From the NCBI GenBank assembly GCA_003599505.1, contig QZKO01000058.1, forward strand, positions 1-41,281: DNA of 41,281 nt. Direction: 5' to 3'. A model generated the notes under the pieces. It was given only the letters and a program-made list of their open reading frames with translations. It had not been told where the DNA came from and ran no database searches. Each line of letters starts with the position of its first letter. The stretch's first letter is position 1. Position numbers and translations under genes: made by a program. This DNA comes from Nitrospiraceae bacterium. GTDB taxonomy: Bacteria > Nitrospirota > Thermodesulfovibrionia > UBA6902. Below are positions 1 through 41,281 of this stretch, in pieces.

Positions 1-1
1 C

Positions 2-688
2 TTAAGAGAATTAAATTGTAGTGGGACTGAAATCAATAACCTTAAGTATTTAAAGAATCTGATCAACTTAAGAAAAATTAATTGTGGAGGCACAAAAATC
101 AGAAGTCTTGAGCCACTGATGCATTTGACCAACCTGGAAGAATTACTTTGTTATGATACCCATCTTCATGATTTTGAGCCTCTCAAAAATTTGACCAAAT
201 TGAAAGGATTATCTTGCAAGGGAACAAAAATTAGTACTCTTGAGTCATTACGAAAATTAACTAAATTAGAAGGATTAAGTTGTGCTTCCACTAAAATCAA
301 CAGTCTTGCCCCTTTAAAGAATTTAAGAAAGTTGAAGATATTATTTTGCAGTGATACAAAAATTAATAATCTTGAACCCATAAATAGATTAAATAATTTA
401 CATCAATTGAGATGCGACAGAACCAAAATTCTCAGTTTGAACCCTTTAAAAAATCTATCAAAATTACAAAATTTGTGGTGTGCTTGGACTGGTATCAAAA
501 GCTTAGAACCATTGAGAAATCTTTTAAGTTTAAAAGAGATATGGTGTGATGGTACAGAAATCAGTACCCTTGAGCCTATTGAAGAATTAACTAATTTGGA
601 AGCATTATTTTGTTGTCATACAAAACTGAAACCTACAGAAATAAAAAATTTTATAAAAGAACACCCTAACTGTAAGGTCGTGTATTAA
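2..688 (+). CDS. Leucine-rich-repeat protein, 5' end outside the window
   Basis: The reading frame is open from the first bases of the window to the stop at 686-688, so the N-terminus lies upstream; 228 residues are visible. The visible part is nine full 22-residue leucine-rich repeats plus a short C-terminal cap. The repeat pattern is roughly LxxLxCxxTxIxxLxPLxNLxx, with a Cys and Thr at fixed places in almost every unit (for example TKINSLAPLKNL). Such solenoids usually bind other proteins; no catalytic domain, membrane segment or sorting signal is visible in this fragment. The DNA is clearly richer in A+T than the region after about 2.4 kb, which fits acquired DNA. The ATG at 119 is internal to a repeat and is not the true start. 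The family is sure; the ligand and location are unknown. Confidence 0.85.
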   Translation, partial: LRELNCSGTEINNLKYLKNLINLRKINCGGTKIRSLEPLMHLTNLEELLCYDTHLHDFEPLKNLTKLKGLSCKGTKISTLESLRKLTKLEGLSCASTKINSLAPLKNLRKLKILFCSDTKINNLEPINRLNNLHQLRCDRTKILSLNPLKNLSKLQNLWCAWTGIKSLEPLRNLLSLKEIWCDGTEISTLEPIEELTNLEALFCCHTKLKPTEIKNFIKEHPNCKVVY

Positions 689-771
689 TGGGAACGGCTT
701 ATTGGTATTTACATTAAATATAATTTTCTTTTAGACTGAGAAAACTATTTGAAAATTTGTATAGGTAAGAA

Positions 772-993
772 ATGGAATTTGAATGTGATGCTTGCGAAAA
801 AAAGATTGAGTATGACCCAATTCTGAAAAAGCGTGCCATGCCAGATAGGTGGCGGATGCATAAAATTAAGAATAGAGAATTCTTGCTTTGCGAGGGATGC
901 GGCAATCCTGCGGCGTTTTATGGAGGGTTGGCACCTCTTCTAAAACAAAGGCTCCATCAACGACATGGAATTGAATTTAATGAAAACGATTAG
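772..993 (+). CDS. Small protein with two CxxC pairs (zinc-ribbon-like), unknown function
   Basis: A 73-residue protein. Cysteine pairs at residues 5-8 (CDAC) and 40-43 (CEGC) have the spacing expected of a small zinc ribbon or knuckle, so metal binding is likely but not shown. The middle is basic (KKRAMPDRWRMHKIK). The start ATG has only a weak upstream AGG. The gene sits in the AT-rich left part of the window, 83 bases after the LRR gene and 17 bases before the next gene, and may be co-transcribed with the latter. I do not recognise the family. Confidence that it is a real gene is moderate, because the codon pattern is sensible and no competing frame is better. Confidence 0.55.
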   Translation: MEFECDACEKKIEYDPILKKRAMPDRWRMHKIKNREFLLCEGCGNPAAFYGGLAPLLKQRLHQRHGIEFNEND

Positions 994-1010
994 CGATCTC
1001 AGCTTAAAAA

Positions 1011-1715
1011 ATGGCACAATCTAAAATTACAAAAGAAGCTTTTACAGTTTTACGTACACCCCCAGAACTCGAACAATATGTCAATAGCTGCTATTCTTGC
1101 ATCTGTAAAAATCGAAGTTTGAGACAGACAGCACGTCTCCGAAAAGAACCTTATAAGACGTTTGTTGAAGAATTAATGCCTTTTAGCAATTTCTGTAAAT
1201 GGAAATATGGAAATAGAAATGATGTTCTCTGCGCTTTAGTACCAGATACACAAGGTCAAGGTACTCCAGGTCGCGATGCTATTATTATTGACCAGAACAC
1301 CAAAATTGAGCATTCCGTTGAAATTACCTGGCCAATTGACGGACAACGTGTGATTGAAAAATGCAGGCAGCTAAATGAAAGAAATTTATATTCTGAAAAT
1401 TGGGATTATAAGGATATATCGCGACATCAAAGGGACATTAATCATACGATAGAGATAGCTCATAAAAAAGCCCTTCGAGATTATCATTCACCGGGTGGGG
1501 CCAGTCTCATTTTTGTTTTTGATCGATCCTCGTTTTGGAACGACAATAAAATGCATTTTGAAATGCTTGATTTGCTATGTACTCGACTTTCGGAGGTCAC
1601 ACTTAAGGTTGATAATATTCTGTTGATGCTGGTATCTGGAGATAAGAACCAGATCATCGAGTTAAAAAGTGAGGGGAAAATTATCAAGGAGCATTTTCAC
1701 TGCAGAGTTTTATAA
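1011..1715 (+). CDS. Hypothetical protein, 234 residues
   Basis: I do not recognise this family. The protein is soluble, with no signal peptide or membrane segment. A Cys cluster CYSCIC lies at residues 27-32. Around residues 85-110 the sequence GRDAIIIDQNTKIEHSVEIT has an acidic residue followed by a hydrophobic strand and an E-x-T. This vaguely recalls the D...(D/E)xK layout of restriction-endonuclease-like folds, but the lysine is missing and I do not make that call. A later segment (ASLIFVFDRS, then ILLMLVSGD) looks like two beta strands of an alpha/beta core. It follows the CxxC gene by 17 bases and precedes the PIN gene by 18 bases, all on one strand. There is no clear Shine-Dalgarno sequence. 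Confidence 0.55.
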   Translation: MAQSKITKEAFTVLRTPPELEQYVNSCYSCICKNRSLRQTARLRKEPYKTFVEELMPFSNFCKWKYGNRNDVLCALVPDTQGQGTPGRDAIIIDQNTKIEHSVEITWPIDGQRVIEKCRQLNERNLYSENWDYKDISRHQRDINHTIEIAHKKALRDYHSPGGASLIFVFDRSSFWNDNKMHFEMLDLLCTRLSEVTLKVDNILLMLVSGDKNQIIELKSEGKIIKEHFHCRVL

Positions 1716-1733
1716 ATTTTTTAGAGGACTACT

Positions 1734-2174
1734 ATGAATTTGATTTATCTCGATTACAACTGTTTTCAAAGAGGATTTGATGACCCTCAGCAGGTCAAAA
1801 TTCAGTTGGAAGCGCTTGCATGCGAAGAGGTCTTTAAAAAAGCTGAGGTAAAAACTGTCAGGCTGGTTTGGTCTTTCATGCACGAGGACGAGAATCTTCT
1901 TTGTCCGTTTCTTGATAGAAAGCTGGAAGTAGCCCGGCTTTCTGCTCTCTGCAAGGTAAGGATCGGGCCAAACAAAGAGATATACGACATAGCTAAAGGT
2001 TTTCAGCAGCGGTCAAAACTTTCAGCCAAAGATGCCATACATCTGGCTTGCGCTTATTCCACAAAAAGCAGTTTTTTTCTAACCTGCGATGAGAAATTGA
2101 TAAAGAGAGCCGGAAAGCTGAATCTTGAGATAGAGATTATGAATCCTGTAGACTATATAAGAGAGGTAAAATAA
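1734..2174 (+). CDS. PIN-domain protein (VapC-like ribonuclease toxin candidate)
   Basis: A 146-residue single-domain protein. PIN domains are metal-dependent ribonucleases built around a few conserved acidic residues. Here I see Asp in LIYLDYNCF at the N-terminus, Asp in SAKDAIHLACA near residue 103, and Asp in FLTCDEKLIKRA near residue 121, in the usual order and spacing. The start ATG has a good GAGG sequence 7 bases upstream. The next gene begins two bases after this stop, giving a two-gene unit like a toxin-antitoxin pair, although in most VapBC pairs the antitoxin comes first. It lies at the edge of the AT-rich accessory stretch. The fold is fairly sure; the toxin role is inference from length and partner. 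Confidence 0.75.
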   Translation: MNLIYLDYNCFQRGFDDPQQVKIQLEALACEEVFKKAEVKTVRLVWSFMHEDENLLCPFLDRKLEVARLSALCKVRIGPNKEIYDIAKGFQQRSKLSAKDAIHLACAYSTKSSFFLTCDEKLIKRAGKLNLEIEIMNPVDYIREVK

Positions 2175-2176
2175 AA

Positions 2177-2383
2177 ATGAAGACGAAAGCTATGGATGAT
2201 ACAGAAATAAAATTCAAAGGAATTGAAGCGTTAAACAAATCCCTTGGCGCAACGGCAGCCCTGAGGTTTCTTACACTCCTTCATCGCGAACCTACCGATT
2301 ATGTAGAAATTTCCAGGCGACTATACAAGAAGCAATCAATAGATGAGATATTTGAAAGGGCTAAAAAGCACTGGAAGGAATAA
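2177..2383 (+). CDS. Small protein paired with the PIN gene, possible antitoxin
   Basis: A 68-residue protein starting two bases after the PIN gene, with GAGAGG just upstream of the ATG, so the two are very likely co-transcribed and co-translated. The sequence is helical and charged (KGIEALNKSLGATAALRFL, then IDEIFERAKKHW) with no recognisable AbrB, RHH or Phd/YefM motif. The C-terminal Trp-rich acidic/basic helix would suit a peptide that covers a PIN active site, but that is guesswork. An alternative start is the ATG six codons in. It ends five bases before the convergent malate dehydrogenase gene, with no clear terminator between them. Confidence 0.6.
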   Translation: MKTKAMDDTEIKFKGIEALNKSLGATAALRFLTLLHREPTDYVEISRRLYKKQSIDEIFERAKKHWKE

Positions 2384-2388
2384 AGCAT

Positions 2389-3315
2389 TTATATCCCCAG
2401 TTTTTTAACGAGCTTCCTTACGGCAGCGCATGATTCCCTGAACATCACTTTTTCTTCCTTGGTGAGCTTCAGTTCCACTACTTTTTCGACACCCTCTTTG
2501 CCGAGAATGACAGGAACCCCGACATAGAGGTCTTTTACCCCGTATTCACCGTTCAGGTACGCTGCGCAGGGAAGCAGGCGCTTTTCATCGAGGAGGACCG
2601 ACCTCATCATCTGATATGTCGCGGCCGCGGGGGCATAATACGCGCTGCCGGACTTGAGAAGGCCGACTATTTCGGCGCCCCCGTTTCTGGTCCGGTGGAT
2701 CAATGCATCGACCCTCTTTTTCTTCAGGATTTCAGTTACCTGTATCCCCTTCACAGTCGTAAACCTCGGAAGCGGGACCATCTGGTCGCCGTGACCCCCC
2801 AGGACCATCGTTTCTATATCCACGGGGGATACACTCATCTCCCACGCGAGAAAAGACCTGAACCGGGACGCGTCGAGTATCCCGCCCATCCCCATAACAC
2901 GCCTGCAGGAAAACTCCGTTGTCTTCCATGAAAGCTGGGCCATCGCGTCCATGGGATTGGTCACGACAATGATAATCGCGTCAGGTGAAGTCTTCGCGAT
3001 AGCTTCCGAGGCGGACTGAACAACGTTCGCGTTGGCGTGAAGGAGGTCGTCCCTTGACATGTGGGGCTTTCTCGGGAACCCCGCGGTAATGACTACGATA
3101 TCAGAGCCGGCGGTGTCATCATAACTGTTGGAGCCTGTTACGGAAACAGCGGACCCCCAGAGCGGGCAGGCCTCTGCAATGTCAAGCGCCTTGCCCTGCG
3201 GGACCCCTTCGGCAATGTCAAAGAGGACCACATCCGCAAGACCGTCTTTAGCTGTTAACTGCGCTGTCGTGGCGCCGACATTTCCAGCGCCTATGATGGT
3301 TATTTTTTTCCGCAT
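2389..3315 (-). CDS. mdh: Malate dehydrogenase, LDH-like type
   Basis: A 308-residue NAD-dependent enzyme that interconverts malate and oxaloacetate in the cytoplasm; the length is normal for the family. Visible landmarks in order: the Rossmann glycine motif GAGNVGATTAQ at residues 9-19, the substrate arginine loop PRKPHMSRDDLL near residue 81, the VTNPMD motif near residue 117, the substrate-binding LDASRFR, and the catalytic histidine motif GGHGDQMVPL near residue 173. The Arg at the specificity loop (PRKP) favours malate over lactate, where Gln would be expected. It is transcribed alone on the minus strand from a good sigma-70 promoter at 3342-3371, with GAGG ahead of the ATG. The dense frames on the other strand are shadows. 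Confidence 0.95.
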   Translation of the reverse strand: MRKKITIIGAGNVGATTAQLTAKDGLADVVLFDIAEGVPQGKALDIAEACPLWGSAVSVTGSNSYDDTAGSDIVVITAGFPRKPHMSRDDLLHANANVVQSASEAIAKTSPDAIIIVVTNPMDAMAQLSWKTTEFSCRRVMGMGGILDASRFRSFLAWEMSVSPVDIETMVLGGHGDQMVPLPRFTTVKGIQVTEILKKKRVDALIHRTRNGGAEIVGLLKSGSAYYAPAAATYQMMRSVLLDEKRLLPCAAYLNGEYGVKDLYVGVPVILGKEGVEKVVELKLTKEEKVMFRESCAAVRKLVKKLGI

Positions 3316-3341
3316 CGATGCCTCTTTTTCAGTAGCGAAAC

Positions 3342-3371
3342 ATTATAGCCGACATATTCGGTAATTAACAA
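3342..3371 (-). promoter_or_regulatory. Sigma-70 promoter of mdh
   Basis: On the minus strand, TTGTTA (3371-3366) and TATAAT (3347-3342) are separated by 18 bases. Transcription would start near 3335, about 20 bases before the mdh ATG. The -10 box is perfect and the -35 box is four of six. Confidence 0.65.
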
Positions 3372-3393
3372 GGGCCGGGACCATAGAAATTCA

Positions 3394-3423
3394 TTGTATC
3401 AGGGGCGGCATAATTGTTATTAT
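3394..3423 (+). promoter_or_regulatory. Sigma-70-like promoter of the Trm112/EndoQ unit
   Basis: TTGTAT (3394-3399) and TATTAT (3418-3423) lie 18 bases apart, diverging from the mdh promoter. Transcription would begin near 3430, just ahead of the strong ribosome binding site at 3438-3444. Confidence 0.5.
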
Positions 3424-3452
3424 GTACCATTATTATCAAGGAGGTATGAGAA

Positions 3453-3623
3453 ATGGCCCTCAAAAAAGAATTGCTCGATATACTCGCATGCCCCAAGTGC
3501 AAGGGAGATCTCAGATTAAACGAGTCGGAAACCGGCCTCATCTGCGATAAGTGCAGGCTCCTCTATCATATTAAGGATGATATCCCTGTAATGCTTATCG
3601 ACGAGGCTGAAAAAATAGCGTAA
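3453..3623 (+). CDS. Trm112 family protein
   Basis: A 56-residue protein that fits the bacterial YcaR/Trm112 family. The body has CPKC at residues 13-16 and CDKC near residues 32-35, the four ligands of a small zinc fold, followed by the hallmark hydrophobic end DDIPVMLIDEA, where family members read DGIPVML. Eukaryotic and archaeal Trm112 activates methyltransferases; in bacteria the role is not settled. The start is fixed by a near-perfect AAGGAGG at 3438-3444. The stop lies two bases before the EndoQ-like gene, so the two form one transcription unit. Confidence in the family is high. Confidence 0.9.
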   Translation: MALKKELLDILACPKCKGDLRLNESETGLICDKCRLLYHIKDDIPVMLIDEAEKIA

Positions 3624-3625
3624 TC

Positions 3626-4903
3626 ATGCGCTTCATCGCCGACCTTCACATCCACTCAAAATATTCCCGGGCCACCAGTAAAGACATGTCGCCGGAAAGC
3701 ATCTGGCGGTGGGCGCAGCTCAAGGGGATAACGGTAATCGGCACAGGCGACTTCACCCACCCGGAGTGGTCCAGGGAGCTGAATGAAAAGCTTGAACCCG
3801 CGGCCGGCGGGTTGTTCAGGCTGAAGGATGAATTCCGGTCCGCCGATGTCCCGGATTCATGCAGGGCCGACGTATCCTTCCTCCTTTCAACTGAGATAAG
3901 CTGCATCTACGGCAAAAACGGAAAAACACGGAAGATACATTCAATAATTTTTGTCCCTGATTTTACCGCTGCCGCGAAGATATCCCGGGACTTATCGAAG
4001 ATCGGGAACCTGAATGCAGACGGAAGGCCGATATTAGGGCTTGACGCGAAAGAATTACTGAAGATAGTCGCCGGCGCGTCTCCGGACGCCATGCTTGTTC
4101 CGGCACACGCGTGGACCCCGCATTTCTCGGTTTTCGGCGCCGTGTCAGGGTTTGATACCCTTGAGGAATGTTTTGAGGAGCTTACGCCCCATATTTACGC
4201 TCTCGAGACAGGACTCTCATCCGATCCGGCAATGAACCGGAGGCTGTCGGCCCTTGACGGGATGACCCTGATATCGAATTCAGACGCGCATTCACCGGCA
4301 AAGATCGGGCGGGAAGCAAATATCTTCGATGCGGAGATTTCGTACAGTCATATTATAAACGCGTTAAAGAATGGAAAGGGTTTTTCAGGGACCATCGAGT
4401 TCTTCCCCGAAGAAGGGAAATATCACTATGACGGACACAGATTGTGCGGGGTCAGGCTTTCCCCGAAAGAGACGATGCGCCTCCATGACCTCTGCCCGGC
4501 ATGCGGGAAAAAGGTCACGGTCGGCGTTATGCACAGGGTCGAGAAGCTTGCCGACAGGGAGGAAGGCTTCCGGCCTGAAGACGCCCCTCCATTCCGCTCC
4601 ATAATCCCCCTTCAGGAGATTGTTGCCGAGACGCTGGAGGTCGGCGTAAGCAGCAAGGCGGTGGACAATGCGTACCGGAAGCTTCTGCGGGAGCTCGGCA
4701 ATGAATTCAAAATCCTCATTGACACCCCGCTCGAAGACATAGAGAAAGCAGGCTCTCCTCTTCTCAGAGATGCCATATCACGGGTACGCGCCGGCAATGT
4801 GCATATCGCTCCCGGGTATGACGGCGAATATGGGAAAGTAAGTATATTCGGCACGGTTGAGCGGAAAAAGACAAAGGGCGGACGACGCCCTTCCGAATTG
4901 TGA
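3626..4903 (+). CDS. Endonuclease Q family protein (PHP domain)
   Basis: A 425-residue protein. EndoQ enzymes nick DNA 5' of deaminated or abasic bases. The N-terminal PHP metal site is visible in order: DLHIHSKYS (residues 5-13), TGDFTHPEW (about 39-47), STEISCIYG, KIHSIIF, VPAHAWTPHFSVFG (about 157-170) and SNSDAHSP (about 216-223). These are the His and Asp clusters expected for a metal-dependent phosphoesterase. A zinc-knuckle-like CPACGKK near residue 294 is followed by the typical C-terminal domain. The length matches the family. Translation may be coupled to the Trm112 gene two bases upstream. The next promoter overlaps its stop codon. The family is clear; nicking activity in this organism is inferred. 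Confidence 0.85.
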   Translation: MRFIADLHIHSKYSRATSKDMSPESIWRWAQLKGITVIGTGDFTHPEWSRELNEKLEPAAGGLFRLKDEFRSADVPDSCRADVSFLLSTEISCIYGKNGKTRKIHSIIFVPDFTAAAKISRDLSKIGNLNADGRPILGLDAKELLKIVAGASPDAMLVPAHAWTPHFSVFGAVSGFDTLEECFEELTPHIYALETGLSSDPAMNRRLSALDGMTLISNSDAHSPAKIGREANIFDAEISYSHIINALKNGKGFSGTIEFFPEEGKYHYDGHRLCGVRLSPKETMRLHDLCPACGKKVTVGVMHRVEKLADREEGFRPEDAPPFRSIIPLQEIVAETLEVGVSSKAVDNAYRKLLRELGNEFKILIDTPLEDIEKAGSPLLRDAISRVRAGNVHIAPGYDGEYGKVSIFGTVERKKTKGGRRPSEL

Positions 4904-4926
4904 TATTTTATTCTGAGTATTATAAT
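4898..4926 (+). promoter_or_regulatory. Sigma-70 promoter for the 4962 gene
   Basis: TTGTGA (4898-4903) and a perfect TATAAT (4921-4926) are 17 bases apart. The -35 box overlaps the stop codon of the EndoQ-like gene. Transcription would begin near 4933, ahead of the AAGGGGG ribosome binding site at about 4948. Confidence 0.65.
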
Positions 4927-4961
4927 TTCATTCAGAAAACAAAAAGATAAGGGGGATCGCT

Positions 4962-5270
4962 ATGTGGTATATCTCGGTTTTTGACGCCAAAGAATCCGCG
5001 TCCAGGTCGGACCTTAATCGTGAAAGGGCGGAGTGGGTCAGAAAAAATATGGACAAGACCCTCAAAGCGAGGTGCAGGACGGTAAAAAGGTATGAAGTGT
5101 TAGGGAGCTCTCCACAGAAAATTTTCCTTGTTATAGAAACTGACGACCCTGCGGCCCTGAACCTGCTTTCCGTTCATTTCGGAGACATATGGAATTCAGT
5201 TACGCATCCCGTGGTCGACCGTGAAATAGCCGCGGCACTGGAGGAAGACCACTCGGTCATCGGCGGCTGA
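4962..5270 (+). CDS. Hypothetical small alpha/beta protein, 102 residues
   Basis: A soluble protein with alternating strands and helices: MWYISVFDA, a charged helix, CRTVKRYEVLGSS, KIFLVIETDDPAALNLLS, then IWNSVTHPVVDRE. This is the rhythm of a ferredoxin-like or dimeric alpha/beta-barrel fold, such as small stress-response or DUF3303-like proteins. I cannot assign a family with certainty and no catalytic motif is visible. It has its own sigma-70 promoter and a strong AAGGGGG ribosome binding site. The Cys-rich gene starts nine bases after its stop and is probably in the same transcript. Confidence 0.65.
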   Translation: MWYISVFDAKESASRSDLNRERAEWVRKNMDKTLKARCRTVKRYEVLGSSPQKIFLVIETDDPAALNLLSVHFGDIWNSVTHPVVDREIAAALEEDHSVIGG

Positions 5271-5279
5271 TAATATTTT

Positions 5280-5435
5280 ATGGCCCGTCTGAAAAAGAAG
5301 TCAAAGAAAAACCCGTGCCCTGATTGCGGTTTTTGCCAGTGGTGCAGCGATGAGCGCTGCGCCATGTGCAGGCACCCCGCAGCGAAGCGCAAAAAGAAGG
5401 TAAAACCCCACAAGCCGATGTTTCTGAAATACTGA
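5280..5435 (+). CDS. Small basic Cys-rich protein, 51 residues
   Basis: The sequence opens with a lysine-rich stretch, then has six cysteines at residues 13, 16, 19, 22, 27 and 30 (CPDCGFCQWC then CAMC), then a second lysine-rich tail. This gives a compact metal-binding core flanked by two positively charged arms, which would suit a zinc or iron-sulfur protein touching nucleic acid. I do not recognise a named family. The ATG begins nine bases after the stop of the previous gene; the sequence before it has no strong ribosome binding site. The regular cysteine spacing and the clean frame support a real gene. Confidence 0.6.
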   Translation: MARLKKKSKKNPCPDCGFCQWCSDERCAMCRHPAAKRKKKVKPHKPMFLKY

Positions 5436-5474
5436 GCTCCGGCCCCCTTATTCATGAGGGACTCCGATGCCTTA

Positions 5475-5503
5475 TTGACTGATAAAAAATATTTATGTTA
5501 TTG
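5475..5503 (+). promoter_or_regulatory. Weak sigma-70-like promoter for the respiratory operon
   Basis: TTGACT (5475-5480) is a good -35 box; 17 bases later the sequence TTATTG (5498-5503) is a poor -10. There is no -24/-12 match in this gap. Offered only as the best candidate ahead of the TTG start at 5564. Confidence 0.3.
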
Positions 5504-5563
5504 TAGGTTGCTTTTGTTTTTTCCGGGGTCTAACTCTAACAAACAAACACGGAGGAAAACAGA

Positions 5564-6031
5564 TTGAAAAGTCATGCTTGGCGCCCCTTGTGGCTTATTT
5601 TGGGTTTGGTAGGCATAATCCTTCTCGCAAGACCTTTGGTAGTCCCCTCTGACTTCGGGACCGGAGAAAGAGGCTTCATGTACGGTTATCACAGAAAAAG
5701 CAACGAAGACGAGTGGAAGGCGTTTAAAGTAAAGTACCGCACAAAAGAGTACTGCAAAGACTGTCATCAGGAAAATTACGAAAGCAGCATGTCATCAAAA
5801 CACAATGCCATTCAATGCGAAAACTGTCACGGCCCCGCTGTGGACCATCCTGAAGAGCCCGCAAAACTGGTCATAGACAAGAGCAGGGCGCAATGCCTGC
5901 GGTGCCATTCGTATCTCCCTTATGAACAAAGTCACAGATCAAAAATAAAGGGGATTGATCCAAAGGAACATAATCCTGATATGGAATGCAGTATGTGTCA
6001 TAATCCCCATAAGCCGAACCTGGGAGGATAA
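5564..6031 (+). CDS. Membrane-anchored tetrahaem cytochrome c (CbcS-like)
   Basis: A 155-residue protein with an uncleaved-looking N-terminal membrane helix (WLILGLVGIILLA, residues 8-20) and a periplasmic domain with four haem motifs: CKDCH, CENCH, CLRCH and CSMCH. The start is a TTG, chosen because GGAGG lies eight bases upstream at 5551-5555 and no ATG fits. It heads a four-gene operon with a Tat-exported ferredoxin, an NrfD membrane subunit and a large cytochrome. The gene order matches the cytochrome, iron-sulfur, NrfD trio of the Geobacter Cbc4 (CbcSTU) complex, and more loosely the DsrJ/DsrO/DsrP type. It probably takes electrons from the ferredoxin subunit. The haem count is seen; the complex assignment is inference. 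Confidence 0.85.
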   Translation: MKSHAWRPLWLILGLVGIILLARPLVVPSDFGTGERGFMYGYHRKSNEDEWKAFKVKYRTKEYCKDCHQENYESSMSSKHNAIQCENCHGPAVDHPEEPAKLVIDKSRAQCLRCHSYLPYEQSHRSKIKGIDPKEHNPDMECSMCHNPHKPNLGG

Positions 6032-6032
6032 T

Positions 6033-6806
6033 GTGAAATTTACAAGGAGAGATTTTTTGACAACAGCGGCCAAAGGGGCTTTGATAACGGCCCTGCCGGC
6101 GGGCGCGATAAAATTTCTCGGGCCGGATGAAGTCAGGGCCGACATCGACAGCTCCGGCAAGGTCAGATGGGCCTTCCTCGTCGATACCTTTAAATGCGTC
6201 GGCTGCGGGCTTTGCGTCAAGGCGTGCAAGAATGAAAACGAGACGCCGTATGGCGCCCCTGTAACGAGGACGTGGGTAGAGAGGTACATAATAAAGAAAA
6301 ACGGAGAAATGCTTGCCGATACGCCCCTGGGCGCCCGGGACGGCTTTACCGATAATAAAGTGAGGGGGGACGAAGTGGACCCGAAGGACATCGGCAAGGC
6401 CTTCTTTGTCCCGAAGCTCTGTAATCAGTGTGACTCGCCGCCTTGTGTCCAGGTATGCCCTGTGGGAGCGACCTATCAGGTGGGGGACGGCGTGGTCCTT
6501 GTAGACAGGTCCTGGTGCATCGGCTGCGGCTACTGTATCATGGCTTGCCCTTACGGCGTCAGGTTCTTTCATCCTGTTCATAAGGTGGCTGAGAAATGCA
6601 ATTTCTGCTATCACCGCATAACAAAAGGGATGCAAACCGCCTGTGTGGACGCCTGCCCTTTCGGAGCAAGGAAGATAGGCAATCTCAAAGACCCTGAAGA
6701 CCCTGTTACAAAAATCGTCCTCACCGAGAGAGTAGGGGTCCTCAAGAGTGAGTACGGGACTAAACCTCAGGTTTATTATTTAGGCCTGGATGAAAATGTG
6801 AGGTGA
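6033..6806 (+). CDS. Tat-exported 4x[4Fe-4S] ferredoxin subunit (CbcT/HybA/DsrO-like)
   Basis: A 257-residue protein. I chose the GTG at 6033, two bases after the preceding stop, because GGAGG at 6023-6027 is well placed and the N-terminus then reads as a twin-arginine signal (TRRDFLTTAAKG). A longer frame from 5955 would hide that signal. Four iron-sulfur motifs follow in the order usual for the DmsB/HybA family: CVGCGLCVKAC, CNQCDSPPCVQVCP, CIGCGYCIMACP and CNFC...CVDACP. The subunit would sit on the periplasmic face and carry electrons between the NrfD protein and the cytochromes. Arginine and glycine codon use matches its neighbours. Confidence 0.93.
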   Translation: MKFTRRDFLTTAAKGALITALPAGAIKFLGPDEVRADIDSSGKVRWAFLVDTFKCVGCGLCVKACKNENETPYGAPVTRTWVERYIIKKNGEMLADTPLGARDGFTDNKVRGDEVDPKDIGKAFFVPKLCNQCDSPPCVQVCPVGATYQVGDGVVLVDRSWCIGCGYCIMACPYGVRFFHPVHKVAEKCNFCYHRITKGMQTACVDACPFGARKIGNLKDPEDPVTKIVLTERVGVLKSEYGTKPQVYYLGLDENVR

Positions 6807-6810
6807 TCGA

Positions 6811-8079
6811 ATGATAGCTGAAGCCGCTCAACATGCTGAAGTAGCAGTCCATGGTATGGAATGGACCGTCAAGGAGCTTTTTACTTATCCGAATGAATTC
6901 ATATACTGGACCATTCAGATCGTCATGTATCCGTTCCTGACCGGACTGGTTGCGGGCGCCTTTGTGCTTTCATCACTTTATCATGTCTTCGGACAGGATG
7001 ACCTGAAAGATATCGCGAAGTTCTCCCTGCTTTTTTCCTTTGCCCTTCTTCTGGTCGCGCCGATGCCCCTGCTCTTTCATCTGCAGCAGCCGCAGAGAAA
7101 TTGGGAGGTCATGCTTACGCCCCATTTTACCTCGGCCATTGCAGCCTTCGGCATGGTCTTTTCGGTTTACATGGCGATAGTGGCAAGCGAGATATGGTTC
7201 GTTTACAGAAAGTTCTTTGTGGAGCGGGTCAACGAGCTTAAAAATAAAGAAGGACTTGGGAATGCGATCTTAAAACTTATATATACAATACTTACACTCG
7301 GTGTTTTTGATGTCAGTGAAAGGGCCCTTCATAAAGATGAAAGGGCGGTAAAGATGCTTGCCGGTATCGGTATCCCCGTGGCCTGCTTCCTTCACGGTTA
7401 CGCCGGTTTCATATTCGGGTCCGTCAAGGCGAACGCGTTGTGGATGACGCCGCTGATGCCGGTTATTTTTATAATGTCCGCCATCGTATCGGGAATCGCA
7501 CTTTGCCTGCTTACGTATATCGTTATAATGGAGTGGCAGAAGTTTCAGATAACCAGGCACGGCAGGCGCAGTTGGCACATGTCCGCTGATGAAGTCAAGG
7601 GCGCCGAGATCGATATGGTCAGGAAGGTATCGAAGTACCTCATCGGCTTTCTGGTTGCAGCGATTACCCTCGAGCTGCTCGACCTCATATTCAGGGGATA
7701 TACCGCGGTAAAGTCATGGGACATTCTCCGCAGCGTGATTTACGGAAAGGATTTTTTCAATATTTTTGTCCTGCAGTACAGCATCGGCAACCTTGTCCCT
7801 TTTGTATTACTGCTTTTGCCGGGGCTTACCGTAAAAAGGACGGTCCTTGCCACCCTGCTTGTGCTCTTCGGGGTATTTATGATGAGATGGAACGTCGTGA
7901 TAGGCGGACAGGCTTTTTCCCTTACGTTCGCGGGGTATATGCATTACCATCTCCCCATAATCCCGCATGATGCCGAGACTTTCAAGGAAGGCCTTTTCGG
8001 CGCCCTTCTGATGGGCGGGCTGCCCTTTGTATTTTTCTGGATATTTAATAAAATTATCCCTTCATTGAAATATAAATAG
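6811..8079 (+). CDS. NrfD-family membrane subunit (CbcU-like quinol site)
   Basis: A 422-residue polytopic membrane protein with eight or more hydrophobic segments, for example FLTGLVAGAFVLSSLYHVF, FSLLFSFALLLVAPMPLLF, FLVAAITLELLDLIF and GALLMGGLPFVFFWIF. NrfD/PsrC proteins bind menaquinol in the membrane and pass electrons to a partner ferredoxin. Polar residues typical of the quinone site lie in the early helices (HLQQPQRNWEVM near residue 90). A conserved-looking late loop, FAGYMHYHLPIIP, lies near residue 370. The start has GAGGTGAT overlapping the previous stop, so translation is coupled. Direction of flow (quinol oxidation or quinone reduction) cannot be told from sequence. Confidence 0.92.
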   Translation: MIAEAAQHAEVAVHGMEWTVKELFTYPNEFIYWTIQIVMYPFLTGLVAGAFVLSSLYHVFGQDDLKDIAKFSLLFSFALLLVAPMPLLFHLQQPQRNWEVMLTPHFTSAIAAFGMVFSVYMAIVASEIWFVYRKFFVERVNELKNKEGLGNAILKLIYTILTLGVFDVSERALHKDERAVKMLAGIGIPVACFLHGYAGFIFGSVKANALWMTPLMPVIFIMSAIVSGIALCLLTYIVIMEWQKFQITRHGRRSWHMSADEVKGAEIDMVRKVSKYLIGFLVAAITLELLDLIFRGYTAVKSWDILRSVIYGKDFFNIFVLQYSIGNLVPFVLLLLPGLTVKRTVLATLLVLFGVFMMRWNVVIGGQAFSLTFAGYMHYHLPIIPHDAETFKEGLFGALLMGGLPFVFFWIFNKIIPSLKYK

Positions 8080-8123
8080 TGTTTGATTATAATTACCCGA
8101 TTTGGTAATGACCAGGCAAGCAA

Positions 8124-8151
8124 GTAGGGGCGTATTGCAATACGTCCCTAC
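8124..8151. repeat. 28-base palindrome, GTAGGGGCG family
   Basis: A 28-base near-perfect palindrome: left arm GTAGGGGCGTATTG (8124-8137), right arm CAATACGTCCCTAC. One mismatch interrupts the arms. It lies in the 102-base gap between the NrfD gene and the 11-haem cytochrome. Its inner bases resemble a second palindrome at 40537-40560. There is no T-run, so it is probably a dispersed repeat rather than a terminator. Confidence 0.7.
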
Positions 8152-8181
8152 CCCGAATATAAAAAACAGGAGGTATAGGCA

Positions 8182-9231
8182 GTGGAAGAAAAAGAGCCTT
8201 TAGAAGAGGAAACCCCGGCGAAGCCGCCGTTCAGGAAAGGATTGAAAGGACTGCTTGACAGGTGGCGGGCCTTCGCTACGAGGGTGCCTGTCGCGGCAAA
8301 GGCGATAATCGCCATACTGATTCTTGTATCCATAACAGGCGCGGGCTTTACAGCCTTTACAACGTATAATTTTACCCAGAACAACCCTGCGTTCTGCAAT
8401 TCCTGCCATATAATGAATGAATCCTTTGCCGCGTGGCAGAAAAGCGAGCATAAAAATATTAACTGTCATGAATGCCATCATCTTTCCATAGGCGAGCTCA
8501 ACGCCCTTATGGTGAGCGCCTTTATCCGCAGGACGGAAAAAGTCCCTGTAAGATACGGCAAGATTATTGTCCCGTGGAAATATTGCATAACCTGCCACTG
8601 GGAAGAAGATGAAAGGTATCCGACCGCCATAAAGATTAATGAATCAAACCTCCACTCGAAGCACTATTTCATGCAGAAGATTGAATGTTCCAAATGCCAC
8701 GGATACAGGGTGCATAAGTTCTCTCTCGAAGAAAGGTATTGCCTTGAATGCCACAAGGGGAAAGAGGTGCACGGCGAGGGTATGGTGGACCTCCCCTGCC
8801 TGAACTGCCACACGGACCGGACCCCTACCCTGCTGCCGGGACCCATGAAATGCCTTTTCTGTCACGGCGATGATTCCGTCAGGAGACAGATGATCCATGA
8901 AAGCACTCTGGACGTCAAGCACTTCCAGCCTTCCGAAGAGCTTATTAAAAAGGCCACCAAGATCAACAGGCCGCAGGACGCTCCGATGAAGTTTTTCTGC
9001 TACCAGTGCCATAAGCCTCACGAAAAGGTAAGACCGGACTACGGGACCTGCATGAGCTGTCATCCACAGGTAGTAAACGTGGGCAGGCATAAGCTCCATA
9101 TCCAGACTGTAGGGCTTGAGTGCGTGAAGTGCCATAAGCCGCACACCTGGAGGGTGACGATAAAAGATGCAAAGACCCTCTGTACCGAATGTCACGGCTA
9201 CAAAGACCCGATGACTTTTATAGGCGGGTGA
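8182..9231 (+). CDS. 11-haem cytochrome c, NapC/NirT-type N-terminus
   Basis: A 349-residue protein. The start is GTG at 8182, supported by AGGAGGT at 8168-8174. An N-terminal cytoplasmic stretch is followed by one membrane helix (AIIAILILVSITGAGFTAF, about residues 38-56) and then CNSCHIMNES, typical of NapC/NirT quinol-oxidising cytochromes. Eleven CxxCH motifs are visible in order: CNSCH, CHECH, CITCH, CSKCH, CLECH, CLNCH, CLFCH, CYQCH, CMSCH, CVKCH and CTECH. NapC proteins have four, so this is a NapC-like anchor extended by seven further haems. It would draw electrons from the membrane complex into the periplasm. The bidirectional terminator at 9321-9364 ends the operon. Confidence 0.9.
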   Translation: MEEKEPLEEETPAKPPFRKGLKGLLDRWRAFATRVPVAAKAIIAILILVSITGAGFTAFTTYNFTQNNPAFCNSCHIMNESFAAWQKSEHKNINCHECHHLSIGELNALMVSAFIRRTEKVPVRYGKIIVPWKYCITCHWEEDERYPTAIKINESNLHSKHYFMQKIECSKCHGYRVHKFSLEERYCLECHKGKEVHGEGMVDLPCLNCHTDRTPTLLPGPMKCLFCHGDDSVRRQMIHESTLDVKHFQPSEELIKKATKINRPQDAPMKFFCYQCHKPHEKVRPDYGTCMSCHPQVVNVGRHKLHIQTVGLECVKCHKPHTWRVTIKDAKTLCTECHGYKDPMTFIGG

Positions 9232-9242
9232 CATAAAGAAAA

Positions 9243-9317
9243 GGCAAAGGGCAAATGGCGAAAGGCTAAGGGTATTTCTTTCTCTTACCTTTTGCCGTTA
9301 GCCATTAGCCTTTCGCC
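9243..9317. repeat. Inverted heptamer repeat, GGCAAAG family, copy 1
   Basis: The left arm is a run of seven-base units (GGCAAAG, GGCAAAT, GGCGAAA, GGCTAAG). The right arm is the inverted counterpart, giving GGCGAAA, GGCTAAT, GGCTAAC, GGCAAAA when read on the minus strand. The whole could fold into a long imperfect hairpin. Copies occur at 12047, 16424 and 33252. Confidence 0.85.
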
Positions 9318-9320
9318 GAT

Positions 9321-9364
9321 AAAAAAAAGGGGAGGCTGTTTTCATAACAGCCTCCCCTTTTTTA
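9321..9364. terminator. Bidirectional rho-independent terminator
   Basis: A perfect 12-base stem (GGGGAGGCTGTT at 9329-9340 with AACAGCCTCCCC at 9346-9357) closes a five-base loop. A-run 9321-9328 and T-run 9358-9364 flank it, so it can end both the plus-strand cytochrome operon and the minus-strand trihaem cytochrome. Confidence 0.93.
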
Positions 9365-9378
9365 TTCTCACATCTTAA

Positions 9379-9696
9379 TTATTTCTTATGGCATTTTGCA
9401 CAGTTCGCTTCATCCTTCTGGCTGAAGGATTTGGTGCCGTTATGACAGGACCCGCAGCCCTTGTCGGTGCCGTGATCTTCTTTGGTAATCTTGATGGTGC
9501 CCTTCTTCATCTGGAATACCTTCGGATGACAGTCATTGCACTTCAGGCCTTTATCGGCATGTGTTTTCCCGTCAAATGTTACTTTACCCTGCGCTCCGCC
9601 GGCGAATTCAACGGTCTTTCCCGCGGGAACGGCCATAACGCTGCTGACGAAAGCAACGGCTATTACGATAGCCAGTAATACTGTAAGAACTTTCAT
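9379..9696 (-). CDS. Small periplasmic trihaem cytochrome (c7/PpcA-like)
   Basis: A 105-residue protein with a cleavable signal peptide (VLLAIVIAVAFVSSVMA, probable cleavage near residue 23). Three haem motifs follow: CNDCH, CGSCH and CAKCH, the last close to the C-terminus. Histidines outside the motifs (DGKTHADKG, KEDHGTDKG) can serve as the opposite haem ligands. Length, haem number and lysine richness match the c7 family of periplasmic electron shuttles such as PpcA, which carry electrons between inner and outer membrane complexes. It is a single-gene unit with AAAGGGGG before the ATG, ending at the shared terminator. Which partner it serves is inference. Confidence 0.88.
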   Translation of the reverse strand: MKVLTVLLAIVIAVAFVSSVMAVPAGKTVEFAGGAQGKVTFDGKTHADKGLKCNDCHPKVFQMKKGTIKITKEDHGTDKGCGSCHNGTKSFSQKDEANCAKCHKK

Positions 9697-9900
9697 TCTG
9701 ATTCACCCCCTTTCTTTTTAAAGAATAAATTATGTCTCTTATACCGTATAAACGGTTGGTTGACAGTGGTAAATTATAATAATCACGCCCTGTTATGTCA
9801 ACAGCGGCTGCAGGCCGTTTTAGTCATGCTTTCCTTTCATATCAGGATATAAATCCGGTATGAAGAAATTATGAAGGGCCCCGCTGCCTATGTTCCCCGC

Positions 9901-9927
9901 TTGACATCAAAACTCAAAAAGTATTAC
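9901..9927 (+). promoter_or_regulatory. Possible promoter giving a nearly leaderless transcript for the 9938 gene
   Basis: A perfect -35 TTGACA (9901-9906) is followed 15 bases later by TATTAC (9922-9927). The spacing is short. The transcript would start near 9934, only a few bases before the GTG at 9938, which has no Shine-Dalgarno sequence. Confidence 0.3.
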
Positions 9928-9937
9928 CGTTAGAAAC

Positions 9938-11314
9938 GTGAAAGAGACAAAGAGAAAAATATTGGTCGTTGATGACGACTCTTCATTTTGCAAGCTCCTT
10001 GAAAGGGTGCTCAGCGCGGATTACGCTGTCTCGTCCTGCACGAACCCGCTTGAGGCCCTCGAGATATTCAAGGCAAACAGTTTCGACCTTGTAATTATTG
10101 ATCTTTATATGCCTGAAATGAACGGAATGCAGCTCATGGAGGCCATAACCGATATTTCAAAGACTGTGGATATTATTTTTATAACCGCTTATGCCGCGGT
10201 GGAGACCGCTGTCGAGGCCATGAAAAAAGGGGCCTCAGACTATCTCATAAAACCCTTTCAGAATGTAGAGCTTCTTCATGTTGTAAGGGGGATATTTGAA
10301 AAAAGGAAACTGTCCGAAGAAAACAAATGGCTTAAAGAACAGCTCGAGGAGAAAAACAGGCCGGAAGAAATAATAGGAAACAGCAGGGGGATGCAGGAGG
10401 TTTACAGTCTGATAAAAAGGGTTGCCGACACTAACAGTACGGTGCTTATAACAGGGGAAAGCGGCACCGGCAAAGAGCTTGTGGCAAGGGCCATACATTA
10501 TGAGGGCGCGCGGAGGAACATGAGGTTTGTGCCCGTTAACTGCTCGGCAATACCTGAGAACCTCCTTGAGAGCGAGCTCTTCGGGCATAAAAAGGGCGCC
10601 TTCAGCGGAGCGGTCGCCGCAAGGTCCGGGCTTATCAAGCACGCGGACAAGGGGACCATATTCCTTGACGAGATTGCCGATATGCCGCTGGGGCTGCAGC
10701 CCAAGCTCCTTAGAGTGATCCAGGAGCAGAAGGTCCGGAGCGTAGGGGAAGAAGAAGAGTCGGATATAGACGTAAGGTTCATAGCGGCGACCTCAAAGGA
10801 CCTGAAAAAACTGGTTGCCGACAAGCAGTTCAGGGAAGACCTGTTCTACAGGATAAATGTAATACCGGTATTCATTCCCCCGTTAAGGGAAAGGAAAGAC
10901 GATATCCCCTTATTGGCCAGGTTCTTCCTGGACCGGTACGGACGCCTTAACAAAATCCTCTCGGATGAAGTAATGAGATATTTTGTTGAATACGACTGGC
11001 CCGGCAATGTCAGGGAGCTTGAGAATACCATAGAAAGAATGATGATACTTTCAAGAGGTGATGTTATAACCGCCGCGGACCTCCCTTTTGAAATCCTGAA
11101 CAGGCCGGAAACCGACGGCGTGCCCCAGCATGCCGGTTATATGGACCGCAAAAAAGTGATCCTGGACCAGTTCAACAGGTCTATTGTCCTCGATGCCCTG
11201 CAGAAACACGCCGGCAATGTCACCAGGGCCGCCGCGGAGCTTAATATGGAGCGGGCCAGTTTTCAGCGGATCATGAAAAGGTGCGGGATCAGGTCCGAAG
11301 AGTTCAGGGAGTGA
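9938..11314 (+). CDS. Sigma-54-dependent response regulator (NtrC family)
   Basis: A 458-residue activator with three domains. Receiver (1-120): acidic pocket DDD at 12-14, phospho-acceptor Asp55 in IIDLYMPEMNG and Lys in LIKPF near residue 106. AAA+ domain (about 145-380): Walker A GESGTGKE, sigma-54 loop GAFSGA instead of the usual GAFTGA, Walker B TIFLDEIADM, then REDLFYRINV, PPLRERKDD and WPGNVRELEN. C-terminal Fis-type helix-turn-helix: GNVTRAAAELNMERASFQR. Phosphorylation would allow remodelling of sigma-54 polymerase at -24/-12 promoters, several of which lie in this window. The GTG start has no clear ribosome binding site. No kinase gene is adjacent; the nearest kinases are at 31.6 and 35.7 kb. 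Confidence 0.95.
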   Translation: MKETKRKILVVDDDSSFCKLLERVLSADYAVSSCTNPLEALEIFKANSFDLVIIDLYMPEMNGMQLMEAITDISKTVDIIFITAYAAVETAVEAMKKGASDYLIKPFQNVELLHVVRGIFEKRKLSEENKWLKEQLEEKNRPEEIIGNSRGMQEVYSLIKRVADTNSTVLITGESGTGKELVARAIHYEGARRNMRFVPVNCSAIPENLLESELFGHKKGAFSGAVAARSGLIKHADKGTIFLDEIADMPLGLQPKLLRVIQEQKVRSVGEEEESDIDVRFIAATSKDLKKLVADKQFREDLFYRINVIPVFIPPLRERKDDIPLLARFFLDRYGRLNKILSDEVMRYFVEYDWPGNVRELENTIERMMILSRGDVITAADLPFEILNRPETDGVPQHAGYMDRKKVILDQFNRSIVLDALQKHAGNVTRAAAELNMERASFQRIMKRCGIRSEEFRE

Positions 11315-11322
11315 CAGTCGGG

Positions 11323-12009
11323 TCATCCGGCAAGGATGTAATCGAGAAGGTTCTGATAAGAGCGTGAGGGGTCCATCAATCTTATCCCGATAAACTGTCC
11401 TGAAGTGTCCTCGCTGTTTTGTCTCGTGATTTCTCCTTTCACGGTGAGGCAGGAGTTAACGGACAATAAAACAATGTCCACTTCACTGCCGGTCCGGAAG
11501 GAATTGCAGGGACGGTCCATTTTTATGAGAATGCCGGTCCCGGACATATTTTCCAGCATGCCCGTAACTTCAAGGCCGTTTTGTATGATCTTCGACGGCA
11601 TCCTGCAGACAGCCCTTAACGGCTGGACCCGTTTGGCGCATGCAGGGCGGAAGGTGCCTTGAAGCACGCTGTTAAGCTCCTCAAGCGTAAAGGGTTTTTC
11701 CAGAAGCGCAAAGGCGCCGCTTTGTATGGATTTATATCTGATTGTTTCAGCCGGATTACCGGTGATCATTATAACTTCAGTATCAGGCGCCGCAGCCTTT
11801 ACCCTTTCAAGCACGTCCCAGCCGTTTATCCCCGGCAGGTTGATGTCGAGTATCATGGTGTCAAAACAGAAGCGCGACAATGCCTCAAGTGAGGCCTCTC
11901 CTGATGGTACCGCCCGGACATATTTAAAACCCCGATGCTCGAGGTAGCGTTTCAGCATCATCAGCAACAGATCGTCATCGTCTACAATCAATATCTTTTT
12001 CTCTGTCAT
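11323..12009 (-). CDS. Response regulator with receiver and PilZ domains
   Basis: A 228-residue protein. The N-terminal receiver (1-120) has DDDD at 10-13, phospho-acceptor Asp55 in ILDINLPGINGWDV and Lys in LEKPFTLEE. The C-terminal 100 residues look like a PilZ domain: RAVCR fits the RxxxR arm and NMSGTG fits the (D/N)xSxxG motif, the two halves of a cyclic-di-GMP site. Such proteins couple phosphorylation to cyclic-di-GMP binding. It is convergent with the sigma-54 activator (eight bases between stops) and diverges from the NHL gene. A -24/-12 promoter at 12022-12038 would start the transcript almost at the ATG. The PilZ call is from motifs only. Confidence 0.85.
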   Translation of the reverse strand: MTEKKILIVDDDDLLLMMLKRYLEHRGFKYVRAVPSGEASLEALSRFCFDTMILDINLPGINGWDVLERVKAAAPDTEVIMITGNPAETIRYKSIQSGAFALLEKPFTLEELNSVLQGTFRPACAKRVQPLRAVCRMPSKIIQNGLEVTGMLENMSGTGILIKMDRPCNSFRTGSEVDIVLLSVNSCLTVKGEITRQNSEDTSGQFIGIRLMDPSRSYQNLLDYILAG

Positions 12010-12021
12010 ACTGACAAATTA

Positions 12022-12038
12022 AGCAATTCTTATGCCTT
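12022..12038 (-). promoter_or_regulatory. Sigma-54 (-24/-12) promoter of the receiver-PilZ gene
   Basis: On the minus strand the sequence is AAGGCATAAGAATTGCT: GG and GC are exactly 10 bases apart and TTGCT is perfect. The predicted start is 12011, two bases before the ATG, so the mRNA would be leaderless; no Shine-Dalgarno sequence is present. Confidence 0.5.
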
Positions 12039-12046
12039 GACATAGG

Positions 12047-12080
12047 GGCAAGAGGCAAGGGGCAAGGGGCAAAGGTAAAG
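12047..12080. repeat. Tandem heptamer repeat, GGCAAAG family, copy 2
   Basis: Four contiguous seven-base units (GGCAAGA, GGCAAGG, GGCAAGG, GGCAAAG) followed by GTAAAG. Only one arm of the inverted repeat seen elsewhere is present. It lies between the divergent receiver-PilZ and NHL genes. Confidence 0.8.
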
Positions 12081-12114
12081 ATCAAAAGGTGGCGGGTATT
12101 GAGCGGATTCCGCC

Positions 12115-12157
12115 AGCCGGCTAAGCATTAATGCTCAGGAGTAGCGCGTAACCGGCT
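12115..12157. promoter_or_regulatory. Palindromic candidate enhancer between divergent sigma-54 promoters
   Basis: A perfect 12-base palindrome AGCATTAATGCT (12124-12135) is nested inside an inverted repeat AGCCGG (12115-12120) / CCGGCT (12152-12157). The palindrome centre, 12129.5, is 118-120 bases from both predicted sigma-54 start sites (12011 and 12249). This is the usual distance for an activator site. The activator that binds is unknown. Confidence 0.4.
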
Positions 12158-12222
12158 TCCCATCTGAGTAAAAGAGCGGGTTTCATTTTGAAAAATAAAG
12201 ATTATTTCTTAAAAGTGACTTC

Positions 12223-12238
12223 TGGTATGTGTATTGCT
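12223..12238 (+). promoter_or_regulatory. Sigma-54 (-24/-12) promoter of the NHL gene
   Basis: TGGTATGTGTATTGCT has GG and GC 10 bases apart and a perfect TTGCT box. The start would be near 12249, leaving a leader of about 10 bases that includes the GAGG ribosome binding site at 12250-12253. Confidence 0.5.
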
Positions 12239-12258
12239 TTTACAGCGGTGAGGAAAAA

Positions 12259-13293
12259 ATGTTAAAGATACCGGCATTACTTATATCAGGTCTTATTCTT
12301 TCCATCCCGGTCTTTCAAAGCGCGTCTTTTGCCGCAGGAAAGGACCGCGGGATAATGAAAGTGGAGTTTCTCTATTCCATTGAGTCGACAGGCGGACGGG
12401 GCGAATCCCTGAAGGCGCCGACCGACATCTTTTATGACCGCGCAACAGGGGAGCTTTATATTGTCGACCCTGGAAACGGGGGCATTCTTATCTATAATGC
12501 AAACGGCTCTTTTATACAGAAAATAGACGTCGATCGCGACTTCGAGGAAGGCTCTCCGAAGATGGTAGCGGTGGACGGTGAAGGCAGGCTTTATGTGGGC
12601 CATCTTTCAAGCCCGAGGATAAGCGTCCTAAGTTATAAGGGGGAGCTTCTCGAAGTCCTGGACCTGCCCGGGATAATAAAGGCGCCCGGCTTCAATGTGA
12701 CGCCCCTCTATCTTGCAAGCGGTCCTGACGGCAGGGTATATGCCCTGAAATCAGCAGGCGGGGTGGTAAAGATAGACCCCTTCGGTGAGAAGCATGAAGA
12801 AATAGCCATCACCGGGGAAGATGAGCCTAATGTAATTTACGGAATTTCAGTTGATAATGACGGCACTTTTCTCTTTACCGATATGAGGCCTTATTCAGTT
12901 GTAAGGTATGACCTGAAGAAAAAGGCCTTCAGGCGGTTCGGATCCCCGGGCGTTATTTACGGGCAATTGGCGCGGCCTACCGGTATCGCGACAGATGAAT
13001 CGGGTCATGTCTTTGTGACAAGTCTTGTCAGAAACAAGGTGCTCTGCTACAGCGCAAAGGGGGAATTCATAGAGGAGTTCGGAGGGATTGGGAAGGGATA
13101 CGGCCAGTTTGTCATGCCAACAAAAATCACATCTGACGGAAAAGACAGGCTCTTTGTGCTTGAGGAACCTCTGAAAAGGGTACAGGTCTTCAGGATAAAG
13201 TTCCTGAAGGAACATGAGGGGAATAAATCTATGGGGGAGTTTCGTAATGACGGGCAATTAACAGCAGTATTTTCCGGGGATGAAAGGAGGTGA
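12259..13293 (+). CDS. Secreted NHL-repeat beta-propeller protein
   Basis: A 344-residue exported protein. I start at ATG 12259 because GAGG lies just upstream and the N-terminus is then a clean signal peptide (LLISGLILSIPVFQSASFAA). A longer frame from 12229 would add ten polar residues ahead of it. The rest is about six repeats with the NHL pattern, such as LKAPTDIFYDRATGELYIVD, RLYVGHLSSPRISVLS, LARPTGIATDESGHVFVTS and GQFVMPTKITSDGKDRLFV. NHL propellers are binding scaffolds. No catalytic residues are evident. It precedes the riboswitch and three hexahaem cytochromes; related propellers occur at 20349 and 21280, suggesting a shared role in building or docking cytochromes. That role is inference. 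Confidence 0.88.
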   Translation: MLKIPALLISGLILSIPVFQSASFAAGKDRGIMKVEFLYSIESTGGRGESLKAPTDIFYDRATGELYIVDPGNGGILIYNANGSFIQKIDVDRDFEEGSPKMVAVDGEGRLYVGHLSSPRISVLSYKGELLEVLDLPGIIKAPGFNVTPLYLASGPDGRVYALKSAGGVVKIDPFGEKHEEIAITGEDEPNVIYGISVDNDGTFLFTDMRPYSVVRYDLKKKAFRRFGSPGVIYGQLARPTGIATDESGHVFVTSLVRNKVLCYSAKGEFIEEFGGIGKGYGQFVMPTKITSDGKDRLFVLEEPLKRVQVFRIKFLKEHEGNKSMGEFRNDGQLTAVFSGDERR

Positions 13294-13298
13294 GCAGC

Positions 13299-13347
13299 AG
13301 AAGTAAGAAGTCAGAAGTAAGAAGTCAGAAGTAAGAAGTGGGAAGTA
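13299..13347. repeat. Tandem heptamer repeat, AGAAGTA family
   Basis: Seven contiguous seven-base units: AGAAGTA, AGAAGTC, AGAAGTA, AGAAGTC, AGAAGTA, AGAAGTG, GGAAGTA. They begin just after the stop of the NHL gene and end two bases before a small hairpin (CTGCCG at 13349-13354 with CGGCAG at 13362-13367) upstream of the riboswitch. Confidence 0.9.
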
Positions 13348-13373
13348 GCTGCCGGCTTTGTCGGCAGAAGGTC

Positions 13374-13450
13374 CTCTGAAAAAGGCAAAGCCCGGGCAAC
13401 CGGGTGACGCAAAGCCGACGGGTCCCCTGAGGACAGCCGGGCTGCCAGAG
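13374..13450 (+). promoter_or_regulatory. GEMM-I riboswitch (cyclic-di-GMP or 3',3'-cGAMP)
   Basis: The segment has the GEMM layout. P1 is CTCTG (13374-13378) with CAGAG (13446-13450). The conserved junction GGCAAA follows. P2 GCCCGG...CCGGGT has a GCAA GNRA tetraloop, followed by the invariant GACGCAAAGCC, a short P3 (GTCC...GGAC) and the 3' element CAGCCGGGCTGCC. By hand alignment to the Vibrio Vc2 aptamer, the base equivalent to G20 is G (13384), which favours cyclic-di-GMP over cGAMP; this reading is tentative. No terminator lies between it and the ATG at 13470, so control is probably at the GGAGG ribosome binding site 10 bases downstream. GEMM elements upstream of cytochrome genes are known in Geobacter. 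Confidence 0.85.
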
Positions 13451-13469
13451 TAAAATTTCGGAGGATGAA

Positions 13470-14885
13470 ATGAAAAAGATTCTATTAGCGATGGCTGTCG
13501 TTGTCCTTTCGGCTTCTGTGGCGTTTGCCGCCACGACCAGCCAGCAGCCTTACGGCCAGGACAACGTCGGTCCAAACTCACAGCAGTATCACTCCTATGA
13601 CGGTCTGATCTGCACAGACTGTCATACCCTGCATAACAGCGAGGACGGCGCTGCCAGCGCCATCTCCGCCGCGTATGGCAATACGAACGGTAACGGCCAC
13701 CTCCTTTACAGAGGTGATATAACCGACATGTGCCTCTCCTGCCACAAAGAGGGACAGAACACATCGGCAACAGCCGCCCTTCCCAGCGTTGTGAACAGCG
13801 GCTGGGTAGCCCCAATAGTAATGACTCTTGACGGCGTTGACAAAGCCAATATGTCTATGCCGGCAGGCGACTTCTATTATTCAAACGCAGACCCCAAGAA
13901 GGGCCATAACCCTGCCTTCACGTATGATGTAACAGCCATGCCTGCTGCCGCGACTTCACTATTTATGGCTGGTGATCCAACACTCGGCTCCACACCTCCG
14001 GGCAATCAAGGTTCATGGACGGAGAAAGAGTGGTCATGTCATAGCTGTCACGGAATGCACCAGCGCTTCAGCCCGACCTATACCGCATGGAGACAGGTAA
14101 AGAGGAAGGTAAACAACATAGTGCATACAGGCTGCGACCAGACAGTCGGCACTGTAGACGCCACAGGTTATTGCGATGCAGCGAAAGTGGGAACCACCGC
14201 AGCCGGCTATGAGGCCATCAAGTCCAACTCGAGAGGCTATATCGATCCTGCAACGCTTGCTTACAACGCAACCCGCGCAGACCTCAATCCCAATGAAGGC
14301 GCGAGCCTCTGGGCCGACGAGTCCGACACCAACAAGAACGTCTATCGCGGCGGCTTCTCTTCCTTCTGCTCCACCTGCCACGGCAATTTCCACGGAGGAA
14401 ACGGAGAGACCAGAACTACCGCCAATGCAAATACCATAGCCGCGGTTTCCGGGACTAAAACCGAATGGGTAAAACATCCGACCAATGTTAAGATGAACGA
14501 GGCTAACAGCAGTTACGGGATTACCACATATACAAAGCAGGTCAGCAACCAGCAGAGCACAAGCCCGAACCCTGTGGGCTACGACTGGAAGTATCCGCTT
14601 GTCCAGCCTGACGCTGATTTCACAGTTGCAGTTACAGCAGGTTCCGCTGCCGATCCTTTAACGGCTATCGGCGATGACAGGATTATGTGCCTCACCTGTC
14701 ACAAGGCGCATGCCTCTCAGTTCGAGAACATGACCCGCTGGGACACCAATGCGCATTCCTTTATTGAGGACGGAATGACAGACCCCGCTACCGGTGCGGT
14801 TTGGGCCGGCGGCGACAACCCGGCATTCGGCTGCGGCAAATGCCACCAGAAGGGCGGAGCAAGGGCATTTGTAAAGAGCTTCTAA
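13470..14885 (+). CDS. OmcS-like hexahaem cytochrome, copy A (nanowire candidate)
   Basis: A 471-residue secreted protein with a signal peptide (ILLAMAVVVLSASVAFA). Six haem motifs: CTDCH, CLSCH, CHSCH, CSTCH, CLTCH and CGKCH. Order and flanks follow Geobacter OmcS, which polymerises into conductive filaments: a first haem in CxxCHTxHNS, then GDFYY...KGHNP, CHSCHGMHQRF, CSTCHGNFHGG, KHPTN, CLTCHKAHASQFENMTRW, and the last CxKCH near the end. At least seven histidines outside the motifs are shared with copies B and C and could be distal haem ligands. All three end in GGxxAxVKxF. The GEMM riboswitch and GGAGG ribosome binding site lie directly upstream. The homology claim is by eye and memory of OmcS; filament formation is inference. 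Confidence 0.85.
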   Translation: MKKILLAMAVVVLSASVAFAATTSQQPYGQDNVGPNSQQYHSYDGLICTDCHTLHNSEDGAASAISAAYGNTNGNGHLLYRGDITDMCLSCHKEGQNTSATAALPSVVNSGWVAPIVMTLDGVDKANMSMPAGDFYYSNADPKKGHNPAFTYDVTAMPAAATSLFMAGDPTLGSTPPGNQGSWTEKEWSCHSCHGMHQRFSPTYTAWRQVKRKVNNIVHTGCDQTVGTVDATGYCDAAKVGTTAAGYEAIKSNSRGYIDPATLAYNATRADLNPNEGASLWADESDTNKNVYRGGFSSFCSTCHGNFHGGNGETRTTANANTIAAVSGTKTEWVKHPTNVKMNEANSSYGITTYTKQVSNQQSTSPNPVGYDWKYPLVQPDADFTVAVTAGSAADPLTAIGDDRIMCLTCHKAHASQFENMTRWDTNAHSFIEDGMTDPATGAVWAGGDNPAFGCGKCHQKGGARAFVKSF

Positions 14886-14918
14886 GCGTGTAGAGCAAAT
14901 CTCACATCACTTGCTTGA

Positions 14919-14948
14919 TATGCAGACGGGGGAAACCCCGTCTGCATA
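14919..14948 (+). terminator. Strong hairpin after cytochrome copy A
   Basis: A perfect 13-base stem (14919-14931 with 14936-14948) with a GAAA loop. It is followed by only a short AAATTT, so it may be a leaky terminator or an mRNA stabiliser that lets some transcription reach copy B. Confidence 0.6.
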
Positions 14949-14954
14949 AATTTA

Positions 14955-14988
14955 CCCCTGTTAGAAGGACGAAGGGCTTCTAATGGGG
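14955..14988 (+). other. Second hairpin ahead of cytochrome copy B
   Basis: CCCC.G.TTAGAAG (14955-14967) pairs with CTTCTAA.GGGG (14977-14988), with a nine-base loop and one mismatch. It lies 20 bases before the ATG of copy B. There is no T-run. It may shape the 5' leader of copy B; it does not resemble a known riboswitch. Confidence 0.4.
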
Positions 14989-15007
14989 TTTACAGAAAAG
15001 GACACTG

Positions 15008-16330
15008 ATGAAAAAGAGCGGCATCTCCGGTTTAATATTTTTTTTTATATTTCTTGTTACGGTTGTATTTTTTATACCGCCAGCGGAAGCCTTCATTGAT
15101 TATAACGTCCACGCCGTCAACACAAAGCTTTACCATTCCTATGACGGCCTTATATGCTCTGACTGTCATACCATACACAACAGCGAAGACAACGCCCCGG
15201 TAGCCGAGGGCGTAGGCCCTTTCTCCAGGCTCCTGACACAGCCTACTGCCACGGATATCTGTCTGCAATGTCACAGTTATCCGGCGTCCAGCGCCTATAA
15301 GGCCCCCGCGGTTATGACTTTTTCAGGCAACATACTTACATCTTATGCGATGCCTTCCGGGGACTTCTACTGGAGCATAATCGATTCAAAAAAAGGGCAT
15401 AACCCGGGCAAAAGTCTCGGGGTCCAGTCTGTAATGATGCCTTCCGACTCCGCGTTAACAGTGTCTCCAGGGGGCAATTTCTCAACACAGGACTGGGACT
15501 GCACCTCCTGCCACGACCCTCACAACCGTTTTGGAGACGATGTCGCGGCGTGGCGGCAATTGAGGAGAAAAATAAACGGTATTGTGCATACAGGCGAGGA
15601 AACCGTATTATTCGGCGTTGAGAGTTATGGCGGGAATCAGGGCGCTACCGCGCCGGGTTACGAACCTATCAAGTCAAATTCAAGAGGTGATATAAGAGGC
15701 GGCGTAAATAATTTGAACTATGTAAACACCCGCGCCGACGGCAACCCTCTTGAGGGCGCGACGCTCAGGGGAATTACTGAATCCGATATAAACAAGAATG
15801 TCTATAGGGGAGGATTTTCTTCCTTCTGCGCCGTTTGTCACGGTAGTTTCCACGGCGGCAATAATGAAACAAGAAATTCGGACAATGGCGTTACAAGGGC
15901 TGCCGGCTCATGGCTCAGGCATCCGACAAACGTCAGGATGAACGAGGCAGGCAGCAAGTATGGGATTACGACATATACCGCTGTAATTACCAACACGCAG
16001 GGTACCAACCCCAACCCCGCAGGTTATGACTGGAAATATCCGCTTGTTCAGCCTGACAACGACTTCACCGTCAAAAAGAATGTGGCATCTGCAACTGATC
16101 CTGCCACAGCCATTGGAGATACAAAGATTATGTGTCTTACATGTCATAAGGCACATGCGACACAGTTTGAAAACATGACCCGCTGGAACACCAACACTCA
16201 TGCCTTTATTGAGAACGGAATGACAGACCCCGCTACCGGCGTGGTTTGGAATGGCGGCGACAACCCGGCATTCGGCTGCGGCAAGTGCCACCAGAAGGGC
16301 GGGACAAAGGCATTCGTGAAGGCATTCTAA
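15008..16330 (+). CDS. OmcS-like hexahaem cytochrome, copy B
   Basis: A 440-residue secreted protein; the signal peptide is unusually phenylalanine-rich (LIFFFIFLVTVVFFIPPAEA). Six haem motifs: CSDCH, CLQCH, CTSCH, CAVCH, CLTCH and CGKCH, with the same flanking blocks as copy A (YHSYDGLIC, GDFYW...KGHNP, AAWRQLRRKINGIVHTG, EPIKSNSRGD, NVYRGGFSSFC, YDWKYPLVQPD, QFENMTRWNT, GGDNPAFGCGKCHQKGG). The tail GGTKAFVKAF matches the other copies. AAAGGA precedes the ATG. It lies 122 bases after copy A with two hairpins between, and ends at a classic terminator. Copies A and B look closer to one another than to copy C over the last 150 residues. Confidence 0.85.
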   Translation: MKKSGISGLIFFFIFLVTVVFFIPPAEAFIDYNVHAVNTKLYHSYDGLICSDCHTIHNSEDNAPVAEGVGPFSRLLTQPTATDICLQCHSYPASSAYKAPAVMTFSGNILTSYAMPSGDFYWSIIDSKKGHNPGKSLGVQSVMMPSDSALTVSPGGNFSTQDWDCTSCHDPHNRFGDDVAAWRQLRRKINGIVHTGEETVLFGVESYGGNQGATAPGYEPIKSNSRGDIRGGVNNLNYVNTRADGNPLEGATLRGITESDINKNVYRGGFSSFCAVCHGSFHGGNNETRNSDNGVTRAAGSWLRHPTNVRMNEAGSKYGITTYTAVITNTQGTNPNPAGYDWKYPLVQPDNDFTVKKNVASATDPATAIGDTKIMCLTCHKAHATQFENMTRWNTNTHAFIENGMTDPATGVVWNGGDNPAFGCGKCHQKGGTKAFVKAF

Positions 16331-16355
16331 TAAAAATTTCATACGCATGTATTTC

Positions 16356-16387
16356 AGAGGGACGGGCAACCGTCCCTCTTTTTTATT
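16356..16387 (+). terminator. Rho-independent terminator after cytochrome copy B
   Basis: A perfect 10-base stem AGAGGGACGG (16356-16365) with CCGTCCCTCT (16370-16379), a GCAA loop and a following T-run. It separates copies A and B from copy C, which needs its own promoter. Confidence 0.9.
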
Positions 16388-16664
16388 CCTTCCTGAAAAT
16401 AAGCTATAACATCTATAGTAATTGGCAAAAGGCTAATGGCAAAGGGCTAAAGGTAAGAGAAAGAAAGACCCTTAGCCTTTCGCCATTTGCCCTTTGCCGG
16501 GATTCTGTTATCTTTACGCACGTTGCGCTTCCATGAGCTTTAACCCCCCTCTTAATCTTCCATTGGAATGGATTTCACATGAATAATTCGGGTTAAGTTT
16601 CTCAAATTTCTTCCGATAACAAATTAAGCATGTCTTTTACATCCTGCATAAGAGGAGTAAGCCC
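16388..16664 (+). other. Intergenic leader before cytochrome copy C
   Basis: Most of the 334-base gap between copies B and C. It holds the GGCAAAG-family inverted repeat (16424-16498) and an AT-rich leader from 16500 to 16664. I find no convincing -35/-10 or -24/-12 pair and no GEMM element here. A GAGGAG ribosome binding site lies just before the ATG at 16665. Confidence 0.5.
16424..16498. repeat. Inverted heptamer repeat, GGCAAAG family, copy 3
   Basis: The left arm reads GGCAAAA, GGCTAAT, GGCAAAG, GGCTAAA, GGTAAGA in seven-base steps. The right arm, read on the minus strand, gives GGCAAAG, GGCAAAT, GGCGAAA, GGCTAAG. Closely related in sequence and layout to copies 1 and 4. Confidence 0.85.
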
Positions 16665-17954
16665 ATGAAAAAGATTTTCGCTGTATTTTTATTCACGTTA
16701 GCTGCGGCATCAAGTTTTTATTTCAATTCGGCGGAGGGAGCAACCGGGCTTTATCATTCATATGACAACCTTTCCTGCGGGGACTGCCATTCGCTCCATG
16801 GTAACGGAAACAGCAGCGTGGAAGCCAACGGGCGTCTGCTTCACAAAAAAGACATTACCGACCTCTGTCTGTCCTGTCACACTAAGGGCAACGAGACCCC
16901 TTCAACCGCGGACCTGCCTTCAGTGACGGATTCAGGATGGACAGCCCCCGTGGTGATGACACTGGACGGTATCCGCCCTCAGGGCGCGGCCATGCCTTCA
17001 GGGGATTTTTACTGGGCGAACATGGACCCCCAAAAGGGGCATAACCCCGCTTATTCAAAAGGAGAAACAGCAACATCCCTGTCGCTGAAAGCAGACAGCA
17101 TCCTTGGCTCAACCCCTCCTGGCGGCTCGATTTTCCAAGGGGGGTGGTCTTGTATAAGTTGTCACGGCATACACGACCGTTTCGGCTCTGATGTTTCGGC
17201 ATGGAGACAGCTTAACCGGAAGATAAACGGCATATGCGTTACAGGGGATGTCAGCGGCTACGGCGTTGAGACAACAAACGGCGACTGCGCTCAGGACCAA
17301 AACTTTGAGCCGATAAAATCTAATTCCCGTGGCGACATTCAGGGAACAAATTACATGGTTGCCCGCAAAGACGGCAACCCCGTTGAAGGCGCGGACCTCT
17401 TTGCCGGCGAATCAGACACAAACAAAAACGTTTACCGCGGCGGCTTTTCATCATTCTGTTCAGCGTGTCACGGCGGCTTTCACGGAGGCAACGGGGAGAC
17501 GAGAACAGCAGGCAACAATAATACAAGGGACGGCGGAAGCTGGATAAGACATCCGGCAAATATCAAAATGAACGAATCCGGCAGTGGATACGGCATATTG
17601 ACTTACACAGCGGTTGTAACTAATAAACAGGGGACCAACCCGAACCCTGCCGGCTATGACTGGAAATACCCCCTGGCGCAGTCTGATAATACTTTTACAG
17701 TTCAGAGCAGTGTCGCTTCCGCGGATAATTTTTCAACGGCCTCGGGTGAATCAAGGATAATGTGCCTTACCTGCCATAAGGCCCACGCGACCAGATACGA
17801 CAATATGACCCGCTGGGACACCAAGACCCATTCTTTCATTGCCAACGGCCAGACTGATTTTGAAGGCCGGGTCTCAAATGGCGACAACCCCGCTTACGGC
17901 TGCGGGAAATGCCACCAGAAAGGCGGGGCAAGGGCCTACGTTAAGGCCTTCTGA
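16665..17954 (+). CDS. OmcS-like hexahaem cytochrome, copy C
   Basis: A 429-residue secreted protein with a signal peptide (FAVFLFTLAAASSFYF then a small-residue cleavage region). Six haem motifs: CGDCH, CLSCH, CISCH, CSACH, CLTCH and CGKCH. It shares all major blocks with copies A and B (YHSYDNLSC, GDFYW...KGHNP, AWRQLNRKINGI, NVYRGGFSSFC, KYPLAQSD, YDNMTRWDT, GCGKCHQKGGARAYVKAF). Differences include loss of the histidine of the IVHTG block (here ICVTG) and a shorter last loop, so that histidine is probably not an essential haem ligand. It is cut off from copy B by a terminator and lacks an obvious promoter. The -24/-12 promoter of the next operon starts 118 bases downstream. Confidence 0.85.
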   Translation: MKKIFAVFLFTLAAASSFYFNSAEGATGLYHSYDNLSCGDCHSLHGNGNSSVEANGRLLHKKDITDLCLSCHTKGNETPSTADLPSVTDSGWTAPVVMTLDGIRPQGAAMPSGDFYWANMDPQKGHNPAYSKGETATSLSLKADSILGSTPPGGSIFQGGWSCISCHGIHDRFGSDVSAWRQLNRKINGICVTGDVSGYGVETTNGDCAQDQNFEPIKSNSRGDIQGTNYMVARKDGNPVEGADLFAGESDTNKNVYRGGFSSFCSACHGGFHGGNGETRTAGNNNTRDGGSWIRHPANIKMNESGSGYGILTYTAVVTNKQGTNPNPAGYDWKYPLAQSDNTFTVQSSVASADNFSTASGESRIMCLTCHKAHATRYDNMTRWDTKTHSFIANGQTDFEGRVSNGDNPAYGCGKCHQKGGARAYVKAF

Positions 17955-18072
17955 TTCAACTGCTGCAATTTCATCGCACGTCGATTTCAGCCTGCTACCG
18001 GAATATAGCACCCGTTTAATTCTGAATCCTGTCAACTCATTGATTTACCGGCTTTTTTAACTCAAACTATGC

Positions 18073-18089
18073 TTGGAACAGATATTGCT
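18073..18089 (+). promoter_or_regulatory. Sigma-54 (-24/-12) promoter of the conduit operon
   Basis: TTGGAACAGATATTGCT: GG at 18075-18076 and GC at 18087-18088 are exactly 10 bases apart, and both boxes match the consensus well. Transcription would start near 18100, leaving 38 bases of leader with GGAGA at 18128-18132. About 98 bases upstream of that start, TGCTA-N8-TAGCA (17993-18010) is a possible activator site. Confidence 0.75.
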
Positions 18090-18138
18090 ATTTTCACGTC
18101 ATTCTTTAATAGTTTCCGCAGGTCAATGGAGAACGATA

Positions 18139-20352
18139 ATGAAAAGATTACCAGGATCGCTATTTACTATTATACTGCTTTGTCTGTTTGCGTGTGTGCC
18201 TGAACAGGCAATCAGGCATGAAGCGCAGGAATTTCCATCCCTCCCTCAGGTTACGGTCCGCCCTGACTTATCCGGAGAACCTAATGGTGGTTTCAACCCT
18301 TCATTTTCACCAGACGGCAGCATGATTGCCTTTCTCTCATCAACATTGCATACGCCCCATGATCTCTGGATCATGAAGACAGATGGAACAGGCGCAAAAA
18401 GGCTTACCACTAAAGGGGTCAAAGACTTCAGATGGTCTCCCGACGGCAAATCCATAATGATTACAGTCAATCGTAAGGGATTTGAAGAGACCTTAGTTAT
18501 AGGAATTGAGGCTGAATCGGCTGAGAAGCGCATTACCGGACTGGTTCCAGGGGCAAGTATTCCTGCTTATTCTCCTGATGGAGAACTTTTTGCGTTCACG
18601 GCGCCTAATGAAAAAAAAGTCAGAGACCTCTGGATAGGCACTGCCGACGGTGAGAGGATAGAGGCGGTTACAGAAAAAATCAGCGTCAGGAACGTCTTCT
18701 GGAGTCCCGACAGCCGCAAAATATATTATGAGGTCGGTAAAGACTATGGAGTCGGTATCTGGGAAATGGACCTGGCTACCATGGAGAGCAAGTCGATTCT
18801 CAGCAAATATATTGGTACGCCCGGCTATTCAGAGAAGGCAAACCTGATCGCATTTGCCTACCCCACCAACCCCGGGGAATTTGAGATACGGACCATGAAG
18901 CTTGACGGCTCCGACATAAAAAACTATGTGTCTCCACGGCTTCCCGGCAGGTGGATTTCATGGGATACAGATGGAAAGGGCGTTTATTATCTGGGTCAGG
19001 ACATTGAGGAAATCCATGCAACGGAAGCAAGCGATGAATCAGCAAAAGGACCGCCTGAGAAAACAGCAGCCGACGGGCTTGAAAAGCCCCCTATGCACCC
19101 TACAAGCAAGAAGCCGGATTTCAAACGCGCAGGCGTCACCTCTCTATGGCATCTTGATTTCGAGACCGGCGCTGAGAGGCGCCTTTCTCCTGAGAATCTT
19201 CATCTGACCGGCTTTTCTCTCTACTCTGACGGCACAAAGATGGTCCTGGTCGGAGTTACTGAAAAGAGTTATGCCGCTGAAATGTTCAGCTTTGATATGG
19301 CGTCTGAAGAGGTTGTTCAATTAACTGAAAGCAGGGTCTCATCATGGATGGCAGTGCCGTCAAGAGACTCTTCCAAAATAGCATATTTCACAAACGAAGG
19401 CTTTATCGATACGCTCAAAGTGGTCGGTTTTGAAGGTGAAGAGCTGGCTTCCTACCCCGGAATATTACAGGAAGGAGATATGAAGGTCTCATGGCTTCCT
19501 GACAGTGAGGGGATGATGATTTTCTCAGGCAGAGGTTTGTTCGCTTTTACGGAAAAAGGACCTATCGAATTCCCGAACAGGGTCGACCACAGGGTTTTTT
19601 TCTATGCCGATGTCTCGTTGCAGGGGGACAAAGTCCTTCTTAATTCTATCCCGCGCTTTGGCGAAACCCCGGGGCTTTATACGCTTGAGATAAAGGAAGG
19701 CAAGTTTCTGCAGACAGATCTGCGATATCCACAAAACCCGGAGGATGTACCTGAACTTTATTTCCAGCCCCGATGGTCTTTTGACGGGAGGAAGATTGCT
19801 TTCACCGACAGGGTCGATATCTGGACTATGAAGGCTGAGGGCACAGGCCGGACGCGGATTACAACCTTCGCTGAAAACAACCTGAACGAAACCGGGAAGC
19901 CCTCTCTGGCATCTTATCCCGTCTGGTCGGTGAACGGGGAGATGATATGTTATACCCTGACTGTATACGATGAGAAGGAAGTCATCCGCCAGATATGGGT
20001 CATGAACGCCGACGGCTCTGAGGGCAGGATGCTTTTTTCTGAAGAGCTGGACAGCCAGTTTCAGGCATATCAGGCTGAATATACAAATCAGCCCTTTTTC
20101 GACGCAACAGACGAAAGGGTCATTTATACTGCCGTTACTAACGGCATACCGGATATTTTTTCAGTCGGTATCAGGGACGGAAAAGTTCAGAGGCTGACGG
20201 AACACGGCGCTATCTATCCTTCCTTATTCCCTGAAGAAGGAGTCGTGATTTACACATCATTGGAAGGCAATAATGAGACCCTTTGGATAATGAACAGCGA
20301 CGGGACGGACAAGCGTCGATTTATAATTACGGGAGCGGAAGAAAATAAATGA
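18139..20352 (+). CDS. TolB-like (PD40/WD40-like) beta-propeller lipoprotein
   Basis: A 737-residue protein. I start at ATG 18139, with GGAGA six bases upstream. The N-terminus is then a lipoprotein signal (IILLCLFAC, acylated Cys near residue 19). A TTG at 18073 would overlap the promoter. The body carries many TolB-type blade motifs: FSPDGSMIAFLSS, LWIMKTDGTGAKRLT, WSPDGKSIMI, AYSPDGELFAF, WSPDSRKIYYE, RWSFDGRKIAFTD, IWVMNADGSEGRML and LWIMNSDGTDKRR. This suggests two propellers in tandem. A low-complexity linker lies near residue 320 (EKTAADGLEKPPMHPTSKK). It is first in the operon and probably outer-membrane attached. TolB-like propellers bind other envelope proteins; the partner is unknown. 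Confidence 0.88.
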   Translation: MKRLPGSLFTIILLCLFACVPEQAIRHEAQEFPSLPQVTVRPDLSGEPNGGFNPSFSPDGSMIAFLSSTLHTPHDLWIMKTDGTGAKRLTTKGVKDFRWSPDGKSIMITVNRKGFEETLVIGIEAESAEKRITGLVPGASIPAYSPDGELFAFTAPNEKKVRDLWIGTADGERIEAVTEKISVRNVFWSPDSRKIYYEVGKDYGVGIWEMDLATMESKSILSKYIGTPGYSEKANLIAFAYPTNPGEFEIRTMKLDGSDIKNYVSPRLPGRWISWDTDGKGVYYLGQDIEEIHATEASDESAKGPPEKTAADGLEKPPMHPTSKKPDFKRAGVTSLWHLDFETGAERRLSPENLHLTGFSLYSDGTKMVLVGVTEKSYAAEMFSFDMASEEVVQLTESRVSSWMAVPSRDSSKIAYFTNEGFIDTLKVVGFEGEELASYPGILQEGDMKVSWLPDSEGMMIFSGRGLFAFTEKGPIEFPNRVDHRVFFYADVSLQGDKVLLNSIPRFGETPGLYTLEIKEGKFLQTDLRYPQNPEDVPELYFQPRWSFDGRKIAFTDRVDIWTMKAEGTGRTRITTFAENNLNETGKPSLASYPVWSVNGEMICYTLTVYDEKEVIRQIWVMNADGSEGRMLFSEELDSQFQAYQAEYTNQPFFDATDERVIYTAVTNGIPDIFSVGIRDGKVQRLTEHGAIYPSLFPEEGVVIYTSLEGNNETLWIMNSDGTDKRRFIITGAEENK

Positions 20353-21263
20353 AGATAAGAACTAATAGGTTTAATTCCCCTCTTTGGCAATCAGCAGTTG
20401 TAGTTTCTTTGCTGCTGGCAGTGGCAATGCCTGCCTTCCCTCTCGGGCTTGAAAAGGTGGATGTAATAACTCCCTCAGGAACGGACTCAGGGCTGTTAAG
20501 CCCGGAGGCGCTTTTCTACGATGGGTTAAGAAACCTCCTGATCGTTGCCAATACCGGGGCGCATCAGGTCGTTATTATGGACCGCCGGGGCATCGCGACG
20601 AAAGTTTCAGGAAAGGGAGGAGAGCTCCGGTTTCCAACCGCGGTTGCAGTAACAAATAAAGGGACCCTCTTTATAGCCGAAAGGGGGAAAGAAAGCCTCA
20701 GGGTCCTTCCGCAGTATGAATCCGGGGCGCTGGAAGAATACCATATGATTGAGCTGTCTTCATACAGACTCGCCGCCGCTGTTCAGCCTTCGGGGCTTTT
20801 TGTGACAAAGGAAGGCAACCTTTACATTGCCGACAGAGGGAACCGGCAGGTCCTTGTTTTCGGGAGCGACGAAAAATTCAAATTTAAAATTACCGGCGTA
20901 GGAGAGCCGGCCGACATCTGGGTAGGTCCCGGTAAAATCTTTGTTTCAGACCCGGGGTTTGGAGGGATTCGTGTTTACAACGAAGAAGGCAAGGCAATGT
21001 CCACCTTGGGCACATCACCTGCCAAATTCAGGGCGCCTCTCCGGATACGCACACTCGCAGTGGACCGCAGGGGACGCGTATGGGCGGTAGAGGAAGGGAA
21101 TGGGATAAGAGTTATTGATCCCTCCGACAACCCTCTCCTGTCAATCAGCCGTGAGATAACAGGACTTTTTTCCTCTATTGATATGACTATTGATGATAAC
21201 AACAACCTCTATATCCTTGAACAGGGGGGAAACAGGATATCGGTTTTCCGTATCACCGAATAG
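20349..21263 (+). CDS. Secreted NHL-repeat beta-propeller protein
   Basis: A 304-residue exported protein. Its ATG overlaps the previous stop codon (ATGA), a clear sign of translational coupling. The signal peptide includes VVVSLLLAVAMPAFP. NHL-type blades follow: LLSPEALFYDGLRNLLIVAN, LRFPTAVAVTNKGTLFIAE, QPSGLFVTKEGNLYIADRG, RTLAVDRRGRVWAVEEG and MTIDDNNNLYILEQGGNRIS. At least five blades are visible. It resembles the propellers at 12259 and 21280 in layout but not closely in sequence. No enzyme motif is seen. Its place between the TolB-like lipoprotein and the cytochromes suggests a scaffold or docking role in the same envelope assembly (inference). Confidence 0.85.
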   Translation: MKIRTNRFNSPLWQSAVVVSLLLAVAMPAFPLGLEKVDVITPSGTDSGLLSPEALFYDGLRNLLIVANTGAHQVVIMDRRGIATKVSGKGGELRFPTAVAVTNKGTLFIAERGKESLRVLPQYESGALEEYHMIELSSYRLAAAVQPSGLFVTKEGNLYIADRGNRQVLVFGSDEKFKFKITGVGEPADIWVGPGKIFVSDPGFGGIRVYNEEGKAMSTLGTSPAKFRAPLRIRTLAVDRRGRVWAVEEGNGIRVIDPSDNPLLSISREITGLFSSIDMTIDDNNNLYILEQGGNRISVFRITE

Positions 21264-21279
21264 TCCTTTTGCAAACAAA

Positions 21280-22215
21280 ATGGAAAGAACTTTTACCGCA
21301 CAATTTGCCCTTGCTCTCTCTGGTTTAATAGTGGGAATGACCCTCTTTTCTGTGGAGAAGGCAATTTCAGACGAAACTAAGGCGCCTGAAATAAAGAAGA
21401 TCGCCGTCTTTCAGGACCAGGGGGGCGAGAGACTTTTAAGGAGCCCGTTATCCATCGCTATCGATAAGAACAACGGGGACCTGATTGTCACAAGTTTTGA
21501 GGCCGCTGAAATCGTCATCCTTGACAAGAGCGGGGCCCTGATCCGGAGACTCGGCAAAGAGTCGGGACTTATATCACCGTATGGAGCTGCAATCAATGAG
21601 AAAGGTCAAATATATGTCAGCGAAGCTCATACAGGCTTTTTGAAGGTGTTCAGTCCCGGGGGTATACTCGTTGATAAGATCGACCTTTCCATGATGACCG
21701 GAAAGACTGTCTCGCCCGGGCGGGTTACTATCAGTAAAGAAGGTCTTGTTTATATTTCCAACCTTAACGATAACGATATCCTTGTCTTAAATGACAAAGG
21801 GGACCTTGTGAAATCGGTCGGGCAATTCGAATACCTCCAGAAAGCGGGGGATGCCGGAGGAAAGATATTAGGCCTCAGCGCTATGGGAAGCGCCGTAAAG
21901 ATATTTGATGACCAGGGGAATTTACTCCGGACCTTCGGAGAGCATGGAGACGAATCCCATAAAAACTTTTCATTCCCTACAGGCTTTGCGGTGGACTCAA
22001 AAAACAGGTTATGGATCGCGGACGCCTTTCAGCACCGGTTGAAGGTCTTCTCGCTTGAAGGGAAACCGCTGTTTAATTTCGGCTACATGAAAGAAAAGCA
22101 GTGGACGTTTTTCTTTCCCGTGGATTTGTGTTTCGGGGAAAAAGGGGAGCTTTTTGTTGTTGAAAAGGGAGCAAACAGGATCCAGGTCTTTCAGGTGAGT
22201 GATCTGAGGGAGTAA
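21280..22215 (+). CDS. Secreted NHL-repeat beta-propeller protein
   Basis: A 311-residue exported protein. I choose ATG 21280, 16 bases after the previous stop, because the N-terminus then reads as a signal peptide (FALALSGLIVGMTLFSVEKA). A longer frame would begin inside the upstream gene. No clear ribosome binding site is seen. NHL-type blades: LRSPLSIAIDKNNGDLIVTS, ISPYGAAINEKGQIYVSE, VSPGRVTISKEGLVYISN, SFPTGFAVDSKNRLWIAD and FFPVDLCFGEKGELFVVE, the last ending in RIQVFQVSD. The C-terminal blade closely resembles that of the 12259 protein (RVQVFRIKF), so the two probably derive from one ancestor. Third propeller gene in a row. Confidence 0.82.
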   Translation: MERTFTAQFALALSGLIVGMTLFSVEKAISDETKAPEIKKIAVFQDQGGERLLRSPLSIAIDKNNGDLIVTSFEAAEIVILDKSGALIRRLGKESGLISPYGAAINEKGQIYVSEAHTGFLKVFSPGGILVDKIDLSMMTGKTVSPGRVTISKEGLVYISNLNDNDILVLNDKGDLVKSVGQFEYLQKAGDAGGKILGLSAMGSAVKIFDDQGNLLRTFGEHGDESHKNFSFPTGFAVDSKNRLWIADAFQHRLKVFSLEGKPLFNFGYMKEKQWTFFFPVDLCFGEKGELFVVEKGANRIQVFQVSDLRE

Positions 22216-22217
22216 GA

Positions 22218-23282
22218 TTGAAAATAAGTAAAACCACAGAGCACACTGAGTGCACAGAGAACACTTCTGAAAAAATTATTAACTATAAAATTTCTCTGTG
22301 TTCTCTGTGGTTAATTGTTTTTTTTGGGTTAATACTTTCGTCGGCCATAACCGCAAACGCGACTCCTTATCACGACCTTGAAAAAAACAGGCAGCCCTGC
22401 AGTGACTGCCATACCCAGCATTACAGTGAAGGGGGGGGGACGCCACCCGGGGTGGAGGCAGGCGGTCCTTTTGCGGAGCTGCTTATCCGCGCCACTACAA
22501 ACAAGCTTTGTCTTTTCTGTCATGACGGCAGCGATCCGAAGGCGCCGGATGTTCTCGGCCCGGTCACAATGTATGACGGCAGCGGCGACGAGCACTCAGG
22601 CGCGGGCTTTTTCAGCAACAGCGGCGGCGTCAGCGCTGAACAGGGGCACGACCTCGGGGTAACGTCGGTTTCAGTCCCCTTCAGCTCCATGACGAACATG
22701 ACCCTGACCTGCGCGTCATGCCATGACCCCCATGGGACGATTAACTACAGGAATGTGCTCAGCAGCCCTGCCGGTGGAGCAGGTTTGACTGTTGAGATGG
22801 CAAAGGATGTATTCCGTGACGCGCCGCCCGGGGACCCTCCCTCGGCAACGGCCTCTGTTTCAGCGTATAAGGAGTCGAATGAAGGCTATAAGGCCAATAC
22901 TTCCCTGTGGTGCACTGAATGTCATGATGGTCTCAAGCCGTCTGTCAACAACCCGGTAAACAGGGTGCATCATTTAATCGATGTACCTGTTAACGGGGGC
23001 GGATATCCGACAGACCCGGCCCACTGGGCCGCGGGGACAGGACCGGGGTTCGGGGCCGCGACAGGCGACTTGACGGAAGGCGTGCCCAGGCTCCGTTTTC
23101 AGGCTTCAACCGCGACGGATTATATATCTTCAAAAGTGGTCGCTTCCGGTAATGAGGTAATATGCACAAGCTGTCATCTGGCGCACGGCGGGAGATATAA
23201 AAAAGGGCTTGTCTGGCCGTACCTGGAGCCGGACAGTCCTATTGACGCAAATTCAGGATGCAATCAATGCCATAACTTTTAA
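22218..23282 (+). CDS. Secreted hexahaem cytochrome c with repeat-derived signal N-region
   Basis: A 354-residue protein starting with TTG at 22218, two bases after the previous stop, with GAGGGAG upstream. Six haem motifs: CSDCH, CLFCH, CASCH, CTECH, CTSCH and CNQCH, the last three residues from the end. The layout (first motif CSDCHTQHYS, then CASCHDPHG, then CTSCHLAHGG) recalls the OmcS-like copies, though identity is low; it may be a distant member. The signal sequence is odd: about 28 polar residues precede the hydrophobic core (SLWLIVFFGLILSSA). This stretch is encoded by an inverted CACAGAG repeat (22232-22312), whose right arm also encodes part of the core. It belongs to the 18139-31470 gene run. 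Confidence 0.82.
   Translation: MKISKTTEHTECTENTSEKIINYKISLCSLWLIVFFGLILSSAITANATPYHDLEKNRQPCSDCHTQHYSEGGGTPPGVEAGGPFAELLIRATTNKLCLFCHDGSDPKAPDVLGPVTMYDGSGDEHSGAGFFSNSGGVSAEQGHDLGVTSVSVPFSSMTNMTLTCASCHDPHGTINYRNVLSSPAGGAGLTVEMAKDVFRDAPPGDPPSATASVSAYKESNEGYKANTSLWCTECHDGLKPSVNNPVNRVHHLIDVPVNGGGYPTDPAHWAAGTGPGFGAATGDLTEGVPRLRFQASTATDYISSKVVASGNEVICTSCHLAHGGRYKKGLVWPYLEPDSPIDANSGCNQCHNF
22232..22312. repeat. Inverted CACAGAG repeat inside the start of a cytochrome gene
   Basis: The left arm has nine-base units around CACAGAG (CACAGAGCA, CACTGAGTG, CACAGAGAA). The right arm is its inverse (TTCTCTGTG, TTCTCTGTGG). The outermost ten bases AACCACAGAG (22232-22241) and CTCTGTGGTT (22303-22312) pair perfectly. 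It lies inside the reading frame from 22218. Confidence 0.85.
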
Positions 23283-23291
23283 CGTTCCGCA

Positions 23292-24761
23292 ATGAAAATG
23301 ATGATTAACCACAGAGACACGGAGAAATTAAAATTGAAGATTGGAAATTTAAAATTTGAAATTTACAACTTCCAATTTCAAATATCTTTTTCTGTTTTGT
23401 TTGTGCTGCTTTTCACGTTGATAACTAATGCAGGGGCGGCCGGTGTCTACAACAGCACCAGACACGGCAGTCCGCAAACCGGGGTTATGCGCGACCCTGC
23501 GGCGCCGAGGGGCTCATGCAGGCAATGCCATTCCGAAAGCGGAACAGCCATAAAATACCCGAAGTCCCTGTGGAGAGAAAATGATAACGAGCTGTGTTAT
23601 GCCTGCCACCGGGACGAGACCCTTTCCGGCGTCTATCCGGGGCAGAGGGTTTACGATACGGCCACGCACAGGATAGACCCGCGCGCTGCATGGCCGGGAC
23701 CTTCTCCTTCCCCGCGTAAGGATATGGACGCAGCCGGGAAATGTCTTAATTGTCATGATCCGCATGGAAGGCAGGACAGGTCCGGCGTCATCCCGAATCT
23801 CCTGATTGCCCGCGAGGAGACGCTCTGCCTGAGCTGCCATGATGGAGACCCTGCAGGCGATATTTTGCGGGACCTCAGGAAACCATACAGCCATCTGATA
23901 CGCCAGGGCACAGGCAAACACGGCAGCGATGAGGGTGGAGACCCGTCCCGTTATTCGTATACCGCAGGTAACCGTCACGCGGAATGCAGCGACTGTCATA
24001 ACGCCCACGCAGTCAGGCATAATACCGCCCTTCAAACAGCTCCCGCGGCTTCAGAGAGCGTTCTAAGGGTAAGCAGGGTACGGGTATTCAACGGCAGCCC
24101 TGAAACCATACCCGGATACCAGTATATTCCCGCAGGCGACACAGGCTCTCCGCTGCTTGAATATGAGATATGTTACAAATGCCATTCCTCATGGACCCGG
24201 CAGCCGGCGGGGCAGCCGGACCTGGCCCGGCTTTTTAACACTAATAACGCCTCATTTCACCCGGTTGAAGGGCCGGGGAAAAACACCGGGATTGCCCCGG
24301 GGTCCTTTGTTGGAGGTATTAACGCGTTCAGCGTTATCTATTGCAGTGACTGTCACGGCTCTAACGACTCAAACCTCAGGGGTCCGCATGGCTCGCAGTT
24401 CCCGGATATCCTGCGGCGCCCCTATGTAACGCAAGACAGCGGGAGGTCCCCTGAAAGGGACGAGCTTTGTTTTATGTGCCACAACTATGACACGTATGTA
24501 AGCGCGGCTTCCCCCGCGGTATTTCAGCAGGCCAGCCGCTTTAATCCGCCTGCTTCATCCAGCGGGCATGTATTTCACGCGGGGCAGAGAAATGTGCCCT
24601 GTTACACCTGTCATGACTCTCATGGCTCGGCCCAGTTCGGGGCCCTGATTGTAACCAGAAGAAACCCCGGCCTCCTGAGTTTCAGCATGAACTCTAACGG
24701 AGGCTCCTGTCTGCCGACATGTCATGAGCAGAGATCTTATACAGTTAATTATCCGAGGTAG
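23292..24761 (+). CDS. Secreted decahaem-type cytochrome c with a CX3CH site
   Basis: A 489-residue protein with nine CxxCH motifs: CRQCH, CYACH, CLNCH, CLSCH, CSDCH, CYKCH, CSDCH, CFMCH and CYTCH. A tenth site near the C-terminus reads CLPTCH, with three residues between the cysteines. Paired-CXXCH patterns (CLNCHDPHG, CYTCHDSHG) are frequent. The signal peptide has about 30 polar residues before its core (SFSVLFVLLFTLITNAGA), encoded by two repeat sequences (23304-23387). Nearby ATG codons at 23298 and 23301 are equally possible starts; no ribosome binding site is clear. The stop lies one base before the GTG of the outer-membrane barrel gene, so the two products are probably made together, as in porin-cytochrome conduits. 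Confidence 0.83.
   Translation: MKMMINHRDTEKLKLKIGNLKFEIYNFQFQISFSVLFVLLFTLITNAGAAGVYNSTRHGSPQTGVMRDPAAPRGSCRQCHSESGTAIKYPKSLWRENDNELCYACHRDETLSGVYPGQRVYDTATHRIDPRAAWPGPSPSPRKDMDAAGKCLNCHDPHGRQDRSGVIPNLLIAREETLCLSCHDGDPAGDILRDLRKPYSHLIRQGTGKHGSDEGGDPSRYSYTAGNRHAECSDCHNAHAVRHNTALQTAPAASESVLRVSRVRVFNGSPETIPGYQYIPAGDTGSPLLEYEICYKCHSSWTRQPAGQPDLARLFNTNNASFHPVEGPGKNTGIAPGSFVGGINAFSVIYCSDCHGSNDSNLRGPHGSQFPDILRRPYVTQDSGRSPERDELCFMCHNYDTYVSAASPAVFQQASRFNPPASSSGHVFHAGQRNVPCYTCHDSHGSAQFGALIVTRRNPGLLSFSMNSNGGSCLPTCHEQRSYTVNYPR
23304..23387. repeat. CACAGAG and AATTTGAA repeats inside the start of a cytochrome gene
   Basis: AACCACAGAGACACGGAG (from 23306) is a CACAGAG-type element. It is followed by an AT-rich array of near-heptamer units (AAATTGAAGATTGGAAATTT and onward) whose left part GATTGGAA is inverted at TTCCAATTT near 23370. 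Both elements are translated as the N-terminal region of the cytochrome. Confidence 0.7.
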
Positions 24762-24762
24762 A

Positions 24763-26517
24763 GTGAAGACGATGACGTATTACGATTTTCTATTAGTAGC
24801 ATTAATTTTTTGTGTCATGATTGCCGCTGTCCCGAGACAGGGGCTGGCGATCACGAGGTGGAACGGCGTTTTTACACTTGAAGACACATACGCGGAGGGA
24901 CCGGATGGAAGCAACAACCTCTTTCAGGGGGGGCTCAGCCTTGATATCAGGCCCCCCATAAAAAAACAGCTTAATGCCGTATTCAATCTCAGGCTTAACT
25001 ACACGGCCGCGGATGGAAAGGCCCTGTGGAATATTTCACCCATCGGCAATTTATCGGTTGATCTTGCAGGGGAAAGTTACAGCATGAACCTCCAGCACAG
25101 CCGCCTGGCAACGGTAACGACCTCTGCGGAGCTGGTTGAAACCACTACTTCAAGGGCCGGATTTGCCCTTTTCCGGAGAGACTTGCCGGGTCTTGTCACC
25201 AGTTATTCTACAACAGAGACTACCTTCGGAGATACTGAAACACGGACTAATTCCTTTTCTCTTTTCAGCGACTACAAATACAAATGGATGAATTTCAGGG
25301 GCGGCTATTCAAGACAGGAGCGGGAATCAGGGGACCAGCCGTCTCTTAGCTCGGATTCGACGTCTTTCGGACTCGGGGGGAACTACGAAATCCTGCCCAA
25401 AACTTCTCTGACCGGTGATTTTGATATTAATCGCTTCACGTCCGGGAGCGCAGGCGGCGCGGAAACCGTAACCGTAGGCAAGGTGTTCCGTCTTGGCGCG
25501 CTAACAAGACCTGCATGGTGGTTTGATTTAGGGGGCAATTATACCAAAGAAATTACCGAGGTTGAGTCGGAGAGGGCCACGAGCACGTCCAGCCGGTATA
25601 CTGACCTGACCGCAGGCCTGTATCCAATACCCGAATTACGCCTTTTCGCTACAGTGGGAAACAGGGAATTTGACGATATAGACAGAAAACGCAGCGTTGA
25701 TTTCAATACCATCGGCGCGTCATTTTTACATAGATTAATGGAGAAGATTCAACTCGGTTTAAACGCGTCACGGACCCGCGAAACAGACCTTGATCAGGGA
25801 AAAAATATCAGAGACAATTTCGGATTGAATTCAGTAATGGACCTGACCCCGAGGGCTTCGTTAAGGGTCAACCTGAATATAAACAGGAACGAATCCCCGG
25901 CTTTTGTGAGCTCAAGAGACTTCGATGCTTCCGGAATACTATCGGACCGGGCGCTTTTTGACGACAGACCGGCCGGATTTACCTTCTTTGATACGGTCAA
26001 TAATGACCTTTATACCAAGCTCTCATCGTTGCTTGGCGACTGGTCCCCTCCGCAGCATATAGAACCGGTAACCGAGACCTTTTCCATAAATGAATCGGTG
26101 CAACTGAACATGATACCTACAGACAAGACAATCCTTGCCCTCTTTTATTCGGCAAATTCTTCATCCGAAGAACTTGATTTCACAAGCATAGACAGCCAGA
26201 ACCTGAGCAGTTCATTAACTTATCAGCCTAACCGGCGCACCGGCTACAGCCTTACAGGAACTGTTTTATTGCCGAAGACAGGAGACGAGTCATATTCAGG
26301 AACAGCTTCTATGGCATACCGGTTTTATCGGGGACATCAGGCCGGTCTGAGCTACGGCAGAAGTGTATCGGCAGGAAGGACCACCGATAACACTTCAGGC
26401 AACCTCAGACTCGCGTTAAGGAAGCGTTCAACGCTGGACTTAACATATTCAATATCACAATTATTCAAGGACGATCAGAGCAATTTTATAAGGGTCCGGT
26501 ACAGTAAATCTTTTTAA
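24763..26517 (+). CDS. Outer-membrane beta-barrel protein, probable conduit porin
   Basis: About 584 residues. I choose GTG 24763 because GAGGT (24754-24758) is well placed; ATG 24772 is the alternative. A signal peptide (FLLVALIFCVMIAAVPRQGLA) is followed by a long chain of amphipathic strands with alternating hydrophobic residues and Tyr/Phe/Trp girdles, such as FNLRLNYTAADGK, WWFDLGGNYTKE, LRLFATVGNREF, ASLRVNLNINRNE and HQAGLSYGRSVSA. It ends in RVRYSKSF, with the terminal Phe typical of BAM-inserted barrels. Length would suit 20 or more strands, similar to MtrB- or OmbB-type barrels that hold cytochromes. It sits between a decahaem cytochrome and two lipoproteins. The barrel is fairly sure; the conduit role is inference. 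Confidence 0.8.
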   Translation: MKTMTYYDFLLVALIFCVMIAAVPRQGLAITRWNGVFTLEDTYAEGPDGSNNLFQGGLSLDIRPPIKKQLNAVFNLRLNYTAADGKALWNISPIGNLSVDLAGESYSMNLQHSRLATVTTSAELVETTTSRAGFALFRRDLPGLVTSYSTTETTFGDTETRTNSFSLFSDYKYKWMNFRGGYSRQERESGDQPSLSSDSTSFGLGGNYEILPKTSLTGDFDINRFTSGSAGGAETVTVGKVFRLGALTRPAWWFDLGGNYTKEITEVESERATSTSSRYTDLTAGLYPIPELRLFATVGNREFDDIDRKRSVDFNTIGASFLHRLMEKIQLGLNASRTRETDLDQGKNIRDNFGLNSVMDLTPRASLRVNLNINRNESPAFVSSRDFDASGILSDRALFDDRPAGFTFFDTVNNDLYTKLSSLLGDWSPPQHIEPVTETFSINESVQLNMIPTDKTILALFYSANSSSEELDFTSIDSQNLSSSLTYQPNRRTGYSLTGTVLLPKTGDESYSGTASMAYRFYRGHQAGLSYGRSVSAGRTTDNTSGNLRLALRKRSTLDLTYSISQLFKDDQSNFIRVRYSKSF

Positions 26518-26528
26518 TGGAGGACAAT

Positions 26529-27125
26529 ATGAAGGGGTTTAAGATATTAATACTTTTACTGATGACAACTTCAATAAGCTGCGGTTCTCTGACGGACAGC
26601 CGGAGCTTTATACATCCCGACGCGGATTTCAGCTTTTACCAGAAAGTAGGTCTGCTTCCTTTTAAAACCCAGGCTGACGACAGACTTGCGGGGGAGAAGG
26701 TGACCGAACATTTTTTGACCGAACTACTCATCAGGGGTGAGCTGGAGGTGATGGACCCCGGACAGTTTAACGCCGTGGCGGCACAGGTCGCAGGGGTAAA
26801 CGTTCCTGCCTCAATGCTGGAGCTGACCCCGGAACAGATAGGCAAGATAGCCGATGTAGCTGATATACAGGGCATTTTCTCGGGGACGATCCATGACTAC
26901 AAGATGGTCCAGCTTGGCGGCGAGCAATATCCGATGATTTCAATGACAGTGAAGTTTATAGACGCGCTGACAGGGAAGGTTGTCTGGCAGAACAGCGTTA
27001 CCGCGACAGGGGGCCCCAACCTGCCGATTGTCAGCATCGGAGAAGAATTTACCCTGGGACAATTGTCACAGAAGATATCTCAGGGCGTGGTGAAAGATTT
27101 TTATAAGAAGGCATATCCAAAATAG
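26529..27125 (+). CDS. CsgG/LpoB-like lipoprotein 1
   Basis: A 198-residue lipoprotein. ATG 26529 is chosen because GGAGGA (26519-26524) lies five bases upstream and the lipobox then sits correctly (LILLLMTTSISC). An ATG at 26517 overlapping the previous stop would bury it. The mature part has the CsgG/GNA1162/LpoB-like alpha/beta pattern: VGLLPFKTQADD, FLTELLIRGELEVMDPGQF, IADVADIQGIFSGTIHDYKM, MISMTVKFIDALTGKVVWQ. CsgG relatives form outer-membrane export channels or periplasmic helper proteins; this one lacks an obvious barrel-forming hairpin. It is paired with a paralogue 15 bases downstream. Exact function is unknown. Confidence 0.75.
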   Translation: MKGFKILILLLMTTSISCGSLTDSRSFIHPDADFSFYQKVGLLPFKTQADDRLAGEKVTEHFLTELLIRGELEVMDPGQFNAVAAQVAGVNVPASMLELTPEQIGKIADVADIQGIFSGTIHDYKMVQLGGEQYPMISMTVKFIDALTGKVVWQNSVTATGGPNLPIVSIGEEFTLGQLSQKISQGVVKDFYKKAYPK

Positions 27126-27140
27126 AAAGGACGGTTTATT

Positions 27141-27743
27141 ATGAGAATAAAAAAATTCTTTTATACCGGCGTGATACTGGTCCTGCTTTCAGCGCTGCTT
27201 TCAGGCTGCGGGTCCTCAGTGGCCCCGTTCAGGAGCAAAGAGCTGAAAAAGGAAGACGGCATCAATATGGCTGTCCTGCCTTTCGACAACCTGAGCAAGA
27301 CGCAGGGAGCGGGGAAAATAATGGAGAACTATATACTGGTGGAATTTCTGAAGCGCTCGCCTCTCGATATCATTGAACCCGGAGAGGTGCTCTCGGTCCT
27401 GTCACAGGAAAGGATAAGGCTTGCAACCAGCGTGCCCAGAGAGACCATCAACAAGATAGGGAAGCGCCTTGACGCCAGGCTTCTCATGATCGGAATTGTG
27501 CACGAATACGAGATGCAGCTTGCCTCAGGACCGGGAGGCTCAGGCCAGGTCCCCGTAATCGCGGTCTCTCTGAGGATCGTAGACGCCGATACCGGGAATA
27601 TTGTCTGGGCCGTCAGCGCCCCCCGCCGGGGGACCGATAACGAGACCGTATTCGGCATCGGGCGAATCCAGTCCATGGACCGGCTGGCGCAGAAGACCGC
27701 GGAAGAGATTGCGCAGGCGTTTACGGATTCCATGAAGAAATAG
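27141..27743 (+). CDS. CsgG/LpoB-like lipoprotein 2
   Basis: A 200-residue lipoprotein with lipobox ALLSGC at the end of its signal peptide and GAAAGGA upstream of the ATG. It is a paralogue of the preceding gene: compare NMAVLPFDNLSK with VGLLPFKTQADD, LDIIEPGEVLSVL with LEVMDPGQFNAVA, LLMIGIVHEYEMQ with GIFSGTIHDYKMV and VSLRIVDADTGNIVWA with MTVKFIDALTGKVVWQ. The pair may form a hetero-oligomer at the outer membrane. The next gene, the 42-haem cytochrome, starts 14 bases later, so stoichiometric production with it is likely. The fold family is inferred from these blocks. Confidence 0.77.
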   Translation: MRIKKFFYTGVILVLLSALLSGCGSSVAPFRSKELKKEDGINMAVLPFDNLSKTQGAGKIMENYILVEFLKRSPLDIIEPGEVLSVLSQERIRLATSVPRETINKIGKRLDARLLMIGIVHEYEMQLASGPGGSGQVPVIAVSLRIVDADTGNIVWAVSAPRRGTDNETVFGIGRIQSMDRLAQKTAEEIAQAFTDSMKK

Positions 27744-27757
27744 AAAGGAGTTTCAGG

Positions 27758-30700
27758 ATGAGTATTACATCAGGGAAGAAGCTGGTTATCGGGATTTTCC
27801 CGGCGATTGTCTTTTTTACAATAATTATATTCGGCGGCAGGGAAGGACTGACCGCCAAAAAGACCTGCTATGACTGTCATAAAGAGACGAAGATAAAGCA
27901 CGCAAAGACCTTTGTTCATGCCCCTGTGGCAAAGGAAGACTGCGAGGCGTGTCACAAAAGACACGGCTTTTCCAACAAACTGATTTTAAAGGCTGAAGGC
28001 GCGGAGCTCTGCTATTCATGCCATCAGGATGTAAAGGAAAAGTTTGGGAAGAAGACAATGCATCCTCCGGTCAGCGAGGGTAAGTGTACAGCGTGCCATA
28101 ATCCACATGCGTCAAACAATAAAGGATTGATAAAGGAGACAAGCGACGGTTCATCCGTATGCTTTGAATGTCATAAAGGCCTTAAGGACATAAGGTCCGC
28201 TGCAGGCGCTCATCAACCCTTCAGTAAGGGGGAATGCATCCTGTGTCATCCCGCGCACTCATCCGAGCTGGACCGCCTCCTTGTCGGGACGGGAAATGAG
28301 CTTTGCTTTTCCTGTCATCAAAGGGACAATGTGGTTTCAAAACGGCCCCATGACCTTCCCTCAACGCAGGCCCAGGACTGCACCGCCTGTCACAGCCCTC
28401 ACGGCACGGAGAAAAAGGGTTCGGTCCTTCCGGGCATACACGAGCCTTACGTCCAGGGCGACTGCACGGTTTGCCACGCGGAGCCGCAAGGCGGCAAACT
28501 GAACCAGCCCGTTAAAGAGCTTTGTGTGATGTGTCATCCGGACGTGTCGGAAAAAACCGGCAAGCAGGTCGCGCACTTTCCAGCGAAAGAAGGAGATTGC
28601 CTTACCTGCCATACTCCGCATAAAAGCGGGTCGCGTCCCCTGCTCAAGTCCGGTCAGAAGGAGGTGTGTCTTGAGTGCCACATGCTGCTTGAAGATGAAT
28701 TCAAAAAACCTCAGGTCCATAATCCATTCAATCAGGGCAGATGCGCGGCGTGCCATGAACCTCACGGCTCGGTAAACAGTAAACTTGTAAAAGATACGGG
28801 AGCTGAGCTTTGCCTTGGATGTCATGACAAAATAAAGCAGGAGCTTGACCGTCCCGGAACACGTCATATGGCGCTGGATATGGGGGGATGCCTGACCTGT
28901 CATGAACCGCACGGCGCCCTGAATCAGAAATTACTCAAAAAAGTTGAGCGGAACCTCTGCATCGAGTGCCACTCAAACCTTAAAGAAAGTACGGGTTACA
29001 GATATAAACACAAGCCCCTTGTGGAACAGGGCTGTTCGGCGTGTCATACCCCGCACCGTTCTGAAGGCAAGGCGCTGACAAAGCTCCAGGGAAAAGAGCT
29101 TTGCCTCAGTTGTCACGCGGTCATGAAGGAAGCCTTGACAAAAAAACATCCGCATCCTCCGGCCATGGGAGAATGCGTTGATTGTCACAGTCCTCATGGA
29201 AGCAACAACATATCGATCCTCGGCAAGGAACAGAAAACTCTATGCCTTACCTGCCATGGGGACCTTGAGCCGGTTTTCAAAGGTAAAGCGGTCCATACGC
29301 CCGCAAAGCGGGGAGAATGCTCGGGCTGCCACAACCCGCATGGTTCAGACCTTGAAAAAGGCCTGAGCGCCGAAGGGCCGGACCTCTGCTATTCCTGCCA
29401 TACAGAAGAAAAGAAGCGCTTCAGCGAAGGCAAGGTCCATGTTCCGGTTGAAAAGGGCAAATGCACTACGTGTCACGCCCCCCATGGCTCGGACAATCCC
29501 GGCAACCTGCTCAAACCGGTCGGCGACCTCTGCGCGAGCTGTCATAATCTGTCAAAGCCGGAATTCAAAACAGCCCACGGGAACATGGCCGGCATAAAAT
29601 CCGACTGCGCTTCCTGTCATGACCCTCACTCCTCTGAAAGCGGCAAGCTCCTGAGGGGTAAGGCCCACAGTCCTTTTAAAGACAGGGCCTGCGACCTGTG
29701 TCACACCGAAAGTAAAACCGCGGGTGAAGCGGCGCTGCTGACGCCGAAGGAGCAGCTCTGCTTTATCTGTCATTCGGATATGGAAAAATTCCTGAAGGAC
29801 CCTGTCGCGCACAATCCGGTGAAGAAGGGGGAATGCGTCGGTTGTCATAACCCCCACGCGTCATCTTCTGATAAACTCCTTGCGGCCACGGGGGCAAAGT
29901 TATGCTACATTTGCCACACGGACAAGTCGGATATTGCCGGTAGAAAGTTCCAGCATAAGCCGCTTGCCGATGGCGATTGCTCCATATGTCATAGCCCTCA
30001 CTCTTCCGGCAATAAAGGGCTTCTCGTGATGACCGGCAAGGACCTTTGTCTCGGCTGCCATACGGAATTGGGAGAAAGCCTGTCAGGGAAGTCCCTGCAT
30101 AAGCCGGTTGCGGACGGTGACTGCGGCGTGTGCCATGACCCGCACGGGACAGACAACCGTAAATTAATCGCGGAAAGCGTCCCCGGTCTTTGCTGGCGGT
30201 GTCATGACGCCCCCGGCCTTAAGACAAAGCACAGGGGCATAGATATATCAGACGCGAACTGCCTTAGCTGTCACAACCCTCATGGAGGTGAAAAGGGGAC
30301 AAAGGCGCTTCTTGAACCGGTCACTCACGCCCCATATGCGGCAGAGGCCTGTACTTCATGCCACGTCGCAGAAGGAAGCAGGGAGCTTTCAAAACCCGTG
30401 CCCGGGCTTTGCTGGGAATGCCATGCCGACGCAAAAAAAGGTTTTGAGGGGAAGGCCGTCCATTCCCCGGTGGCTTCAGACAAGCTGTGCCTGAATTGTC
30501 ATTCTCCGCACGCCGCTTCATCAAAGAAGCTTTTGTTCAAGGGGTCTCCTGGACTTTGCTTTAACTGCCATGACAGGGGGATGACGGACAAGAAATTTAA
30601 GCACCCACCCGCTCAGGACTGTTCAAATTGCCATGTCCCTCATACAGGGGAACAGTCAAAGCTTCTCCTGACGAATCTGGAGCAGCTCTGCCTGCAATGC

Positions 30701-30892
30701 CATGAGACTGTGAAAAAGACCCATTTGCACGGGATGGGAAAGAGCCCTTATGTGGATGCCGTGACAGGGCAATATGTAAACTGCGTCAGTTGTCATAACC
30801 CGCATTCATCGGACCATGACAAGCTCACAAACGGCGACAGGCGAAGGGACCTCTGCAGGCGGTGTCATAAAAAGGGGCAGCATGAGCTTTAG
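27758..30892 (+). CDS. 42-haem cytochrome c of paired-CXXCH type
   Basis: A 1044-residue protein with AAAGGAG ahead of its ATG and an N-terminal hydrophobic segment (IGIFPAIVFFTIIIFGG) acting as signal or anchor. I count 42 CxxCH motifs, from CYDCH at about residue 36 to CRRCH near the end, roughly one per 25 residues with hardly any other sequence. The repeating module, about 49 residues long, is LCxxCH, a spacer with one or more lone His (VHxPxxxGxC), then CxxCHxPHGSxxxxLL: the doubled-CXXCH family. Around 20 modules are present. Such a rod could span the periplasm or outer membrane as an electron wire. It is the largest gene here, placed among lipoproteins and a barrel. The haem number is counted; the wire role is inference. 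Confidence 0.93.
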   Translation: MSITSGKKLVIGIFPAIVFFTIIIFGGREGLTAKKTCYDCHKETKIKHAKTFVHAPVAKEDCEACHKRHGFSNKLILKAEGAELCYSCHQDVKEKFGKKTMHPPVSEGKCTACHNPHASNNKGLIKETSDGSSVCFECHKGLKDIRSAAGAHQPFSKGECILCHPAHSSELDRLLVGTGNELCFSCHQRDNVVSKRPHDLPSTQAQDCTACHSPHGTEKKGSVLPGIHEPYVQGDCTVCHAEPQGGKLNQPVKELCVMCHPDVSEKTGKQVAHFPAKEGDCLTCHTPHKSGSRPLLKSGQKEVCLECHMLLEDEFKKPQVHNPFNQGRCAACHEPHGSVNSKLVKDTGAELCLGCHDKIKQELDRPGTRHMALDMGGCLTCHEPHGALNQKLLKKVERNLCIECHSNLKESTGYRYKHKPLVEQGCSACHTPHRSEGKALTKLQGKELCLSCHAVMKEALTKKHPHPPAMGECVDCHSPHGSNNISILGKEQKTLCLTCHGDLEPVFKGKAVHTPAKRGECSGCHNPHGSDLEKGLSAEGPDLCYSCHTEEKKRFSEGKVHVPVEKGKCTTCHAPHGSDNPGNLLKPVGDLCASCHNLSKPEFKTAHGNMAGIKSDCASCHDPHSSESGKLLRGKAHSPFKDRACDLCHTESKTAGEAALLTPKEQLCFICHSDMEKFLKDPVAHNPVKKGECVGCHNPHASSSDKLLAATGAKLCYICHTDKSDIAGRKFQHKPLADGDCSICHSPHSSGNKGLLVMTGKDLCLGCHTELGESLSGKSLHKPVADGDCGVCHDPHGTDNRKLIAESVPGLCWRCHDAPGLKTKHRGIDISDANCLSCHNPHGGEKGTKALLEPVTHAPYAAEACTSCHVAEGSRELSKPVPGLCWECHADAKKGFEGKAVHSPVASDKLCLNCHSPHAASSKKLLFKGSPGLCFNCHDRGMTDKKFKHPPAQDCSNCHVPHTGEQSKLLLTNLEQLCLQCHETVKKTHLHGMGKSPYVDAVTGQYVNCVSCHNPHSSDHDKLTNGDRRRDLCRRCHKKGQHEL

Positions 30893-30897
30893 GTCTG

Positions 30898-30916
30898 CCA
30901 CAGAGGTCACAGAGAA
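30898..30916. repeat. Short CACAGAG repeat
   Basis: Two nine-base units, CCACAGAGG and TCACAGAGA, directly after the stop of the 42-haem gene. Same family as the elements at 22232, 23306 and 37260. Confidence 0.6.
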
Positions 30917-30933
30917 AGAATGAAGGGGGAGAT

Positions 30934-31470
30934 ATGAGTTTAATGCCGGGAAAATTTAATCAGATGATAAGGATTGCAGGTGTTTTCCTTATACTGCTGT
31001 CATTTGCAGGCTGCAAGGAAAAGGTTGACAAACCTGCGCCTCCTGAAAAACCTTTGATGCAGACAGAATTGCCGGAGCCAAAGGAGCCGTTAAAACAGGA
31101 ATCGCCGCAACCTGAGACCATGCCGGCTGTAACACTTACAGCGCTGAAAATAAATGAAGACTACACAAACAATCTTACATGGCTTGATATCAGCGCGTCA
31201 GGGACTTTCCTTCACAATATTGTGCTGAAGGAACATCCTGAACGTATTATCATTGTCCTTCACAACACAAAAAAGGGAAAGGCCCCATCAAAGCTTACCG
31301 TAAATAACGGCACCATAACTGAGATCGGAATTGACGAGCTTGCTACAGGGAAAGGCGCCGCAGTAAGGATCACTGTCGGGCTTTCCCGTAAAACCGATTA
31401 CAAGGTGCATGCCTCAGGCGAAGGACTGATAATGAATATCCGGAGGCACGAAGTTTCAATTAATAATTAA
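30934..31470 (+). CDS. AMIN-domain lipoprotein
   Basis: A 178-residue lipoprotein: signal FLILLSFAGC with the acylated Cys near residue 27. A proline- and glutamate-rich linker (EKPLMQTELPEPKEP and on) follows to about residue 65, then a domain of about 110 residues with the AMIN pattern (LTWLDISASGTFLHNIV, ERIIIVLHNTKKG, VRITVGLSRKTDYKVHA, LIMNIRR). AMIN domains occur in PilQ and in cell-wall amidases, where they bind peptidoglycan or guide proteins to the envelope. Here it would tether part of the conduit to the cell wall or help assemble it. GGGGGAG precedes the ATG. It is the last gene of the close-packed run, 41 bases after the 42-haem gene. Confidence 0.72.
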   Translation: MSLMPGKFNQMIRIAGVFLILLSFAGCKEKVDKPAPPEKPLMQTELPEPKEPLKQESPQPETMPAVTLTALKINEDYTNNLTWLDISASGTFLHNIVLKEHPERIIIVLHNTKKGKAPSKLTVNNGTITEIGIDELATGKGAAVRITVGLSRKTDYKVHASGEGLIMNIRRHEVSINN

Positions 31471-31547
31471 CAGTGAGCAATGAATAATTATGGTTAAAAA
31501 TAATCTCATTAATTGCTTATTACTCATTTATCATTGTTCATTATTCA
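31471..31547. repeat. AT-rich inverted repeat of AATGA/AATTA units
   Basis: The left part (TTAACAGTGAGCAATGAATA) is inverted in the right part (TTACTCATTTATCATTGTTC). It fills the gap between the AMIN lipoprotein and the sensor kinase. The units are roughly seven bases long (AATGAATA, AACAATG), like the other repeat families here. Confidence 0.65.
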
Positions 31548-31556
31548 GCTTTGTTT

Positions 31557-33050
31557 ATGAATATAACCAAACATAATATCTTCTACAGGCTGAATACAAA
31601 GATTACTGTGGCCATTGTCATATCACTGCTGGTTGTGCTCGGCATCTCCACATATGTCATGGAAGACGTTCAGAGAAAAGATACCCTCAGGAAAGCTGAG
31701 GAATCGGGGTTTTTCATATCTTCAACCCTGTTAAGCAACCTTGAGTACCACATGATAAAAAACGACAGGGGCGAGATAGAACAATTTATGGAGGATATGA
31801 ATAAATCCAGGGAGATAGAAACCGCCTCCATAATAAAAGAAGACGGCCGGATAGTGTACTCTACAAATCCGAATTCCATCGGGATGAAGATAAGCGCTTC
31901 GTATATATCAAATTTTCTTGAAAAGGACCAGGAGCAGGTTGTGAATACGGGTTTTAAATCAGGCAGGAGGGTCCTCAGCGTGGTTACAAAGCTGGTCAAC
32001 AGAAAAGAGTGCTTCAGTTGTCATGACCATAACAGAGAATATTTAGGGATCATGCTTGTCGACATCTCAATGGCGCCGACCGAGAAACTGATTGTCGATA
32101 ACAGGAACAGACTTATCTTCTCTTCCGCTATCGCGATACTCTCGGTTTCAGTCATCCTGTTTATTCTGAACAACAGGTTCATATACCGGCCTGTAAAAAA
32201 ACTGAAAATGGTGATCGACGGCGTTAAACAGGGCGACCTTACGGTAAAAGGGGATTACCCGATAAAAGATGAAATAGGCCATCTCGGCGACAGCCTGAAC
32301 TCAATGGTCGAATCACTGAATAACGCGAACAGGGAATTGCGGGAGAGCTATCTGAAGCATATTTACCAGACGGAAAAACTTGTGGCCATCGGACAGCTTA
32401 CTTCCGGGATCATACATGAGATACAAAGCCCGCTCACGGGCATATATTTTTCTTTAAAGGCCCTGCGGGATGAAGAGAAAGACGGAAGCGAGACGGGGCG
32501 CCTGCTGGACCGTGTGCTTTTACATCTGGATAAGGTCATGAATATGGCCAAAAAACAATTAGGCTTTATTAAACCCTCCCGCTCCAGGCCGGAATCCGTC
32601 AACCTGAACGACCTTGTGGAAGGGACCCTGTTTCTGGTTGTAAAACAGGCTGAAAAACAAAAGATTAATATCCTGAAAAAGTTCATGGAAGATCTTCCGG
32701 CGGTCACTGCGGAGCCCGATAACCTCAGACTTGTTTTTCTCAACCTGTTGTTAAACGCCATCCAGGCCATGCCGTCAGGAGGCAGCCTCAGGATAATTTC
32801 GGGGGTTTCTTCCGGCGGCGAAAACTGTTATGTTTCAATTTCAGACAGCGGCCCCGGGATCCCGGGGCATGAAATGAACAGAATATTTGATCCTTTTTTT
32901 ACTACAAAAGAAAGCGGGACCGGACTGGGCCTGTTCATATCAAAGGGCATTATCGACGCCCAGGGCGGTAAGATTGATATTGAAAGCAGAGCTGGAGAGG
33001 GGACTACTTTTACAGTGAAACTGCCGGCTGGCGCAAGAGTCGCGCTCTGA
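31557..33050 (+). CDS. Sensor histidine kinase with a periplasmic haem-c motif (A)
   Basis: A 497-residue kinase. ATG 31557 is preferred to TTG 31551, though neither has a clear ribosome binding site. First membrane helix about 16-36 (ITVAIVISLLVVLGI), a periplasmic domain to about 180, second helix about 185-205 (LIFSSAIAILSVSVILFIL), HAMP linker, then the kinase core: H-box IIHEIQSPL with phospho-acceptor His287, N-box LLLNAIQAM, G1 DSGPGIPG, G2 GTGLGL. Within the periplasmic domain, CFSCH (residues 152-156) is a canonical haem-c attachment site, placed just before the second helix. Such kinases could sense redox state or a gas ligand. The sigma-54 activator at 33353 is the likely partner. 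Confidence 0.93.
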   Translation: MNITKHNIFYRLNTKITVAIVISLLVVLGISTYVMEDVQRKDTLRKAEESGFFISSTLLSNLEYHMIKNDRGEIEQFMEDMNKSREIETASIIKEDGRIVYSTNPNSIGMKISASYISNFLEKDQEQVVNTGFKSGRRVLSVVTKLVNRKECFSCHDHNREYLGIMLVDISMAPTEKLIVDNRNRLIFSSAIAILSVSVILFILNNRFIYRPVKKLKMVIDGVKQGDLTVKGDYPIKDEIGHLGDSLNSMVESLNNANRELRESYLKHIYQTEKLVAIGQLTSGIIHEIQSPLTGIYFSLKALRDEEKDGSETGRLLDRVLLHLDKVMNMAKKQLGFIKPSRSRPESVNLNDLVEGTLFLVVKQAEKQKINILKKFMEDLPAVTAEPDNLRLVFLNLLLNAIQAMPSGGSLRIISGVSSGGENCYVSISDSGPGIPGHEMNRIFDPFFTTKESGTGLGLFISKGIIDAQGGKIDIESRAGEGTTFTVKLPAGARVAL

Positions 33051-33206
33051 CCCCTCCAGGTGCGACTGTTATGAAGCATCCTGAAAATTATTATAATTTA
33101 GCAGGTTATCAATCGCCCTCCGGTTTGCCTGATTTTTTTTGAGGCACCCGCAAATTTGTGAGGCCGATAATATCTTTAATTTCAATGTCTTTTTATATAA
33201 GAATAT

Positions 33207-33223
33207 CTGGAACATAAATTGCT
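33207..33223 (+). promoter_or_regulatory. Sigma-54 (-24/-12) promoter of the 33353 activator
   Basis: CTGGAACATAAATTGCT: GG (33209-33210) and GC (33221-33222) are exactly 10 bases apart with TTGCT. It is nearly identical in both boxes to the 18073 promoter (TTGGAACA...TTGCT). The start would be near 33234, giving a leader of about 120 bases. Confidence 0.7.
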
Positions 33224-33251
33224 TTCTTTACCAAAGAAATTCCATAAAAAA

Positions 33252-33331
33252 ATTGCCAAAAGGGGCAAATGGCGAAAGGCTAAGGGTCTTTCTCTTACTC
33301 TTCTTTTACCCTTAGCCTCCAGCCTTTTGCC
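33252..33331. repeat. Inverted heptamer repeat, GGCAAAG family, copy 4
   Basis: The left arm contains GGCAAAT, GGCGAAA, GGCTAAG in register. The right arm inverts it (CCCTTAGCC...CCTTTTGCC). It lies downstream of the predicted transcription start of the sigma-54 activator gene, so it would be a large hairpin in the leader. Confidence 0.8.
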
Positions 33332-33352
33332 AATACTTTGCGAGGGTTATCC

Positions 33353-34708
33353 ATGGAGAAATTAAAGATCCTTTTAGCGGACGATGACGAGCTTACCAGA
33401 TTTTCATTGGAGAAAGAGCTCGTTAAAAGAAATTACGAGGTCTCCACTGCGGAAAACGGCCGGGAGGCGGTAATGTGTTATTCACAGGGGAACACGGACC
33501 TCCTGTTGCTGGATTACACAATGCCGGTCATGGACGGACTTGAAGCCCTCTGTGAAATAAAAAAAATAAACAAGGAAGCTGTGGTAATAATGCTTACGGC
33601 CAATAATGACGCTGAAACAGCGGTCAAGGCGCTGAAGGCCGGAGCGCACGACTACATAGTGAAGCCCTTTTCGATTGATAAACTGCTTGGGTCTATAAAA
33701 AATATAATAAAGCAGCCCCCTGCCGGTCTTCCCGCGGGCGTTGTTTACAGGTCGGAGCAAATGGCAGGGGTCATGAGGCTTGTCTCGCAGATTGTTGTCG
33801 GCATGGATATCCCGGTGGTGCTTATCCAGGGGGAGACCGGCACCGGCAAAAACCTGGTCGCAGGCGCGATACACAACGGAAGCGAAAGGAGACAACTGCC
33901 TTTTGTGGAAATAAATTGCGGCGCCCTCCCTGACCACCTGCTTGAAAGCGAGCTCTTCGGACATGAGAAGGGCGCTTTTACGGATGCCCGGGCCCAGAAG
34001 AAAGGACTTTTCGAGATTGCAGACGGCGGCACGGTCTTTCTCGATGAGATCGGCGAAATAAAGATGGACCTGCAGATTAAATTGCTCAGGCTTATCGAGG
34101 AGAAGAAATTCCGCAGGCTGGGCGGCACCGTGGATATCAGTGTGGATGTGAATATAATAGCCGCAACCAATAAGAACCTCTCGGAGGCCGTCAGGAAAAA
34201 AGAATTCAGGGAAGACCTTTATTACAGGTTAAACGTCATACCGATAACTGTCCCCCCTCTCAGGGAAAGGAAAGAGGACATAATGCCGCTTTCCAGGCAC
34301 TTCATGGATATTTTTAACAAAAAGTTTAACCGTAACCTGCAAGACATCCCGGGCGAAGTCCTGAAAATTCTTCTTGAGCATGACTGGCCGGGCAATATAC
34401 GCGAGCTCAGGAATATAATCGAAAAAGGGGTCCTGTTATCTGCCGGGCCGTCCTTTGAAATCAATATCCTGCCCGGGGAGCTGATGCTGCGCGCGTGCGG
34501 ATTCAAAAAAGAACCGTTCCCCGGAAGCCTAAGCTCCGGCAGCTCCCTCGATGAAATGGAGCGCAATATGCTTTTGCAGGCCCTCGGCGATTCAAACGGC
34601 AACCAGAGCCGGGCCGCGAGGATGCTCAATATCGGCAGGGACGCCCTGAGGCGCAGGATGAAAAAACATGACCTGTTCGACAGTCGCAGCGTCGTCTCCG
34701 CGAATTAG
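33353..34708 (+). CDS. Sigma-54-dependent response regulator (NtrC family), second
   Basis: A 451-residue activator. ATG 33353 is chosen because GAGGG (33342-33346) is well spaced; a TTG 15 bases upstream is unlikely. Receiver: DDDE at 10-13, phospho-acceptor Asp54 in LLLDYTMPVMDG, Lys in YIVKPFSIDK. AAA+ domain: Walker A GETGTGKN, sigma-54 loop GAFTDA (Gly to Asp relative to GAFTGA), Walker B TVFLDEIGEI, REDLYYRLNV, PPLRERKED and WPGNIRELRN. C-terminal Fis-type helix-turn-helix: GNQSRAARMLNIGRDALRR. It follows kinase A and precedes the PhnD-like/kinase B pair, and has its own sigma-54 promoter, which allows autoregulation. It is the likely activator of the conduit operon (inference). Confidence 0.95.
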   Translation: MEKLKILLADDDELTRFSLEKELVKRNYEVSTAENGREAVMCYSQGNTDLLLLDYTMPVMDGLEALCEIKKINKEAVVIMLTANNDAETAVKALKAGAHDYIVKPFSIDKLLGSIKNIIKQPPAGLPAGVVYRSEQMAGVMRLVSQIVVGMDIPVVLIQGETGTGKNLVAGAIHNGSERRQLPFVEINCGALPDHLLESELFGHEKGAFTDARAQKKGLFEIADGGTVFLDEIGEIKMDLQIKLLRLIEEKKFRRLGGTVDISVDVNIIAATNKNLSEAVRKKEFREDLYYRLNVIPITVPPLRERKEDIMPLSRHFMDIFNKKFNRNLQDIPGEVLKILLEHDWPGNIRELRNIIEKGVLLSAGPSFEINILPGELMLRACGFKKEPFPGSLSSGSSLDEMERNMLLQALGDSNGNQSRAARMLNIGRDALRRRMKKHDLFDSRSVVSAN

Positions 34709-34733
34709 CGGAGTCCCGCATGAATAATCCGGG

Positions 34734-34761
34734 CTGAAACATCTTAGGGCTTTGGTATAAT
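34734..34761 (+). promoter_or_regulatory. Sigma-70 promoter giving a leaderless transcript
   Basis: CTGAAA (34734-34739) and a perfect TATAAT (34756-34761) are 16 bases apart. Transcription would begin at about 34768, within the ATG at 34767-34769. No Shine-Dalgarno sequence exists for that ATG. Confidence 0.6.
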
Positions 34762-34766
34762 AAAGT

Positions 34767-35687
34767 ATGTTGTTAAAATCTCTTGCAATTCTTCTTCTGC
34801 TCATTTCATTTTCATGCAGCAATAACCCTTCGGACATCGACAGCGTGGAGCCGAAGAAAATCAGGGAGCGCGCCCTTACCATAGCGATCCTTCCCGAACA
34901 GAATGTGTTTGAACAGAGGAAAAAGTACAGTCCCCTCGCGGAATATCTTTCCAACGCCCTTGATATGAACGTAAAGATAAAGCTCCTCGACAGTTACGGC
35001 TCCATATACGATGAGATAAAGAACAAGACCATTGACGGCGCGTTTTTCGGAAGCTTTAATTATGTGCTCACAAAGGCAAGGGCGGACATAGAGCCCATTG
35101 CAAGGGCGGTCGGCACAGACGGCAAATCAACTTATCGCGGGTTGATGTTTACCAGGAAAGATACAGGGCTTACAGGTGACGTAAGGGCGTTAAAGGGCAA
35201 GAGCATAGCCCTGGTGCATGAAGTTACCACTGCCGGATATATATACCCGGTATGGTACCTCAAGAAACACGGGGTCAATAATTTCGAGCAGTACTTCAGC
35301 AAAATTACCTTTACAGGGAGTCATGACGCCGCAATCCTGGCTGTTTTCAAAGGTCAGGCGGATATAGGGGCCGCGAAGAACCTTATATATGAAAAACTTC
35401 TCTCGGAGCACCCTGATATAAAGGATAAGCTCACAGTAATAGCGAGCTCCATTGAAGTGCCTTCAAACACGCTCTGTGTCAGGGGGGACCTGGACCCCGG
35501 CATCAAGATTTCTCTGAAGGAGGTCCTGCTGTCCATGCATACGTCGCCGGACGGCAAAGACACACTGGGGGCTCTGAACGCGTCAGGTTTTGAAGAGACA
35601 GCGGACTCTGAATTTGATGAGTTAAGGACCATGGCGAAAGAGCTCGATATCGATATAAAAATCTACCCCTTCAGGCACAACCGGTGA
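34767..35687 (+). CDS. PhnD-like periplasmic binding lipoprotein
   Basis: A 306-residue protein of the phosphate/phosphite/phosphonate-binding (PhnD) fold. The signal ends in a lipobox (LLLISFSC, Cys near residue 17). Family blocks: LTIAILPEQNVFEQRKKYSP, YLSNALDMNVKIKLLDSYG, DGAFFGSFNYVLTKA, GKSIALVHEVTTAGYIYP, FTGSHDAAILAVFKGQADIGA and ELAK-like C-terminal helices. No permease or ATPase gene is nearby; instead the stop overlaps the GTG of sensor kinase B by four bases (GTGA). It therefore probably serves as the ligand-binding partner of that kinase rather than a transporter, an arrangement known for several PhnD-like sensor systems. The ligand cannot be read from sequence. Confidence 0.88.
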   Translation: MLLKSLAILLLLISFSCSNNPSDIDSVEPKKIRERALTIAILPEQNVFEQRKKYSPLAEYLSNALDMNVKIKLLDSYGSIYDEIKNKTIDGAFFGSFNYVLTKARADIEPIARAVGTDGKSTYRGLMFTRKDTGLTGDVRALKGKSIALVHEVTTAGYIYPVWYLKKHGVNNFEQYFSKITFTGSHDAAILAVFKGQADIGAAKNLIYEKLLSEHPDIKDKLTVIASSIEVPSNTLCVRGDLDPGIKISLKEVLLSMHTSPDGKDTLGALNASGFEETADSEFDELRTMAKELDIDIKIYPFRHNR

Positions 35688-37273
35688 AAAAGAAACTCAT
35701 AACAGGGCTCGCGCTGGTGCTGCTGATATTCACCATCGGCTCTATGGTTGTGATCCAGAACCTGAACACCATCATCGCAAACCAGAACCTCATAAACGAA
35801 CAGGATATGATAATCGCCAAGTACAATGAAATGCTTTTCCAGATGAAGGGGGCCCAGGCCGAGCTTTACAGGCATCAGGCCGGTTACACGAGGAATATCG
35901 ACGACCTTATAGGGTATATCGAGGCGTTTGATGAAAACCTGGAGTTCCTGCCGCAAAGATATTCTTCCCACCTTCACGACGTGGCCTGCATGCAGTGCCA
36001 CTCGCAGATAGAAGAAAAGCTGACGTCGCTGTCCGGAATATTTTCCGGGATAAAGAAGCTTGAAAATGAATACAAGGAAGACGTAAGCATACTCATCACA
36101 ACAAACGACGAGACACAGTTAAAGCTGCTGGAGGACGCGGCGACCCAGAAGGGCATTACCATGATCGGCCTTCTTGAAAAGGCGAGGCACGCCGCGGACA
36201 AGATGAGGAGCGAGATCAAAGGCAAAAGGAACATCCTTATAACCAGGTCGAGGTCCCTGATATTCACTTCCATATTCGTTACTATCGCGTCTTCCCTGCT
36301 CGTGCTGATGGTGATAATCAGGGGCATCACCGGGTCCGTAAATTCCCTGATAAAAGGTATCCAGACCATAGCTTCGGGCGATTTCTCGAAAAGGGTCCGG
36401 GTCGATACAAAAGATGAGATCGGGTTTATGGCTGAGGCTTTTAATAATATGACGGAAAAACTCAACTCCATGAACGCTGAAAAGGACAGGTTTCTTAACG
36501 CGCTCAAGGGGTTTAATGAGGAGCTCGAAAAAAGGGTGAAAGAGGCAACCGACAAGCTAAGACTTACCCAGGAAAATATGGTAAGGGCGGAAACCCTCGC
36601 GGCCATCGGCACCATGGCGGCAGGAGTGTCACACGAGATGAGCACGCCGTTGAATACTATTCTCGGTTTTACGCAACTGATAAATTCCCAGCTTGACGGC
36701 GATAGCCCCGTAAAAAAGGACCTGACGGTCATTGAACAGGAAACTCTCCGGTGCAAGAGGATTGTTCAGGGGATGCTTGAGTTCGCGAGGACCTCGGTGC
36801 ATGAAGAATCAATCATACATATAAACAGCGTGATAAATGAAACGCTGACTTTGATTAATTACCAGCATTCGATGAGAAAGATAGTTGTAACGAAAGACAT
36901 GGAAAAGGACCTTTCTTTTGTCAAGGCGGACCCGGTGAACCTGAAGCAGGTATTTCTGAACCTTCTTCTGAACGCGGTCCAGGCCATGCCTGACGGCGGG
37001 GAGCTGAAAATCATCACCAGGAACACGGAAGACGGAGTTGAGATAATTATATCCGACACCGGCGCCGGGATTCCCGGGGACGCGCTTCAAAAGATATTTC
37101 AGCCTTTTTACACAACTAAAAAAGACGGAACGGGACTAGGGCTCTCTATCACATACGGCATAGTTAAAGACCACGGCGGCGATATTTATGTCGACAGCGT
37201 TCCCGGCAAGGGGACCACTTTCAGAATAGTTTTCCCGTCAATACCCATCCCTGCCGAACCACAGAGACACTGA
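35684..37273 (+). CDS. Sensor histidine kinase with a periplasmic haem-c motif (B)
   Basis: A 529-residue kinase with a GTG start overlapping the preceding stop. First membrane helix about 7-26 (LALVLLIFTIGSMVVI). The periplasmic region, to about residue 185, is mainly helical, like four-helix-bundle sensor domains, and carries CMQCH at 102-106, a haem-c site. Second helix about 193-212 (IFTSIFVTIASSLLVLMVII), HAMP, a coiled coil, then the kinase core: H-box VSHEMSTPL with His317, N-box LLLNAVQAM, G1 DTGAGIPG, G2 GTGLGLSI. Coupled translation with the PhnD-like lipoprotein suggests the two sense together. No response regulator follows; the activators at 33353 or 9938 may be targets. Confidence 0.93.
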   Translation: MKKKLITGLALVLLIFTIGSMVVIQNLNTIIANQNLINEQDMIIAKYNEMLFQMKGAQAELYRHQAGYTRNIDDLIGYIEAFDENLEFLPQRYSSHLHDVACMQCHSQIEEKLTSLSGIFSGIKKLENEYKEDVSILITTNDETQLKLLEDAATQKGITMIGLLEKARHAADKMRSEIKGKRNILITRSRSLIFTSIFVTIASSLLVLMVIIRGITGSVNSLIKGIQTIASGDFSKRVRVDTKDEIGFMAEAFNNMTEKLNSMNAEKDRFLNALKGFNEELEKRVKEATDKLRLTQENMVRAETLAAIGTMAAGVSHEMSTPLNTILGFTQLINSQLDGDSPVKKDLTVIEQETLRCKRIVQGMLEFARTSVHEESIIHINSVINETLTLINYQHSMRKIVVTKDMEKDLSFVKADPVNLKQVFLNLLLNAVQAMPDGGELKIITRNTEDGVEIIISDTGAGIPGDALQKIFQPFYTTKKDGTGLGLSITYGIVKDHGGDIYVDSVPGKGTTFRIVFPSIPIPAEPQRH

Positions 37274-37295
37274 GACACTTTATCCTCAGTGTCTC
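37264..37295. repeat. CACAGAG-family inverted repeat at the end of kinase B
   Basis: GAGACACTGAG (37264-37274) and CTCAGTGTCTC (37285-37295) form a perfect 11-base inverted repeat with a 10-base loop. The left arm contains the stop codon of kinase B. There is no T-run, so terminator activity is uncertain. Confidence 0.8.
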
Positions 37296-37335
37296 AAGGG
37301 CTGCGTCATTTTTGCGGCATCCATTATTCATTTAT

Positions 37336-37455
37336 TCATGCAGGGTTAGACGATTTCAAAGACATACGGTGCTTCATTCCCTGAAAGCCGTCATAAATAA
37401 CCTCCATTGTATCTCCCTGATTTATAATTATTTTTACGACAACTCCTCCTGGCAT
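37336..37455 (-). CDS. Possible 39-residue small ORF
   Basis: A short frame on the minus strand with a sensible composition (for example GDTMEVIYDGFQGMKH). An internal ATG is preceded by GGGAG at a good distance, giving a 23-residue alternative. It has no recognised family and its start overlaps the -24/-12 promoter on the other strand, which weakens the case. It may be a gene remnant. Confidence 0.2.
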   Translation of the reverse strand: MPGGVVVKIIINQGDTMEVIYDGFQGMKHRMSLKSSNPA

Positions 37456-37465
37456 GAAAATAGCT
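37450..37465 (+). promoter_or_regulatory. Sigma-54 (-24/-12) promoter of the octahaem cytochrome
   Basis: TGGCATGAAAATAGCT: GG (37451-37452) and GC (37463-37464) are 10 bases apart; TGGCA is perfect and TAGCT differs from TTGCT by one base. The start near 37476 leaves a leader of about 50 bases with AGGAGG before the ATG at 37525. Confidence 0.6.
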
Positions 37466-37524
37466 AAGAGCTAAGATGTTAATATGCTTATTCAAGAGCA
37501 TAAAAAAAACTATAGGAGGATTTG

Positions 37525-38628
37525 ATGAGAAAGAGTATGCCGTTCCTGCTGTGCATTGCTGTTATGCTATGGACTTTCAGTTATTCACACGCCGCTGAAT
37601 ACATCGGTTCTGATGTATGCGCCGAATGCCATGCCGGCAAGTATAATGATTGGGTGGTCTCAGGCCATCCCAATAAACTGAGAAAAGCAGAGGCCGCAAA
37701 ATACGCAGGACTGCCCCTACCCGAGGGTTATACATGGGACGATATATCTTATGTTATAGGCGGCTCACACAAGAAGGCCAGGTATATAGATAAAAAAGGC
37801 TATATCATAACCATGACGGGACCGAATAAAGACCGCCCCGGCAAGAACCAGTACAATATCGAAACAGGCACATGGTCTGATTATCATCCCGGCGAGAAAA
37901 AGAAATATGATTGCGGCAGATGTCACACAACGGGCTACTCCAAAGAAGGCAGTCAGGACGGGCTTGAGGGAATAGCCGGAACATGGGTTTCCCCCGGGAT
38001 ACATTGCGAGCAATGTCATGGTCAGGGAAAAGATCATGCGGTCACCGGCGACAAGACAAAGATAAATGTGAATAAGTCGGCGCTGCTTTGCGGAAGCTGT
38101 CATATAAGGGGGACCAAAGATAAAATACCGGCAAAGGGCGGCTTCATCCAGCATCACGAGACTTTTAACGAGCTTTCCGTCAGTGAAGCGGGGGCGGGGA
38201 AAAAGTCCATGGATTGTGTAACCTGTCATGACCCGCATAAGAGGGTAAAATTTGCCATTAAAAAAGATTGCGCAGAATGTCACAGCAAAGAAGCCGGCAG
38301 TTATAAAGGAAAACCTATGGAAGCAGTCGGAGTTAAATGCGTTGACTGTCATATGCCGAAAGCTACCAAGTCCGCGACGTCGAAAGGCAAATATGAAGGG
38401 GACGTGAGGAGCCATCTCTTCAAGATCAATCTTGATCCGAAGGCTGAAATGTTCTATAAGTCTCCCAAACTTGATAAAGAAGGCAAACAGGTTCTTGATA
38501 AGGAGAGGAAGCCTGTGATGGAGGAATTTGCAAGGGGCTTTGTGACTGTGGAGTTTGCGTGTTTGAACTGCCACAAGAATAAAGATAAAGATTGGGCGAT
38601 TACAAAGGCAAAAGATTTTCACAAATAA
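37525..38628 (+). CDS. Secreted octahaem cytochrome c (cytochrome c554-like)
   Basis: A 367-residue protein. ATG 37525 is used because AGGAGG ends about six bases upstream. A signal peptide (FLLCIAVMLWTFSYSHA) is followed by the opening SDVCAECHAGKYNDWVVSGH, typical of the cytochrome c554 family. Eight haem motifs: CAECH, CGRCH, CEQCH, CGSCH, CVTCH, CAECH, CVDCH and CLNCH. Isolated histidines (SGHPNK, HHETF, RSHLFK) can act as distal ligands. Related octahaem proteins include electron carriers and nitrogen- or sulfur-compound reductases; I see no motif that fixes a substrate. It is transcribed alone from a sigma-54 promoter and ends at a clear terminator, so it is probably co-regulated with the conduit genes. 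Confidence 0.9.
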   Translation: MRKSMPFLLCIAVMLWTFSYSHAAEYIGSDVCAECHAGKYNDWVVSGHPNKLRKAEAAKYAGLPLPEGYTWDDISYVIGGSHKKARYIDKKGYIITMTGPNKDRPGKNQYNIETGTWSDYHPGEKKKYDCGRCHTTGYSKEGSQDGLEGIAGTWVSPGIHCEQCHGQGKDHAVTGDKTKINVNKSALLCGSCHIRGTKDKIPAKGGFIQHHETFNELSVSEAGAGKKSMDCVTCHDPHKRVKFAIKKDCAECHSKEAGSYKGKPMEAVGVKCVDCHMPKATKSATSKGKYEGDVRSHLFKINLDPKAEMFYKSPKLDKEGKQVLDKERKPVMEEFARGFVTVEFACLNCHKNKDKDWAITKAKDFHK

Positions 38629-38652
38629 AAGCAGTAATGAAGTATTACCGTG

Positions 38653-38683
38653 AAGGACGGGTCAAGGCCCGTCCTTTTTTTTT
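38653..38683 (+). terminator. Rho-independent terminator after the octahaem cytochrome
   Basis: AAGGACGGG (38653-38661) pairs with CCCGTCCTT (38668-38676) over a six-base loop, followed by a run of T to 38683. Confidence 0.9.
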
Positions 38684-38693
38684 GCGGCAGATA

Positions 38694-38723
38694 GCCACGA
38701 ATGAACACGAATAAGCACGAAAG
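38694..38723. repeat. Tandem CACGAATGAA repeat
   Basis: Three ten-base units (CACGAATGAA, CACGAATAAG, CACGAAAG) lie between the terminator and the radical SAM gene. This is another short-period intergenic element, distinct in sequence from the GGCAAAG, AGAAGTA and CACAGAG families. Confidence 0.7.
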
Positions 38724-38774
38724 AAGAAAAACATTTAATATAAATATATTCTTAACCAAAATGGTGATAAGACA

Positions 38775-39791
38775 ATGGATGCCTACAAGCTGAACTACAG
38801 GGACGGAAAGGGTGAAGTAGAAGCCATCCCGAAAAAAGGCTGGGCCCTGGACGTTTGCGCGACTTTTAACAAAAAATATTTGTGCTGTAATGTGCATGTG
38901 CTCAAATCAGTCCACAATTGCCCGTTTGAATGCTCATATTGTTTCCTTCAAAATTATCTGAATGACGGCGTCACCAAGTCTGTGCGCGACATCGATGCCC
39001 TTATGAAAGAGGTGAGAGATAAAACCGGGAAGGAGCCCCTGAGGCTTTTCCGGGTCGGGACCTGGGCGCTTGGCGACAGTCTCGCGCTGGAAGACAAGAC
39101 AGGGCAGGCGGCAGGCCTCATCCATGAGTTTGCGGGACAGGGAAACGCTGTCCTTGAGCTCAAGACAAAATCCGACTGCGTTGAGCCGGTCCTTAACCTC
39201 AATCACGGGGGGAAAACTATTATATCGTGGTCGCTGAATACGCGGCATATTATTGAATCCGAAGAGAACCGGACGGCGTCCCTTGAAAAACGGCTGGAAG
39301 CCATGAGCAGGACTGCAAACGCGGGGTATCTTATCGGTCTGCATTTTGATCCCATGATATTTTATGCGGGATGGGAAAAAGATTATGAAGCGCTCGTGAA
39401 CGATGTGTTTGAAGCCGTGTCGCCTGAAAGGGTCGCGTGGATATCGATCGGAAGTCTCCGCTTTAATCCCGAAATGAAAAAAAAGATTGAGAACAATTAT
39501 CCTGAGAGCAGACTGACCTGCGCCGAAATAGTGCCGGGCGATGACGCGAAGCTGCGTTATGTGAAGCCGCTCAGGGTGGCCATGTACAGACGTCTTTACA
39601 ACGCGCTGCTCAAACACATTTCGGAAGACAATCTTGTTTACCTGTGCATGGAGCGGTGGGACGTCTGGGACAAGGTCTTCGGATATCACCCTGATTCAGC
39701 GGGACATCTCGATTACCTGTTTGCTGAGTCTCTTTACAATAGGTTCAGGCTGTCGGATAAACAGCCGCAGAGGGAAATATATGATTACTGA
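38775..39791 (+). CDS. Radical SAM protein of the spore photoproduct lyase family
   Basis: A 338-residue protein. The radical SAM cluster motif CPFECSYC (CX3CX2C) near residue 49 is followed by FLQNYL, as in SplB-type enzymes. Further family-like blocks: RVGTWALGDSLALE, VLELKTKSD, IISWSLNTRHI and GYLIGLHFDPMIFY. SplB repairs the UV-induced spore photoproduct. Homologues of unknown role occur in many non-sporulating bacteria, and nothing here shows sporulation, so the substrate is open. A further Cys pair (LCCNVH) precedes the cluster. A GGTGAT lies upstream of the ATG. Its stop abuts the convergent SprT-like gene with no terminator between. Confidence 0.85.
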   Translation: MDAYKLNYRDGKGEVEAIPKKGWALDVCATFNKKYLCCNVHVLKSVHNCPFECSYCFLQNYLNDGVTKSVRDIDALMKEVRDKTGKEPLRLFRVGTWALGDSLALEDKTGQAAGLIHEFAGQGNAVLELKTKSDCVEPVLNLNHGGKTIISWSLNTRHIIESEENRTASLEKRLEAMSRTANAGYLIGLHFDPMIFYAGWEKDYEALVNDVFEAVSPERVAWISIGSLRFNPEMKKKIENNYPESRLTCAEIVPGDDAKLRYVKPLRVAMYRRLYNALLKHISEDNLVYLCMERWDVWDKVFGYHPDSAGHLDYLFAESLYNRFRLSDKQPQREIYDY

Positions 39792-40466
39792 TCAGCCCCA
39801 CCTGTTCTTTTCCCATTCCAATGCCTTACGGTAATGTCTGAACATCTTCTCGCGCTCCCTGAATTCCCTTGAATGCACAGCGCGTCTGCCGTTGACTGTT
39901 CCTGCGCCCATGTCTTCGTGCAGCATTTCATGATAAACAATGAATTCCAGGAAATACCGAGGTACCCCTTTGCTGTCAAGAAGGGGATTTATCCGGATCA
40001 GTTTGTCGTAATGACTGTAGCTGCCGAGGGTCCTTTTTCTTGCGGCGCGTTTTGAACACACCCTTCCCCATGTTATGGAGGCGGAGATATTCCCTCCGAA
40101 ATATTCTTCATTCAGGGCGTTGAAGGCTGCGATCAGGTCATGATACTTTCCCTCTGCATTTATCGCGACCTTCCCCGGCGGCCTCTTTTTTAGCCTGTGG
40201 GAGTTCTGATTGATAAAATCCCTTATAAGCGGGGCTCTCCCTTTTTTATTTTTTATAAAACCTGCCATCTCATCCAGCACCTCCCTGCCGGCTGACAGGA
40301 AGATTTTATGGAGCCTGACGGAAACGGAATCTCCTTTGTTTTTAAATGAGAGCATGCTGGTGGAATTATCGGTGACAACAACAGATATGCCCTTGTCTGT
40401 TTTTTTCTCGAGGTACTGCCTGAGAGCGTCCGCATCGCAATTAAAATGAAGGGGCAACTGATGCAT
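39792..40466 (-). CDS. SprT-like zinc metalloprotease-type protein
   Basis: A 224-residue protein. The N-terminal half (1-110) is basic with no recognised domain. The C-terminal half has the SprT-like pattern: LIAAFNALNEEYFGGNISA near residue 112, a strand with RTLGSYSHYDKLIRINP, then the zinc motif VYHEMLHEDMG (HExxH) near residue 180 and a third histidine in AVHSREFRE. SprT/Spartan-type proteins cut proteins crosslinked to DNA; whether this one is active is not known, but the metal ligands are present. It is transcribed toward the radical SAM gene. Pairing of two DNA-repair-like genes is suggestive but may be chance. Confidence 0.8.
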   Translation of the reverse strand: MHQLPLHFNCDADALRQYLEKKTDKGISVVVTDNSTSMLSFKNKGDSVSVRLHKIFLSAGREVLDEMAGFIKNKKGRAPLIRDFINQNSHRLKKRPPGKVAINAEGKYHDLIAAFNALNEEYFGGNISASITWGRVCSKRAARKRTLGSYSHYDKLIRINPLLDSKGVPRYFLEFIVYHEMLHEDMGAGTVNGRRAVHSREFREREKMFRHYRKALEWEKNRWG

Positions 40467-40947
40467 AGGTAAATATTAATACACCGGCGCGCGAAATACC
40501 ACAGCCGGTCGGGATATGGGATTTCGGGTCGGCCTATTGGGCGCAATGAATTGCGCCTAATTGCCGGCAAATTATAACTCCCCGTTCCATTCTTAAATCC
40601 TGTCCGACGGCCATTTCGTTGTCAGGTTTGCCGAGACCTCGTTCTTCGTCGCTTCTCAGCCTCATATCGCCACCTGCATTTTAGGGAGTGTTTCCAGTAA
40701 TCATCACCCGGTGAGTCTGATGTCTTAGCCGGATGAACTTGAATATTCGTCTCTATTATGAACGCGACCCGCACCATATCTCTGAAACGATCATTAACTG
40801 GTTCGCACCAGAGCGTTATAAAGATAGGCGTGCCGTCGACAAACGGAACGCTTTGATTGCAGCGACTCTGTAACACTGACGGCATAATCCATAGGTTGCA
40901 TACTTTATCAACAGAGAGAATATATCTCAGAAAAGGAGGAACTTATT
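40467..40947 (+). other. Gap of about 480 bases with a palindrome and possible gene remnants
   Basis: Between the SprT-like gene and the broken phosphofructokinase gene. It contains the palindrome at 40537-40560. A 46-residue plus-strand frame (40733-40873) has sensible composition (RLYYERDPHHISETI, then RRAVDKRNALIAATL) but no ribosome binding site or known family, so it may be a remnant. An 87-residue minus-strand frame over the same bases looks like its shadow. A possible promoter precedes the next gene: TTGCAT at 40896-40901, with AATATA or TATATC about 17-19 bases on. Confidence 0.45.
40537..40560. repeat. Palindrome with GGCGCAAT core
   Basis: GGCGCAAT (40540-40547) and ATTGCGCC (40550-40557) are perfect inverted arms around GA. 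Size and arm style resemble the palindrome at 8124-8151, as if one repeat family had a variable core. Confidence 0.6.
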
Positions 40948-41281
40948 ATGGCAATCAAAAGAATAGGCATTATCACAAGCGGCGGAGACGCGGGCGGACT
41001 GAACGCGGTAATTAAGGGTGTTGCGTGTGTAGCGCACGAGATCAGACGCGCTGGTCATCAGTGGCGGCGATGATACCGGCAGCGTAGTCGTGGACCTCGG
41101 CGGACAGGGCATCCCCTGCGTGCATGTCCCCAAGACAATGGACCTCGACCTTCAGCCTTACAGTGTCGGCGGTGATTCGGCTATCAACCGGATAGCTGTT
41201 ATGACGCGCGACCTAAAGACAACCGGCATGAGCCATAACCGCGTCATGGTAATTGAAGTGTTCGGACGCTATGTCGGGCAT
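40948..41281 (+). pseudogene. 6-phosphofructokinase gene broken by an internal out-of-frame deletion, cut by the window end
   Basis: The start is clear: AGGAGG then ATG 40948, reading MAIKRIGIITSGGDAGGLNA, the N-terminus of phosphofructokinase (GGDAPGLNA in most). After about 30 residues the frame breaks near 41041 and ends at a TGA (41071-41073). In the next frame the family resumes as SDALVISGGDDTGS, then VPKTMDLDLQPYSVGGDSAI and LKTTGMSHNRVMVIEVFGRY. These match the IGGDDT, PKTIDND and SHxRVMVVEVMGR blocks that normally lie about 70 residues further on. So a segment of about 65-70 codons is missing and the frame is shifted. GGDDT rather than GGDGS hints at the PPi-using or mixed-type subgroup. 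The 3' end lies outside the window. Confidence 0.82.

Follow-up and report, generated by a model that had tools for sequence, protein, structure and literature searches.

By sequence comparison, a run of ten genes in a Nitrospiraceae genome is a divergent counterpart of the osc (omcS-companion) cluster, not a standard Mtr or Pcc conduit. It is likely to form the core of a second type of omcS-companion machine, which would export OmcS-like filaments and feed them with electrons. The osc cluster of Geobacter sulfurreducens comprises GSU2500-GSU2493 together with omcS, omcT and oscC. PMC13194489 and PMC12977616, citing Shen et al. 2025, link the GSU2500-GSU2493 block to the maturation and secretion of OmcS nanowires, with OscE-G linked to secretion, OscH to folding and OscD to morphology. 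GSU2495 is a 26-heme protein according to the literature. How cytochrome nanowires are folded, exported, anchored and supplied with electrons is an open question (PMC12307469). An earlier note on this DNA described the genes as differing from a standard Mtr or Pcc set, which holds, but they do have a precedent, because several blocks parallel the osc cluster.

Organization of the cluster

The ten collinear open reading frames span positions 18139 to 31470 on the + strand of the window, the 41,281-nt stretch that was analyzed (Table 1). The gaps between successive genes 1 to 10 are -4, 16, 2, 9, 10, -1, 15, 14 and 41 nt, in agreement with the earlier description of a run with short gaps or overlaps. 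The start given there, 18073, falls at the promoter, and gene 1 itself begins at the ATG at 18139. The unit is larger than the ten genes: it extends from 12223 and so includes, ahead of the run, a gene for an NHL protein and three for OmcS-like proteins. Pfam searches detected PD40, NHL and multiheme domains in the run and a CsgG match in gene 8 alone (E 5e-7), with no match for gene 6 or gene 7. Of the protein types named previously, the TolB-like and NHL proteins were confirmed by Pfam, the barrel was supported by AlphaFold2 and gene 7 by its family profile; the AMIN match of gene 10 was below threshold. The reported hexaheme, roughly decaheme and 42-heme cytochromes were recovered as 6 CXXCH motifs in gene 4, 9 CXXCH plus one C-x3-CH in gene 5, and 42 CXXCH in gene 9. 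Gene 5 is assigned ten hemes because its C-x3-CH motif is kept in 7/7 homologues.

Table 1. Positions of the cluster features and linked genes in the window
Feature	Positions	Strand	Basis or remark
-24/-12 (sigma-54) site preceding the first gene (NHL propeller)	12223..12238	+	TGGTATGTGTATTGCT
NHL propeller, secreted; counterpart of the NHL protein preceding omcS-type genes	12259..13293	+	osc NHL profile E 1e-50
OmcS-like hexaheme cytochrome a (OmcSa)	13470..14885	+	heme motifs; second-type profile vs OmcS 6EF8
OmcS-like hexaheme cytochrome b (OmcSb)	15008..16330	+	heme motifs; second-type profile vs OmcS 6EF8
Intrinsic-terminator-like hairpin, strong, after OmcSb	16356..16379	+	10 bp stem, 7 GC, T run
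OmcS-like hexaheme cytochrome c (OmcSc)	16665..17954	+	heme motifs; second-type profile vs OmcS 6EF8
-24/-12 (sigma-54) promoter-like site before the ten-gene run	18074..18089	+	TGGAACAGATATTGCT
Gene 1: PD40 (TolB-type) propeller lipoprotein	18139..20352	+	PF07676 E 4e-19
Gene 2: NHL propeller	20349..21263	+	Pfam; conserved position in relatives
Gene 3: NHL propeller	21280..22215	+	Pfam; conserved position in relatives
Gene 4: hexaheme cytochrome, divergent OmcS-family member	22218..23282	+	profile vs OmcS 6EF8
Gene 5: decaheme cytochrome	23292..24761	+	9 CXXCH + conserved CX3CH
Gene 6: large outer-membrane beta-barrel	24772..26517	+	AlphaFold2, structure matches, profile-profile
Gene 7: PelC/CsgG-superfamily lipoprotein a	26517..27125	+	osc small-lipoprotein profile E 1e-33
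Gene 8: PelC/CsgG-superfamily lipoprotein b	27141..27743	+	model, PelC fold + profile
Gene 9: 42-heme cytochrome	27758..30892	+	alignment to osc 26-heme + 16-heme proteins, one chain
Gene 10: AMIN-like lipoprotein (accessory)	30934..31470	+	directly 3' of gene 9 in 3 relatives
Sensor kinase, one CXXCH in sensor part (linked regulator)	31551..33050	+	homologue after SURF_45 cluster
Sigma-54 activator, NtrC type (linked regulator)	33338..34708	+	PF00158 E 1e-66
PhnD-type periplasmic binding lipoprotein (linked)	34767..35687	+	PF12974 E 2e-61
Second sensor kinase, one CXXCH (linked regulator)	35684..37273	+	CXXCH count, domain search

Conserved order and distribution

Seven other genomes, assigned to Nitrospirota, "Deltaproteobacteria"/Geobacteraceae and, in one case, Krumholzibacteriota, carry genes 1 to 9 in identical order and on the same strand. 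The gene products share identities of 30-83%, and the conservation is far above chance. Homologues of gene 1 (43-66% identical) occupy the corresponding position in 8 genomes. The second-type clusters of all these genomes adjoin OmcS-family genes. The synteny expected by the earlier note was thus found, and the conserved order indicates that its single unit stands as an evolutionary unit. That the genes are chance neighbors, or independent transcripts with unrelated roles, is extremely improbable: the additional sigma-54 site at 18074 and the hairpin at 16356-16379 point to at least two transcripts here, but the order kept across several phyla largely refutes this explanation.

The second-type unit combines a patchy distribution with conserved order. 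Among 396 Nitrospirota genomes, the second-type barrel was strongly detected in 2 and the osc barrel in 47, with no overlap. Two genomes contain both cluster types. The osc barrel was not found in 8 of the 10 genomes searched, including that of the window, as expected if the second-type cluster can stand alone. A single-sequence search with the gene 6 barrel gave no match in 245 other Nitrospirota genomes; its description as an orphan was dropped once a cross-phylum scan found relatives. The plasmid search gave no match.

Sigma-54 sites and linked regulators

The promoter-like sequence TGGAACAGATATTGCT at 18074 has one mismatch to the common -24/-12 consensus. Single matches with up to 2 mismatches number 12 in the window against 20 expected by chance, but the core TTGGAACAGATtTTGC of the 18074 site recurs in the corresponding position in two relatives, with one base differing, and the site is therefore considered more than a chance match. 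At 7 of the 8 loci examined, a high-scoring sigma-54 site precedes the unit's first gene, where 0.017 would be expected per 350-bp region, and GG and TGC are invariant in the 7-locus alignment. The terminator-like hairpin suggests that OmcSa and OmcSb end as a separate transcript. Homologues of the linked PhnD-type lipoprotein adjoin the clusters at L061, L141, L142 and L059.

OmcS-like cytochromes

The three OmcS-like proteins have the six CXXCH motifs of the OmcS family and resemble the OmcS profile over nearly their full length, and five further histidines beyond these motifs are invariant in 15 sequences. The OmcS-like proteins of second-type loci form one clade (SH-aLRT 100; tree of 16 rows). 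A profile built from second-type proteins only had OmcS (6EF8) as its sole match in the PDB (E 1.5e-18), and the gene 4 family profile likewise matched 6EF8 alone (E 9e-11). These results uphold the proposed tie between the run and OmcS-family cytochromes. Polymerization into extracellular filaments, a mark of the OmcS family, is putative for the window proteins. They are only 23-27% identical to canonical OmcS and a single window sequence found no OmcS match in the PDB, which counts against the second-type reading.

The 42-heme cytochrome

Over its full length, gene 9 aligns with two osc proteins, the 26-heme protein over residues 33-652 and the 16-heme protein over residues 665-1038. Heme spacing clearly assigns offset 0 to the 26-heme part and is nondiscriminating for the 16-heme part, so the identity of the latter half rests on sequence alignment. 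By these comparisons, gene 9 is the osc 26-heme (OscI) and 16-heme (OscJ position) proteins joined as one chain. Homologues with 42 hemes occur in other genomes. The Krumholzibacteriota copy (L146) has an in-frame TAA near heme 25/26. A literature text search for a 42-heme cytochrome found no paper.

Barrel and lipoproteins

Gene 6 was modeled by AlphaFold2 as a large beta-barrel of about 23-26 strands. Profile-profile comparison (hhalign) with osc barrels gave a probability of 97.2% (E 3e-11, 558 columns), a remote match whose score could be raised in part by any large barrel. Gene 6 was not retrieved when the osc barrel profile was used to search at genome scale. It is probably the counterpart of the osc barrel (OscE position).

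Genes 7 and 8 encode single-domain proteins of 200 amino acids each, which matched a profile of 24 small lipoproteins from osc clusters (E 1e-33 and 8e-35) and belong to that family (OscF position). The earlier note had called them CsgG/LpoB-like; they share the CsgG superfamily fold, but the gene 8 model and the family profile place them nearer to PelC. The gene 8 model (pLDDT 88) matched PelC with Z 16.3 (rmsd 2.6, 146 residues) and CsgG with Z 11.6, and the family profile matched the PelC sequence at E 3.9e-12 and no CsgG sequence at E<=1. Gene 8 has a hairpin at 114-148. A curli-like secretion route, with these lipoproteins as CsgG-type pores exporting the subunits and the barrel in another role, would agree with the Pfam and structural CsgG matches of gene 8. 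It is nevertheless very unlikely in view of the far better fit to PelC, the small size of the proteins and the separate large barrel that usually accompanies their osc relatives.

A porin-cytochrome conduit is also considered unlikely. In that arrangement, an MtrB-like gene 6 barrel permanently sheathes either the gene 5 product or a part of gene 9 that resembles MtrA, the filament docks outside and the lipoproteins merely stabilize the complex. The decaheme gene immediately 5' of the barrel gene has the look of such a conduit and counts against the second-type reading; the strand count fits about 26, chain A of the Mtr complex gave the best PDB sequence match of gene 9 (E 8e-18), and the gene 6 model aligns along its full extent with MtrB (6r2q_B; 389 residues, Z 17.2). 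However, TonB-dependent barrels tie with MtrB in this comparison. Structure comparison did not separate the two barrel types for gene 6; MtrB was found by VIA-align and is not among the 50 Foldseek matches listed. Moreover, gene 6 has no barrel-family Pfam match, the sequences of genes 5 and 6 found no match in the PDB, barrel and lipoproteins are retained in osc clusters that have no decaheme gene immediately 5' of the barrel gene, and PelC rings are known from export, not from Mtr complexes. That the barrel serves export is no less likely than the complete trans-envelope electron conduit proposed earlier; among the ideas of that note, export or anchoring of filaments fits best.

Proposed mechanism

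The second-type reading is supported by synteny, the OmcS clade, the homology of gene 9 and the lipoproteins, the barrel profile and the sigma-54 sites. The gene 6 barrel would serve as the exit across the outer membrane for the OmcS-like subunits, perhaps including the gene 4 product, and the gene 7 and 8 lipoproteins would sit as a ring against the periplasmic side of the barrel, in the manner of PelC on PelB. The propellers encoded by genes 1 to 3 may act in membrane anchoring or assembly in place of OscD. The gene 9 product would provide a continuous heme wire across the periplasm, taking the roles of OscI and OscJ in one chain and relaying electrons between modules of the inner membrane and the base of the filament, perhaps via the decaheme gene 5 product. 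The heme-motif sensor kinases and NtrC-type activators would turn the unit on. A more far-reaching proposal is offered tentatively: the unit may be a second system for assembling OmcS-type nanowires that can be used independently. Such a system would have a route of its own through a barrel and PelC-like ring, a single 42-heme periplasmic wire to the filament base and no dedicated prolyl isomerase, and it would have spread between phyla and be able to coexist with canonical osc.

Comparison with known systems

Like osc clusters, the window cluster has OmcS-family hexaheme genes directly upstream, followed by a propeller, a large barrel, small CsgG/PelC-type lipoproteins, 26 plus 16 hemes and NHL propellers; sigma-54 regulators, often near osc clusters, are likewise linked to it. 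Gene 1 lies 3' of the OmcS-like genes, in the slot held by the YVTN propeller OscD in osc clusters; no convincing profile match to a YVTN propeller lipoprotein was found in the cluster, and the PD40 lipoprotein occupies this position. Two further osc components, whose absence counts against the second-type reading together with the failure of the osc barrel profile to recover gene 6, were not matched in the cluster: the prolyl isomerase OscH, for which the genome yielded only shorter generic matches (frames of 306 and 353 amino acids), and the tandem lipoprotein of about 370 amino acids (OscG position). In addition, the barrel is shorter and divergent here, the 26- and 16-heme proteins are separate in osc, and the window run adds an OmcS-family hexaheme gene, the decaheme gene and the AMIN lipoprotein.

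With Mtr/Pcc systems the run shares a barrel beside a decaheme cytochrome, MtrB and MtrA being structural or sequence neighbors of genes 6 and 9, but the propellers, the PelC-like lipoproteins, the 42-heme protein and the link to OmcS-type genes set it apart. PelC is the lipoprotein ring on PelB in the PelBC exopolysaccharide exporter (PMC12141448; PDB 9h80). Its fold is nearest to genes 7 and 8, and a barrel gene is present in the same run, but gene 6 found no sequence match among solved structures, two different lipoproteins are present and the cargo would be protein. PelC forms a dodecameric ring on the barrel, an arrangement that genes 7 and 8, which match it in fold and sequence profile, may share. 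The curli exporter CsgG, whose pore is formed by membrane-spanning hairpins, shares the superfamily fold, but genes 7 and 8 are nearer to PelC and only 200 amino acids long.

Two machines for one filament family would allow kept parts to be separated from exchangeable ones. The OmcS-type subunit, probably the barrel, the PelC-like lipoproteins, 26 plus 16 hemes and NHL propellers are kept in both cluster types, and OscD, OscH and the tandem lipoprotein are exchangeable. This shared core yields targets for study: the barrel with PelC-like rings is a candidate export channel, and a candidate periplasmic wire is found in the 42-heme chain.

Gene content and conservation of the cluster

The earlier note had described a ten-gene run on one strand, which was confirmed, with intergenic gaps of -4 to +41 bases. 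The start proposed there (18073) marks the promoter, and gene 1 itself opens at the ATG at 18139. Pfam searches support the PD40, NHL, and multiheme domains and a CsgG domain for gene 8, and returned no match for the barrel (gene 6) or gene 7. Genes 4 and 9 contain 6 and 42 heme motifs, respectively. Gene 5 is considered a decaheme cytochrome, because its 9 CXXCH motifs are accompanied by a C-x3-CH motif conserved in all seven homologues.

An OmcS-like profile run against 84,980 species genomes retrieved 11 loci sharing 55 to 79% identity with the OmcS-like protein of the window, the next ones being at about 30%. The closest relatives (77 to 79%) belong to Nitrospiraceae SURF_45 and Thermodesulfovibrionia DeMMO2_3. 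The window itself derives from a member of the Nitrospirota, probably one of the Thermodesulfovibrionia. Locus neighborhoods, read together with a direct tblastn table, revealed genes 1 to 9 in identical order and strand in SURF_45, DeMMO2_3 (on two contigs), DeMMO2_13, Krumholzibacteriota Dive96_bin3.147, Geobacteraceae R2F, Deltaproteobacteria RIFOXYD12, and OFTM73, with identities of 30 to 83%. The earlier note had named a lack of co-occurrence elsewhere as one result that would refute its reading; the synteny in these seven genomes passes this check. An eighth locus, groundwater_1915, stops within gene 1, and gene 10 was found in three of the related loci.

A phylogeny built from 96 hexaheme proteins places the OmcS-like proteins of these window-like (second-type) loci in a single clade (SH-aLRT 100). 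The clade covers several phyla, which implies horizontal transfer, with the reservation that the genomes concerned are metagenome bins. A search of 396 Nitrospirota genomes gave strong matches to the second-type barrel in 2 and to the canonical (osc) barrel in 47, with no co-occurrence. Both cluster types are present together in RIFOXYD12 and OFTM73.

Features of the window and of loci (L) in other genomes
Feature	Location	Remarks
Tetraheme, Fe-S (PF13247), NrfD (PF03916), and 11-heme genes	window 5564-9231	in a row, just upstream of the nanowire genes
-24/-12 site	window 18074	TGGAACAGATATTGCT, one mismatch
Two sensor kinases, PhnD-type binding lipoprotein, sigma-54 activator	window 31551-37273	one CXXCH in the sensor part of each kinase
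Octaheme cytochrome	window 37450-38628	sigma-54-like site TGGCATGAAAATAGCT upstream; homologue also 3' of the SURF_45 cluster (L142)
42-heme gene, Krumholzibacteriota bin	L146:9867-13727	in-frame TAA near heme 25/26, by the junction of the two parts
42-heme chain, OFTM73	L148:9241-12426	26- and 16-heme parts as one chain in a canonical osc cluster
42-heme chain, Gemmatimonadales bin	L116:5109-8342	as in OFTM73
OmcS-like cytochrome and PD40 protein	L055:11341-14605	single 1088-aa open frame; possible subunit-propeller fusion
NHL propeller fused with osc-type barrel, Poribacteria bin	L092:13019-15502	cluster intermediate to second-type and osc clusters: 6-heme and 9-heme cytochromes, two lipoproteins, 19-heme reaching the contig end
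35-heme cytochrome	L049:16160-18727	close to an osc-type cluster, another Nitrospirota genome

Promoters and regulators

Matches to the -24/-12 pattern are not significant per se within the window. The site proposed earlier ahead of gene 1 is present, and here TTGGAACAGATtTTGC is the best-conserved block when the upstream DNA of two relatives is aligned. In seven of eight loci, a high-scoring sigma-54 site precedes the first gene, which is either NHL or OmcS, at a chance expectation of 0.017 per region, and GG (-24) and TGC (-12) are invariant in the alignment of these seven. The internal site ahead of gene 1 was detected only in Nitrospirota loci. A strong terminator-like hairpin lies 3' of OmcSb, one of the three OmcS-like genes upstream of gene 1. 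The unit and its relatives are flanked by NtrC-type activators and single-CXXCH sensor kinases; PhnD, kinase, and NtrC homologues adjoin the clusters in L061, L141, L142, and L059.

Barrel, lipoproteins, and the 42-heme protein

The lipoproteins had been called CsgG/LpoB-like. The predicted model of gene 8 (pLDDT 88) is nearest to PelC (Z score 16.3, rmsd 2.6), ahead of CsgG (11.6) and LpoB (10.8), and its family profile matches PelC by sequence (E = 4e-12), with LpoB marginal. PelC forms a twelve-lipoprotein ring seated on the barrel PelB (PMC12141448).

Gene 6 is predicted to form a large barrel of about 23 confident strands (pLDDT 70; stretch 55-157 modeled poorly). MtrB and TonB-dependent barrels score equally against this model, which therefore does not discriminate between them. 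Among proteins of solved structure, MtrA (chain A of the Mtr complex) is the closest in sequence to gene 9. The main rival explanation is a porin-cytochrome conduit, in which the barrel would enclose either gene 5 or a segment of gene 9. In a profile-profile comparison, gene 6 aligns with the osc barrel profile (97.2%, E = 3e-11, 558 columns), although its divergence is too great for recovery in a genome search. PDB 6r2q chain A (MtrA) carries the label "Cystathionine beta-synthase" in the sequence table, a naming error that may mislead annotation.

Residues 33-652 of gene 9 align with a 26-heme protein of an osc-type cluster (E = 2e-116) and residues 665-1038 with the adjoining 16-heme protein (E = 1e-77), and family profiles agree for both. 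When the 26-heme spacing was compared with that of gene 9, offset 0 was clearly best (deviation of 15 versus 32 for the runner-up). Long matches to the 42-heme protein occur in seven of the nine genomes searched, one copy having an in-frame stop, and heme spacing is nearly constant across the six uninterrupted copies. The canonical cluster of OFTM73 also has a 42-heme chain, with canonical spacing, which suggests that fusion of the two chains, or their splitting, occurred more than once.

Proposed mechanism

The conserved unit, its OmcS family members, the osc kinship of several parts, the PelC-like fold, and the sigma-54-type head sites are backed directly. On the export reading, OmcS-like subunits would leave through the barrel and a PelC-like ring, the 42-heme protein would be a wire spanning the periplasm, and the propellers may be anchoring or assembly factors. 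MtrA arranges ten hemes over about 8 nm; at a similar spacing, 42 hemes might reach, as a guess, about 30 nm, sufficient to span the periplasm. The genes at the 5' side of the nanowire genes look like an inner-membrane quinol-linked electron module, which could supply this wire.

Comparison with the osc cluster

More distant OmcS homologues within the Nitrospirota lie in another recurring cluster, encoding an NHL protein, OmcS-like proteins, a YVTN propeller lipoprotein, a roughly 740-aa barrel, CsgG-type lipoproteins of a small and a tandem form, a prolyl isomerase, 26-heme and 16-heme cytochromes, and an NHL protein. At least two of its markers were found in 36 of 67 further loci. Its Geobacter counterpart is the osc (omcS-companion) operon. 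PMC13194489 assigns morphology to OscD, secretion to OscE-G, and folding to OscH, and equates oscI with GSU2495 and oscJ with GSU2494; PMC12977616 links nanowire maturation and secretion to the eight-gene block GSU2500-GSU2493. GSU2495 has 26 hemes. We assigned Osc letters to the recurring families by inference from gene order.

Several window genes are related to this set: the osc small-lipoprotein profile recognizes both gene 7 (E = 1e-33) and gene 8 (E = 8e-35), and the cytochrome encoded by gene 4 is a divergent member of the OmcS family (family match to OmcS, E = 9e-11). Unlike the Geobacter osc cluster, the window cluster has no counterpart of the OscH isomerase, the YVTN propeller, or the tandem lipoprotein in profile searches, and an isomerase search of its draft genome (2.64 Mb, 95% complete) gave just shorter, generic matches. 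Because these three usual parts were tested and are absent, the cluster is not classed as osc. The unit is real and conserved and can be read as OmcS-companion machinery of a second type, which probably works like the osc cluster.
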